From assembly GCA_028554645.1 (NCBI GenBank), contig JAQOOI010000015.1, positions 434,001-498,000 of the forward strand: a DNA stretch of 64,000 nucleotides, written 5' to 3'. The notes under the pieces were generated by a model. It ran no database searches. It worked only from the letters and a program-made list of their open reading frames with translations, and had not been told where the DNA came from. Source of the DNA: Omphalotus guepiniiformis. Taxonomy: Eukaryota; Basidiomycota; Agaricomycetes; Agaricales; Omphalotaceae. Of the stretch, positions 1-64,000 are shown in pieces. The position numbers and the translations under genes were made by a program. Positions within the stretch are counted from its first letter, which is position 1. The number at the start of each line of letters is the position of its first letter.

Positions 1-14
1 GAATAAATAGCGTT

Positions 15-97
15 AAGGTGCTCTCTTGCCTAGTGGAGCACCTGACACGCAAAGCGAATAGATTGTGTAAAGGTGCTCTCTTGCCTAGTGGAGCACC
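15..97. repeat. Tandem pair of identical short hairpins
   Basis: A 28-nt sequence occurs at 15-42 and again at 70-97, exactly 55 nt apart. Each copy can fold: GGTGCTC (17-23 and 72-78) pairs with GAGCACC (36-42 and 91-97) around a 12-nt loop. Nothing adjacent identifies the function. The loop faintly resembles a tRNA A-box, but no B-box follows. Confidence 0.6.
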
Positions 98-1254
98 CAA
101 CACAAAAACAGAAATCCAGAAATCCAGAAGGACCACCTGTACAATTCACGTAAAGTATGAATGTACTGATGGCAACCAAGTAGTGAATTTAGCGCAAGAC
201 AATATTCAGTTATGGAGCTACAACTCAGAACACAAAGGTGTCTGAGAGGGGGAGGTAACTATATCCAGTACAGATACTGAATACCTAATAGGTCCCACCA
301 ACCCAATCTCCCGCTGAGTGCATCAATCTATAATAGCGTGATTAGCGATCCAAATTGCCAAGAAGAGAGACAGACTAGAATCTTATAAAGCTCTCCTTCA
401 TTTTTGACCCTGCCAACTTTCAAAAGTCCGTTAAGCGAGCTGTTCTTCTGATCCCAGGGAACTTCTCCTGCATCTGGGAAATAATGGTCAACAAATTTGT
501 TTGGTGATATAGGCCCCAGAACGTTATCTTGTATCTCAGTGTCGTGAACATTTAGCGAAGTTGATATGACTGAACCAAGGCTGGAATAGGTGCCCTTTGT
601 CTGATGTGATTGAGTTGAGGAAACCGGGGGTTCGACTTGTCCTTTGGCTATGGATGAGGCCGGTAAGGGTTGCAATCGTTTCGAGGAAGCAAAATCGACG
701 CCTGGACGAAAAGCTACGAGCCTTAATTTCTTGTGAGTTAGCTGATGACATGATGAGAGGATACAAGACTTGCCTTAGGCACTGGCTAGTTGACGAGCGC
801 CTGCTCTGGATAATTGAAGAGAATACAGCTCCTCGTTCACACAAACGGTGGAAACGGCGGCAAGTGAGTGGTCGCATCAGAGCGGGGCTCACATGACAAA
901 GCATCTCCCATCTCAAAGCATTTTATCTCAGCTGATCATGATTCCACAGCAAATTGCGCCTGTAAACTGTATTTCAGTACGAATAGACACCGCTTCAAGC
1001 CGAGGTCCTAATCGTCAATGAAATCTTCACTTTTGGATACAATCTGAAAGCTATTATGTTCGAGGATCTCTTTGCTAGCACCGAGCTTGACGTCTTGGTG
1101 CCCGAGTCTGGACTGCAACTTCCTGCTACAGGACCTGAAAGTTGTTCGGCTGGTTGGGATGCGGATGAATGGCTTGCTAGCCTGAAAGATCCTAGATCGA
1201 TAGCAGGATTCTTTGGTCAGTTTCTATTAATTATTATTGAGCTGTGACGAATTC
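98..1254. other. No recognised gene
   Basis: Only short open frames are present. One possible exon at 1056-1214 (+) begins with ATG, has coding-like composition (ELDVLVPESGLQLP, WDADEWLASL) and runs to a possible donor near 1216. I found no partner exon or family, so it is left as anonymous sequence. Confidence 0.4.
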
Positions 1255-1795
1255 TGTAGATGACATTTTACACGCTTTTGACTGTACGAATGTCACATAC
1301 ATCTGAAGCTGAGCCATCGGCATGCATCGCACCATTTGCATTCGGAAATTCGGAGAGCGAAAGCAGACATATATGAATTCCATGGAAATCCTTTTATTAC
1401 AAAGAAGATATCGACTCATCACGACGTTCCAAGACTCTGGATGAAAACTAGAGAAAATTCAGAATTAGCTCACAGTCACAGCAAGAAACAACTTTAGCAA
1501 GATGAAAGGAGAGGTTTCAGGATAACTAGGATTAATTGAATGACACATCGCGACATTTATATGAACGCTCGTTGAAACTCTTTGAAAGATCTCATCATAA
1601 AAGACAGGAGAAAGATAAAAAAAGAAAAGTCGACTTAAACTCACCTTACATGATCCTTCGCCAACCCTATATTCCTGCAAAGGATATCTTTGACTCTCTT
1701 TTCCAATTAATTTGACGCTTGATCTGCACAGATTGAAGATGAGCGTAAAGCTCGCTGCTCATTTGCGTTCGTGCTGGAACTGGCTGGGGTTCGTT
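1255..1795 (-). repeat. Left arm of a diverged inverted repeat (partner 61255-61745)
   Basis: The reverse complement of this stretch aligns by eye with 61255-61745 over about 500 nt with scattered substitutions and small gaps. Shared blocks include AGTTTTCATCC, GAGTTTCAACGAGCGTTC and GAGCTTTACGCTCAT. On the minus strand it looks like parts of a decayed spliced gene: a coding-like segment with ELYAHLQSVQ, a GTGAGT donor, then a TTTCTCTAG acceptor. The two copies differ in frame, so neither looks functional. The original gene was not recognised. Confidence 0.65.
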
Positions 1796-4700
1796 GATGG
1801 TCCGTGCGTTATATATAGCAACCCAAGCCACCCACCAAGCAAGGGTAAATACACCCTGACCGCATGCCCATTGCCCACAAGCATTGAGTAAGAGATGAAT
1901 AGTTGAATAGTTGAATATCAGGAGTTGAATAACGATACAAATTACAACAATTCCGCGAAAGCGATAGTATACCAATTTCGGACAAGCAAAGTGCTAGATT
2001 AATCACATATATCTTTCTCTTCAGCTACCATTGCCTGCTCCTGTTCCGAGTGCTTTTCGGATTCCGTCGGGCGTTTTTCTTCATCCTCAACTTGAGGTGG
2101 ATGACGCTGCTGCTTCAGTGAGCCACGTCGGCCATCATCTGGTGAACCTGCCTGGTCCTTCTCAGATGAACACTGAGGAAAGCGTGTTAAAAGAGCGTCA
2201 GGGCTCGCCGGTTGGGATGGTCCTTCCTCAAGGTCCTAGGATTTTGAATCAGTCACAAATAGCGCGAAATGACACCAGAATGACGGGTTTCACCTCTCTC
2301 GTGTAAGAGTTAAAGGAACTAGCGTGAGTGGGCGACAAAGACATGACATAACGAGTGTGTTGCGCCTGCAGAGCGGATGATTAAGAATGTTTCTGTCAAG
2401 GAAAAAATAGTATAGTAACGCGCTTCCTCTTGCTTCTCTACGTCTCCGCACGTTCGATGTTCTCGAGGAATATAGTCATAGAAAGACTCCGGTATCAGCG
2501 AAGAGGGCGTTGTCTGGAGGATCGATGTGAGCGTCATCCCGTCAACCCGTGTGATCCGCCTGTGAGGCTCGTCCTGGGTCATTGTGAAGGCGGTCATATC
2601 CAAGTTGGGCAAGGAGTATCGGTCTCGTACATCATCGGAGGAAGTTGAATGTGAGTTAGAACTGACCCAGAACAATGCTATAGCGTTTAAGCAAACCTGT
2701 CAAAAGAAGGCGAGTCAGCCCTGATATGCAGCGTTGCTCGTGGGTCTACCCACGTCGCTGACACAGCTACTGAGGCAGATCCAACCAAGCTCGTTGCCCG
2801 TGAGTCCAGTGACTATAGCTATATTTACCTGGATAATGATGATGACTGTCAGTCACAGCAGAGAGGAACAAATGAGGCTGAACGTACCGCGGAGGTGATG
2901 AGGCTGATGCAAGCACCACTTGAAAACTTATCAGTTCGTGAATATGTTGAGACGACAGCCACGAAGCTTACTACAGCGTTCGAATAGCAACTGCTTTCAG
3001 CTTGGGGCTCAAATGATTCGACCGCAACAGAGGCCACAGGAACATCGCTGTGAGAAATACGTTCAAGAAAAGGTCATATGCTATCATGCTGATACCACTG
3101 TGAACACGACCGAACCGTTGAGTACAGGAACTGCATGAGAAGGGAAAGTACGCACGCATATGTCCGCAGACCGATGATGCAGACCCCATCATCACGTAGC
3201 CGTCCCTCCCTTCCTAGCACCATGATTACCAACATCGCAATATAGCCCGTTAGAACTACTCCGCAAATTCTATACGACTTGGATTTTAGGCGTGGTACTT
3301 GATTACCGCCAGACCATACGATGTACACCCTTTCAGTTTACGTGAGTAACCAGAAAATGAGGACGCATATATCCGGGGCACGCACCCTTTCAGACAAAAA
3401 TGCGCATATGAGGACCTATATAAAATATTATTGAGCGCAGCGGTAACCAGGTAAAGAACGAAGCAACCTTGCTCAATCCGTAAAAACTGATACAGATCAC
3501 TGCCGCCGAAGCACAGTTTCTTGGAGACCAAGTTAGACCCAATCCGTTGGCTAATATCCCCGCTATTTGAGCGTGAATACTTGGGATCAAAAATCTCTCT
3601 CTCCCTTGAAGTACGTGTACTCACAGGAGAAAACGAAAAGCCATCTTGAGGACATTGTCAAAGCATGAGAACGCGCCAAAACAAGAGAAGTCGGCGTGAA
3701 CGTACGAGTCAAAGAGAACTAAAATCACACAGAGTCTCCCCCAAGTCAGATATCTCCACTGTCGCCAATTAGAGAGAGGTGGTATCCGCTTGGCCAGACA
3801 ATAAGACAACACCGTGACCCCTTGAAAGGTTGCCTTATTAACCATGAGAGATGGAGTATCGAGGTGGCTCACCTAACATATGAACGCAAACTGTCATGGT
3901 TTGAAGTCCTCTATACTGCGCCGGGGTCGCCATGTCTAGAAAGAGAGTACAGATAGAAGTCAGAACGAAGAAATATCTTGACGAAAAGGCAGAAGCACAA
4001 GAGGTCGCATTTGATTGTTAACACCTGGTTAACACCGACCCAAACGCGTGAAAGGCGAAGAAATTTGCGCTGGACGCGATGACATTACACGTATCGTTTG
4101 GGTTAGTTCCATTACCAGGTTTTGACAGGATCTGGACAGGAAGAATATTCTCGTCATTTAAGGAGCCGCTTATTCGTGCAGAAGATATCGATAGATCCCC
4201 GCAACTCGACATATCGATTCCGAAGGACTATTGAAAGGTCGCAGAAAAAGAAAACAAGGGACTTGAATGAATAGAATGACTTGAGGCGCTACATCTTTCG
4301 CTGCGACAATCCTCTGAGAGACATGCCGCGGAAATATTCGAAAGAAATTGATATTTAGAAGACAGGGTGGAAGAGGTGTGGAAAGTCGTTACTCGCCCGA
4401 TTTTTCGGTCAGGGTTCGGCTGATGCCGGCACACCTACATCGTTGCCGGCGGCATTCCGCCACACTGAAGCATAGCCACAAAACGGTCCTCTTCACAATT
4501 CGACTACAATTCGTCGGTTGTTCTCCTTCATTTCTCTTCCCTGCTCACGAGGATCTACAGGGATCTACGTGGTCTATGCATACGAACGTAGTCTCGCGGC
4601 AACGCTTATGGGGACATTTGAAACGCACGCCGGGTCGTCCTTTGAACTACGGCCGCACTCTGGGTAAGTACTTATCAGAATCAATAGAAAGCGATACATA

Positions 4701-5042
4701 GTTGGCGCTTCCCGGCACCCTGGCGAACGCAAGCATGCGGCAACAAATCCTACATAATATAAATATTTTCACGCTAGGATTCCCTTCAGTGGTAATGGCT
4801 CAACTTTCTATGCAAGCAATACGCGTTTGGGAGACACCAGAACAGGGCAAGAGTAGGACGGATAGATTGGCTAAAGGGAAGCCGGATCATTGGGTAGATG
4901 CCAAGGGAGAGAAAGAATTTCAGAATCCTTGGCCGAGCTGGCAGAGCAGAGGCATACGGGAATCCTTGGTGGTACGTTGGTCAAACCTTTTCCTATATGA
5001 CAGTGTAGTAACAATCCATGGCTCTTTAAGGCGGTAAGAAAG
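1796..5042. other. About 3.2 kb without a recognised gene
   Basis: Open frames here are short, mutually overlapping and without family motifs. A minus-strand segment near 3070-3330 contains a hydrophobic run (LTGYIAMLVIMVLG) that could be a relic of a membrane protein exon, but no coherent gene can be assembled. A minus-strand frame at 2319-2675 is also unrecognised. Confidence 0.4.
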
Positions 5043-6348
5043 ATGTCTACCGCAACGCCAGCCGTACCCCCAGAGATGGCCACTCGTGTTCGCAAACCTG
5101 ATTGGGGATCCTCAAGTCCTCCCGACAGTGACAAGATCAAGGCAACTTGGCTCGGACATGCCTGTTTCTTGGTTGAGCTACCAACGCGGTCTTCAACGCT
5201 AGCCAGAGGTCCTCGAATTCTATTCGATCCCGTATTCAGCGAGCGCTGTTCTCCCGTTCAATTCTATGGCCCGAAGCGCTTTACTCGTCAGCCCTTCTAT
5301 ACGTGAATTCTGCCATAACCATACTAAATTCTATGCCTTTATAGCTGCACCTTGCGACATCGATGATATACCCGAGATAGACGCTATTGTGATTTCTGTA
5401 TGTCCTAGTGTCAAAACTTGGATAACACATCTTAAACTAACGATTTGTCACTCAAGCACAATCACTATGACCAGTATGTTCCCATATATGCATTCTAGCT
5501 CTCCTACTGACGTGGCCTTTTTTACTTAGCCTCGATACCCATACTATCACCACACTACTGAGCCGATCCCGTAAACCTCACATCTTTGCCCCGCTTGGCA
5601 ATCTACCCTACTTTTGCTCCTTAGGCGTCCCTGCAAGCCATACTCATATCCTTGATTGGTGGGACTCTCGGCGTGTAGAGATTTCTATTCCCGCAATCAA
5701 TACCGATAAGGAGGCATCCGAACAACATTCAACGCCACAAGCCGCCTTTGATATCACCTGCACTCCAGCACAACATGGTTCGGGAAGAGGCATTCTAGAT
5801 CAATTCCGAACTCTATGGGCCGGGTGGGTCGTAGAAGAAGTTTCGCAAGACAAGGGTCCGAAAGGTGTCAACCTTTATTTCGCTGGAGACACTGGCTATC
5901 GGGCGGTGAGAGATGGAGAGAATGAAGAAACCGCTCCGGTTTGTCCCGTTTTCAAAGAGATTGGAAAGCGATTCGGTGGTTTCGATCTTGCGCTGATACC
6001 GATTGGGTACGTGAATGACTCTCATTTACTTTTTGTGACTTACATCTACCATTAGAGCATATTCCCCTCGAGATTTTTGTTCCCGAATTCATTGTGCGCC
6101 CCAGGATAGTGTCAGAGTTTTCAAGGATGTACAAGCGAAACGAGCTTTGGGAATGCATTGGGGGTAAGAATTCGATATTTGTCCACGTCAATATGGTATT
6201 GATCACAATTCTGTTCGTCAGTACATGGGTATTGACTGAGGAAGAAATCCTTGAGCCGCCGCGTCGATTAGCAGAGGAGTGTAAGAAGATAGGTATACCA
6301 GAGGATAAATTCTCTGTATGTGATATAGGTGAGACTGTCATTGTCTAA
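5043..6348 (+). CDS. NAPE-PLD-like metallo-beta-lactamase-fold hydrolase
   Basis: Six exons fit: 5043-5286, 5345-5397, 5457-5473, 5530-6006, 6056-6163 and 6222-6348, giving 341 aa. The family (N-acyl-phosphatidylethanolamine phospholipase D, lactamase_B_2 fold) hydrolyses membrane N-acyl-phospholipids using a two-zinc site. The sequence shows the N-terminal [12 protein letters not shown] strand-turn and GPKRFTPAPC. The metal motif HNHYDHLD (HxHxDH) is assembled across a 17-nt exon and its neighbour. [18 protein letters not shown] and ALGMHWGT carry the remaining metal ligands. All hallmark residues are present and the length is family-typical. The ATG at 5043 is the first upstream of the conserved core and gives a short N-terminus without a signal peptide. 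The first donor (GTCAGC) is weak but is the only one that restores the conserved KRFT-P-APC junction. Lipid substrate is inferred from the family only. Confidence 0.85.
5457..5473 (+). other. 17-nt microexon encoding the metal-binding HNHYD
   Basis: This exon is flanked by TCAAG and GTATGT and carries the first part of the HxHxDH motif. The second DH histidine is completed by the next exon at 5530. Skipping it would remove the zinc ligands and shift the frame. Confidence 0.75.
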
Positions 6349-6602
6349 GCTAGGTTTGTCTTCTTTGGGGGAGTAGTCTCTCCGTACGACCTTGAGTGTC
6401 CCCTTGTGTAACTGTTCCACGCTGTATTGAATCAATTAACATTCAGAAGTGTCTGGTTGGAATGTATAATCGGAGGTCTGTAAGTGACTTTGAGGCGAGA
6501 TATATGCGTTCTGTTTTGTCAATTTGGAGTGAGCCAGGTATGTAACAATTTCATTGAACGCGAGTGATCTGCCGCGAAGCACTTGAACGACTCCTAAGCC
6601 GC

Positions 6603-6633
<31 letters not shown>

Positions 6634-7144
6634 CACAGCTCCGCGAAGTGCGTTGAACCCTCAAGGGTTCAGCTGGAAACGGCAGTCCGGTAGGGGCAAA
6701 GATGACTACCACTTGGTGTTGCGGCGAGCTCCTAACACCAGATTAACGCACGTGCCAACTATATTGAACACCGATTCCAATCCGCTTTGGGGCGAATAAA
6801 TTCAGAATCAATAAGTATCAAGTAATGATTATAAATAAAAATACGTACTTACTGGTCCTGTCAGCGCTCGTGACCGGGTCCATTCACTACCCGGGGCTTA
6901 AGTATATATTCAGTGCTCATCCAAGCTCCGTTCTTTCCCCAGCAGATAACAGATAGTTCCAACCTCGTTGCACATACACACACTACACTCACATCTTCCC
7001 CACCTTCTTTCAGTCGGAGCATTGGGTATTTCAATGCGTCTTCACATCTTCAATCCAACACTCCCAAATCTTTGCTCAACTGCCAACTCGTCCCAGACAC
7101 ACAATAATAGTAGTAATTGCCGTGAGAAGGCGTGAATTTGGGCC
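6349..7144. other. Intergenic region with GATA microsatellite and promoter-like TATA
   Basis: No gene seen. It holds a perfect 8-bp-stem hairpin (TGAACCCT-CA-AGGGTTCA, near 6646-6663), a (GATA)n run at about 6605-6632 and a TATATAT at 6903-6909 that could serve the F-box-type gene downstream. Confidence 0.5.
6605..6632. repeat. (GATA)n microsatellite
   Basis: About seven uninterrupted GATA units. Confidence 0.95.
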
Positions 7145-8126
7145 ATGGCGGTCACAGAGGACTGTTCGAAATCTCATCTGATACTACCATACGAGCTTCA
7201 GCGGGAGATTTTTGAAACAACGGGAGTGTTAGATCGAAAGAACATTGCGAGTCTTATTCTTGTTGCACGTCGAGTACAGTTCTGGTGCGTCACTTGGTGA
7301 GGGCTGCGGCGGCGCCATTGCAGAGTCGGCACTCACTAGCCTCTCGCTGGTCCCCTCGCCCCCGCTACAATACGAATCACGGTAACTAACCAATGCATTC
7401 ATTTACAGGGTAGAACCAATATTGTACGAGACTGTAGTACTCAACGGAGCAGGAGCGGGAACGAAATTCCTTCGTACGCTTCGTTCCAAACCAAGAACTT
7501 TCTTTACTGAAAACGTAAAGAATCTTTGTTTAGGTCGAGGTGTTACGGTACCACAAGCAGAATGCATTCTATCCGTTTGTACTGGCATCAATAACCTCGC
7601 ATGCTGGGTGACTCCAGAATCCTATGCTGCACCAGTGCTTGTTCCACTCATCAGTAATAGCATGCACTTGCGGAAGCTTTCCCTAAATCACTGCAGGTGT
7701 CTCTGTACTGATTCCAAAGGGACTGGCGGGCCCCTTGCTGTCGCATTTGGAAATATCACCCATCTTGACCTAGCTAACCCTTGGGCTATGTGGCATAGTC
7801 TTGACTTGGGATTTAAGACCTTTCCGAGACTAACCCATCTTGCCTTTCGGTTTTGGACTCGGGACTCAGTCGTTCCGTGTATCCAAAGGATCTTGGAACA
7901 GTGTCTTTCTCTTCGTGTACTTGCGCTTCTGGTTCATGAACATCTCATGTCCACAGCTTCAAAGTTCTTGATTGACGAAGGTCTGGATGATCCTCGTATA
8001 GTTCTGGTCAGGTACTCGGAGGATATCGAGTTTTGGAATGAGATGAAATTGGGACAACCTGATTTGTGGACAAGAGCGAAGAGTATCACTGCTGTGACTT
8101 GTCGGGAATGCGAATACTCTGAATGA
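7145..8126 (+). CDS. F-box-like / LRR-type protein
   Basis: Two exons, 7145-7284 and 7409-8126 (285 aa), joined by GTGCGT...TTACAG. The N-terminus has the typical basidiomycete F-box-like helix (LPYELQREIFE, then RKNIASLILVARRVQFWVEPILY). It is followed by irregular leucine-rich segments (LRKLSLNHC, ITHLDLANP, FPRLTHLAF, LSLRVLALL). Agaricomycetes have very large families of this layout. They are presumed substrate adaptors of SCF ubiquitin ligases, but the Skp1-binding helix here is too degenerate to be sure. The ATG at 7145 is in an acceptable context (GCCATGG) and is the first in frame. No signal peptide or membrane segment is evident. Confidence 0.75.
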
Positions 8127-9512
8127 AGGAAGAATCTATGTTAATGTGGAGAAATATCACACATGTTGCCCTTCCGTGTAGTAGTTAATGTTCTTTTGTA
8201 ATATAATTCTGGCACTCTTCGGATCACAACGAGTAATGACTTGACCGTCTCGACTGTCAAGACAGTGCCATCGCAGAGAAATGAAGAGAAGAAAATGCGT
8301 ACAAGACTTCCCCCGCCAGTCGAGTGTCTCTTGTATTCACCACCCGCCCAGCATGTTTGGGCTACTTCAGGGTCAAGAGAGTAGCGTCTGAATCTTCCGT
8401 TCCTCCACTTGAGTCGTCTTAGAACACGCTTAGCGCCCTGGACATACACAGGAAACAACCTCGAATTCGACAGCCTGGTGCAAGCGTTTCTTCATCCATC
8501 GGCCTTGAGGTTGTCATATTCAGGGACCGATCCTCGAAATGGACAGCATCAAACTCGGTGAAGAGTTCTCCATCCATCGGCCATGCCAGTGAGGTTGTCC
8601 AAGCAGAGTATATGCGTCACTCCGGGATCACCGCTATTCTTTGCGTGCATCCTTGAGTACATGAGGATCGCAAGGGGCTTCGTTATATCTATTACGCACT
8701 GAAAGAACTTCCTCTAACTTTTCGAAAGGAGCATGATGATCTGCATCAGAGGGGACTGAGTATTCCTCTGTGTTGAGATCGCGCTACTAGATATTTAAGC
8801 AGGAGTCACATCATGACATGAGCTACCTCCGTCGCATCATCCGGATTCCGTATCATGAATGAACGGGAAGCGGTCATCTTGAAACGGGTCATTCCTTCCA
8901 CTGAGGTGGGTTCTTAAGGGTCGGTAGTATGGGGATGATTTAGATTGGCGGTGATTTCCACTGTATACGACAGGAAGGTGTGATCTACATTCTAGGTCAT
9001 CAGATGAATATAGCAGATTTCTGGCGACATCAGTGGTAACTCGGAGGACTTACCAACTCCTTCTCCTTCTCAGAGCTCGAGTTCACTAGTGCTTCACTCG
9101 CCCATTTGGGCATTTCGAAAGCAGTGAATTTTCGTGAGATTTCTCCGGGATGGTGGGTGTCTGCAATCAATCAACAATTGATCCATGGACGGAGGTCATC
9201 CTAGGTCATCAGGACTCGGGAAGGAAGGAAGCGCGAAGGACATCACGTACAGGATGCATCTGCTTGAACGGGCGGGCATACGCAACCTGGTCTTCGATAC
9301 GAGGCGTTGCATCAAATCTAATGTTGAGAGCCAGGTCTGAAGCATAAAAATTCGACGCCCGTTAGCCGTTGGCATACACCACGTGATCTGCCGTTCATAT
9401 GCCGCTCGGCGCTAACGCGCTAGCAGTCTGGCGCGTATATACTAATTATCTCTTTGTTCCACAACCACCACCACTATAGAAGCTCACTGAAATTTGAGAC
9501 GAACTAGATCCA

Positions 9513-9803
9513 ATGGCAATAAACCTAAGGAGGGGCACGAAATCCCAATCGCATTTCGTCAAACAGTCGACTTCAAGCACTCCATCCAGCCCACCAGCAG
9601 GCTACTGTGCATTCAACTGCATCGTATATTCCACAAAAACATCTATGCCATGCTCTAGTACTCTTTTGTGCTCAGTGCTGAAGGTACCAGTAGTACTTCA
9701 TCGTATCCCATATGGCGATATTGTATTAGTTCCACAGGCTCACACGCCTCACGCGCTCGCCACCTTTCCGAGTTCTCGATTCTCGATGCAGAGCGTGAAA
9801 TGA
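9513..9803 (+). CDS. Small hypothetical protein
   Basis: A 96-codon frame begins about 70 nt after a TATATACTA motif (9436-9444). It contains a possible 54-nt intron starting GTACCAGTAG near 9683 and ending TTCCACAG. Because 54 is divisible by three, the frame stays open whether or not it is removed (96 or 78 aa). No domain is recognised; the composition is Ser/Thr-rich. It could equally be a chance frame. Confidence 0.2.
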   Translation: MAINLRRGTKSQSHFVKQSTSSTPSSPPAGYCAFNCIVYSTKTSMPCSSTLLCSVLKVPVVLHRIPYGDIVLVPQAHTPHALATFPSSRFSMQSVK

Positions 9804-11311
9804 CTGGAAACCCCATTATAGTAAGCATCGATCTACATACTTACATAGTCTCCTGAGCCTGAGGTTTCCGTTGAGACTAATGTGATCATAGTGCAGAAAT
9901 AATGACACTCGATCTACGATAGAGGATTTTACTCTCACAAAACACGCTTGAATGAACTGTCCCAGTGGCCGTGCTTTAATATGAAAGGACGATCAAGTAA
10001 TTCGAGGTAAATGGTATTTAACATATACTATATTATGGGATCAATCGCTCGAGCTGAGTTATACTAGTATCGGCCATTGAAAATCACTAGGGATCCGAAG
10101 GCTCAGCGTGATTCCTGTTGTGCTACATACCATCACTTGAGCAAGAATAATCTTCCCTTTGACTTATGGTATGCGGCGCCAACCCAAGTTATCCAAGCGC
10201 TAAATTGGAAATGCGCTGGACCGGGTAGGATGGAGTCTGCGGGATGGAGTAGCGAAGATCGGTTCGAATCAAGGCGTGCCGGTGAGTACTGGCGCTGCAT
10301 GAGTATCTATGGATCCTAAAAATGTGCACTAATGCTACAGATCAAGTGGCCCGAGGGGCTCTAGTGCTGCTGCAATGCGGTATACGGGTGGTTCGAGTCT
10401 GTGACCGTGTCGGCCTTTCAGCCAATTATAGCCTGGATGTAAATGAATTCCAAGTCGTGGCCCCGAGGCGACCACGACTCGACGTGGGCGTTGTCCAAGA
10501 CTCCCTGCTACTGTGCTACAACACTCCAGAGATAGGCACCACTTGGCTGGGTCCATTGGTCCGGGTCGGTCAGCAGCGGCGAAATGGTGCCCTAAGGTTC
10601 CCGAAAGGTGCCATTGTTTCCCTTTACGGATCCGGGTCTGTCACCTGCCTGGAGTCGAAGGGGACTCGGGAGTCAGACGGCAAGTATTCGGTGTCAACGT
10701 TTCAAGCTTCCATGACATATTGCTGGCAACTTTGCGCATCTGCCTAGGATTTTGGATTCTATTTTTGTGCGGGAAGAACTTCGAAATGTAAGTACTGCTG
10801 GCTCCGCCGCTTAAAGACCCCCACACCTCTAGGACTCTAGGAATTGGACTAATTTAAAGACGGTGTCATTTGAGAGAAGGTTTTGATACATACATATTTC
10901 CAGCCACTTGGCAGGGGACCTATTTCGAGTTCGAATGCCAGGGCCCTCCCTTCGTTCGTTCGTTCATTCGGTCGGTTGACTCCACGTAGAACTTAAACCT
11001 GAACCCGAGACGAAAGCGGTTGAGAACTTCCTGCTCCAAACTCGATGGTGGTCTCGTGTTTTCGTGTTCTCGTGGTTGCTTCCGAGTCGTCGATGTCTCA
11101 CGGCTCGTGATGTTTGAAGTCACGGTTGAAGCTGAAGACTGGAGCGAGTAGGGGGAAGGAGGACCGGGAGATCGGCCCATTAACGCGAAGCACCACTGAC
11201 AATACTTAATGTCTTTCAAGTTGACCGTATGGGTGGCGTTGGTGGGGTGGGTGTTTTGCCTACTAGTATGGGAAACCGCCGGTACTACTTACGAGTGATG
11301 TAAAGCGAATT

Positions 11312-11908
11312 TCAACTTGTCCGAGACGTACATATGCATGGTTCAGCCACCAAATGACCCATACGAGTCCCGCAGTGGCTACCCAATCGATCCTTGCGGG
11401 AAACACGCGTTAAGCAACGAATTCTCCCAGGTGCCAGTGAGTACTTACAACCCCACAGGAACCCACAAGTTTCAAAACTTAGGGTCCAAGGAACATTTAC
11501 GATGTCGACGTCACTCGAATCAATCTGAAGCTTCTTGATAGTGGAATTCCAGTGACGACCTCGAATAATGATATTGATGAAGAATGATTGAAAATGACGA
11601 TGAGGGGACTGAAGAATGCTGGAAGAAGTTATTGAATATAAGGTTTTCGGAAGCATGGTATAGTGATACGGTGATCCTTGGTGATCCTGGACACTCGGGA
11701 GAGTTGCAGGGTTGTTGTGAGGGTGAATTATTGTATACACGGGTTTAGATCTATCACTGACACGACATGCGTATGCATCGAGTGACAGTTCTGAATTTAT
11801 CCAGGATTCAACAGCATTCGGGTTTCGAACGAAGGCAATCTTCTGGCTTCCTTGATGATTGGAGAATTCGAACTTGGTGCCGGTGAGGGCCTGGTGAGGG
11901 CTCTCCAA
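11312..11908 (-). CDS. Hypothetical protein, 198 aa
   Basis: This is the longest uninterrupted frame of the 8-12.7 kb interval. The N-terminal half (FEFSNHQGSQKIAFVRNP, then AVESWINSELSLDAYACRVS) is coding-like and the remainder less so. No domain, signal peptide or membrane segment is recognised. Introns may be hidden in it. Confidence 0.25.
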   Translation of the reverse strand: MESPHQALTGTKFEFSNHQGSQKIAFVRNPNAVESWINSELSLDAYACRVSDRSKPVYTIIHPHNNPATLPSVQDHQGSPYHYTMLPKTLYSITSSSILQSPHRHFQSFFINIIIRGRHWNSTIKKLQIDSSDVDIVNVPWTLSFETCGFLWGCKYSLAPGRIRCLTRVSRKDRLGSHCGTRMGHLVAEPCICTSRTS

Positions 11909-12771
11909 GTCTTCATCAAGCTATGTATGGCATTGGCCGAGTTTTCAATTCCGTGGCGTCGCTTGTACAGTAGATGGGTATACGGACATACGAGGAAAGC
12001 ATTGCAGCGGGGTTTACATCTGTCAATCGAAAGGTATTGTGTCCTGATATACGGGTCATTGCTCCCTTTTTGATGCAAACTTTTCAGATACAGCTTACGG
12101 AGTAAAGCGGGTGATATCTACCTAGGCTGTATGACTCCGGCCGGCCAACTTCTTGAGAATGTATTGAGCCACGAAGTAAGTACAGGTTTGCTAGGGGGTT
12201 CTCGAAGCACTGTGTAGTAGGACGATGAGGTTGCTCTGAAGGAAAGCTATATCACTATATCAAGAAAGTCTGGTCCAAACTGCGCCGGCTTTCGGAAAAT
12301 TTCATGATCTCCTTTGAGTCGGACCGAGCACTGGCAACCTCCTGACTCAGAATTACAAGTCAGCGTGAGTAAGAAGGAGAGATGTGAGTTGGCACTGACG
12401 GATCCAGTAGTGAAGTTATTAAGTTAAGAAAGGTTAAAATGAACATGAAAACGAGATGAAAAGAGAGATAAAAAGGTATACTTACATGTAAGTAACCCAG
12501 CCCGTGGGCCGTCTAGCGCCTTTTAGCGCTTTAGCCACGTTTTTCAGGTGACGCGTCTCCCATATAACGTCCCCCTACCCACGAGCACTGCACCGGAACC
12601 GCCCTTCCAGTCATTCTTACTCTTCCTTCATCTACTTCAAGTATTACTCCTCTTCACACTTCGCCACCCTGCCATTCCACCATACAAATCGCAATTTCTT
12701 CCTCTCGGACGCATTTCCGAGATATCTAAACGTGAATTTAACAACGACTTCTCTCTTACTACGACGGAGTC

Positions 12772-15700
12772 ATGGACACTATCAAGTCCCTTGTCCAGCC
12801 TCTCGTCGGCGGCGCAGGCGGTTCGTCGATGATTGATGGTATGAAGCTTGTTGTGCTTGGTGGGACTGTGGAAACGGCTAGACGAGTGTCTAGCTCGGCT
12901 TGGAGCCATTTTGTTAACTGTGAGTCTCACTGTCTTACTTTTGTGTTCGTCGAGGAAGTGGGTCAACTTCATTTTATTGGGTTGAGTTCTGGTCATGATG
13001 GGGGAAGAGAAGGTCCTTGGCTGGCATATAGACAGCCTCGCCATACTCTAAACTTCCTTGTGTTTACCTGCCGCTTCTCACATCCTTCGCTCGCATACTG
13101 ATATCTCTTCCTTCTTCCAGCATTCTTCCTAACAGCGCATTTCTCTGAGGAGGATTACCCCTACGACTGGTTAATGCTCTGGCTCTCACGGAGACCTGAA
13201 TGGCAACGCTCCCGCGAGTTCGAGACAACCACGCGTTCCTCCACCCCAGGCTACTCGAACTTAACTCGAGTTGCAGATAACTCATTCGGGGACGAAGACT
13301 ACGATGAGTGGGGTCATGGGGATAGTAGCGCCCAAGACGGCGACGACTGGGATGCGCCCGGGAAAGTCAAGACCAGAGTCGTGTTTCAGCCTACTTTTGA
13401 CACGACGCATACTATTTACTACAGAGGCCATTGGTTGAGGGTCAGAAGGAGTAGGAAGACAGATGGAAGTGGATGTGAGCTTTTGAGTATCAGGTGTGTT
13501 TCATTTCATTCTCACTTCAACTGATGGTTATATGCTCATAATTCCTCAACTTACAGCGTCGTTGCTCGCTCAAATACTATCCTCAAGCAGCTCGTACTAC
13601 AAGCTAAGCGCGAGTACGAGGCTGAGGCCGTGCACCGTATCCAAATATACTTCGCGGACAGCCACGGTAGTTGGCGCTGGACTGACTCGAGGCATAAAAG
13701 GCCAATGGGTTCTATCGTCCTCAATCCAGGAGTAAAGGAGATGTTACTCAACGACGCTAAAGATTTCTTGGCTAGTGAGAAGGTTAGTCCGACACACGTT
13801 TTACGCCACCTCATTTTGAAATACCATGACGTTTTCTGACTCGCTCCTTGTCTATTGTAGTGGTACGCAGACCGTGGAATCCCTTTCCGTCGTGGATACC
13901 TCTTGCATGGTGTTCCTGGTTCAGGGAAGTCCTCCCTGATCCATGCCATCGCAGGCGAGCTCATGCTTGATATCTACGCTCTAAGCTTGTCAAGCTCTTG
14001 GATCTCCGATGGGACGCTCCAGACTCTTATGGGTCGTGTACCTGCTCGATGCATTGTGTTGCTCGAGGATCTGGATGCTGCGTTCACGAGAAGTACGGGT
14101 AAGAGGAACGGAAAGGGGAAGGACAAGGACAAGGACAAGGATGAGAAGGAGGATGCGAATAAGGATGTTTCAAATACAACCTCTAGTGGAAGGAGTAGGG
14201 GACGGCGAGGGAACACTACCGAGCAAATCAGTGATACGAATACGCTGAGTCTTAGTGGGTTGTTGAATGCTCTCGATGGAGTTGCTGCGGCGGAGGGTAG
14301 AATTTTGTTCGCGTGAGTTTTTTTTCTCTCGTTCACATTTCCCTCCTTCCCCCCTTGGTTCACGCAATACCTGTTCCCCTGCTCTTCTTCTTCGAGATGT
14401 CATTTGTAACCCCTCTTTTCCAAACAGAACTACAAACCACTTGGATCATCTTGACCCCGCCCTCTCCCGTCCCGGACGAATGGACGTCTGGATTGAATTC
14501 AAGAACGCTAGCAAGTGGCAAGCCGAGGCTCTTTTCAGGAATTTCTTCCCTAGCACCACCGAAGAGCCAGAACGTAAAGACGAATCTGCCATCGCAGTTC
14601 CTTCACTATCGAGAGTGCCCACCCCAACTGCGACGTCACCGACGAGCCCGAGTCCAAGCCCAAGTGCTATGGCATCTCGCCCTCATTCGAGGACCAGTTC
14701 GGAGGTATCTTCGCAGTATCCTACGTATCCTGAGTTTCCAGAAGACGACGCAGACCCTACTGCTCTACCTCCTCTTCCTGATTATTCTCAACAGCCTCCT
14801 GATGTTGAGTTAACGACACAGGAAGAGGCAGAGTTTGCGAGTATGGGGTTGGTTCTACCTGAAGTACCCCTAGGATCTGGCTCGACTAGAGGTCGGAGTG
14901 GAAGCGAGGAAAGTTCTAGACCTGGGACTTCTTCTAGTTTGGGTTCGGGGTGGACGTTTGGATCCACTTCCTCGCAAGAGGTTCACCAGACTTCCGCTGT
15001 TGGTGGTCCTGAACCGGGTTCGAGTACGCAAACTCGTTCAAAGGTACACAGCGCTGGTTCCTCTGGGTCGTCTTGGGGTCTGGGATCGCCTATCAGCACA
15101 ATAGGGTCCACGTTGTGGTCTATGAGCCCTTCGTTTGTGAATTCGACGGTATCACTTGTCAGTGGTGGTGGTGCTGCGGCCGGCGCTACAACGTCCCGCT
15201 CAGGTACCCCTGCACGCCCGTCGCCTGCTCCTTCAGCGCCGACTCCTGTGGCGGCAGCCACTATTACCACTACTGCCGCTGCAACAGCACCTTCCGTCGG
15301 TGGCCGCGTTCTTCCTCAATTCGGCGCGAACAACCAATCTTATCTCCCTCCACCACCCTCTGAATCTATTCTATCCGCATCACACAGTGCCAAGCCTCTA
15401 TCCGCGCATACGCTCAACCGCCTTGCGCGAAAGTTTGCTGATGGGATTCCAGAGGAGGAGTTTAGTGTTGCGGCGTTGCAGGGATATTTGTTGAGACATA
15501 AGAGTCGACCGAAGGAAGCTGCTGATGGGGTTGGGCAGTGGGTTGAGGAGGAGAGGGGGAAGAGGAAGGTTGCTGCTGCTAGTACTGCTGATGGTGAGGA
15601 GGAGGATAAGAAGAAGAGGAGGGAGAGGAGGGAGAGGAGGAAGGCGAGGAAGGAGAAGGATAAGGAGGAGAAGGATAAGGAGAAGACTACGGCGGCGGTG

Positions 15701-16078
15701 GTTAGTACTCCCGCTACGGTCGACTCTATACAGGAGTCGCCAGTAATCGTCAATACTCCTATTCCTCCCCAGGAAAGCAACACCTCTACCTCTACCTCCA
15801 CCTCATCTACCACCTCCACCCCGGCTACCACCGAGTCAAAAGACAAGGACAAAGAAAAGTCTACTGATGACGATTCTGATTCGGACTCGGATTCAGACTC
15901 TGATTCGAGTTCGAGTTCGGATGATGATAGTGAGAATGTTCCACCACCTGCGTCTCAATCGAGTACGTCGGAGAAAAGTGTTTGGGGTGTTGTTCCTCAG
16001 CCTGCTTCTCCGCCTTTGACGGCGTGGAATTCACCTGGGGTTATCGAGGTTAATGTTTCGAGTAGTGAGTGGGCTTGA
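12772..16078 (+). CDS. BCS1-like AAA+ ATPase
   Basis: Five exons: 12772-12919, 13121-13493, 13557-13782, 13861-14312 and 14428-16078 (949 aa to the first stop). The N-terminal BCS1 domain is seen (YDWLMLWLSRRPEW, VVFQPTFDTTHTIYYRGHWL, VARSNTILKQLV, RPMGSIVLNPGVKEMLLNDA). It is followed by the AAA module: Walker A GVPGSGKSS, Walker B CIVLLEDLDAAF, sensor TTNHLDHLD and arginine-finger region RPGRMD. A charged KDKDKDEK insert sits between Walker B and the sensor, as in other fungal BCS1-like proteins. Classical Bcs1 translocates the Rieske protein in the mitochondrial inner membrane. These expanded basidiomycete paralogues have unknown substrates. After the AAA core comes a Ser/Pro/Glu/Lys-rich low-complexity tail of about 500 residues. 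The first stop (TGA, 16076-16078) is followed by a long open frame; see the next entry. Confidence 0.85.
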
Positions 16079-16642
16079 CTAGGTGATGGTGGGGATGGTG
16101 TACTAGGGCGAGAGCGAGAAGGTGGTTGTGATGGTACCCCCGAGAAGGCGATTACGACAGTTACGACGAATCCGAATTTTGGTGGTGTTGATGGCTTTGA
16201 CGACGATGGTTGCTCACGAGAACAACAAGAACAACAACGATCTCATTCTCTGCTTTCCTCTTCCTCCTCCTCCTCTTCGAGGTCCGAGTCTGTCAGTGAT
16301 CCTAATGCTGACGCACTCGTCAAACTCGAACTTAACCCTTTTCCTTGTGATCCCTGTGATATCCCCACAACCCCCGCTGCTGAGACTAGTTCTGATAATG
16401 ATGGTTATGTCGTCGTCGCTCCCAGGACTCAAGATAGTATCGATTGCGATACTGGCGCAGGCGCTAATGAAGTTTCTGGAGCAAACTCTGCAGTAAACTC
16501 TGGCGCCGGCGCACTTGTTCTAGCACGGCGTCCGGTGGGCGGCATGATTCCATATCCATACACGAACGATATGCTTGTTAACCGTTACTTGATTCATCTG
16601 TATGCTATATTTTTGCATCTACTTTTTGGTATGAATGAATGA
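16065..16642 (+). CDS. C-terminal extension of the BCS1-like gene by intron removal or stop readthrough
   Basis: The frame of the BCS1-like gene stays open for 187 codons after its TGA, to a TGA at 16640-16642. It has coding-like composition: acidic and Ser-rich stretches, then PYPYTNDMLVNRYLIHLYAI and a hydrophobic C-terminus. Two mechanisms fit. A 42-nt intron, 16065-16106 (GTGAGT...TACTAG), contains the stop and is a multiple of three; its removal would give a protein of about 1123 aa. Alternatively the stop lies in the context TGA-CTA-G, the motif known to promote readthrough in fungal and animal dual-targeted enzymes. The intron is short but has a strong donor. Which is real cannot be decided from DNA alone. 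Confidence 0.55.
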
Positions 16643-17466
16643 ATGGGTTGTTGAACGTTGATGAATGATGAGAGGGAGGGGGGGATCTTTTCTTGTTTCG
16701 AGTGGTATATATACTCACTCGAATTTTTTTTTTCTTGTGCATTATAATTGCTTTGCGTATATGCGTATAAACGTAACGGTACTTGATGATTCTTGTTATT
16801 AGTCGTGGCTGTATGCGTCCCCTGTTTAAATTCACTGACAACCAATTTCATGATATTCATGGCTAGCGCCTAGCGCCCAGTGCGTGCACGGGAACTGGTC
16901 AAAGCGTTCATCATTTGGTCTTTTGATCTCACGGCCCGCTTTCTTCGACCATTGTGACCCTCAACAGCCCTCAACAGCCCTCAACATGCTCAAAAGCACA
17001 TCAATCTCAGAGATAATCATATTCTTGTTCTCTTCTTAACAGTCGTGTAAACCCCGTCGATTCTTCTGAAGAAAGATGTACGGCAATGTGCTACATAACC
17101 TCAGGTGAGTGAGAACTTCACAAGGTTTTTTTTTTGGCTGAGGAACGTTGAACTGGATAGATACCATTCTCATTCGCCGTCCTTCGTTCCTACTTGTCTC
17201 ACGCTCACGTAGAGCAGTGTCTCACCGGACTGGGAGGAAAGCTCAACATCTGACCTATGAAAGATTTTTCTAGTAATATTTTGCATCATACACTCCACAT
17301 TCGAAAAACTTAAAGTCGTCGTTCTCACACGCCCTGGGCCTTCTCATTCATTCAATGAACATATATAAAGACGTTATCAGACGCCTCCCAGCTCTGTTCC
17401 GCCTGCTTTCTTACTATCAACAATAACTCAATAATTCAAGTTTTTCGAACGAAGTGAAGTTGAAAA
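16643..17466. other. Intergenic region with 10-nt tandem repeat and ALDH promoter
   Basis: No gene seen. A 10-nt unit (CCCTCAACAG) is repeated almost three times at about 16957-16986. TATATAAAG at 17362-17370 lies about 100 nt before the ALDH start and is a likely TATA box. Confidence 0.5.
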
Positions 17467-20110
17467 ATGTCTGATTCAGACCTATGCACTATCTCCCTTG
17501 ATACTCCATCCTATAAAGGGAAACTCACCTTCCATACTCGACTGTTTATCGACGGGCAATGGGTCAAACCTGTCGATAACGGAATGATCGAGTGCGTTTC
17601 CATTTCTTCTTCGTCCTTTGTTTCCTCCCTGGTCGATTCATCTATACGGTCGTTTCTTACAGTGTCGTCAACCCATCTACTGGGAAGAAAATCGCCGCAG
17701 TGAGCGGAGGATCAGACAAAGATGTCGACCTTGCTGTCGAGGCTGCCCGGAAGGTACGCGTCCCGTCTATTTCTCCTTTGTCAATGAACGCTGCTGACGA
17801 ATGGACGGTATCGCACAATCAAGGCGTACAAAACCTCTTGGGGACTCAAAGTCTCCGGTACCAACAGAGGAATGATGTTGAACAAGCTCGCTGCGCTTAT
17901 GGAGAATGATCTGGACGAGCTGGCTGCACTTGAGTCGCTCAATGTCGGTGAGTGGGGTTTGTTCTATCTCAGCGAGGTTTCCTGATTGATAATTTGTGGG
18001 GAATAAAAAGGAAAACCGTACAGTGTGTCCAAGAACGGGGACGTAAAATCATGCATCGCTGTGTTGAGGTACTATGCTGGATGGGCTGATAAGATCCATG
18101 GTCGGACGATCGAGGTGAGTGAGAGGAAATCTCTTTGATCTTTGCACTCCGCTTACGTGGAAATAAACCAGACCGACGAGAATAAGTTCGCATATACGAG
18201 GCACGAGCCTTTTGGTGTCGTCGTATGTTTGATCATTTTCCTGGAGCTCAACTAGAACCCACGTTTACTATGACCTTACTATCTGACAGGGACAAATTAT
18301 CCCTTGGAACTATCCCCTCGTGAGTCATCCCCGTACTCTTTCGTTATCGACCCTGACAAAGGCTCACACAACCTCAGTCGATGCTATCATGGAAACTAGG
18401 CCCTGCACTCGCAACAGGGAACTGCGTCGTTCTCAAGGTCACTACATCACAGAACTCTCTTTGTACCTTTCTCACTGACTTCCGGAAAATCGCGCAGCCT
18501 TCGGAAATCACACCCCTCACCGCCCTCAAAGTCGCTGGGTACCTGAACGAAGCTGGGTTCCCACCGGGCGTCGTCAACATCGTCAACGGATACGGTACGT
18601 CTCTTCCTCTTCCCTTCCTCACACCCATGCTCATTTCACTCTTTTTCTCTTCGTCATCGTCTCCCCCCATCCCAGGCACCACCGTTGGCTCCGCACTCTC
18701 TGCACACCAGCATATAAGCAAGCTCGCGTTCACAGGCAGCACCCTCACAGGTCGTAAAATCCAAGAAGCCTCCGCGAAGTCGAATCTCAAAGTCGTCACG
18801 CTCGAGTTGGGCGGTAAAAGCCCGAACATCATCTTTGATGATGCGGATTTGGATCAAGCTGTTAAGTGGGCTGGGGAGGGTATTTTGTGAGTTTCATCTC
18901 ATCTATTTGTTGGGGATTCGTCTTGCTTATTAGATATTTCTAATTTACTTTACTTTCCTCGATGCTCGTATGGTAGCGCCAACATGGGTATGTCCCCCAC
19001 TCCATCGTTTCGTCGCTATCGTTTTTATAACTCTCTATGGGTCAGAACTGTTGTGCGGGTTCAAGGATATTCGTTCAAGAAGGAATCTATCCCAAATTCA
19101 TCGGCGCCTTCGCCAAGCTCGCAGAGGAACTCCAAGCTGGTACCGGTGATCCCTTCGACGAGTCAACGAAACATGGTCCGCAAGCGTCCAAGATTCAGTT
19201 TGATGTACGTCCGACTTTCGTGTCTTACCTTCCGTCCATCGTCATGACTAACCAACCCATCATACTACGCTACGTTGTACAGCGTATAATGTCGTACATA
19301 GACTCTGGCAAAACCTCGGGTGCGACGGTCCAAACCGGTGGCTCACGACATGGCTCGGAAGGGTTCTTCGTACAACCTACGATCTTCACGGAGTGTAAAC
19401 CTGATATGCAAATCGTGAGGGAGGAGATCTTTGGACCTGTGGCTGTTGTTGTCAAGTTTAAGACTGAGGAAGGTGAGTTCGCTAATTGCTTTCATTTTGC
19501 TTTTTGTTCGGCCTATTGGGGCATCGTGCACCGTCGTTTGGTGTGTCGTGGTTTTCGTGGTTTCGTTTTCGTTACTGTACGACGATATGTTGGGGTCGTT
19601 CGTACATCTTGGACTTTCTTTCTTCCAATATATCCTTCAAATCATTGAATGTCTCATTACCTTACTCATTACCTCTTCTCCTCCTTCCTTCACATCTCTA
19701 GAGGTGATCGAGATGGCCAACGATACGACATACGGCCTTGCATGCGGCGTATTCACAGAGAACATTAGCAAGGCGATCAGAGTCGCTCACGCACTGGAGA
19801 CCGGTACAGCTTGGGTGAGTCTCTAATACCTTCGTGCCGGCGCTGGTCTTCTCATCATCTGCATCTAAACGCACTATCTAAACGCACTCAACCGGGCCCC
19901 TATAGGTCAACTGCTACAATACAATCGAACGTCAAGTTCCCTTTGGTGGGTTCAAGCAATCTGGGATTGGTAGGGAGTTGGGAGAGTATGCTATTGATAC
20001 GTGAGTTATTTACGTTACATCTGATATGATACCTGTGACTTACTGATCCTGCGGTTGATACGTACACCCAAGTCAAGGCTGTACATGTCAATGTCGGGCA
20101 TCGACTCTAA
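17467..20110 (+). CDS. Aldehyde dehydrogenase (NAD(P)+), possibly splice-impaired
   Basis: Fifteen exons fit the family: 17467-17591, 17663-17753, 17824-17947, 18011-18114, 18172-18222, 18290-18319, 18378-18437, 18498-18594, 18676-18886, 18977-18987, 19041-19204, 19283-19472, 19702-19814, 19906-20000 and 20062-20110 (504 aa, family-typical). Seen are IIPWNYPL, the cofactor motif [11 protein letters not shown], the catalytic-Glu motif [12 protein letters not shown], the catalytic-Cys motif [16 protein letters not shown], and the end segment [20 protein letters not shown]. The enzyme oxidises aldehydes to acids, presumably in the cytosol or mitochondria. Two introns are irregular. The one before the catalytic Cys (18988-19040) ends in GG, and the last (20001-20061) ends in AC. 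If the last intron is not removed, translation stops at TGA 20002-20004, losing the final segment. The gene may be starting to decay or may use non-canonical acceptors. Confidence 0.8.
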
Positions 20111-20500
20111 TCTTTTGGATCTTTGGTCATTTGGTAGGCTGTCGCCGCTGATTATTTGATGTTGTCTACCTTGAATAAAGGAATATATATATTTGTATGG
20201 AAAAATCAGAGTTGTATGTATATGTACTTTGCAATATATCTTGGATTGTGATCTATATGACTAACTGTACTGTGGCATATCTATTTGTCTCGTGTCACTT
20301 CCCATACTGGTCAAGACTGGTTTTCTGGGATGAGGCGAGGTGTGTCTTGAATAGAGTAGGCACTACTTGACAAGTTATCTTATCAATCATGACATATTTA
20401 AGTTTTGATCTATCAATGAGTGGGAAGCCATACTTTGATAAGCATATAAAAGGAGGGTGATTGATCTCGATAACAGATCACTTCTCTCTCTACTTCCACC
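20111..20500. other. ALDH 3' region and NACHT-ankyrin promoter
   Basis: No gene seen. TATAAAAG at 20455-20462 lies about 40 nt before the ATG at 20501. The same box in inverted orientation (complement 57272-57279) precedes the degraded copy, so this intergenic segment belongs to the inverted duplication. Confidence 0.65.
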
Positions 20501-21024
20501 ATGGCACAGTCCTCTGCTAGTCATATAGGTTTTCAACAAGACAATACCAGGTATTCACTTTTATTATTTCAAGAGGCTATTCTATATATATACACAACAT
20601 TTACAGTCAGTTGCAGCAGCAACCATTGCAAAATAGTTCCATGCAAATCAACAACAATCACTTTTTCAGGTACAAGCAGACAGTTCTTATATCAACAAGC
20701 TGTGATGTTGACAATGTATTCTAGCCACAGTTCTGACTTTGATATCAGTGGTGGTACATTTAACAATATTGCTGGGGATCATATTGTGAATGTGAATCAT
20801 GGTAAGAGAAGTTGACCTACTAAATACAGAAGAGCTAATTTATGAGATCTCAGCATCTGACTTGGTGTCTCAAATTTTTCAATGGCTCAAAGCAACAGAG
20901 TTTCAGACAAACTTCAATACTGCAAGAGATAAAAGAGTGCCAGGCACTGGTGCTTGGCTTCTTGCTGATATGAAATATATTGATTGGAAAGCAAATGGGA
21001 AACTGTTATGGTTGCAAGGCAAAG

Positions 21025-21077
21025 GCAAGTATTTGTCTATATCTAGCTTTACCTTACAATAGCTAATCTTTGTACAG
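21025..21077 (+). other. GC-AG intron inside the P-loop
   Basis: The donor reads AAAG|GCAAGT, the preferred context for GC introns, and the acceptor is TTTGTACAG. Only this donor gives the P-loop GAGKT in frame. The degraded inverted copy (near 56670-56690, minus strand) keeps the same AAAG|GCAAGT. Confidence 0.75.
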
Positions 21078-23121
21078 TTGGTGCTGGAAAAACCTTTCTG
21101 TGGTAAGAGTGACTTATGGATTGCTATAATACAGATGATCTAAAGTCATCATTAGCACTGCAGTGATTGAAGATCTGCAGACTGCTCATCTTGGAATGCT
21201 GCCTCCAATCTATCACTATTTTGATTCTCGTGATAGGGAAAAGCATACTTATAGAGGACTTCTTTCATCTCTTCTAGCTCAGATAGCCTTGTACTCTGAG
21301 AGAGTACCATCTGAGTTGCAAAGGCTATTTGAGAAATGCAGCAATGGAAGACTGGAACTAAGTCTTCCTGATCTAAAGCAAGCTCTTCAGCAGACACTGA
21401 GTTCTCCATCATCTGGCACCCCAGTCTATATTGTGCTGGATGCCATGGATGAGTGTGAGGAGAAGACACAGTATGAAGCTGTTAGCTTGATCAAGAGCCT
21501 TCTTGATATGAACAAGGTGTATGTGCTAGTGACTAGCCGTCATGCTCCCAAGGAATCATTGATGGGTCACAATATCATTGTGCTACATCCTAATGAGACC
21601 AGTTCAGACATCAAGAAATGTCTTGACAAGTGGATTCCAGAGCTAGATCTTCAGAGTATGGAGAATGAGATGATGCAGTTTCTAATGGATAAAGCTGATG
21701 GACAGTAAGATCATTTTTATTTTGCCAGTTGAAAAGTTGTATTGACATACTATAAGATTTAGATGGGTAAATTGTCAAATCATCACACTTGGGAATTGTG
21801 GAACACCAAAGGCAGCCAAACAAGTGTTGAGAAAACTCCCACTTACTCTTGAAACAACCTATATTGAGAAACTCTCTCATATCACACCTGAGCACAGGCA
21901 GGATGTGGTACACATCTTTCAATGGCTCACATATGCCAGAAGGCCTGTATTACTAAAGGAATTACAGGAGATCTTGGCAACAGACCTGAAAACCTGCTCA
22001 TTTCAACCTCAAAATCGAGTGCAAGGACTTGAAGGAACACTGCATAAAATTGTGGACACCACACTAGTGACTGTGGAACATCATGTTGTACAGCTGGCCC
22101 ATCATTCTGTGAAGGAATTTCTAATCAATGATTGCACAAAGAATCAATCCACTACTTGCTTCTATATTGATGAGCAGCTGGCACATAATGTTGTTGCTCA
22201 AACTTGCCTTATCTATCTACTTCACTGTGGTTTAGATGCTCGTCAGTCTGCAGAGGGAGTCATATCCAAGGATGATTTCCCTCTAGTCAGTTATGCAGCT
22301 GAATATTGGACAGATCATTTATCCTCAGTGAGAAATATAAATCAGCAAACTCTGCAGGTTGCAATGAGGCTACTAGATGAAAGTTGTCCTGCCTATTTGC
22401 ACTGGTTGAAACTATACAACCCAGAGAAAAGATATGTCAAACAAGAAAGTGTTCAGGCACCACCTCTCTATTATACAGCTTATATAGGCCTTGAAGATAT
22501 TGCAGCAGAGCTAATCAGGAGGAAGGTGGATGTTAATGCTCAAGGTGGTTACTATGACACTGCTCTGCAAGCTGCTGCTTATTCTGGACATGGGTCTGTT
22601 GTGCAGCTGCTTCTCTCCTCTGGTGCAGATATTAATGTCCAGGGTGTTAAATTAGGCACTGCTCTTCAGGCTGCTGCTTATTCTGGACATGAATTCATTG
22701 TGCAGCTGCTTCTCTCCTCTGGAGCAGATGTCAATGCCCAGGGTGGTTACTATGGCACTGCTCTCCAAGCTGCTGCCAGATATGGACATGAGTCTATTGT
22801 GCAGCTGCTTCTCTCCTCTGGAGCAGATATCCAAGCCCAGGGTGGTCAATATGGCTCTGCTCTCCAAGCTGCTGCTGGATATAACCACAACTCCATTGTG
22901 CAGCTGCTTCTTTCCTCTGGAGCAGATGTCAATACTCATGGTGGCTATCATGACACTGCTCTGCAAGCTGCCTCTTATTCTGGACATGAGCGTACTGTGC
23001 AGCTGCTTCTCTCCTTTGGAGCAGATGTCAATGCCCAGGGTGGTTTTTATGGCTCTGCTCTCCAAGCTGCTGTTGAATCTAAACATGAGGCCATTGTGCA
23101 ACTGCTTCTCTCCTCTGGAGC

Positions 23122-23126
23122 AAATG
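23122..23126 (+). repeat. Target-site duplication of element A (left copy)
   Basis: AAATG here matches AAATG at 54020-54024. Five bases is the usual Ty3/Gypsy duplication length. Confidence 0.9.
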
Positions 23127-23666
23127 TGTTACGGCTATGCGCCGGAACTCCGGGTCAGACCTCCGGTTTCTAGAACTTCTTTGATTTCTTCTTCCTGACA
23201 TCTATTCAATCTTGCCATATGGTTCACTTTACAAATTCACGCTTTCCTATTCGCTTTTATTATTCTTTTCTACTCCGGACATCCGAACGTCACCGACGTT
23301 CCATGTTCTTATTGTTCTTTAGTTTCATTCTTCTCACACTATTGTTTTATTACTCCGAGTATCTCCGGTAGAGTACTTATATAAATACTTCACGCTTATA
23401 CTGTATATACTTTAGTTTTAAATCAATTTAGTCTCCGGACTACTATCTTGAATTTCTCATCTGAACTCTCATCTCTCCTCGGACTTCCAATCCGGGTGCA
23501 GCACGGGGGGCAGTATCGAAATAATACTGCCTACCGGGTGAAGTCTTGTTGCCGGAGCAATTCGGAGCTCCTGGTTTATCTTGTCTTGTTCCTTTCGAAC
23601 TCCTTCTCTCGGACCTCCTCGGAGGTCCTCACTCTCTTACCGTCTCTAGTCCGCACGTACTTAACA
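23127..23666 (+). repeat. Element A 5' LTR
   Basis: It starts TGTTACGGC and ends CTTAACA. It contains a TATA box, TATATAAATA, at 23378-23387. About 36 nt downstream is AGTTTTAAAT (23414-23423), the predicted transcript start, which is complementary to the sequence following the LTR. Confidence 0.9.
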
Positions 23667-23668
23667 GT

Positions 23669-23678
23669 ATTTAAAACT
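23669..23678 (+). promoter_or_regulatory. Self-complementary primer binding site of element A
   Basis: ATTTAAAACT, two bases after the LTR, is the exact reverse complement of AGTTTTAAAT at 23414-23423, which lies where the transcript should begin. This is the layout of self-priming Tf1/sushi-type elements, where the 5' end of the RNA folds back to prime reverse transcription. No tRNA-type TGG site follows the LTR. Confidence 0.6.
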
Positions 23679-23700
23679 CTTTTCTGTGCTGCTATTGATC

Positions 23701-24691
23701 ATGTCACAACATCCTACAAACCCCTTACTTGAGGCTTCACAGTCTCACGCACCATTTTACCAAGGTCGCGATCCCAGTGCTCTTCGTGAGCGGCGGAGAT
23801 CCAGTCTTTACTCAGTTCGCGCAAGCGAATTCGTCTCACCAAGCCGAGGCTCACGCCTTTCTCAACAACCTCCGGTTCTATCAACATTATTTTCACCAGG
23901 TCATTTGCCTGGTTTTCGAAATCCTCCGGTAACTCCGACTCGTCGAACTTCCACAATGCCGGGAGTATTACCAATACATGAAGACGTTTCCGATACTGCT
24001 CCTGAAGAGCAGAATGACGAAGACGATGACATTATCGCAGCGGCGACGGAAGGAGAGGCTGGGGATCAGCCAGAAGGAATAGGAGGTAATGGTGGGGATC
24101 CTGGAGAAGGCGATGAAGGTAATGGTGGTGGTGGACCAGGCCATGGAGGTCCGGGTGGACCTGGCGGGCCTGGAGGACCAGGTGGAAATGGTGGCAGTGG
24201 ACTGGGTGGTCCTGGAGGTCCTGGGGGACCTTCCGGGGGTACCGGTGGCACCGGTGATGAAGATTTTAGGCGGATGATGCAGGAGTTTCTTACCACTAGC
24301 ATGGCTGGTTTTACTAACATGGCTAGGGCATTTAATACACAGGCATCCGCTGCTCCAGAAAGCAAATCGCGCTTGAAGGAGCCAGACGTTTTTGACGGCT
24401 CGGATCCGCGGAAGCTCCGAAACTTTATCATTTCCTTGGCCCTTCACCACTCAGATCGGCCTCAATATTTCTCTTCCGACAATCGTAAGATCACTTTCGC
24501 GCTCTCTTATTTGTCTGGATCAGCTCTGGAATATTTCCAGCCAGAGCTACTGAACCCGGATCCGGACGATCCTCCGGCATGGATGGTCAATTATCAGGCC
24601 TTCATGCAAGAGCTGATGGAAAATTTCGGAGAGTACGATATGGAAGCGGAGGCTGAGCAACGCCTCAGTGGACTCAAAATGAGGGATACGG
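23701..24691 (+). pseudogene. Element A gag, truncated
   Basis: The ATG at 23701 lies 34 nt after the LTR. The product has a Ser/Arg-rich N-terminus, an acidic stretch and a long Gly-Pro collagen-like run (about 24080-24250). A retrotransposon gag core follows (RLKEPDVFDGSDPRKLRNFI, LSYLSGSALEYFQPE, FGEYDMEAEAEQRLSGLKM). It breaks off where the LTR of element B begins. The remaining gag, the zinc knuckle and the whole protease are missing from A. Confidence 0.85.
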
Positions 24692-26535
24692 TGTAGTGAC
24701 TATGAAATGAACAAGAGAGATACTCAAATGAGCACAATCCAACTCAAATCAAAATGATGTAGGGTGAGGTGTGACTGGCGTTGTCAGAGATTCCGCACAG
24801 TTAGACGCAACAATTGAACTTCGAATCTGCAGGGTTACAGATGTCTTTATCTCAACCTGGGTGAAAAATGGCAGAGGGTATCTCAAAACACAAGATTCAG
24901 ACAGAAGGTAAGGGTGGTTTTCAGGGTTCAGGAGGGATTCAGGACAATCAATCTCGATGTTTAAACTCGATCCAATGGTCAGACAATGCAGGGAACAGTT
25001 TCAGATGCAGCACAGACAGTTTCAGCAGGCAGATTCAGCACAGACAGAACAGCAGTTTCAGCAAAGATTCAGTATCTCTTTCAATTTATCTGCCACAAGG
25101 GACTTTACAGAAGTTTTCACAACTGGATATTTCTCGAACTGAACTCTAAAGAGCCAGGCTATATTTCGTCTAAGAAGGTTTTCCTGCTTTGGCTTGTAGC
25201 TTTGGGCAGTACTTGCTTAAGAAAATCTAAATAGATACTCTGTAAACTATATATACTAAATCATAAAATCAAACATATATCTCGAAATTAAAAGAGTAAT
25301 CTGAACAGTAAATGAGTCAAAAGTAAATAAGTATCAATTGAGCAGAGATTGGATTCTTTTTAGGTAGTTTTCTAGGTAATTTTCCAGTTAGATAGTCAAA
25401 ATGAAGGAACTTTGGGTATAGATTGGTATAAAAACAGAAATATATCGCTTTGTCCGCGTTCTAGGTGTGTTAGGGCGTACCCAGGGTATCTAAATAAAGG
25501 TCCAGATCCTGTAAATAGCAACCAGTATCCTGACAGGTGACATTCTCCTTAGTGCATTGCAAATCTGGTCCCCTATAAGTTTCTCCAAAATTGGCACATT
25601 CTCCTCTACTAGGGCAGCATTAGGAGTTGTGTAGAAGTTCTAGAGCTTATCTAGACCATGCTTCATCATTTCTATCAGCCACAGTAAGGTACAGTAACTG
25701 TTTATTTCAAGTTTTACCCCTATACATCTCTTTTTGGTCAGATTTGTACTCAGGTTATATTTCTTGTTTAGGATAGCTCTCCGCTTCTCCTAGGACAGTA
25801 TTCTATCCCATAGTTTCGTCTAAGACCTCCAATTAGAGCGCCTTTGTCTTTCATCAAGTTCAGAGGGTTACTGAATTTCAGAGAGATACTCAGATCCAGA
25901 GAGATACTCATTTTCAGTATCTAACTCCTTCCAGCATGAGTATTGAGTATCTAACTCATTTGTGCAGATGTAACTTTTGAATCTACTTCCCTTATTACAC
26001 AGATTGGCATTTCATCTCAGTGACATTATATCCACATAGTACTCAATGTACAATATTTCTCTGGTAATACAATCTTCAAGATTGCCCATATTCTCAGCAT
26101 TCAATCTTATAGTGCCAACTTAGTTAGCAAGACCAGCTGGAACTTTTGATCAGTCCAAAGGACTTAGATAGTTGTTCAATTGAAGTGAAAATCCATCAAC
26201 CCCTTGGATTACAGTCAACAACACTTGGTAGAGTCTCTAGTTATTAGAGGGTGGGTCTGACCAACTCAATCTGGTATGGAACATTGGAATTCCAACACAT
26301 CTTGAGAGGCATAACTAGTATCTCTTTGTATAACCCATTGGTCACAGTTGCTTAGTACCAGATTCAGTACTGTAGCAAACACTACACTTAGGTATTGTGA
26401 GTACAAGTATGTTTCATGTCTTAACTAACAGTCTGGGGTGACTCTAGTCCTTTATGTTCAGTTTCCAATGCTTGAACATTCCATATTTACTTCAATCTGA
26501 TAGATTTCAGTACTGAAAGGCTTTTTGACGCAACA
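24692..26535 (-). repeat. Element B LTR (3' LTR in element orientation)
   Basis: It matches 46341-48184 along its whole length; I saw three substitutions by eye (near 24857, 25665 and 25788), roughly 0.16%. It contains two copies of GTATCTAAC (25918 and 25947), a motif also found in introns of B2. Short Gln/Ser-rich open frames inside it are not considered genes. Confidence 0.9.
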
Positions 26536-26550
26536 TCTCCCCCAAAGTAA
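26536..26550 (-). other. Polypurine tract of element B
   Basis: On the minus strand the sequence ACTTTGGGGGAGA directly precedes the LTR, as expected for the plus-strand primer of a minus-oriented element. Confidence 0.75.
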
Positions 26551-26839
26551 AATAAGATCGTCCCCGATCGTACCAGATTGGCCAAAATCAAGTTAGATAC
26601 AATTATTACTAGCAGATTTGTCATAGAAGCACATTTCGTACTGTTCAATATCACAATATCACGTCTCACGGACTGCCTTCAGGCAAAACTTTTCTCGATT
26701 GATCGCCAGTCAATATATTTACATCGGCATGTGACGGCAATGTCAGACTTCGGCGAAACCCGCAATCTACTTCTGTCGAAGTTTCGACTTAAACAGACAG
26801 TGATTCTCGTTTTCTCTTCACATCTCACTTCGTCCCCCG

Positions 26840-29369
26840 ATGGATGACTTTTCCAGGCAATTGGCTTCCTCTATCACTCTCAGTAGGGAGCCTTCCGAGG
26901 TACCGGTAAGTCCTTTTTAATTCCTTTCTCTCACGCGCTGCTTTTCACAGTGTGTCACATATATATTCGAGAACCGCTCTCAATTGACGGCCTCTTTCTT
27001 TTCTTTTCCCTCTCACAGCTCTCAGACATGAACGAAGAAGATTACAAGGCTCTTTCCGCCATCGTTTCAAGGCTAGGCGACTTGGACCGACGTCTACGGG
27101 ACCAATCGTTCAAGGAGTTTGGAAAGGGTCTTAGGTTGAGGACCATTACATCCGCTTTCGACGACTTGAATCTCGCCTTGGTAGGCATCATTTCTTTTCA
27201 TCTTCGTTATAGCTAACCTCATCTTTTACAGACTCGCATCGCTTTAACATTTAATCGGTCCCAGCGAGCACATACACATCTCCCCGACTATTTTACCGGT
27301 TCTTTTCTCTCTGTATGCAATCTCGCTTTATGGCTTCATCAGGCCAAACCGACTTCATTTATTGTGCCGCCCTGGGGGCTAAACCGCGCTAAACTTGATG
27401 CTTTCTGCCTCAAGTATACAGTAAGTATCTCTCAGACTGGTTTCATTTCTTTTGCTAACTCTTTACAGCTTCGCAATTTGTGGGAACCACTACCCCCATT
27501 TCCTAAGCTTAAGCAAACTCCGCAGCTCGAGGAAGACAACGACGACGATGAGATCTTACTCCCGCCTCTCGCCACACTGGCTTCGTCCGCCAAGGTTGCT
27601 CGCGCTGAATCTTCGAAGGTTTCGGCACCGGTTTCAAAACCAAAGCCAAAGCCAAAGCCAAAGGCCAAGACTAGTGTAACGCCCTTACCGGGTCGTTCGG
27701 TATGTCTTTTCTTTTTGTTTGAAGAGGTTCTTCTTATTTTATCATTTTTAGATGAAACGCAAGATCTCCGACGTTGAAGCCACGGCCGAATCTACTGAGC
27801 TGACCGACGGCGACGACGATGATACTGACTTCGAGTCCGAGAACTCTGAGCCTCCGGTCAAGAAGTCTCGCGTTTCTGAGGGTAAGAAGCCTGCAGCTGC
27901 AGCTTCAAAGGTACGTTTCCTTATAGATTTATTTATTCTTTTCTCATGTTTTCTTACACAGGGCAAGGGTAAACAGGTGGTCAAGCCAAAACCGAAGATT
28001 CGGAAGATGCGTGTGGAAGAGCCTGCCGATGACCCAGCGTCTCGAAAGACTCGCTCCAAGGCGACTTCAATTACTGTTCCTGCATCCAGCGACGAGGAAG
28101 AGGAGAAGAAGGAAGAGGAGAAATTGGTCAAGACTGAGGGTGCTAAGGCCCCAGTCAATCTCAACGTCGACTTTGAGGCACCTCTATGGGCTTCTCGCGC
28201 TGATTTCTCTACTTCTTCTGTTTCTCTTGCTCCGGGCACTCGTTACGAGGCCCCAAATCTTCAAGTAAGTCTTGTCATTTCTTTTTATTTCATTTCCTTT
28301 TACTGACAATGTCTTTCCTTAGCGATCGGATGGACGAACACCTCAAAATCGTGCGAAGGAGGACTTTGAAGCGATACCCGGTAAGTATCTCTTTTATTTC
28401 ATTTTTCTAGTGTTTGTTTAACGGTTCTTTTACAGGCCGTGTTGTCTTTGGATGGCCTTATGGCCGTCCTGTTACTTTACAGCAACTCGTTTCAGTCAAC
28501 CGCACATTCGATAGGGTGAGTATCTTTCTGACTCGAGATTAATACCCGCTAAATTTTCTTTTCGTCACTCTTTTAGTTCTTCGGCGACTCCATTTGTGCT
28601 GCCTGCGTCGGCGGTACTCACACTGAAGGTAGAGAATGCCGTCCTCAGTTCAACAGCAAGACTTTCGAATGGCGCTGCGCTACCTGCGCAAAGGACAACC
28701 ATACCTGTAGCTGGTCGTACGGCTTGGAAGGCAGCGCTCAGTTGCGATGCCTTTCATACACATTGGCTCGCAGCGGCAGTACAGGTAAGTATTCCTTTCA
28801 TTTCTTTAGACATCTTTTTACTAAAGGTTCTTCGTTTCTTAGTTGTCTCTCAGGAAGCTGAGCAGTTGCAGATTCTCATCGACACCTACGAGGACATGCA
28901 GAACAGCGTCTCCGCGCAGATGCGGGCGATGGAACGGGTACACCGAACGATTTTGCAGCGTCAAGATCATATCAAAGCTTCGTGTCGCGATCCTCGTCTC
29001 GTTTTACATCAGGTTCAGACTGGCGACCCGTCGTTCGACTATTCGGACGAACAGCTCAAACTACTGGCTACCGCGCTTGGATGGGACATCAACCTGGTGT
29101 CTCGAGCAAGCTATATCGCTAGGAACGAATCTGGTCGTTTCGTCGTGGTGGATCCAGAGGTCGAGCCGCAGCCCGGTCCTTCCAATATCCGTTCCACTCC
29201 CGTTGCTACAGCTGACATCGACGAATCGCCTCAGGCGGTCGGTGCTTCGCAAGTCACGGTCGAAGAGGACGAAGACAAGGAAGACGAGCTGGAGGAGGAG
29301 ACAGCCGGCAAGGTACTGGTGCCAGAAAGCAGTCCACTAGCTGGGAGGGACGATCCCCTCTCAGAGTGA
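26840..29369 (+). CDS. Accessory gene B1: spliced, antisense, Cys-cluster coiled-coil protein
   Basis: Ten exons with clean GT-AG introns of about 50-113 nt: 26840-26905, 27019-27180, 27232-27420, 27469-27699, 27752-27910, 27962-28264, 28323-28380, 28436-28515, 28577-28784 and 28843-29369 (660 aa, no stops). Order: helical N-terminal region (EEDYKALSAIVSRLGDLDRR); acidic patch and KPKPKPKPKAK; further basic segments that look like nuclear signals (KRKISD, KKSRVSEGKK); the block GRVVFGWPYGRPVTLQQLV. Then comes a cysteine cluster C-x2-C-x10-C-x12-C-x2-C-x6-C (SICAACVGG to CATCAKDNHTC), a coiled coil (LIDTYEDMQNSVSAQMRAME) and an acidic tail. The second Cys half resembles half of a fungal Zn2Cys6 cluster. 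It is encoded opposite to gag-pol, between pol and the 3' LTR. Function unknown; a nuclear DNA- or RNA-binding role is inference. Confidence 0.7.
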
Positions 29370-30208
29370 CTTTCAAGGCTCGGGTGCACGCATAGTTCGT
29401 ACCCCTTTTTCCCTTTACTTTCTCCATCTCTCAGTCCCAATCTCACAGATCTGTCGCTTTCTTCGCTTGGCTGGGACCTGCCAGATCCGTTCGCATTTCG
29501 TCGCGGGTAGCCTTGGTGTTCAACACACCAGGTTGCCCAAATATATAAAAATTTTATACATCGCTTTTTCTGTAGATACTCCCTGTACTTACTTTATAGT
29601 AGTATAGGTCGAAGTATCTTTATTATAGTCCTGAGCTTCTATGCTCAAAAATACATATTTCATTTTTCTTGGCATGAATCTGGTGTGAAACATAAGAAAT
29701 AAATTTGAGAGTCTCCTTCAAATTGAGTATCTAACTCGATTTTGGAGGGAAACAATTCTTTAAATGACTTAAGCCCACAATTTTCAATAAGTATCGTTTC
29801 TTTTTGAGGATACATTGAATTTAATAAGTCCTTTCTGTCAAGGTTGAGAGCTCTCGGTTACTCGGCAATGCTATTCGGCTAAGTCCTCTGCGGTCAAAGC
29901 TGTCTAGATCTCCAGATTTGAGATATTTGAAATTTCAAAAATTCAAAATTTTTGGCCTTGTAAACTTTGTGTGCTCTCTCCCCCCAAGTAAAATTACTTC
30001 AACGTCCCCGTTGATCAATCTGCTACGCTGGCTAGGCCTCATTGTGCCTGTTTGAACAGCATAGGAGTAATGACCAACTTGCAGATTTAGACGGGGTAGA
30101 CCAGATATAAAAGGTGCAGCGCAGATTCAGAACGACTCAGCACCATCTATCACTTGGTTCTACAACCCTTCCACTTTTATCATTTCTCTATCTCTACATT
30201 TTACAGTT
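29370..30208. other. Spacer between B1 and B2 with a second PPT-like tract and TATA box
   Basis: The stretch near 29978-30018 (CTCTCCCCCCAAGTAAAATT, then CGTCCCCGTTGATC) resembles the sequence at 26533-26572 beside the LTR, including the purine tract on the minus strand. GAGTATCTAACTC occurs at 29725-29737. TATAAAAG at 30106-30113 lies about 100 nt before B2. Confidence 0.5.
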
Positions 30209-31610
30209 ATGGCCCCTAAAGGTCCCAAGACTTGGCCTGAGCGTCCTGAGTGGGTTGCCACAACGCAGCGATATCTTTCTCGAGCTACTGGAGCCATGGA
30301 GGCCAAAGATGCGGATACTGAACTGCTTGGGATGCTTATTACAGCCCTTGCTAGTCATCTTGTAAATGTTCAATCTTTGATTCCAGGTCCAGTATCTAAC
30401 TTGATTTCTTATTACAGAAGAAGTCTCTGCCTGCATATGCAGTTGCTAAGTCCGAGGAAGCGTTCACTTTGTTCGACAAAGGTGTCAATCTGGTCGCAGA
30501 TGCAGTCAAGAAGTTCCCATCTGTAGGTGAACCTGACACTTTCTCCGCCATTAAAGCTTTCCGGGACGACTTGGCAAAGCGCAGAGAGACTCTTAGTGGG
30601 TCTAAGAAGCGCAAAGTACGTTTTTATTGACCATCCCTCTCATTTCGAGTATCTAACTGCCTATCGGTGTGTAGCCAGCTAAAACTCCCGAACTTATTGA
30701 GGATGATGATGATGACGATGAAGAGATTGAGGTCATTACTGGTGACGGAGACGTTACTGTAAGTATCTAACTCCTTGGTTACTGAGTATCTAACTCAAAT
30801 CCCAACATGGTCTTTCTTTTCTCAGATGGCAGATGGACCTTCCCTTGGGCTTTCTGCGTCGATCCACGCTCCCAATAAGGATAACAAGGACTCTAGCAAG
30901 GACAAAACCAAAGGTTCTCCCACTACTACCACAGTTCATAAGTCTTCCAAGGAAAAAGTAGTAATTACTTCTCCAAGGGTAAGTAGATTTATGTTCAGAA
31001 CTGTTCATTCGTTTCTCTTGACTGATGTACCTTGGTAACTTTTCAGGCTACCTCCGTTGGACCCAAAGATGTAAGTTTTTAGTTCCATCTGGAGATATTC
31101 ATGCAGTTTTATGTACTGACTATAAATGTTCATGTAGAATGAACCTATTCCTGAGCCCCACAAGGTGATTGTCATGAAGAAGCCTCGGATTGAGAACCCA
31201 ATCGTCAACCTTAGAGAGGAGACAGACCGTGAGTAGTCACCCAATCTGCGGCTTTTTCGAGTATCTAACTCAATTATCCTGCAGATGAGCGCAAACTCCG
31301 GGAGAGTGGAGAAGAGATTGTGACTCGTATCACTGCTCTGTTCCCTTTCATGGACTTGGACCACTTCTCTCCTGAGGTTCTTCAATCAATTTCCAACTTC
31401 TTGAAGACAGAACTCAGTGTTCATCAACATGCCATTCAGTATCATCATTCTCAGTACAGATTTGCCTACAAGGAGTTTTCCCGTCTGGAATTGCTCCGAA
31501 GACAGAAGGAGAAGGCTTACAGGGCCAACCAGAGTCCCTTGGAGTCTGGTCCAGGTACTGCTGATGATCCAGCTCCTTTCCATGCATTTCCATCTGCAGA
31601 CATTCTCTGA
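30209..31610 (+). CDS. Accessory gene B2: spliced, antisense, charged coiled-coil protein
   Basis: Seven exons: 30209-30361, 30418-30615, 30675-30758, 30826-30978, 31047-31070, 31138-31228 and 31285-31610 (342 aa, no stops). It starts in good context (GTTATGG) after a TATA box. The N-terminal part is helical (WVATTQRYLSRATGAMEAKD, ITALASHLKKSLPAYAVAKS). It is followed by a nuclear-signal-like SGSKKRK, an acidic DDDDDDEEIE run, a Lys/Ser/Thr-rich linker, HERKLRESGEEIVTRITALF and a C-terminal coiled coil (EFSRLELLRRQKEKAYRA). No Cys cluster and no known family. Four of its six introns contain GTATCTAAC, in which CTAAC is a plausible branch site. It runs opposite to gag-pol, next to the end of pol (200 nt tail to tail). 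An intact frame across seven exons in a transposon implies selection or very recent activity. Confidence 0.7.
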
Positions 31611-31811
31611 CTTTAATGTTACATCTGGACATCTCAGTATCGTTTATGGGCAGTTTACACGGTATTGGTACATCGTATAGGACATCCTCAGACACCCTTT
31701 ATGTTTATCTTAGTAGTGCATACTACTGTTACCCACTTTTTACTTTCATCTGCAGTTAGGTAGTCACTTTTCAGTGTCTATCTCTTACTTTGTTCAAATA
31801 TAGTGTGTTTA
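31611..31811. other. Convergent 3' ends of B2 and pol copy 2
   Basis: About 200 nt of AT-rich sequence separates the two convergent stop codons. No gene seen. Confidence 0.6.
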
Positions 31812-34800
31812 TCATTTATTTTGTGAAGCTTGAGACCTGGTCTGGACTGGAACGTCCCAATCTGGTTCTTCTTCATCTGCATCGTTTGCAGATTGTAGTT
31901 CTTCATCACTGGACTCATCAAGATCTTCATCTTCAGCAGGAATTCTCAGTTGAGGAATACTGTCAAAGATGTAATCTCTCTCAAGTTCAGGGTCTAGCTC
32001 ATTGTTATCATTGACCATCTCTTCTAGTTGTTCACTAGTCAAGTCTATAAGTTCATGAATGTTCTCAGGCAGTTGAATTGGTTCATATCTAGCTACATGG
32101 GGTAGTACTCTGAAGGCAGCAACCTTTTCTCTGAGTACTGTGCCATCCATCTGGGCCACAATGTAGGATCCCCCTTTGGTTCTCCTTATTACAATCATGG
32201 GTCCCAGGTATCTAGGATACATTTTTCTGTCCAAGTTCTTCTCAACTTGTGTATTTCTGACTTGTATAAGTGTACCAGGTTTGAAATCAAAGTCTCTGAT
32301 AACATTTCTGTATTCTTCTTCATATTGTCTAAGAGTCTCTTTCTTGGTTGTATCAATTCTAGATATCATCTCCTGCACATGGGTTCTATGCTTAGCTAGA
32401 GCTTGAGCTCTGTAGCCAATAAGTTCCTCATATGTCAAGATTCTATCTGGAAGTTTCACTAACCATGTAGATTCAACAATATCCAAGGGTAGGATAGGTT
32501 CAGCTCCAGTAACAAGGAAGTATGGTGAACATCCAAGTCCTTTTCTAGCTGTAATTCTATCTGCCCAGAAGACATGTTTGAGAAACCACCACCATCTCTT
32601 TAGATCTCCACCTGTAGCTTTTGCCAAGGCAGTTCTAATGTCAAAGTGGGCTCTCTCAATCTTGCCATTTGCTTGGGAATTGTAAGGAGATATAGTAATT
32701 CCTTTAATTCCATATTTATCTTCTAGCCATTTAAGCATAGCTCGCATCTGGGGTGCATTATCAGTTACTACTTCATCCGGACATCCCCATCTGCATATAA
32801 TATCATCAAAGAACCATTCCCCCAATGATCTAGCATTGTCAGATCTTAAGGCTCTTCCTTCAGACCAGGATGAGAGTGCACATCTGCCATGTACAACATC
32901 CTTGCAACCATTACTTGGAGGTGATACTTTAAATACATCCACATGAATCTTCTGAAACAGGGAGGGAGTGTGTGTAAGAGTGGGAGGAATCTTCAACAAT
33001 TCTAATTTTCGGTTCTGGCAGATTTGGCAGGATTTGACAAACCAATTGACATCTCCATTCAAATCTGGCCACCAAAAACGCTTTTCTATGAGAGCTTTTG
33101 TTGCAAACATTCCTTTATGTCCCAGATGGTCATGAGCAGCATGCATCATGTACATCCTTTTCTCTTTAGGCACAACCAGTCTATGCTGGCCTCCTGTATC
33201 ATCATTCCTTCTATAGAGTCTACCATCTCTGTCTACAAAGAACTTTACAGCCCTGGAAATGAACTTTTTCATAGCAGTCTCACCTAGGTGAGCTAGAGGC
33301 TGATTGCCCTGCAGGTACCAATCTTTGATTAGGTCTAGTTGTTCATCCAGTTCCTTTGTAGATGCAGATCTGTGATCCTCTCTATACGGGTGTTCATGTC
33401 TCCATTCAGTACCTCCTTCAGGTATAACCAAGGTCTGTGCAAACTGCAACATCGAGTTAGATACTGGATGTTGAATTGCTAACAGCTCTCTAATGGAATT
33501 CAAGTGACGTTCTTCTTCAAGAGCTTCTTGCAAATCGTCCTCAAAGTCGTCTATTGACTTTGCAACTTCCTGCAAGTAACCACCTCGAGTATCTATTTCA
33601 TCTTTAAAGGCTTCAAAATCAAAGGGTACCTCAGATTCACCATCTCCCATTCTGAATTTCACCGGCAGACCATCATCTTCATCAACAAATGAATCCGGAT
33701 CTCTAGATGCCGCTCTTTCAGTTGGTATGGTTCCTCTAGGTGGTCTAGATAGTCCATCTGGTCCCTTATGTTCAGTGCCCTTGATGTGTACCAAGGTGAA
33801 GTGGAACTTCCTTATTTCTTCAATCCATCTGTTTATAGTTGCATTGGGACCACTACTGGGTTTGTCAAGCATTCCTTTAATATAGCTTGCATCTGTTTCC
33901 ACAGTAAGATCCCTACATCCATATGTCTGGTAGTATGTTTGTTGTAAGGCCAACATCAAGCCATATAGTTCTCTCTTGGGTTGAGAAAACCTTGCTTCTC
34001 TCTCATTTAAGGTAATAGAACCCATCCAATTGTAGAACTTTTTCTTTGAATCTGCAGGGTCTCTCTGATATAGTTGGAAACCTACTGCCATCCAGGAAGT
34101 ATCTACTGAAAGGGTGGTTCCAGTACTTAAATCATAGTCAATAGGACGGAGTGCTGGAGCATTCCTAATCCCATCTTTAATCATTTCTACAGCTTCCAGT
34201 TCTGCAGGACCCATTTGAAAAGGCACATCTCCAGTTAAGATTGTCAAAGGTTTTGCTTTCTTGGCATAATCCTTTATGAACATTCTCATCTGACCAGCAG
34301 TGCCCAAAAATGACCGGATATCTTTCTTCTCAGACCATTTTGATGCATCACAAGTCAGGACAACTTCAGCTAGCCTTTCCACTGGCTTTTCTCCTTCATA
34401 ACTGACATGATGTCCAACAACATCACCTTCAGCTACACAGATGAAAGCTTTGGTCCCTGCAAAGCAGCATGTTTCATTCTTTGCACAATTCTGTTCATAT
34501 TCTGCAAATGCTCCCACACAAACCTTCTGATGCCAGAATTTTCAGGGATAGTTTCATAACCTCCATCTGCAGTTTCATATCTGCTGACAGGCCCTTTTAC
34601 TGGTACATCATCAATGTAAGGTTTAGTTACATGTGGAATTTCATCTCTGAAGATATATGTAACATCATCATGATAGATAGGGACAGAGTTTGTCCAACCC
34701 ATAGGTAACTTCACTAATCTATGTGGGCCAAAAGGTGTTTGGAAGGTTGTAAGATCTCTTGAACTTTCATCAACCAGCCTCTCATCATACCCAACAAAGA

Positions 34801-35848
34801 TATCCAGTAATCCCAAACATGCTCTTCCAGAGAAGCTTCTAGCTATATCTGCAGTTGCAGGAGGAATTCCTGAATGTTGAATAGTCACTTTATTGAGTGG
34901 TTCTAAACTATGGACCAATCTTAAGCTTTTTCCATCTTTCTTTAAGACACAGAACCATCTGGATCTATAGGATGAACTAGAAGGCTCATATACACCAGCA
35001 TCTATTTTGTCCTTAATCATTTTACACACTTGATCATAGATCCCTGGAGGTATAGGAATATTCCTTTCTACCCAAGGAGTGTGTGGTAACACTGGAAACT
35101 TTACTGGAGGAAAGAACTCTGTATTAAAGGTTCCTCCTTCAGATGCTTCCCATGCAAATGCTTTTTCTTGGACTTTCATAAGATGGTGTACAAGTTTCAT
35201 TTCTTCAGGCCATAAGAAACCTTCATTATGATTCTTGTCTACAATTTCTTTTCTTTCTTGAGAGTACCTCTCACCAGGAGTGAAATCTGGAGGATGAGTA
35301 GGTAACTCAGGCATATCTTTTAACGGATCTCCAATTATTTTTCTTTCAATCCGGAACTCCGCAGGTAAGGTAGCTTTAACAGGTTTGACCTTAATAGCAA
35401 CTGGTTTGTACTTTCTAGAAGCCAAAACAGTCACCAATCTGGCCATTTTGTTGCCATTCTTATCTCTACTCCATCTGGGTCTTGAAGATTGGACAGGTTT
35501 AGGTTCCCTTTTGACCTTTTTACCCTTATTCATCCTCTTTTCAGTTCCAGATGCGGGTTCCGAAGTGTGATTAAGTACCGTGCAAGTATCTAAGTCTGAA
35601 TTCTGAGTATCTAAGTGCTCTTTTGAATTCAAATTTAAATTTTCTCGCCAGGTACAGAACACTTGTTTCTTTTCTGAGTCTACAGACCGATTTAAATACG
35701 ATCTAACCGAATCTGCAGCCGCTATATCGTTTTCTCTTATGATGGATTCAGCTGCAAACACAAATGCCTCAGCCTTTTCAGGTTCTGAAAACAATTCATT
35801 GTCTGGCAGCTTATATCCAGCAATTGTGGCATTGCCATCTTCATCCAT
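31812..35848 (-). pseudogene. Element B pol, copy 2 (7-nt deletion)
   Basis: Same protein as copy 1 (38585-42814), but a 7-nt deletion between 34464 and 34465 (GTACCAC is present in copy 1) breaks the frame. The N-terminal part, with RT motifs, is read from 35848 to about 34465. The rest, RNase H and integrase, is in another frame from about 34464 to 31812. It ends naturally with QASQNK and stop, showing the true C-terminus that copy 1 lacks. One other coding change was noted (GGTGGTTCC versus GGTGATTCC near 34115; Thr to Ile). Confidence 0.85.
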
Positions 35849-35883
35849 TTCAATACAAACAGCTACCTCTCCCTGATCTCTTA

Positions 35884-37281
35884 TCAGTTCATTGAGGTCT
35901 GATGAAAATTTTGAGAGTCTCCCTCATTTTTCACAGGGACACTCGCAGATTTCTGTGTTTCTGGGACAAGCTTTGGTTCACCAGGAATAGGTTTAACCTT
36001 AATTCCTCTACCTCTGTCATATGTTCCCATTGTACACTTCATTCCACTGTTTGGATCTGTAATGGTGATCTCTTGTTCTCCAGTTTCAAAGTTTCTGACT
36101 ACACTGCTTGTCAACACATCAAATGGTCTTCCCAAAAGAACATCATAAGGCACTTTATCTATTATGTGGATCTGCATATAGATAGTTATTTCTCCAAAGG
36201 TAAATGGTACATTTCTTGCTAGTCCCCTAGTAGCCTGTAATTGACCATTTGCACTTTGCATATGGATCACAGTCTCTGGGTCCCATCTTAAACCAAGTCC
36301 AATAGCTACTCTTGTATCCATGGACACGATTTGAGAACCACTATCAACTACTGTCTCAACTTGTTGATCAGAGTGATTAATCTTTGGGTAGATTGCCTTT
36401 AGACTGTCAGTCTGGCTGGCTACTATAATGATCTTGTTCCTCTCATCTGGAGGTACATCTTTCTGATACTGGTCCACAACATCCTTGTGTACCACTGAGC
36501 CTTTCTTAAGGTCATCTGTGTCTTCATCTAGGACAATAAACACATCTTCCCTTTCATAGGCCATATCTTCAATAAAGACCATATAATTTGCCTGTACCAG
36601 ATTGACATTTTCTTCTGGTAGAATACCATCAGGATCATCTTCATCCCTTACTTCATGAACAAAAGCCTTTACAGGACGCTTATACACCCTGTTGTTCTTC
36701 AATTTTCTCTGCATAATCTTCTGAAGTGCCGGAGATATAGCAATGAGGTCCCCACTACTTATATCTATCTCAGATCTAAAGATTTTGTCTGCAATTTCTT
36801 CTGCTAGACCCGGTTTGAATAGTGAGTTTCTAAGCTTGAAATCGGGCTCAGATTTACGCGGAGGCTTTGTGTATACAATAGCATTCCTTATATCATTACT
36901 CATTCCATTTTTAGTTCCAGATTGAGCTCCTTCAGTCTCATTTGACTTGTTCTGGCTTCCTACAGGCATTCCCTTTGGTATAGGTGGCCTATCTATTGCC
37001 TTTACATGATCAAACGGACGGTTAGATACTCTCCGTGCAACATCGTTGTTATTTTCAGAGGGAGATTCAATCTCCTCAGTGTCAGAATCAACGGGTAGTT
37101 CAAAACGAACGGGCTCTTTTCTCATAGCAGGGGGTCTGTATTTCTCCCTTTCAGATGGTTTCAGTGTAGGTAGTAACACTTCAACTCTCTTTTTCTTTAC
37201 AAGTTTATTTTCCTCAGGAGATTGACCTGTTTTGTGAGAAGGATTCTGAGTATATACAGCTTCTTCACCAATCTCCTTCAT
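35884..37281 (-). CDS. Element B protease-containing ORF, copy 2
   Basis: 465 aa and identical as far as I can see to the copy at 42850-44247. It has a basic N-terminal linker, then a retropepsin-type domain with VVDSGSQIVSMD (the DSG catalytic triad) and, further on, DVLLGRPFDVL (hydrophobic-hydrophobic-GR flap partner). It processes the polyprotein in family members. Its frame overlaps the end of gag in the -1 register, and pol follows in the -1 register after a slippery site (complement 35905-35911). Confidence 0.8.
   Translation of the reverse strand: MKEIGEEAVYTQNPSHKTGQSPEENKLVKKKRVEVLLPTLKPSEREKYRPPAMRKEPVRFELPVDSDTEEIESPSENNNDVARRVSNRPFDHVKAIDRPPIPKGMPVGSQNKSNETEGAQSGTKNGMSNDIRNAIVYTKPPRKSEPDFKLRNSLFKPGLAEEIADKIFRSEIDISSGDLIAISPALQKIMQRKLKNNRVYKRPVKAFVHEVRDEDDPDGILPEENVNLVQANYMVFIEDMAYEREDVFIVLDEDTDDLKKGSVVHKDVVDQYQKDVPPDERNKIIIVASQTDSLKAIYPKINHSDQQVETVVDSGSQIVSMDTRVAIGLGLRWDPETVIHMQSANGQLQATRGLARNVPFTFGEITIYMQIHIIDKVPYDVLLGRPFDVLTSSVVRNFETGEQEITITDPNSGMKCTMGTYDRGRGIKVKPIPGEPKLVPETQKSASVPVKNEGDSQNFHQTSMN
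35905..35911 (-). promoter_or_regulatory. -1 frameshift heptamer A AAT TTT, PR to pol (copy 2)
   Basis: In the PR frame the minus strand reads CAA AAT TTT CAT, with stop TGA 18 nt later. Moving back one base at this heptamer enters the pol frame, which is open from there through the pol ATG. A second copy lies at complement 42871-42877. Confidence 0.55.
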
Positions 37282-37289
37282 TGGAAACT

Positions 37290-38778
37290 CTAGTTTTTCG
37301 ACTCAGAGTTGTTTTCTCGTTTCAAAATCTGCTTAGTTTCAGATTTAGCTGCTGGTGCCAGATTCTGCAAAGTATTGCAAACCTGACTGAATTGAGCAAC
37401 AAGGCTGTTGATAGCATCTAATGAACTACTTTGAGAGGGACCTGCCATAGCCGAATCCTCATCTTCAAAAGCATACAAGTTCTGGTCAACATGAGAGGAA
37501 GGTTGTTCCCATCCATGTCTTTTGGCAATTTCCTCAATCTTCTCTTTCTTAGACCGAGTATCAGACGGATCAGCTCTTGGCCAATATACTCCATCTTTCA
37601 ATGCCCATTTACCAGCACTATTCTTGATCATCCACCCCAACCTGATAAATCTAAGTTGATGTGGACAGTCCATAGATCTATGTCCAGGCTCATCACACAT
37701 ATAGCAATTGGAGTCAGCATGAGTATTATTATTCACAGATGACATCTGGGACGATCTTTGTACACTATTGTGTCCATTAGAGTTCATTCCAGGTCCAGAT
37801 TGGGAATTTGGAGCATTCATGTTCATCCTAACTGAGCTAGAAGTTGCTTGGGTCATTTTTGCCAAGTTAGCAACTGTCTCAGATAGCTTTGCAAGAGCTG
37901 CCAGATTCGTTTCCTGGGCTTGTCTAATCTGGTTAAACTGGTTCTGGTGACTATCCACTGTTGCAGACAATTTCATTGCCCACTGATCTGGTTCTGACTT
38001 CACAGTAGATGCTACTTGGTAAGGATCATATAACTTCCTTGTAGCACTCTGCTCAGTTGTTGGGAGTATCCTAGAGTATCCTTCTGCCAGATTTGGACCA
38101 TTCAAGAATAAACCAAAGTTGTATCCCCCTGCTCTTTTTACAGAACAGAGTTTTTCAGCCTCAGACATTACATCTTTCAGAGTAAAAGGGTCATCCTCTC
38201 TCTGAACTTGTAAGTGGCCATTGATCACTTTGTTTTCTAGGCGGTCCAGAAGTTTTCTTCTGAAGGGTTCATCTAGTGCACTCAAGAAACCAGCTACAGC
38301 TTCTGAGTTTGATACTACAGGTGTAGTACCAGAAGATAGTTTCTCATACTCAATCTCATACTCTCTTTTAAATGCCATCAGTTTCTGAATAGCACCAAGC
38401 ACTATGAGCTTATATGCATCAATGATAGCATACAATCTTTGTCTAGATCCCAGTCCTCTATCTGCAGATTCAGGGAAATTTTTCATTAATGCCTCTTTGA
38501 AAGCATCCCAATCCAAATCTTTAACAGCTTGAAGCCGTTGAAACTCTTCACGGGTATGGAACTCCATGTATCTGAGAGCCAACATTACTTTAGCCGCATC
38601 TGTTTTAGTTCCGGTTGACACAAAGATGCCTTCCAGCTCTGCCAACCATGCAACCAATTCAGATGGATGTTTCTTATCGAAGATGGGGGCCTGCTTAGAG
38701 ACTTTAGGTAGTTTCTCATTTTGCAACTCTTTAGCTGCAGGAACAGGAATCTGCATTCCTGTTGCATTTCCAAAAATG
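37290..38778 (-). pseudogene. Element B gag, copy 2 (5'-truncated)
   Basis: Uninterrupted gag from IFGNATGMQIPVPAAKEL to the stop at 37290. Its N-terminal part is absent because the sequence is joined at about 38779 to the 3' end of pol copy 1. Contains the gag capsid-like region (LVAWLAELEGIFVSTGTKTD, LDWDAFKEALMKNFPE) and a CCHC zinc knuckle, CYMCDEPGHRSMDC. The T-tract that is frameshifted in copy 1 is normal here (TTT at 38340-38342). Confidence 0.85.
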
Positions 38779-41700
38779 ATTGTGAAGCTTGAGACCTGGT
38801 CTGGACTGGAACGTCCCAATCTGGTTCTTCTTCATCTGCATCGTTTGCAGATTGTAGTTCTTCATCACTGGACTCATCAAGATCTTCATCTTCAGCAGGA
38901 ATTCTCAGTTGAGGAATACTGTCAAAGATGTAATCTCTCTCAAGTTCAGGGTCTAGCTCATTGTTATCATTGACCATCTCTTCTAGTTGTTCACTAGTCA
39001 AGTCTATAAGTTCATGAATGTTCTCAGGCAGTTGAATTGGTTCATATCTAGCTACATGGGGTAGTACTCTGAAGGCAGCAACCTTTTCTCTGAGTACTGT
39101 GCCATCCATCTGGGCCACAATGTAGGATCCCCCTTTGGTTCTCCTTATTACAATCATGGGTCCCAGGTATCTAGGATACATTTTTCTGTCCAAGTTCTTC
39201 TCAACTTGTGTATTTCTGACTTGTATAAGTGTACCAGGTTTGAAATCAAAGTCTCTGATAACATTTCTGTATTCTTCTTCATATTGTCTAAGAGTCTCTT
39301 TCTTGGTTGTATCAATTCTAGATATCATCTCCTGCACATGGGTTCTATGCTTAGCTAGAGCTTGAGCTCTGTAGCCAATAAGTTCCTCATATGTCAAGAT
39401 TCTATCTGGAAGTTTCACTAACCATGTAGATTCAACAATATCCAAGGGTAGGATAGGTTCAGCTCCAGTAACAAGGAAGTATGGTGAACATCCAAGTCCT
39501 TTTCTAGCTGTAATTCTATCTGCCCAGAAGACATGTTTGAGAAACCACCACCATCTCTTTAGATCTCCACCTGTAGCTTTTGCCAAGGCAGTTCTAATGT
39601 CAAAGTGGGCTCTCTCAATCTTGCCATTTGCTTGGGAATTGTAAGGAGATATAGTAATTCCTTTAATTCCATATTTATCTTCTAGCCATTTAAGCATAGC
39701 TCGCATCTGGGGTGCATTATCAGTTACTACTTCATCCGGACATCCCCATCTGCATATAATATCATCAAAGAACCATTCCCCCAATGATCTAGCATTGTCA
39801 GATCTTAAGGCTCTTCCTTCAGACCAGGATGAGAGTGCACATCTGCCATGTACAACATCCTTGCAACCATTACTTGGAGGTGATACTTTAAATACATCCA
39901 CATGAATCTTCTGAAACAGGGAGGGAGTGTGTGTAAGAGTGGGAGGAATCTTCAACAATTCTAATTTTCGGTTCTGGCAGATTTGGCAGGATTTGACAAA
40001 CCAATTGACATCTCCATTCAAATCTGGCCACCAAAAACGCTTTTCTATGAGAGCTTTTGTTGCAAACATTCCTTTATGTCCCAGATGGTCATGAGCAGCA
40101 TGCATCATGTACATCCTTTTCTCTTTAGGCACAACCAGTCTATGCTGGCCTCCTGTATCATCATTCCTTCTATAGAGTCTACCATCTCTGTCTACAAAGA
40201 ACTTTACAGCCCTGGAAATGAACTTTTTCATAGCAGTCTCACCTAGGTGAGCTAGAGGCTGATTGCCCTGCAGGTACCAATCTTTGATTAGGTCTAGTTG
40301 TTCATCCAGTTCCTTTGTAGATGCAGATCTGTGATCCTCTCTATACGGGTGTTCATGTCTCCATTCAGTACCTCCTTCAGGTATAACCAAGGTCTGTGCA
40401 AACTGCAACATCGAGTTAGATACTGGATGTTGAATTGCTAACAGCTCTCTAATGGAATTCAAGTGACGTTCTTCTTCAAGAGCTTCTTGCAAATCGTCCT
40501 CAAAGTCGTCTATTGACTTTGCAACTTCCTGCAAGTAACCACCTCGAGTATCTATTTCATCTTTAAAGGCTTCAAAATCAAAGGGTACCTCAGATTCACC
40601 ATCTCCCATTCTGAATTTCACCGGCAGACCATCATCTTCATCAACAAATGAATCCGGATCTCTAGATGCCGCTCTTTCAGTTGGTATGGTTCCTCTAGGT
40701 GGTCTAGATAGTCCATCTGGTCCCTTATGTTCAGTGCCCTTGATGTGTACCAAGGTGAAGTGGAACTTCCTTATTTCTTCAATCCATCTGTTTATAGTTG
40801 CATTGGGACCACTACTGGGTTTGTCAAGCATTCCTTTAATATAGCTTGCATCTGTTTCCACAGTAAGATCCCTACATCCATATGTCTGGTAGTATGTTTG
40901 TTGTAAGGCCAACATCAAGCCATATAGTTCTCTCTTGGGTTGAGAAAACCTTGCTTCTCTCTCATTTAAGGTAATAGAACCCATCCAATTGTAGAACTTT
41001 TTCTTTGAATCTGCAGGGTCTCTCTGATATAGTTGGAAACCTACTGCCATCCAGGAAGTATCTACTGAAAGGGTGATTCCAGTACTTAAATCATAGTCAA
41101 TAGGACGGAGTGCTGGAGCATTCCTAATCCCATCTTTAATCATTTCTACAGCTTCCAGTTCTGCAGGACCCATTTGAAAAGGCACATCTCCAGTTAAGAT
41201 TGTCAAAGGTTTTGCTTTCTTGGCATAATCCTTTATGAACATTCTCATCTGACCAGCAGTGCCCAAAAATGACCGGATATCTTTCTTCTCAGACCATTTT
41301 GATGCATCACAAGTCAGGACAACTTCAGCTAGCCTTTCCACTGGCTTTTCTCCTTCATAACTGACATGATGTCCAACAACATCACCTTCAGCTACACAGA
41401 TGAAAGCTTTGGTCCCTGCAAAGGTACCACCAGCATGTTTCATTCTTTGCACAATTCTGTTCATATTCTGCAAATGCTCCCACACAAACCTTCTGATGCC
41501 AGAATTTTCAGGGATAGTTTCATAACCTCCATCTGCAGTTTCATATCTGCTGACAGGCCCTTTTACTGGTACATCATCAATGTAAGGTTTAGTTACATGT
41601 GGAATTTCATCTCTGAAGATATATGTAACATCATCATGATAGATAGGGACAGAGTTTGTCCAACCCATAGGTAACTTCACTAATCTATGTGGGCCAAAAG

Positions 41701-42814
41701 GTGTTTGGAAGGTTGTAAGATCTCTTGAACTTTCATCAACCAGCCTCTCATCATACCCAACAAAGATATCCAGTAATCCCAAACATGCTCTTCCAGAGAA
41801 GCTTCTAGCTATATCTGCAGTTGCAGGAGGAATTCCTGAATGTTGAATAGTCACTTTATTGAGTGGTTCTAAACTATGGACCAATCTTAAGCTTTTTCCA
41901 TCTTTCTTTAAGACACAGAACCATCTGGATCTATAGGATGAACTAGAAGGCTCATATACACCAGCATCTATTTTGTCCTTAATCATTTTACACACTTGAT
42001 CATAGATCCCTGGAGGTATAGGAATATTCCTTTCTACCCAAGGAGTGTGTGGTAACACTGGAAACTTTACTGGAGGAAAGAACTCTGTATTAAAGGTTCC
42101 TCCTTCAGATGCTTCCCATGCAAATGCTTTTTCTTGGACTTTCATAAGATGGTGTACAAGTTTCATTTCTTCAGGCCATAAGAAACCTTCATTATGATTC
42201 TTGTCTACAATTTCTTTTCTTTCTTGAGAGTACCTCTCACCAGGAGTGAAATCTGGAGGATGAGTAGGTAACTCAGGCATATCTTTTAACGGATCTCCAA
42301 TTATTTTTCTTTCAATCCGGAACTCCGCAGGTAAGGTAGCTTTAACAGGTTTGACCTTAATAGCAACTGGTTTGTACTTTCTAGAAGCCAAAACAGTCAC
42401 CAATCTGGCCATTTTGTTGCCATTCTTATCTCTACTCCATCTGGGTCTTGAAGATTGGACAGGTTTAGGTTCCCTTTTGACCTTTTTACCCTTATTCATC
42501 CTCTTTTCAGTTCCAGATGCGGGTTCCGAAGTGTGATTAAGTACCGTGCAAGTATCTAAGTCTGAATTCTGAGTATCTAAGTGCTCTTTTGAATTCAAAT
42601 TTAAATTTTCTCGCCAGGTACAGAACACTTGTTTCTTTTCTGAGTCTACAGACCGATTTAAATACGATCTAACCGAATCTGCAGCCGCTATATCGTTTTC
42701 TCTTATGATGGATTCAGCTGCAAACACAAATGCCTCAGCCTTTTCAGGTTCTGAAAACAATTCATTGTCTGGCAGCTTATATCCAGCAATTGTGGCATTG
42801 CCATCTTCATCCAT
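38585..42814 (-). CDS. Element B pol, copy 1 (RT-RNase H-integrase), with fused foreign tail
   Basis: 1409 codons. RT: YRSRWFCVLKKDGKSLRLVH, LPMGWTNS and the catalytic box PYIDDVPVKG (YIDD, unusual next to the YLDD of element A). RNase H: SVDTSWMAVGFQLYQ, ELYGLMLALQQ and VETDASYIKGML. Integrase: HH-CC zinc finger (HAAHDHLGHKG, CQICQNR), then the D,D-35-E core (HVDVF, VVTDNAPQM, YNSQANGKIERAHFD) and a GPY-type segment YLGPMIVI. RT before integrase is the Ty3/Gypsy order. The last about 65 codons (after SQASQ) are not native: they come from copy 2 gag read out of frame past the junction near 38780. It is expressed, by inference, by -1 frameshifting from PR. Confidence 0.85.
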   Translation of the reverse strand: MDEDGNATIAGYKLPDNELFSEPEKAEAFVFAAESIIRENDIAAADSVRSYLNRSVDSEKKQVFCTWRENLNLNSKEHLDTQNSDLDTCTVLNHTSEPASGTEKRMNKGKKVKREPKPVQSSRPRWSRDKNGNKMARLVTVLASRKYKPVAIKVKPVKATLPAEFRIERKIIGDPLKDMPELPTHPPDFTPGERYSQERKEIVDKNHNEGFLWPEEMKLVHHLMKVQEKAFAWEASEGGTFNTEFFPPVKFPVLPHTPWVERNIPIPPGIYDQVCKMIKDKIDAGVYEPSSSSYRSRWFCVLKKDGKSLRLVHSLEPLNKVTIQHSGIPPATADIARSFSGRACLGLLDIFVGYDERLVDESSRDLTTFQTPFGPHRLVKLPMGWTNSVPIYHDDVTYIFRDEIPHVTKPYIDDVPVKGPVSRYETADGGYETIPENSGIRRFVWEHLQNMNRIVQRMKHAGGTFAGTKAFICVAEGDVVGHHVSYEGEKPVERLAEVVLTCDASKWSEKKDIRSFLGTAGQMRMFIKDYAKKAKPLTILTGDVPFQMGPAELEAVEMIKDGIRNAPALRPIDYDLSTGITLSVDTSWMAVGFQLYQRDPADSKKKFYNWMGSITLNEREARFSQPKRELYGLMLALQQTYYQTYGCRDLTVETDASYIKGMLDKPSSGPNATINRWIEEIRKFHFTLVHIKGTEHKGPDGLSRPPRGTIPTERAASRDPDSFVDEDDGLPVKFRMGDGESEVPFDFEAFKDEIDTRGGYLQEVAKSIDDFEDDLQEALEEERHLNSIRELLAIQHPVSNSMLQFAQTLVIPEGGTEWRHEHPYREDHRSASTKELDEQLDLIKDWYLQGNQPLAHLGETAMKKFISRAVKFFVDRDGRLYRRNDDTGGQHRLVVPKEKRMYMMHAAHDHLGHKGMFATKALIEKRFWWPDLNGDVNWFVKSCQICQNRKLELLKIPPTLTHTPSLFQKIHVDVFKVSPPSNGCKDVVHGRCALSSWSEGRALRSDNARSLGEWFFDDIICRWGCPDEVVTDNAPQMRAMLKWLEDKYGIKGITISPYNSQANGKIERAHFDIRTALAKATGGDLKRWWWFLKHVFWADRITARKGLGCSPYFLVTGAEPILPLDIVESTWLVKLPDRILTYEELIGYRAQALAKHRTHVQEMISRIDTTKKETLRQYEEEYRNVIRDFDFKPGTLIQVRNTQVEKNLDRKMYPRYLGPMIVIRRTKGGSYIVAQMDGTVLREKVAAFRVLPHVARYEPIQLPENIHELIDLTSEQLEEMVNDNNELDPELERDYIFDSIPQLRIPAEDEDLDESSDEELQSANDADEEEPDWDVPVQTRSQASQSFLEMQQECRFLFLQLKSCKMRNYLKSLSRPPSSIRNIHLNWLHGWQSWKASLCQPELKQMRLK
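38776..38788. other. Pol-gag recombination junction
   Basis: Gag sequence (TTCCAAAAATGA, as at about 45752) is joined directly to the 3' end of pol (TTGTGAAGCTTGAG, as at 31817). I see no shared bases at the join. This is where two element bodies meet with no LTR. Confidence 0.8.
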
Positions 42815-42849
42815 TTCAATACAAACAGCTACCTCTCCCTGATCTCTTA

Positions 42850-44247
42850 TCAGTTCATTGAGGTCTGATGAAAATTTTGAGAGTCTCCCTCATTTTTCAC
42901 AGGGACACTCGCAGATTTCTGTGTTTCTGGGACAAGCTTTGGTTCACCAGGAATAGGTTTAACCTTAATTCCTCTACCTCTGTCATATGTTCCCATTGTA
43001 CACTTCATTCCACTGTTTGGATCTGTAATGGTGATCTCTTGTTCTCCAGTTTCAAAGTTTCTGACTACACTGCTTGTCAACACATCAAATGGTCTTCCCA
43101 AAAGAACATCATAAGGCACTTTATCTATTATGTGGATCTGCATATAGATAGTTATTTCTCCAAAGGTAAATGGTACATTTCTTGCTAGTCCCCTAGTAGC
43201 CTGTAATTGACCATTTGCACTTTGCATATGGATCACAGTCTCTGGGTCCCATCTTAAACCAAGTCCAATAGCTACTCTTGTATCCATGGACACGATTTGA
43301 GAACCACTATCAACTACTGTCTCAACTTGTTGATCAGAGTGATTAATCTTTGGGTAGATTGCCTTTAGACTGTCAGTCTGGCTGGCTACTATAATGATCT
43401 TGTTCCTCTCATCTGGAGGTACATCTTTCTGATACTGGTCCACAACATCCTTGTGTACCACTGAGCCTTTCTTAAGGTCATCTGTGTCTTCATCTAGGAC
43501 AATAAACACATCTTCCCTTTCATAGGCCATATCTTCAATAAAGACCATATAATTTGCCTGTACCAGATTGACATTTTCTTCTGGTAGAATACCATCAGGA
43601 TCATCTTCATCCCTTACTTCATGAACAAAAGCCTTTACAGGACGCTTATACACCCTGTTGTTCTTCAATTTTCTCTGCATAATCTTCTGAAGTGCCGGAG
43701 ATATAGCAATGAGGTCCCCACTACTTATATCTATCTCAGATCTAAAGATTTTGTCTGCAATTTCTTCTGCTAGACCCGGTTTGAATAGTGAGTTTCTAAG
43801 CTTGAAATCGGGCTCAGATTTACGCGGAGGCTTTGTGTATACAATAGCATTCCTTATATCATTACTCATTCCATTTTTAGTTCCAGATTGAGCTCCTTCA
43901 GTCTCATTTGACTTGTTCTGGCTTCCTACAGGCATTCCCTTTGGTATAGGTGGCCTATCTATTGCCTTTACATGATCAAACGGACGGTTAGATACTCTCC
44001 GTGCAACATCGTTGTTATTTTCAGAGGGAGATTCAATCTCCTCAGTGTCAGAATCAACGGGTAGTTCAAAACGAACGGGCTCTTTTCTCATAGCAGGGGG
44101 TCTGTATTTCTCCCTTTCAGATGGTTTCAGTGTAGGTAGTAACACTTCAACTCTCTTTTTCTTTACAAGTTTATTTTCCTCAGGAGATTGACCTGTTTTG
44201 TGAGAAGGATTCTGAGTATATACAGCTTCTTCACCAATCTCCTTCAT
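42850..44247 (-). CDS. Element B protease-containing ORF, copy 1
   Basis: Same 465-aa protein as at 35884-37281, with the DSG protease motif and basic linker. Its reading frame is open upstream of its ATG into the end of gag, so it can be made as a gag-PR fusion by a -1 shift near the gag stop (complement 44256-44265). Confidence 0.8.
   Translation of the reverse strand: MKEIGEEAVYTQNPSHKTGQSPEENKLVKKKRVEVLLPTLKPSEREKYRPPAMRKEPVRFELPVDSDTEEIESPSENNNDVARRVSNRPFDHVKAIDRPPIPKGMPVGSQNKSNETEGAQSGTKNGMSNDIRNAIVYTKPPRKSEPDFKLRNSLFKPGLAEEIADKIFRSEIDISSGDLIAISPALQKIMQRKLKNNRVYKRPVKAFVHEVRDEDDPDGILPEENVNLVQANYMVFIEDMAYEREDVFIVLDEDTDDLKKGSVVHKDVVDQYQKDVPPDERNKIIIVASQTDSLKAIYPKINHSDQQVETVVDSGSQIVSMDTRVAIGLGLRWDPETVIHMQSANGQLQATRGLARNVPFTFGEITIYMQIHIIDKVPYDVLLGRPFDVLTSSVVRNFETGEQEITITDPNSGMKCTMGTYDRGRGIKVKPIPGEPKLVPETQKSASVPVKNEGDSQNFHQTSMN
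42871..42877 (-). promoter_or_regulatory. -1 frameshift heptamer A AAT TTT, PR to pol (copy 1)
   Basis: A canonical X XXY YYZ site in the PR frame, 18 nt before the PR stop. After a -1 shift the frame is open into pol at 42814. Confidence 0.55.
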
Positions 44248-44255
44248 TGGAAACT

Positions 44256-44265
44256 CTAGTTTTTC
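44256..44265 (-). promoter_or_regulatory. Near-canonical -1 frameshift site at the gag stop (gag to PR)
   Basis: The minus strand reads TCG AAA AAC TAG; GAAAAAC differs by one base from the classical A AAA AAC. The -1 frame from here (AAA CTA GAG TTT CCA ATG) leads without a stop into PR. The same sequence is present in copy 2 at complement 37290-37299. Confidence 0.45.
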
Positions 44266-45831
44266 GACTCAGAGTTGTTTTCTCGTTTCAAAATCTGCTT
44301 AGTTTCAGATTTAGCTGCTGGTGCCAGATTCTGCAAAGTATTGCAAACCTGACTGAATTGAGCAACAAGGCTGTTGATAGCATCTAATGAACTACTTTGA
44401 GAGGGACCTGCCATAGCCGAATCCTCATCTTCAAAAGCATACAAGTTCTGGTCAACATGAGAGGAAGGTTGTTCCCATCCATGTCTTTTGGCAATTTCCT
44501 CAATCTTCTCTTTCTTAGACCGAGTATCAGACGGATCAGCTCTTGGCCAATATACTCCATCTTTCAATGCCCATTTACCAGCACTATTCTTGATCATCCA
44601 CCCCAACCTGATAAATCTAAGTTGATGTGGACAGTCCATAGATCTATGTCCAGGCTCATCACACATATAGCAATTGGAGTCAGCATGAGTATTATTATTC
44701 ACAGATGACATCTGGGACGATCTTTGTACACTATTGTGTCCATTAGAGTTCATTCCAGGTCCAGATTGGGAATTTGGAGCATTCATGTTCATCCTAACTG
44801 AGCTAGAAGTTGCTTGGGTCATTTTTGCCAAGTTAGCAACTGTCTCAGATAGCTTTGCAAGAGCTGCCAGATTCGTTTCCTGGGCTTGTCTAATCTGGTT
44901 AAACTGGTTCTGGTGACTATCCACTGTTGCAGACAATTTCATTGCCCACTGATCTGGTTCTGACTTCACAGTAGATGCTACTTGGTAAGGATCATATAAC
45001 TTCCTTGTAGCACTCTGCTCAGTTGTTGGGAGTATCCTAGAGTATCCTTCTGCCAGATTTGGACCATTCAAGAATAAACCAAAGTTGTATCCCCCTGCTC
45101 TTTTTACAGAACAGAGTTTTTCAGCCTCAGACATTACATCTTTCAGAGTAAAAGGGTCATCCTCTCTCTGAACTTGTAAGTGGCCATTGATCACTTTGTT
45201 TTCTAGGCGGTCCAGAAGTTTTCTTCTGAAGGGTTCATCTAGTGCACTCAAGAAACCAGCTACAGCTTCTGAGTTTGATACTACAGGTGTAGTACCAGAA
45301 GATAGTTTTCTCATACTCAATCTCATACTCTCTTTTAAATGCCATCAGTTTCTGAATAGCACCAAGCACTATGAGCTTATATGCATCAATGATAGCATAC
45401 AATCTTTGTCTAGATCCCAGTCCTCTATCTGCAGATTCAGGGAAATTTTTCATTAATGCCTCTTTGAAAGCATCCCAATCCAAATCTTTAACAGCTTGAA
45501 GCCGTTGAAACTCTTCACGGGTATGGAACTCCATGTATCTGAGAGCCAACATTACTTTAGCCGCATCTGTTTTAGTTCCGGTTGACACAAAGATGCCTTC
45601 CAGCTCTGCCAACCATGCAACCAATTCAGATGGATGTTTCTTATCGAAGATGGGGGCCTGCTTAGAGACTTTAGGTAGTTTCTCATTTTGCAACTCTTTA
45701 GCTGCAGGAACAGGAATCTGCATTCCTGTTGCATTTCCAAAAATGAAGATCTCTTCCATCTCAACAGGTCCTTGGGTAGGTCCTTGTTGTTGGGGAGCTT
45801 CATTCCCAGTAGCATTGTCATGAGTAGACAT
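44256..45831 (-). pseudogene. Element B gag, copy 1 (1-nt frameshift)
   Basis: The first ATG is at 45831 (MSTHDNATGNEAPQQQGPTQ). The open frame extends upstream without ATG to 46167, coding a Ser/Arg/Lys-rich segment that may be translated from another start. An extra T in the run at 45306-45309 (four T; three in copy 2) breaks the frame. The remainder with the CCHC knuckle continues in the neighbouring frame to 44256. Otherwise identical by eye to copy 2. Confidence 0.85.
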
Positions 45832-46320
45832 ATTGTTTCTCGGGTTCCTTATTATTTTAACAGGGATTCTTTTATGTGTCAAGGCAAAATATTGAGGACT
45901 GTTAACAAAGTTCCTCTTATTTTTCTTGTATCTAGCTGAGAGTTCAGATAAATCTGGAGGTGTATTCCGTTCAGGAATCGTACTTAGGGACGAAAGAGAC
46001 GAAAGGGAACTTGAATCTGGTTCAGGTATGACTTCTTTCTCTTTTCCTTTGGAACTTTTCCTTCTGGATGACTGGTTCAGTGACAATTCTTCTGTTCCAG
46101 CTCTCTCAGAATTCTTAGTCTTTCTAGGACGTGTGTTTCTCTGTGAGCTGCTAATTTTGACAAGCAAACTCTAAGTTATAAAACTTATAGATGGTTCAAC
46201 AACTTCAAGGAAATTGTTGCTAAGTGAGGAACAGGGCAAAGTTCAACACAGAAAAAGTCCAGATTTATTTCCAGACACGTGTAAATACACAGATAGTTCA
46301 ATTATCAAGTCTAAAGCCAC

Positions 46321-46338
46321 CCCTCGCGGTGGGCTCCA
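46321..46338 (-). other. Primer binding site of element B
   Basis: Two bases after the 5' LTR (minus orientation) the sequence reads TGGAGCCCACCGCGAGGG. It begins with the TGG expected for pairing with a tRNA 3' CCA. I did not assign the tRNA. Confidence 0.6.
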
Positions 46339-46340
46339 GT

Positions 46341-48184
46341 TGTAGTGACTATGAAATGAACAAGAGAGATACTCAAATGAGCACAATCCAACTCAAATCA
46401 AAATGATGTAGGGTGAGGTGTGACTGGCGTTGTCAGAGATTCCGCACAGTTAGACGCAACAATTGAACTTCGAATCTGCAGGGTTACAGATGTCTTTATC
46501 TCAATCTGGGTGAAAAATGGCAGAGGGTATCTCAAAACACAAGATTCAGACAGAAGGTAAGGGTGGTTTTCAGGGTTCAGGAGGGATTCAGGACAATCAA
46601 TCTCGATGTTTAAACTCGATCCAATGGTCAGACAATGCAGGGAACAGTTTCAGATGCAGCACAGACAGTTTCAGCAGGCAGATTCAGCACAGACAGAACA
46701 GCAGTTTCAGCAAAGATTCAGTATCTCTTTCAATTTATCTGCCACAAGGGACTTTACAGAAGTTTTCACAACTGGATATTTCTCGAACTGAACTCTAAAG
46801 AGCCAGGCTATATTTCGTCTAAGAAGGTTTTCCTGCTTTGGCTTGTAGCTTTGGGCAGTACTTGCTTAAGAAAATCTAAATAGATACTCTGTAAACTATA
46901 TATACTAAATCATAAAATCAAACATATATCTCGAAATTAAAAGAGTAATCTGAACAGTAAATGAGTCAAAAGTAAATAAGTATCAATTGAGCAGAGATTG
47001 GATTCTTTTTAGGTAGTTTTCTAGGTAATTTTCCAGTTAGATAGTCAAAATGAAGGAACTTTGGGTATAGATTGGTATAAAAACAGAAATATATCGCTTT
47101 GTCCGCGTTCTAGGTGTGTTAGGGCGTACCCAGGGTATCTAAATAAAGGTCCAGATCCTGTAAATAGCAACCAGTATCCTGACAGGTGACATTCTCCTTA
47201 GTGCATTGCAAATCTGGTCCCCTATAAGTTTCTCCAAAATTGGCACATTCTCCTCTACTAGGGCAGCATTAGGAGTTGTGTAGAAGTTCTAGAGCTTATC
47301 TAGACCATGCTTCATCGTTTCTATCAGCCACAGTAAGGTACAGTAACTGTTTATTTCAAGTTTTACCCCTATACATCTCTTTTTGGTCAGATTTGTACTC
47401 AGGTTATATTTCTTGTTTAGGATAGCTCTCCACTTCTCCTAGGACAGTATTCTATCCCATAGTTTCGTCTAAGACCTCCAATTAGAGCGCCTTTGTCTTT
47501 CATCAAGTTCAGAGGGTTACTGAATTTCAGAGAGATACTCAGATCCAGAGAGATACTCATTTTCAGTATCTAACTCCTTCCAGCATGAGTATTGAGTATC
47601 TAACTCATTTGTGCAGATGTAACTTTTGAATCTACTTCCCTTATTACACAGATTGGCATTTCATCTCAGTGACATTATATCCACATAGTACTCAATGTAC
47701 AATATTTCTCTGGTAATACAATCTTCAAGATTGCCCATATTCTCAGCATTCAATCTTATAGTGCCAACTTAGTTAGCAAGACCAGCTGGAACTTTTGATC
47801 AGTCCAAAGGACTTAGATAGTTGTTCAATTGAAGTGAAAATCCATCAACCCCTTGGATTACAGTCAACAACACTTGGTAGAGTCTCTAGTTATTAGAGGG
47901 TGGGTCTGACCAACTCAATCTGGTATGGAACATTGGAATTCCAACACATCTTGAGAGGCATAACTAGTATCTCTTTGTATAACCCATTGGTCACAGTTGC
48001 TTAGTACCAGATTCAGTACTGTAGCAAACACTACACTTAGGTATTGTGAGTACAAGTATGTTTCATGTCTTAACTAACAGTCTGGGGTGACTCTAGTCCT
48101 TTATGTTCAGTTTCCAATGCTTGAACATTCCATATTTACTTCAATCTGATAGATTTCAGTACTGAAAGGCTTTTTGACGCAACA
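46341..48184 (-). repeat. Element B LTR (5' LTR in element orientation)
   Basis: Partner of 24692-26535, same length, three differences seen. If the element is a product of two insertions, the two LTRs belong to different parents and their divergence does not date one insertion. Confidence 0.9.
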
Positions 48185-51100
48185 CCGCTACAACCCGTTG
48201 GTTGACTGGGTCACAGGAGTTATTTCATTCCGAAACACTGATCAAACAGTTCCATCTCCCATTCCGCAGGCTGCATCTTCAACTCCGGTTGAGGTCGCGT
48301 CCATCGACGCATCTCCGACACCTACCTCTCGTCCTCGGAAGGCGAACTTTCCCTTTGAACCCATCTACTCATATCCAACCGTCACACAAATGGGAGCAAG
48401 AATTTCGGACCCGTCGGATCCGGATATTGCTTTTATTGGTGCTGCAGCATTCATACGGGCTTGCAAGGAAGCTGGACAAGATCCCATTGTGATCTACGGA
48501 CGTCCGGTTGCCTCCGTTACTGGTAACGCAGCATCTATCCATTCACCTGTTGATCTCTCCAGAATACCGAAAGAGTATCACGATTTTGCTGACGTTTTTG
48601 ATGAAGGTCTTTCAGAAGTCTTACCACCGTACCGCCCTTACGACCTTAAAATCGACTTAGAGGACGGTGCTGAACCTCCCCTCGGACGTGTTTACCCACT
48701 GTCCGCGAAGGAACTAGAGGCCCTTAGGACTTTCTTGGACAAGCATCTCGCCAATGGATTCATTACGACCTCTTCATCTAAACACGGAGCTCCGGTATTG
48801 TTTGTTCCTAAAAAGAATGGCTCACTCCGTCTCTGTGTAGATTTTCGTGGCTTGAACAAGATTACCCGCAAGGACCGGTATCCTTTACCATTAATTTCCG
48901 ACCTCCTCGACGCTCCTAAAAAGGCGAAAATCTATACCAAGCTTGATCTTCGACATGCTTACCACTTGGTCCGGATCGCCGAGGGAGACGAATGGAAAAC
49001 TGCTTTCCGCACCAGATACGGCTCTTACAAATGGAAGGTCATTCCCGAGGGACTAACCAATGCTCCGGCGGCTTTTCAACGGTTTGTAAATGAAATATTT
49101 GCCGACTTACTAGATGTCTACGTTATTGTCTACCTGGACGACATTCTAATCTATTCGGACAACCGAGCAGACCATCGAAAACATGTCCGCGAAGTTCTCC
49201 GACGCCTCCGGAAGCACGGCTTATTCTGCAATCCCAACAAATGTGTCTTCGACTCTGAAACTGTTGAATACCTCGGTTACATTCTGTCACCGGACGGTCT
49301 TCGGATGTCCGAGGAGAAGGTTAAGGCCATCGTCGATTGGCCCCTTCCTCGACCGGGACGCATCAAAGACATTCAGTCCTTCCTTGGTTTCTGCAATTTC
49401 TACCGCCGTTTCATTTTCAATTATTCTGGTATCGTGGTTCCACTAACTCGTCTTACTCGTAAAGGTATTCCTTGGAAATGGTCCGAGGAGTGTCAACATT
49501 CTTTTGATTCACTTAAATCTGCTTTTCTTTCCGCTCCTGTTTTAACTCACTGGGAACCTGACCGACAGATAGTCCTGGAAACGGACGCCTCGGACTACGC
49601 TATAGCGGCAATTCTTTCACTTCGTATGGACGATGGAGAAATCCATCCAGTCGCATTCCTGTCTCGGACCCTTCATGCCGCCGAGCTCAACTACGACACA
49701 CACGACAAGGAGCTCCTCGCCATCTTTGAATCTTTCCAACACTGGCGGCATTACTTGGAGGGCTCCGCAACGCCGGTCGACGTGGTCACAGATCATAAGA
49801 ACTTGGAGTACTTCAGTACTACCAAGGTCTTGACGCGCCGACAGGTTAGATGGAGTGAATACTTGTCTCACTTTAATATGGTAATCCAGTTCCGACCGGG
49901 GCGCCTCGGAGCAAAACCTGACGCTCTGACTCGACGTTGGGACGTCTACCCAAAAGAGGGAGATAGTACTTACGCTACGGTCAATCCACAGAATCTGAAA
50001 CCGATTTTCACCCAAGAACAACTATCGACTTCACTTCGAGCAACTTTCCTAGAAGGTCCGGTCCTTCGCGCTAGTATCATTATGGATCTCGACAAACTAC
50101 ACCAGTCGATCCGGGAATCTCTAGCTTCCGACCCGGAGTCCAAGGCAGGTATGTCACTTGCCAATGATGATGCTAACAAACGTTGGACTTTAGACAACTC
50201 CGGACAACTCCGGCTCGACAGTCGCATTTATGTTCCAGACTCGGGTGACCTGCGGCTTCAGGTACTTCGATATTTCCATGACCATCCACTTTCAGGACAC
50301 TTTGGGCAGAACCGAACACTCGAGGTCATCCGAAGACAGTATACCTGGCCTCGGATCCGAGAGTTCGTCCGGTCCTACGTGCAATCCTGCACTATTTGCG
50401 GTCGCAACAAGAGCCGTAGACACCGTCCTTATGGTCTTCTTCAACCTCTCCCAGTACCGGAACGTCCTTGGGATTCCATATCCATGGACTTCATTGAACA
50501 ACTTCCGGATTCTCATGGCTTTACAGCCATTCTAGTCGTGGTAGACAGGGCATCTAAGCAAGCCATTTTTATTCCTACTTTTGACACCATAACCTCCGAA
50601 CAGCTAGCCCAACTTTTCGTCCTTCACGTATTCTCCAAACACGGTGTTCCTCAGCATGTCACCTCCGACCGGGGCTCCGAGTTTGTCTCGCAGTTTTTTA
50701 GGGCTTTAGGTAAAGCGTTGCAGATGGAGCTTCATTACACCTCCGGTTATCATCCGGAGGCTGATGGACAAACTGAACGAGCTAACCAAACTCTGGAACA
50801 GTACATCCGAATTTATTGTTCTTACCAACAGGATGACTGGGATGAACTCTTGGCCATTGCAGAGTTTGCTTACAATAATGCTCCGAACGGCTCCACTGGC
50901 ATTTCGCCCTTCTTTGCCAACAAAGGTTATCACCCAAACCTTTCAATACATCCGGAATACGACCTCGCATCCGACCGGGCTCGACAGTTTGTGGTCAACC
51001 TTGACAAGCTACACACTTTTCTACGCAATCAGATTACTCTTGCTCAGACTCGTTACAAGGAACAAGCTGACCGGCGGAGGTCCTCGGCTCCGGAATTTCC

Positions 51101-51569
51101 CATTGGCTCAGAAGTATATCTTAATGCTAAGCACATTCGTTCTACCCGTCCTACAGCTAAATTTTCCGAGAAATATCTAGGACCATTTAAAATTCTAGCT
51201 CGACCTAGTAACCTTGCCTATACACTACAGCTTCCGGACTACCTCCGGTCTGTACATCCAGTATTCCATGTCTCCCAACTCGAACCAGCACCTCCCAACA
51301 CCATTCCTAACCGCATGCAACCTCCGCCTCCTCCGGTTGAGGTCAACGGTGAAGTTGAATACGAGATCGCTCAGATACTGGACTCCAAGTTGGACCGGAG
51401 ACGCCGGAAATGTCCGCTATTGTACTATGTCCAATGGCTTGGTTATGAAGGAACAGATGAAGAATTCTCGTGGGTCTTAGCTGATGAACTCACGGCTGAA
51501 GACTACATCCAGGACTTCCATGTCCGATATCCGGACAAACCTGGACCTCTGTCGAAGTTGACAATCTGA
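48185..51569 (+). pseudogene. Element A pol (RT-RNase H-integrase-chromodomain), 5'-truncated
   Basis: About 1128 codons remain uninterrupted from RYNPLVDWVTGVISF, the stretch just after the protease, to the stop at 51569. RT: LRLCVDFRGLNKITRKDRYP, IYTKLDLRHAYHLVRI and YLDDILIYS. RNase H: LETDASDYAIAAILS and VVTDHKNLEYF. Integrase: HFGQNRTLEVIRRQYTWP with CTICGRNK, then SMDFIEQLP, TSDRGSEF and YHPEADGQTERANQTLEQ. The C-terminus has the GPF/Y segment YLGPFKIL and a chromodomain (EIAQILDSKLDRRRRKCPLL, YYVQWLGYEGTDEEFSWV), which directs chromoviruses to marked chromatin. Only the lost gag end and protease inactivate it. Confidence 0.9.
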
Positions 51570-51764
51570 TCGGACATCCTCGGATGTTGACGGTCTTGGT
51601 GTTTCTTTCTTTTCCTTATTTCTATCTTTCTCTTACTATCACACGTATCTCATGGTAAAAAACAGACATTCATTATATATATCCAAAGCAAAAGCGACCA
51701 AGAAAAAACAAAAACAAAAACTATTACAATCCTAGTACTTTTCTATCTACAACTCATTCTCTAT

Positions 51765-53250
51765 TTACGTCCTACTCAGACCTCCGCGCTCTTCCCGTCG
51801 TCTTTCAATTTCTTTTCGCCTCTCTGCGAACATTTCTCTCTCCTCCGCGGTATAGCGAGGATTCGTTTCCTCTTCTGTTCTGATTCTTTCTGCTGGGACT
51901 TCTCGGAGGCCCGTACAGATCTCGTCCACCTGCTCAAAAAACTCAGTCAACTGGGCGGCCTCTCCGCCCAGTACTCCTTGTACCATCCTACTGTTCATGA
52001 CACTAGGCAACGTCGGCTCTCGCACCTCCGGACGGGTATCCGAACGCTCTGCTTGGTCGCGCTCCCAAGCGAAGTGAAGCTCTCGGCCCATTTCGGCGAG
52101 CCGGATCGAGGCATTGATTATTGCCTGGTTCATGATATAGGACCCCTGAACAGGAGTCGTGGCACCCATTGCCATTCCCAAGGCAAGGGCCCAGTCGCGG
52201 GTCCGTTCCGCCAAGAATACACCCCAACTAGAGACCTCTTCTCTAGTTGAGTAGACGGCGGCGTCCACGTCGTCAATCCGCCGGTTCACCAAGTCTAATT
52301 CGGAGAGCTCCGCGGAGTCCCGAGGCTCTCCTGCTCGTCCTTCGACCTTCTTCTCTAATCTAGCTAACCTGGATAGTATTTCTTGATTTTGCTGCATCAG
52401 CAGCTCGAGGGAAGCCGGAGATAGGGAAGTGGTGGTGGTGCTCGGAGCGCCGACTCGCTCCGAAAACGAGCATCTTGACTTTTGCTTCCTGCATTCGTCG
52501 CAGGAAGTAGATTTTGTGTTCCGAGGTCACCCGGAACATTGATAGTGTCGTGCCCGACACTGCAGGCATGCGGGTCGGGAGCTCGGACCTCCGGTCTCTT
52601 CTTCTTCTTCTTCTCCATCTGAAATTACAATAGACTAAAATGTTGTTATAAATCTAGTCCAATACTGATGTTTGTTCACGTACCGCTGATACCACATTTT
52701 TTCTCTTTCTCTTAGGAGACCCACCGGCCTCCGGTTCCTCTTGCGCTTTCCTCTTTCCGTCCCTCTTCTCCTTCCTTCTCCTCGCTTCCTCGGCCTTCTC
52801 AATAGCCCTCCTGGCTTTCTTCTCCTCCTCCGCCTCACTCTCCTCCTCGGCCCTCCGTTTCTCCTCATCCAAAATTCTCTGTGCCTCCTCAACTTCTCTT
52901 CTCCTTCGTTCTCGCTCCTCCGCCCTCCACTTCTCTTGCGCCCCCTGACGCCACTCCTGAATCCTCCGGACTTCCTCCGTCCACTCATTCTTAGCCTTGT
53001 CATATTCAGCCCACTCCCTATCTTCTTCTTCTTCAACTAAAAGAACATTGAGTACCGGACCTCCGCGGACAGAAAAAAACTCACCCCTGGCGATAGCCAG
53101 TGTTATTTTATCATACTCCTCCGCATTCTCCGGTGTTTTCCTACGAGGCAACGCTGGTTTGACCCGTGCTTCAGGCTCCGGACGTCCGAATGGCGCCGGA
53201 AGGGGGTATTCAGTTTCGAATGTGGGGGTGTTGGCTCGAGTTGCTGGCAT
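51765..53250 (-). pseudogene. Accessory gene A1: antisense spliced Zn2Cys6-type gene in element A
   Basis: Two exons on the minus strand, 53250-52680 and 52618-51765, joined by GTGAAC...TTTCAG (475 codons). Order: N-terminus MPATRANTPTFETEYPLPAP; a long Glu/Arg coiled coil; a basic run KRKRKN; a cysteine cluster C-x2-C-x6-C-x11-C-x2-C-x6-C (CLQCRARHYQC and CDECRKQKSRC); then a second coiled coil (MQQNQEILSRLARLEKKVEG) and C-terminal helices. The spacing is that of fungal Zn2Cys6 DNA-binding clusters. One TGA (complement 52527-52529) lies between the two halves; CGA to TGA in a CpG would explain it, and otherwise the frame is open. It sits between pol and the 3' LTR, opposite to pol, the same place as B1/B2 in element B. 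Function is unknown. Confidence 0.65.
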
Positions 53251-53396
53251 CTTTGTGTTGAGGTTACGGGGTTGAAAGTGCGGGGTTGGGGGAACTTAGA
53301 GGTTTGCAGGCCAGGCTTTTATATCAATCCATTGTTTGGCAGGATTTGGTCGATGTTGAAAATTCGGACACATCTCACTCCGAGGGGCAGGGTCGG

Positions 53397-53445
53397 ACTT
53401 GAGACTTGGGACTTGGGACTTGGGACTTGGGACTTGGTACTTAGG
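53397..53445. repeat. ACTTGGG heptamer array
   Basis: Seven consecutive 7-nt units, the inner four perfect ACTTGGG and the outer ones with single changes. Confidence 0.9.
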
Positions 53446-53469
53446 GTTCTTGAGGGCAAGAACCCTAAG
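53440..53469. repeat. Perfect 13-bp hairpin before the 3' LTR of element A
   Basis: CTTAGGGTTCTTG (53440-53452) and CAAGAACCCTAAG (53457-53469) pair around a 4-nt loop. The purine tract AAGAGGGAGATA follows at once, then the LTR at 53480. Confidence 0.85.
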
Positions 53470-53479
53470 AGGGAGATAC

Positions 53480-54019
53480 TGTTACGGCTATGTGCCGGAA
53501 CTCCGGGTCAGACCTCCGGTTTCTAGAACTTCTTTGATTTCTTCTTCCTGACATCTATTCAATCTTGCCATATGGTTCACTTTACAAATTCACGCTTTCC
53601 TATTCGCTTTTATTATTCTTTTCTACTCCGGACATCTGAACGTCACCGACGTTCCATGTTCTTATTGTTCTTTAGTTTCATTCTTCTCACACTATTGTTT
53701 TATTACTCCGAGTATCTCCGGTAGAATACTTATATAAATACTTCACGCTTATACTGTATATACTTTAGTTTTAAATCAATTTAGTCTCCGGACTACTATC
53801 TTGAATTTCTCATCTGAACTCTCATCTCTCCTCGGACTTCTAATCCGGGTGCAGCACGGGGGGCAGTATCGAAATAATACTGCCTACCGGGTGAAGTCTT
53901 GTTGCCGGAGCAATTCGGAGCTCCTGGTTTATCTTGTCTTGTTCCTTTCGAACTCCTTCTCTCGGACCTCCTCGGAGGTCCTCACTCTCTTACCGTCTCT
54001 AGTCCGCACGTACTTAACA
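53480..54019 (+). repeat. Element A 3' LTR
   Basis: 540 bp, matching 23127-23666. Four differences were seen (GCGCC/GTGCC, TCCGAAC/TCTGAAC, GAGTAC/GAATAC, TTCCAAT/TTCTAAT), all transitions. The TATA box is at 53731-53740. Confidence 0.9.
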
Positions 54020-54024
54020 AAATG
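54020..54024 (+). repeat. Target-site duplication of element A (right copy)
   Basis: AAATG, identical to 23122-23126. Confidence 0.9.
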
Positions 54025-54440
54025 TCAATACCCAAGGTGGTCACTATGGCACTGCTCTCCAAGCTGCTGCTTATTCTGGACTTGAGTCTATTGTGCAGCT
54101 ACTTCTCTCCTCTGGAGCAGATTTGAATGCCTGGGATGATAATCATGGTACTGCTCTTCAGTCTGCTGCCTTTTTTGGTAAAAAGATCATTGTGCAGCTG
54201 CTTCTTTCCTCTGGAGCAGATGTCAATGCCCAGGGTGGTAGACTGGGCTCTTCTCTCCAAGCTGCTGCTCTCTCTGGACATGAGTCCATTGTGCAGCTGC
54301 TTATTAGCTCTGGAGCAGATGTGAATGCCCAGGGTGATCAGTATGGCTCTGCCCTTCAAGCTGCTGCTTATTCTGGATATGAGTCTATTGTGCAGCTGCT
54401 TCTTTCCTCTGGAGCAGATGCAAGTGTGCTGAACAACTGA
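54025..54440 (+). pseudogene. NACHT-ankyrin gene, 3' part
   Basis: Continues the ankyrin repeats in the same frame as 23126. About four more repeats and a cap end with SSGADASVLNN and a stop at 54438-54440. Separated from its promoter and NACHT domain by 31 kb, it cannot be expressed as the original protein. Confidence 0.85.
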
Positions 54441-54814
54441 GTATATTTCTGAAATTCCATTACTGATTGTACATCTGTAAGTCAGGCATTTGTCTTTCAC
54501 TGTTATTATTGCTTAATTTGTCAATAGTATCTGAAAAACTGTAATCCTTGTAACAGTTTACTGTGCCCTCTCTTTTGTGTGATCATAAAAACCTTCTGTT
54601 CCTGGTAGTTCTGTTTCCTTTTGATAAACATTTATGTTCAGGGTCACAAGTGACAAGGCTGGTAAAATCCTATACATAATTATCTATACATTTTGTACTG
54701 TGTTAACTAGCCAGTGGGTCTGCTAAGTCTGTAAGGCTATGAAAATAAGGTAAAACAAGGACAAGATATGAAAAGAAAGCAAAGCAAGGTGTGATAACTT
54801 GACATAGACCACAG
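54441..54814. repeat. 3' flank of the NACHT-ankyrin gene, left arm of inverted repeat
   Basis: No gene. CAGTGGGTCTGCTAAGTCTG and neighbours (about 54712-54745) recur in reverse complement at about 55690-55726, beyond the LTR relic. This marks the 3' ends of the two inverted gene copies. Confidence 0.65.
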
Positions 54815-55620
54815 TGTTGGGTCAAAAAGCTTTCTAAGACTGAAATCTATCAAAATGAAGTAGATATTGGATATTCAAAATCGAAAACTGAACATTAAGG
54901 ACTAGAGTCACTCCAGACTGCTAGTTAAGACATGAAACATGCTTGTATTCACAATGTCTAAGTGTAGTGATTGCTACAGTACTGAATCTGGGTTTGGCAA
55001 CTGTGACCAATGGATTATCCAAAGTTATGCCTCTCACTATGTGTTGGAATATCAATGCTCCATACCAGATTGAGTTGGTCAGATCCACCTTCTAATAACT
55101 AGAGACTCTACCAAGTACTATTGACTGTAATCCAAGGGGTTGATGAATTTTCACTTCAATTGAACAACTATCTAAGTCCTTTGGACTGACTATAAGTTTC
55201 AGCTGGCCTTGCTAACTCAGCTGGCACTAAAAGATTGAATGCTGAGAATATGGGCAATCTTGAAGATTGTATTACCAGAGGAATATTGTACATTGAGTAC
55301 TAGGTGAACATAATGTCACTAAGATGAAATGCCAATCTGTGTAACAGAAGAAGTAGATTCTAAGTTACATCTAGATAAAGGAGTGAGAGACTTAGCCCTC
55401 ATTATGTGTAGGGTTAAATACTAAAATATGAGTGCCCTCTAAAATTCAGTATCCCTCTGACTTGATAAAAGATAAAGGCACTCTAACTGGGAGTCTTAGA
55501 CAAAATATGGGATAGAATACTGTCCTAGGAGTAGCTGAGAGCTGTCCTAGACAAGAAATATAACCTGAGTACAAATCTGACCAAAAAGAGATGTATAGGG
55601 GTAAAACTTGAAAGTAGTCA
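54815..55620 (+). mobile_element. Diverged partial LTR related to element B
   Basis: The reverse complement matches the 3' half of the element B LTR (about 25720-26535), including GACCAACTCAATCTGGTATG and the terminal GCTTTTTGAC-CAACA, with many substitutions. It is far more diverged than the two B LTRs are from each other. It sits between the two inverted NACHT-ankyrin copies. Confidence 0.7.
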
Positions 55621-56007
55621 GAAGCATGAGGATGACATTGACGGTCAACATTGAGTGCTGAGCAGTAATCATTTTGTTGCTTTACTTTATTTTCACAGCC
55701 TTACAGACTTAGCAGACCCACTGGCTGAATAGCTGGAGTTTTGTATTGCCTATACAGATACAGTACTAGTACAAAATGGCTATTTGTGTATAGGATGTTA
55801 TCAGATTTGAGGTTCTAAAATCAGTCTCTATCAAGGAAACAGAACTACCATGACAGAATTTTTTTTTCACTAGTCACACAGAACTAGGAGCAGTATATGA
55901 TTACAGAAATCACAGTTTTTTGGAAACTAACTAAGTATATAAGCAACATGAGCAACAATCATGGTGAAAAGTAAACACCTGACTCACATATATACAATCA
56001 CTAATGC
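55621..56007. other. 3' flank of the inverted NACHT-ankyrin copy
   Basis: AT-rich, no gene. The part at about 55690-55726 pairs with 54712-54745 as described above. Confidence 0.55.
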
Positions 56008-57224
56008 TCAGTTGTTTAGGACATTTGCATCTGCTCCAGAGGAGAGAAGCAGTTGCACAATAGACTCATGTCCAGAATGAGCAGCAGCTATGAGAGCAGT
56101 GCAATAGTAACCCCCCTGGGCATTGACATCTGCCCCAGAGCAGCTGCACAATAGATCCACATCTATAATATGCAGCAATTTGCAGAGCAGTGCCATAGTA
56201 AGCACCTTGAGCATTGACATCTGCTCCAGAAGAGAGAAGCAGCTGCACAAAAGACCCATGTTCAAAATAAGCAGAAGCATGGAGAGCAGTGCTAAGGTAA
56301 CTCCCCTCAGCATTGACATCTACTTTCTTCTTCATTAACTCTGCTGCAATATCTTTAAGGCCTATGACTTGGTTCCAGTCTTCCATCTCTGTATTTCTAA
56401 AGCAGCCTTTTCACAGATGGTACTCTCTCGGAGTACAAGACTATCTGAGCTAGAAGAGATGAAAGAAGCCCTCTATAAGTATGCTTTGCCCTATCACAGA
56501 AATCAAAATAGTGATAGATTGGAGGCAGCATTCCATTGAGAGCAGTCTACAGATCTTCAATCACTGTAGTGCTGAAAATAACTTTAGATTATTGGTGTTA
56601 ATAGCAATCTAATCACCCTTATCATAGAAATGTTTTTCCTGACCCAGCTATACAAAGATTTGATAAAGCTAAATCAAAACACAAATACTTGCCTTTGACT
56701 TTCAACCACAACAATTTCCTATTTGCTTTCCATTCAACATATCTTGAATCAGCAAGAAGCCAAGCACCAGTGCCTGGCACTCTTTTATCTCTTGCAGTAT
56801 TAAAATCTGTCTGAAACTTTGCTTTGAGCCATTGAAGAATTTGAGACACCAAGTTGAGACACCAAGTCAGGTGCTGAGATCTCATGGAGTAGCTCTTCTG
56901 TATTTAGTAGGTCAACTTCTCTTCACATTCACAATATGATTCCCAGCAATATTGTTAAGTGTACCACCACTGATATCACAGTCAGAAATGTGGCTAGAAT
57001 ACATTGTCAATATCACAGCTTGTTGATATAAAAACTGTCTTCTTTTTACCTGAAAAAGTGATTCTTGTTGATTTGCATAGAACTAGTTTGCAATGGTTGC
57101 TGCTGCAACTGACTGTAATTGTTGTATCTATATATATTGAATAGCCTCTTGTAATATTTAAAGTGAATACAAACCTGTTATTATCTTGTTGAAAATCTAT
57201 ATGACTACCTGAGGACTTTGCCAT
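56008..57224 (-). pseudogene. Degraded inverted copy of the NACHT-ankyrin gene
   Basis: It starts with MAKSSGSHIDFQQDNNR (compare MAQSSASHIGFQQDNTR at 20501), preceded by the same TATAAAAG box. It keeps the segment RDKRVPGTGAWLLAD, the GC-donor intron and the P-loop region GSGKTFL. It then jumps from the beginning of the NACHT domain (ALYSE-like, near 56440) straight into the last pre-ankyrin segment (LKDIAAELMKKKVDVNA). Four to five ankyrin repeats follow with frameshifts, ending SSGADANVLNN at 56008. The central NACHT region and several repeats are deleted. Confidence 0.8.
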
Positions 57225-57599
57225 GGTGGAAGTGAGAGAGAAGTGATCTGTTATCGAGATCAATCACCCTTCTTTTATATGCTTATCAAAGCATAGCTTC
57301 CCAATTACTTGAATATATCATGATTTGATAACTTGTCAAAGTAGTGCCAATTCTAGAGACTAGACACCTTGTCTCTAACTCAGAAAACCGCAGTCTTGCA
57401 CAGTATGGAAAGTGAGAACAGACAAATAGATATGCGCCACACTACAGTTAGTCACATAAATCACAATCCAAGCAAAGTATATCATGTACATATACATACA
57501 ACTCTGATATTTCTTCATACATACACAAATATATATGTTCCTTCAAGGTATGCGACAGGTGAATAGCCGTTCAACTACACAGCCTATCAAATGACTAAA
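57225..57599. other. Intergenic region of the inverted arm
   Basis: Contains the inverted TATA box (complement 57272-57279) and sequence homologous to 20118-20470. No gene. Confidence 0.6.
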
Positions 57600-58620
57600 G
57601 ATAGTTGACCTATAGGGGCCCGGCCGAATGAGACGAGAAGAGCGAAGCCGGTAAGAAGGTATTTGAGACTCACCCAAGCTGTACGAGTCTCCAGAGCATG
57701 AAGAACTCTGATTTCCTTTCTCAGGTTCAAGGCTATACTAAAAACAACAGACACAGGTCCGAGAATCTCCTCCCTCACGATTTGCAACATTCCGTGAAGA
57801 TCGTAGGTTGGACAGAGAACCCTTCTGAGCCATGTCGCGAGCCACCGGTGTGGACTGTCGCACCCGAGGTTTTGCCAGAGTCAATGTAGGAGATTATACG
57901 CTGTGTAGTGCGGGTTAGTAAAGGAGATGGCAGGAGAAGGAAGGAGACGTGAGAGAGAGGAGGGGGGTACGAAGACGGAGAGAGAAAATAATCAGACGTA
58001 CATCAAATTGCGCCTTCAACGCTTGCGAACCATGATTCGTTGACTCACCGGCTCACCGGTACCAGCTTGAAGGTCCTTCGCGGACTTGGCAAGAAGGCGC
58101 TGATGAACTTAGGGTAGAAGCCTTCTTCAACGAATATTCTTGAACCCGCACAACATTTCTGACCTATCAAGAGCACAATAAGAACGACAGTTACAAAGCG
58201 CTACGATACGAGCACCGAGGAAAGTGAAATAAAACATTCAGTAAGCAAGACAAATTTCCAACGAATAGACCAGGCAGAAACTCACAAGATTCCCTCTACA
58301 GCCCACTTGACAGCTAAATCCAAATCCGCGTCTTCCAAGATGATGTTCAGACTCTTACCGCCCCAGCTCGAGCGCAATAACTATAACTTGAAGATTCGAC
58401 TTGGTGGAAGCTTCTTGTATTTCACGGCCAGTGAGGGTACTACCACTGAACGCGAGCTTCGTGATATGCGTAGAGAGTATGGAGCCAACCGTGGTGCCTG
58501 GATGTGGAGACGTCAACGAAGAGTGGAATGAGCCTGGGCACGAGGGAGGGACGACGAAGAGACACGCACCGTACCCATTTAGAATATCAACGACACTTGG
58601 TGGGCACGGATCAGATTCCA
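57600..58620 (-). pseudogene. Degraded inverted copy of the ALDH gene
   Basis: Recognisable pieces of ALDH exons 8 to 14 run on the minus strand: VVDILNGYG, KLAFSGSTLTGREIQEAS, a catalytic-Cys region coding CCAGS (near 58141-58165), REEILGPVS, and HALETRTAW with its donor. The 11-nt exon 10 is deleted. Exon 12 is fused to the end of exon 13, and exon 14 stops after 8 nt. Frames are broken, so it is not functional. It keeps an AG acceptor (TTGATAG) directly before the Cys exon, unlike the intact gene. Confidence 0.8.
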
Positions 58621-61254
58621 AGCCGGAAGTGAAAAGCACAGACTCGGGGGATAAGGGGTCTCTACAGGTTGACCAATGGCGAAGTGAGTTGTCACAGTAT
58701 GATAAATTGGGGAGGTGCTGGTGTCGTTGTCGTTGCGTTGGCAGCGTTTGGCAGCGTTGGCAGCGCGCGCGAAGACGAAGACGATGGACAGTCAAGGAAG
58801 AGAAAGATGATGGACGGATGCAAGAGTTGTGAGTTGAGGTCTCGAGGTACCAGTAATAGATGAGAGATTGGAGTTGGGGATACCGGTGAAGTTTTAGGGT
58901 GAGATACCGCACAACCCATCCCTAATGGTCGTCATACTTGGCGCTGAATGAAACTACACCCTATTACACCCTATCCTCCTCCTATACTTCATCGAAACAA
59001 TCAACGATCAGCATGCGTAAACGGTCCTCATGCTCGGGATTATTATTAACCCGCGTTCAACTCCGGTCTCGAGGGGGGAAGGAGGGGTGTATGGGGTGGT
59101 GACGGCGAAACAAGAATGATGTGGAGGTGAAATTAAAGGCGTGGTGGAAGGGGAAGAGGAGGAAGAGGCAAGCGGTGGCCTCGAGGTGTTGTGACGATGA
59201 CGATGAGAGTGAGGTATCACCCAACCCGACCCAACACCCGACCCACACTCGCCCAATGCCAAATGCCCATTGCCCGACCCACACTCGCCCAGATTGCCCA
59301 ACACACTTCAGACCTAAACCCCACCCACCCACGTCGAAACAACAACCAACGAACGTTCGACATCGTACACAAATCCTATACTCCGTTTCGAATCAAGATG
59401 CGAAAGCAGCAATGGGAGGGTGGAGAATATATCTGTGAATTGTACATGTACTTTCCTTAAAGGAGACGGAACGGTGTTTGCGGTGTCATGGCGAAGAGTG
59501 GGGAAGTTGGCAATTGCAAGATCAACGTGGCGAGCGATAACCCCAACGAACAACGCACGATAGTCTACGTGACAACTTGACTACACCTAACCCCCGCCCA
59601 ATCACTCATCGAAATCAACAATGAGGAAGAACGCGGTGGCAGTGGTGGCGAAGCCAAGAGTAGTTGGGATTGGAATGAAAGAGTGCAGTGACGAAAGTGC
59701 TGGAGCGGGAGTCAGGTCTCAAGGGTTTTGTGACGGACAGCTGAGGATGGAGATGGAGGTGAGGGTGAGGGTGAGGAGGGAGAAGGATGAAAACGAGGGA
59801 TTAGAATGAGGGTGACGTTGACATCGAGCAGTTCCCCGCCAATCGCTAAGCGCTAACCATTAGCGCCCACCAACCAACCACCGTACAAATCCCCCTTGCT
59901 ATCGGTTTCTTCCCTGAACAAACACAACCTTCTTCTCCTCCTCCTCGTCACAATCAACGAGGGGGTTGCAGGGTGATGTTGATGTTGATGTTGACGTTGG
60001 GTAGCGCCCAACAGCACCCCAACGCAGAAACCAACATATATGACCTCTAACTCCCACTTCCTCACTAGCTGAAGCCCTGAATCAGCCAATACATCAGAGC
60101 CCACCCTTCTCCGTCTTCTTCTCCTTCTTCACCTCAGCATCATCATCAAGACAACAACGAGCGGCATGAGCTGAATCACGATTTACTCCATAATCGGTAT
60201 CGAGCATGGGTGCAGGTGCTGGTGTAGACACAGAAGGCGGCGGTGGCGGCGACAACCTAGGTTTATTCGTACAACCTCGTACAACCTCTAGAAACGACGA
60301 ATGCGGACGGCAGTGGAGGAGGAGGAGGATCTCGACGTAAGAAACAAGAGTAGAGGTGGGGTAGAGGTGGGAGTGAGGGTGGGACGTCGGCGTCAAGGCA
60401 CGCGTTGATGTAGTCGTATGAACAGCCATAGGCATGCGTATACCTCGCCGTGGACAGCGAATACGAAAGGTCGATGGTGAAGGCGACGTGGAACCAAAAC
60501 CAGTGTGGTGTGGGTGCATGTGCAAGAGTGTGAAGACGTCGAACGTGTCTGGCTGAGCAGGGAGTGTCTTAACCGTATATGTTCTTGACAATCTCAACCT
60601 ATCACTCTCGAAGAAGGATATTGTGGGTTTTGTCTAATAACACGAACGAACACAACTGCTATCAACATTAGAAGCAAAGACAAAGAAGAGAGGATGTACT
60701 CGTCTGAAAGGGAGTGACACTAAGACATCACGAGCAACGAAAATTCTTCATCCTACTGAACTCGAATAAGTTATGATATATTCAACTTATTGCAACTACT
60801 GCGAGTACTCACATTATTCCCAACATCACTGTCCTGCTTCAATCGACCGAACCGTCTCCTACACTGACCTCGACTTTAACAGCCAAGACGCGTAGGAGCA
60901 GCAGGTACACAATGTCCATAGGCCGCACCTAGTCGAGATGTTGAGGTATAAGTATTCGCCATGCAATGCCATGTCCGTCGTCTGAGGCTACCATGGGGAG
61001 TGAATCTCAAATGCGGCTGCTAATATCATCTTCAAGATGCGAGTGAGTTCTATCGTCCTCAGTAAAGGAGATCTCAGCGGCGTTGCTTGTCCACTGTCCA
61101 TCAGTTCGTCGGCGGCGCAGGCAGTTTCGAGTCGTCGATAATATGAGCCAGATATGAGCAGCCGGCAGCGGTGTTGATGTGTATTTACCCTTGCTTGGTG
61201 GTTGCTTCGAATGATAACGCACGAACCATCAAAACTGTGTTCCGAATCCTGTCC
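58621..61254. other. About 2.6 kb without a recognised gene
   Basis: Low-complexity and G/A- or C-rich segments. A direct repeat of CCCGACCCACACTCGCCCA lies at about 59238 and 59274. A patch near 61105-61122 (TTCGTCGGCGGCGCAGGC) resembles the start of the BCS1-like gene over a short length. No coherent gene. Confidence 0.4.
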
Positions 61255-61745
61255 GAAACTCGAATCCCAGCCAGTTCCAGCACACTGAGCTTTACGCTCA
61301 TTCTCAATCTCTGCCAAGACGTCAAAGTAATTGGAAAACTGAGTTGAGGACGTCCTTAGCAGGATTTTCGGGTTAGCGTGCAGCCTAAAGAACCTTGTAA
61401 GGTGAGTTCAAGTCGAACTTTTTTTTTTCTTCTTTTCACCTTTTTTTCTGTGCTGTCTTTTATGATGAGATCTTTCAAAGAGTTTCAACGAGCGTTCGTT
61501 CATATGAATGACGCGATGTGTCTTTCAAATAATCCTAGTTATCCTGAACCCTATCCTTTCATCTTCTTGTATATCTTTTGTGTATCTGTGAGCTGATTCT
61601 AAAATTTCTCTAGTTTTCATCCGAAGTCTTTGGATCGTCGATCTTCTTTGTATAATAAGATTTTCATGGAATACACATATGTTCGCCCTTGTCTTTCCGA
61701 GTCTCTGCATGCAAATGGTACGACGCACACCGTGACCGGACAGAG
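61255..61745 (+). repeat. Right arm of a diverged inverted repeat (partner 1255-1795)
   Basis: See the left arm at 1255-1795. The + strand here corresponds to the minus strand there, including the GTGAGT donor near 61400 and the TTTCTCTAG acceptor near 61615. Confidence 0.65.
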
Positions 61746-63521
61746 AATCGTACACGAAGAAAGCATACATGAGGACCGCTTAAAGAACGAGGTACTCCCC
61801 ATTCAAATATGGCGAGTATTTGCGGCTTTGCGTTCGAGCAGACTACAAAAACAGTGCGCAGTTCTGGGAGCGCAGCCGAAAGCCTTTTGTTTCCTCCAGC
61901 TATCATGTATGCTCTAATAGTGTCTTTTCTAACGCTAAATATCATCAATCCTAAAGTGAAAGTATGTCAACGACAATCTCCCGCCCAGGCCTCTCCTGCT
62001 CCTGCTCCTGCTCCTCCTTCTCCTTGCCTGGTTATGCTTCTTTCTGGGATTCCTCGCTCTCGTAGACCGCACCCGCTTCAGCGTCTTCCATATCTTCTGC
62101 ATCACTCTTCCAGGTCGCTTCCTACGCAGTTAGGCATCGTATTGCAGAATCGCATGCTCATTCCACTTCATGTCTTCGTTGGACCCCCAGTCAGTCTGCC
62201 GTGTTGATGGCATCGGTCAAAAGCTGAACCAGTCTTCCTCAGTTCAGATCATCCAGGTGTGCTACAAAATCCACTCCGGGGGTCATCTTTCCGTAATGGT
62301 TCGCGTTCGTCTTCCGGTGTAGCAGCGTACTCAACTCTCCAACTTTCAAACATTTCTTCTGAATATGATTGTAACGCATATCGAACGGCGAACATGTATT
62401 CCAACTCAGACAAGAGAACGCCGAATGCGTTTGATGGGAGCTTGGGACAACGCTTGACAGAGTATCGAAGAACTATCCAACACAAGACATGAAAGAAGCT
62501 TTCCAGATCGTTCCTCCAAGTTAGGGGCGAGAATCTGGTACAGTATCAAGCAGTCAAAATCGACATGAATTTGTCATGTACCTTGAAGAGAGTTTATAGA
62601 GATGATATTACCAATCACGACTTACCGTGCGTTCACACCTCTCCGTTTTTCCAAGGTTGCTTCGATAGGTCCCAATCAATCAAAAATCTCTCCCTGCATT
62701 CATCAATCAGGATGCTCCCGATGTGCTGAGAGTACCTCGAAGTAGAGTCTTCGCATTCTCCTATTCTTCGCATTCTCCTATTCTTCGCATTGTGCGGCCA
62801 TAGGGAACACGTCAGTTGTTCGCAGCGTGGGTAGAATCGAACATTGAAGACATACCCTCCACATAGACAAAGTTCTTATTCCAAAACGAGCGCGTTAGTG
62901 GCATTACTGATAATGAGTGGCCATAAAGCTACCGCTTTGACGGCAGGAATTGTTCCCTCGGAATTTCTTTACTATCGCTGGAAGTTGACGGCATCCTTGA
63001 GACACGTCGATGGCGTCCAGACGAGTGGTGAGTCTGGATGCAAAACGCTGTTAGCATTACTATGATCAACTCGGAGTGTGAGGAAGCTACAGCGGGACTT
63101 CTGCAGGAATTCCCGATCGCCTAGATTTCAACTTACGCATCGAATCTAGCCCCATACCTTCCACGGACAACTTCTCGCTTATTTTAAAGAGTTCTTCAAT
63201 GAGGAAGGCTCGGTCGCTTCATAGATTGAGTAGACGTCAGACTTTTTAGTATGTTAGAACATGTCGTCTTCATTGACACGACTTTGGCAGCGAAGCTGAA
63301 CCCATTCGAACAATTTTGAAGCCTGAGATAGACGAGGTATAGAGAGTTCAAGGTGAAACTGAAAGGGTAGATAGCGGCTGATGAGGACGTACCATTAACC
63401 TTATCCTAGTCCTCTTATAGCTTTTAAACCCCCATTCTCGCCAAATGCTGAGCAAAGAAAAGCACAAGGAATGACATACTGTCTGAAAGCCTAAGTTCTG
63501 TTGCTAAGCGGTCTCGGACTC
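61746..63521. other. About 1.8 kb without a recognised gene
   Basis: A minus-strand frame at 62249-62485 has coding-like composition (LLSELEYMFAVRYALQSYSE) but no recognised family. A 17-nt direct repeat (CTTCGCATTCTCCTATT) is present two and a half times at 62749-62791. Confidence 0.4.
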
Positions 63522-63724
63522 GAAGTCTCGCTGTATGCAACTCGTAGCTTTTCGTCTGGGCAGACTCGATTCACCCCTGCAAACCCTCACCTGCTTTCGA
63601 AAAGCTACGAGTTGCATACGGCGAGACTTCAAAGCTGGTAGATAGGGTCGAAGCAGGTGAGGGTTTGCAATGGTGAATCGAGTCTGCCCAGACGAACAGC
63701 TACAAAGCTGGTAGATAGGGTCGA
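63522..63724. repeat. Overlapping inverted repeats plus a 22-nt direct repeat
   Basis: Arm 63522-63554 pairs with 63598-63630 (33 nt, one mismatch). Segment 63551-63600 pairs with 63648-63696 (about 49 nt, two mismatches and one gap). The two pairings share bases, so only one stem can form at a time. A direct repeat, CAAAGCTGGTAGATAGGGTC plus GA, lies at 63630-63651 and 63703-63724. Confidence 0.85.
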
Positions 63725-64000
63725 CGATGAGGAGTTGCTTGAAAGCGCATACATACATTACGATTTAATTTCCACGATGATGGTGGGTCCCGTACCGTCA
63801 CGTGGTCGTGTTGCCACTTTCAACGCGACCACGACCACTCACACTTGTGTGGATTCTGAGCTGCTGCGTTGGGCCACACTTGATTCTTCATTGTCTTCCA
63901 GGTATACTTAAGTGCTCTTCATCTATCTAGAGAGAAGGCAAGTTCTCGCATCTTTCATCATGTCATCTGCTAACTCAAAGAAATTCAGACACTCCGTTTT

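Follow-up and report, generated by a model that had tools for sequence, protein, structure and literature searches.

Antisense genes of LTR retrotransposons are, to our knowledge, an old observation to which no function has been attached. Such genes between pol and the 3' LTR have been described as Grande gene23, RIRE2, Retand TRP28, PvRetro13 and Boty brtn (PMC7264820, PMC11963269). The Grande antisense gene has its own promoter and a nuclear product, and the Retand product is suspected of DNA binding (PMC7264820, PMC11963269). Among retroviruses of vertebrates, HTLV-1 HBZ and APH-2/3/4 are spliced antisense genes by the 3' LTR; they encode LTR-acting regulators, bZIP or other, that lower 5' LTR activity (PMC10186651). 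The VANC factor of the Arabidopsis VANDAL elements is encoded by a DNA transposon and acts on a short family-specific motif that clusters, in one orientation, within the introns and upstream regions of that element, with both binding and demethylation proven (PMC5735166).

The window analyzed here comprises 64,000 nt of Omphalotus guepiniiformis (assembly GCA_028554645.1, contig JAQOOI010000015.1, positions 434,001-498,000, forward strand). Its element B, probably of Ty3/Gypsy type, carries two genes, B1 and B2, on the strand opposite to gag-pol (Table 1). The initial annotation had taken such elements normally to encode only gag-pol and had known no named family for the two genes; in this respect it was mistaken, as a class of antisense genes located between pol and the 3' LTR has already been described (PMC7264820, PMC11963269). 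B1 and B2 share with the plant genes their place, orientation, presence in most copies and conservation, but differ in being a pair, in their 10 and 7 exons and in a six-cysteine cluster; the word 'intron' is absent from the available text of PMC7264820 and PMC11963269. The Transposase 28 domain of Retand TRP28 (PF04195) had no match in B1 or B2 at E≤1 in a Pfam search. Boty brtn of Botrytis and Sclerotinia, likened to B1 and B2 by layout, is likewise an antisense gene after pol in a fungal element (PMC7264820, PMC8365987). Antisense genes at this place are thus a known kind, and the intron-rich pair is a new, more elaborate form of it. No basidiomycete antisense multi-exon gene pair was found among the literature matches listed, from a search whose coverage takes in little of the subscription literature.

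Element B is bounded by LTRs with TG...CA termini on the minus strand, and a PBS-like TGG stretch, assigned by eye, begins 2 nt past the 5' LTR on that strand. No target-site duplication was found at this copy. Pfam identified RNase H-type and integrase zinc domains within 31815-34541, with RT_RNaseH (36.8 bits against a cut-off of 24.8) preceding Integrase_H2C2 (67.2 against 25.5), which is the Gypsy order; a 500-aa piece (41390-42889) expected to hold the reverse transcriptase core gave no Pfam RT match at E≤0.01. Two tandem gag-pol units (31821-38779 and 38780-45746) are 99.87% identical, so that this copy is atypical in its gag-pol part. B1 and B2 lie between the 3' LTR and the end of the pol reading frame at 31812, and neither overlaps gag-pol.

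Table 1. Positions of features in the window (position 1 is the first nucleotide of the 64,000-nt stretch).
Feature	Position	Strand	Basis or remark
Element B	24692-48184	minus	LTRs 99.8% identical
3' LTR of element B, 1844 bp	24692-26535	minus	99.84% identity to 46341-48184
AGTATCTAACT, two copies, in LTR	25916-25956	plus	
PPT-like purine-rich tract adjoining 3' LTR	26536-26551	minus	assigned by eye
Gene B1, 10 exons, 660 aa	26840-29369	plus, antisense to gag-pol	exon model, conserved in copies
B1 exons 1-5	26840-26905, 27019-27180, 27232-27420, 27469-27699, 27752-27910	plus	
B1 exons 6-10	27962-28264, 28323-28380, 28436-28515, 28577-28784, 28843-29369	plus	
B1 six-cysteine cluster CX2CX10CX12CX2CX6C, exon 9	28595-28708	plus	spacing counted by hand
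B1 exon 10, heptad-like (coiled-coil) stretch with the beginning of the conserved DPxL...LGWD region	28845-29010	plus	coiled coil is a reading
AGTATCTAACT in B1-B2 spacer	29726-29736	plus	
TATA box, 103 bp upstream of B2 ATG	30106-30112	plus	counterpart in 5/5 families checked
Gene B2, 7 exons, 342 aa	30209-31610	plus, antisense to gag-pol	exon model, conserved in copies
B2 exons	30209-30361, 30418-30615, 30675-30758, 30826-30978, 31047-31070, 31138-31228, 31285-31610	plus	
AGTATCTAACT, five copies, B2 introns 1, 2, 3 (two), 6	starts 30391, 30648, 30762, 30785, 31260	plus	
B2 last exon, part conserved across four families	31285-31610	plus	helical in predicted model
gag-pol of element B, with ~6.97 kb tandem duplication	31812-46170	minus	sequence comparison, Pfam
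5' LTR of element B	46341-48184	minus	LTR pair identity 99.84%
Antisense gene of outer element A, two exons (~53250-52684, 52634-51765)	51765-53250	minus	own model

The coding sequences measure 1983 nt for B1 and 1029 nt for B2, stop codons included, and are interrupted by nine (48-113 nt) and six (56-68 nt) GT-AG introns, respectively. Their conservation was assessed in an alignment of 31 rows, the window and 30 mostly partial copies from the same genome (10 complete for at least one gene), with exons taken at the window's junctions. All complete coding sequences (11/11 for B1, 10/10 for B2) began with ATG, ran on without an internal stop and closed with a stop codon. Covered exon lengths differed by 0 or by multiples of 3 in 29 of the 31 rows (exceptions L020 and L028), and an intron departing from GT-AG occurred in three copies (L005, L029 and L045). 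Exon models and alignment therefore agree with the initial annotation that both genes are open through all junctions, use GT-AG signals and lie antisense between pol and the 3' LTR.

Codon-periodic divergence was seen on either side of the introns in the diverged copy L045, where codon positions 1, 2 and 3 of B1 exons 2, 3, 4, 6, 9 and 10 differed by 4-8, 2-6 and 25-39%. The dN/dS among copies, a check proposed beforehand, came to 0.10-0.14 for B1 and 0.03-0.13 for B2: pooling the window copy against the 30 copies gave 0.101 (Sd 2067, Nd 741) and 0.032 (Sd 196, Nd 21), and counting each distinct codon variant once gave 0.142 and 0.130. The pol end yielded 0.146 against 7 copies. B1 and B2 are under purifying selection, and their proteins are conserved about as well as those of gag-pol. 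Diversifying selection on B1 was rejected because dN/dS is low, high as the silent divergence is, and a reading of both genes as chance open frames because of their kept frames, low dN/dS and linkage to pol. As to this linkage, pol lay 172-238 bp away on the other strand for 60 of the 61 B2 last-exon matches listed for this genome, in keeping with the expectation that homologues lie beside pol and not as ordinary genes outside retrotransposons. B2 followed within 5 kb downstream at 40 of the 48 B1 3'-half places among the matches listed; four of the eight unpaired pieces were judged by eye to have another family's pol before the next B2.

Homologous antisense pairs were found downstream of pol in relatives whose pol is 90, 71 and 66% identical. 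In L039, B1 is 54% identical to that of the window over a 425-column alignment and B2 72%; intron phases agree as far as B1 intron 7 and at each of the six B2 introns, and the B1 frame is lost at exon 8. Profile searches recovered the pair in L041 (E 1e-14 and 2e-12) and in L050 (B1, E 5e-9 and 6e-8; B2, E 4e-9). An apparent absence of gene 1 from the L040 family was dismissed, as another copy of the family, L050, has a B1 homologue; what follows in L040 itself is a reading frame, gag- and pol-like, that belongs to another element. An antisense six-cysteine gene is also present in a family with a 52% identical pol (L042). Four related families (pol 66-100%) in one fungal genome share the conserved pair with its many predicted introns, in many copies and under measurable selection.

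B1 resembles fungal Zn(2)-Cys(6) regulators of the Gal4, Leu3 and Put3 type in having six cysteines followed by a putative coiled coil, but its first cysteine spacing is 10 where the usual spacing is 6 (CX2CX6C), and Pfam Zn_clus did not match it. No Pfam family reached its cut-off in B1, in B2 or in the product of L041 gene 1. An AlphaFold model of the B1 cysteine cluster was discarded (mean pLDDT 49), and the best PDB sequence match of the B1 core had E 1.1. The B2 last exon was modeled as helical (mean pLDDT 77.5), with no PDB match to the model at E≤0.001. Searches of a set of 5.8 billion proteins with B1 residues 360-600, with B2 and with the antisense product of element A (below) gave no homologue at E≤0.001, a null result that is uninformative about rarity because not even fungal relatives were returned.

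Short words recur in the non-coding DNA of these elements. AGTATCTAACTC occurs 644 times in the genome, against 8 times for its reversed control. In exploratory tests with shuffles corrected for the best word, AGTATC in element B non-coding DNA (23 against 2.6 expected), CCGCG in that of L042 (26 against 2.1) and CCGGA in the element A LTR (10 against 1.0) each exceeded all 200 shuffles. AGTATC was in excess in gag-pol of element B too (12 against 3.7). The L041 word stood above all shuffles in two tests, but when the non-coding parts were tested 4 and 6 of the 200 shuffles came up to it; that of L050 stood above all 200 at k=5 and was reached by 65/200 at k=6. The host controls were not free of signal. 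For seven host chunks of 3.4 kb, the number of shuffles out of 100 that reached the observed value was 26, 4, 43, 21, 26, 0 and 1; at k=7, two of the three 7-kb host stretches lay above every one of their 100 shuffles. The host excess is much smaller than that in B and L042. Element B, the 52% family and element A therefore have a strongly over-represented family-specific word, and the signal in L041 and L050 is weak. A motif dense in the family's own non-coding DNA, the VANC-type feature, was accordingly found in B, L042 and A, with some host controls slightly above their shuffles.

These words could instead be splicing signals or host factor sites unrelated to B1 and B2, which we regard as possible though doubtful. 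Five of the eight AGTATCTAACT copies from the 3' LTR to pol lie within B2 introns and contain CTAAC, and AGTATCTAAC is similar to an extension of a 5' splice site together with a CTAAC branch site; the copies in introns could then be put down to splicing. This explanation fits poorly with the AGTATC excess in the LTR (10 against 1.3 expected), with copies outside predicted introns in L039 and L044, one of them on the other strand, and with the unrelated words of other families.

Intact, antisense, intron-keeping, element-tied and under purifying selection, B1 and B2 most likely serve the element, as the initial annotation had supposed. A nuclear regulatory role would fit the NLS-like runs, six-cysteine cluster and predicted coiled coils. 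The best reading is that the pair are element-encoded, spliced, zinc-cluster-like nuclear regulators that would recognize their own element and work like VANC or HBZ. The pattern of the VANC motif (PMC5735166) resembles that of the element B words; the shared features with HBZ and APH are an antisense gene, here predicted to be spliced, by the 3' LTR, with a cysteine cluster in B1 in place of their domains (PMC10186651). To the whole proposal, an antisense spliced pair acting in trans as nuclear regulators on the element's own DNA, we give a probability of about one half. Gene structures, conservation, selection, pol linkage, intron keeping and word excess were computed; from these we infer that the genes are transcribed and spliced, that the proteins are made, that zinc and DNA are bound, and that the sign is activation or anti-silencing, not repression.

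Under this proposal, both genes of the Ty3/Gypsy-type lineage would be transcribed by Pol II opposite to gag-pol. Gene 2 would use its own internal promoter, with TATAAA(A/G) lying 46-111 bp upstream of its predicted ATG in 5/5 families; the HBZ promoter, in contrast, lies in the 3' LTR (PMC10186651). TATAAA was absent within 200 bp of the gene 1 ATG in 4/4 families checked, and gene 1 transcription may start between the gene and the 3' LTR or within the LTR. Both proteins made from the spliced transcripts would have features of the nuclear type: B1 would be zinc-cluster-like, its six cysteines followed by a coiled coil, and B2 charged and partly helical. Introns would survive retrotransposition because the reverse-transcribed RNA is the sense gag-pol RNA, in which they read backwards, a route by which a retroelement could carry introns for long, by keeping them on the strand for which no spliced RNA is reverse transcribed. 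B1, perhaps with B2, would recognize the family-specific word in LTR, introns and spacer, and this recognition would change how the element is transcribed or silenced. As these elements also hold candidate target words, one can test directly whether an LTR retrotransposon encodes a factor that finds its own DNA, for self-activation or as an anti-silencing shield.

Alternatively, B1 and B2 may be accessory factors of the replication cycle and not DNA-sequence-specific regulators, serving for instance to bring the pre-integration complex into the nucleus, to export RNA or to select where integration takes place. NLS-like runs and coiled coils are compatible with such roles, which have been discussed for plant antisense genes (PMC7264820), and purifying selection would be expected equally; we still consider them unlikely, as they do not predict family-specific DNA words. 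Slightly less probable again is that the pair represses its own element, to hold down copy number or to keep it latent, in the way that HBZ and APH proteins lower 5' LTR activity. The antisense, spliced, 3'-LTR-proximal anatomy is that of HBZ (PMC10186651), but long selection across several families would be easier to understand for a factor that helps spread.

It is very improbable that the antisense RNA itself is useful, through double-stranded RNA or interference, with the proteins as by-products. Such an effect is possible for the antisense transcripts of other elements (PMC7264820), but the low dN/dS, the exon lengths that preserve the frame and the retained splice sites require selection at the protein level, and B1 and B2 have no overlap with gag-pol. 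Capture as passenger host genes, a process known for other elements and in keeping with the normal look of the introns, has next to no chance, given no separate host copy among the matches listed, B2 beside pol in nearly all of them, another family's pol between half of the unpaired B1 pieces and the next B2, and homologues in families with pol 66-90% identical.

Returning to self-recognition by zinc-cluster regulators, we tentatively suggest that in fungal Ty3/Gypsy-type elements the antisense intron-rich pair targets its own family word, with protein and word changing in step when families diverge (AGTATC for B, CGCGG for the 52% family and CCGGA for A). Element A is unrelated to element B and likewise has an antisense six-cysteine gene, with an in-frame stop codon in the window copy and stop-free copies elsewhere in the genome. 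The product of an intact copy (L049) matches LEU3 (E 0.16) and PUT3 (E 0.88) weakly and passes the Pfam Zn_clus cut-off (22.5 bits against 21).

The exon and codon counts that the initial annotation gave for B1 and B2, the two plus-strand genes of the minus-strand Ty3/Gypsy-type element B, were borne out by the gene models (see table). All 15 introns are GT-AG, with lengths of 48-113 nt. The genome searched (42.5 Mb, 80 contigs), probably fungal judging by its small introns and gene content, contains at least 36 matches to 26840-31610, a lower bound with 33 of 93 candidates scored; 26 of them, window included, are full-length at 92-100% identity. The window was aligned with 30 fetched copies (31 rows), of which nine span both genes, L018 spans B1 and the others are partial. 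Second pieces of copies or of the window (L001, L010, L014, L019, L021, L033-L036 and L038) and diverged loci (L039, L043 and L044) were excluded. Read through the window's junctions, every complete coding sequence had an ATG, no inner stop and a final stop (11/11 for B1 and 10/10 for B2, window included). Frame-breaking exon lengths occurred in two of the 31 rows (L020 and L028), and one non-GT-AG intron each in three copies (L005, L029 and L045). With open frames, start and stop codons and nearly all splice sites kept across copies, the proposed intact antisense gene pair was confirmed. Single gaps, as placed by the aligner, were divisible by three in 5/15 cases in exons and 5/38 in introns; exon totals are the fairer measure of frame because neighbouring gaps add up within an exon.

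Features of elements A and B in the window
Feature	Position	Strand	Remarks
Element A (outer, unrelated LTR element), LTRs	23127-23666 and 53480-54019	+	
Element A gag	23665-24696	+	
Element A pol	48153-51569	+	RT, RNase H, integrase by Pfam
Element A antisense gene	51765-53250	-	two exons, after pol; in-frame stop codon in window copy
Element B LTRs	24692-26535 and 46341-48184	-	99.84% identical over 1844 bp
B1	between element B pol and 3' LTR	+	660 aa, 10 exons
B2	between element B pol and 3' LTR	+	342 aa, 7 exons

Selection was estimated by Nei-Gojobori dN/dS of the window against the 30 copies, with shared ancestry uncorrected. Pooled ratios, kinship ignored, were 0.101 for B1 and 0.032 for B2, and 0.142 and 0.130 when each distinct codon variant was counted once, again ignoring kinship. 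Single pairs gave 0.08-0.15 for B1 and 0-0.13 for B2; the end of pol gave 0.146 (7 copies). Copy L045 differs from the window by 4-8, 2-6 and 25-39% at codon positions 1, 2 and 3 in B1 exons 2, 3, 4, 6, 9 and 10, a pattern in register with the reading frame that the junctions define; the other B1 exons of this copy (1, 5, 7 and 8) are either short or show little divergence.

The pair is closely linked to pol. The B2 search returned 228 matches overall, and for 60 of the 61 last-exon rows among the matches listed the pol C-terminus lies on the opposite strand, 172-238 bp off (counted with 65 of 150 pol rows, mainly from near families). At the remaining row, C8:232061, none of the listed pol matches falls within 1 kb. 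B2 follows within 5 kb downstream at 40 of 48 B1 3'-half places among the matches listed. At four of the eight unpaired places (contigs C20, C63, C18 and C46), as read by eye, the B1 piece is separated from the following B2 by pol of another family; the remaining four are on C79, C71, C55 and C65. We conclude that B1 and B2 are real and part of element B (probability about 0.97).

Homologous pairs, or antisense genes with a similar cysteine cluster, were found in other element families of the same genome. Locus L039 (pol 90% identical) carries both genes downstream of pol; identity is 54% for B1 (first part, 425 alignment columns) and 72% for B2. The L039 intron phases equal those of element B at 6/6 introns in B2 and the first seven in B1, and its B1 reading frame breaks at exon 8. 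In L041 (pol 66%), gene 1 has 6 exons (547 aa; B1 profile E 1e-14) and gene 2 has 6 exons (354 aa; B2 profile E 2e-12); the introns flanking the cysteine exon of gene 1 share position and phase with B1 introns 8 and 9. The 71% family is represented by two copies, L040 and L050, with gene 2 detected by profile in both (E 1e-8 and 4e-9) and gene 1 in L050 (E 5e-9 and 6e-8), where a counterpart of B1 intron 8 is apparently absent. In the L042 family (pol 52%), one antisense gene has an exon with six cysteines, and another stretch of antisense coding sequence lies close to pol; B1/B2 profiles gave no match at L042, and the B1 profile found neither its antisense gene nor that of element A. The latter gene has 52 genome matches, and 23 of 25 other rows (92-98% identity) lack a stop inside the match; the product of intact copy L049 matches Pfam Zn_clus (22.5 bits vs a cut-off of 21). 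Hand-counted cysteine spacings are CX2CX10CX12CX2CX6C in B1, CX2CX8CX11CX2CX6C in L041, CX2CX6CX8CX2CX7C in L042 and CX2CX6CX11CX2CX6C in element A. Judged from these sequence comparisons, we take the B1/B2 pair to be old.

Intron places are constant among families with 27-54% B1 protein identity, and the genes have therefore not passed through reverse transcription of a spliced antisense mRNA. From what is known of LTR element replication, the sense RNA would be the natural carrier of the antisense introns. A TATAAA(A/G) motif, of which that strand has just one or two per 5-6 kb stretch, lies 46-111 bp upstream of the predicted gene 2 ATG in all five families (B, L039/L044, L041, L042 and L050). 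No TATAAA occurs within 200 bp of the gene 1 ATG (0/4 families).

In copies L015, L018, L009, L030 and L045, B1 is diverged and the rest of the element much more similar. Third positions of the diverged copies examined differ by 20-40% in many B1 exons and mostly by 0-12% in B2 (exon 4 up to 25%), and the B1-B2 spacer differs by 2-6%. Compared with the window copy, B1 of L015 is dissimilar in exons 2-4 and nearly identical from exon 6 onward. L045 B1 introns are on average less diverged than third positions (73/~542 bases vs 160/661). Such a mosaic would fit recombination among element lineages that had diverged, concentrated in B1.

Short family-specific DNA words are over-represented in the elements. 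All 12 exact occurrences of AGTATCTAACT in the window fall within element B: its two LTRs together hold four, the B2 introns five, the duplicated pol two and the spacer one. Allowing one mismatch at most, there are 23 vs 1.2 expected. Genome-wide, AGTATCTAACTC occurs 644 times and its reversed control 8 times, an excess expected because the word is carried by a multi-copy element. AGTATC in the non-coding parts of element B (23 vs 2.6 in shuffles), CCGCG in those of the 52% family (26 vs 2.1) and CCGGA in the element A LTR (10 vs 1.0) were all in excess, with the best word reached by 0/200 shuffles in each case. AGTATC showed no clear excess in B1/B2 coding sequence (3 vs 0.8, reached by 25/500 shuffles) and was in excess in element B gag-pol (12 vs 3.7). 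CCGGA in L050 (12 vs 2.3) was above 200/200 shuffles at k=5 and reached by 65/200 at k=6. L041 words were above shuffles over the whole stretch and for chosen words, its non-coding test was not clean (reached by 4 and 6 of 200) and the L040 signal was at the edge. Seven host chunks were reached by 26, 4, 43, 21, 26, 0 and 1 of 100 shuffles, and of three 7-kb host stretches, two were above 100/100 shuffles at k=7 by a small margin. Since host controls partly exceed shuffles, weight is placed only on the large excesses of element B, the 52% family and probably element A. CGG triplets are binding targets of Zn2Cys6 proteins. The 52% family and element A words contain them and the element B word does not, B1 also being the protein with unusual cysteine spacing; this match is suggestive.

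Antisense genes at this place are already known. They are described (PMC7264820, PMC11963269 and PMC8365987), in the same place and orientation as B1/B2, in plant Grande, RIRE2, Retand and PvRetro13 and fungal Boty; the Grande gene has its own promoter and a nuclear product, and TRP28, coded by 97% of Retand clusters, is thought to bind DNA. HTLV-1 HBZ is a nuclear regulator from a spliced antisense gene (PMC10186651), and PMC5735166 reports that VANC21 binds YAGTATTAY, a motif gathered in its own element's introns and upstream parts. The novel features are that the genes form a spliced pair that includes a cysteine cluster, that the pair recurs in several families and that words accompany it; a literature search conducted largely outside subscription journals found no earlier report of such a pair. 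We give roughly even odds that B1 and B2 work as nuclear proteins on the DNA of their own element, a mechanism that is concrete and testable.

Element B is nested within element A on the opposite strand. Its gag-pol is tandemly duplicated in the window copy (~6.97 kb; 31821-38779 and 38780-45746, 99.87% identical), a structure unusual among LTR elements. RNase H precedes integrase in its pol, the Gypsy order (Pfam matches to RNase H and integrase zinc domains). The 500-aa piece expected to hold the RT core (41390-42889, minus strand) gave no Pfam match at E<=0.01, so this RT is diverged or was missed by the Pfam filters. The element A chromodomain match is just below cut-off (25.0 vs 25.1 bits). 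No target-site duplication is visible by eye at the two element B ends (24676-24691 and 48185-48205), and the flanking element A pieces seem not to meet, gag C-terminus and protease apparently missing; this suggests recombination instead of simple insertion. Element A is flanked on each side by 99-bp coding repeat units, ankyrin-like by eye (22431-23225 and 53923-54519), and may therefore have inserted into a gene with such repeats. Sequences related to its antisense protein (30-54% identity) lie near contig starts (C1:2138-5504, C13:4424-7789 and C78:96-587) and in series (C4:30037-38773 and C15:178566-193824), and are perhaps subtelomeric arrays.
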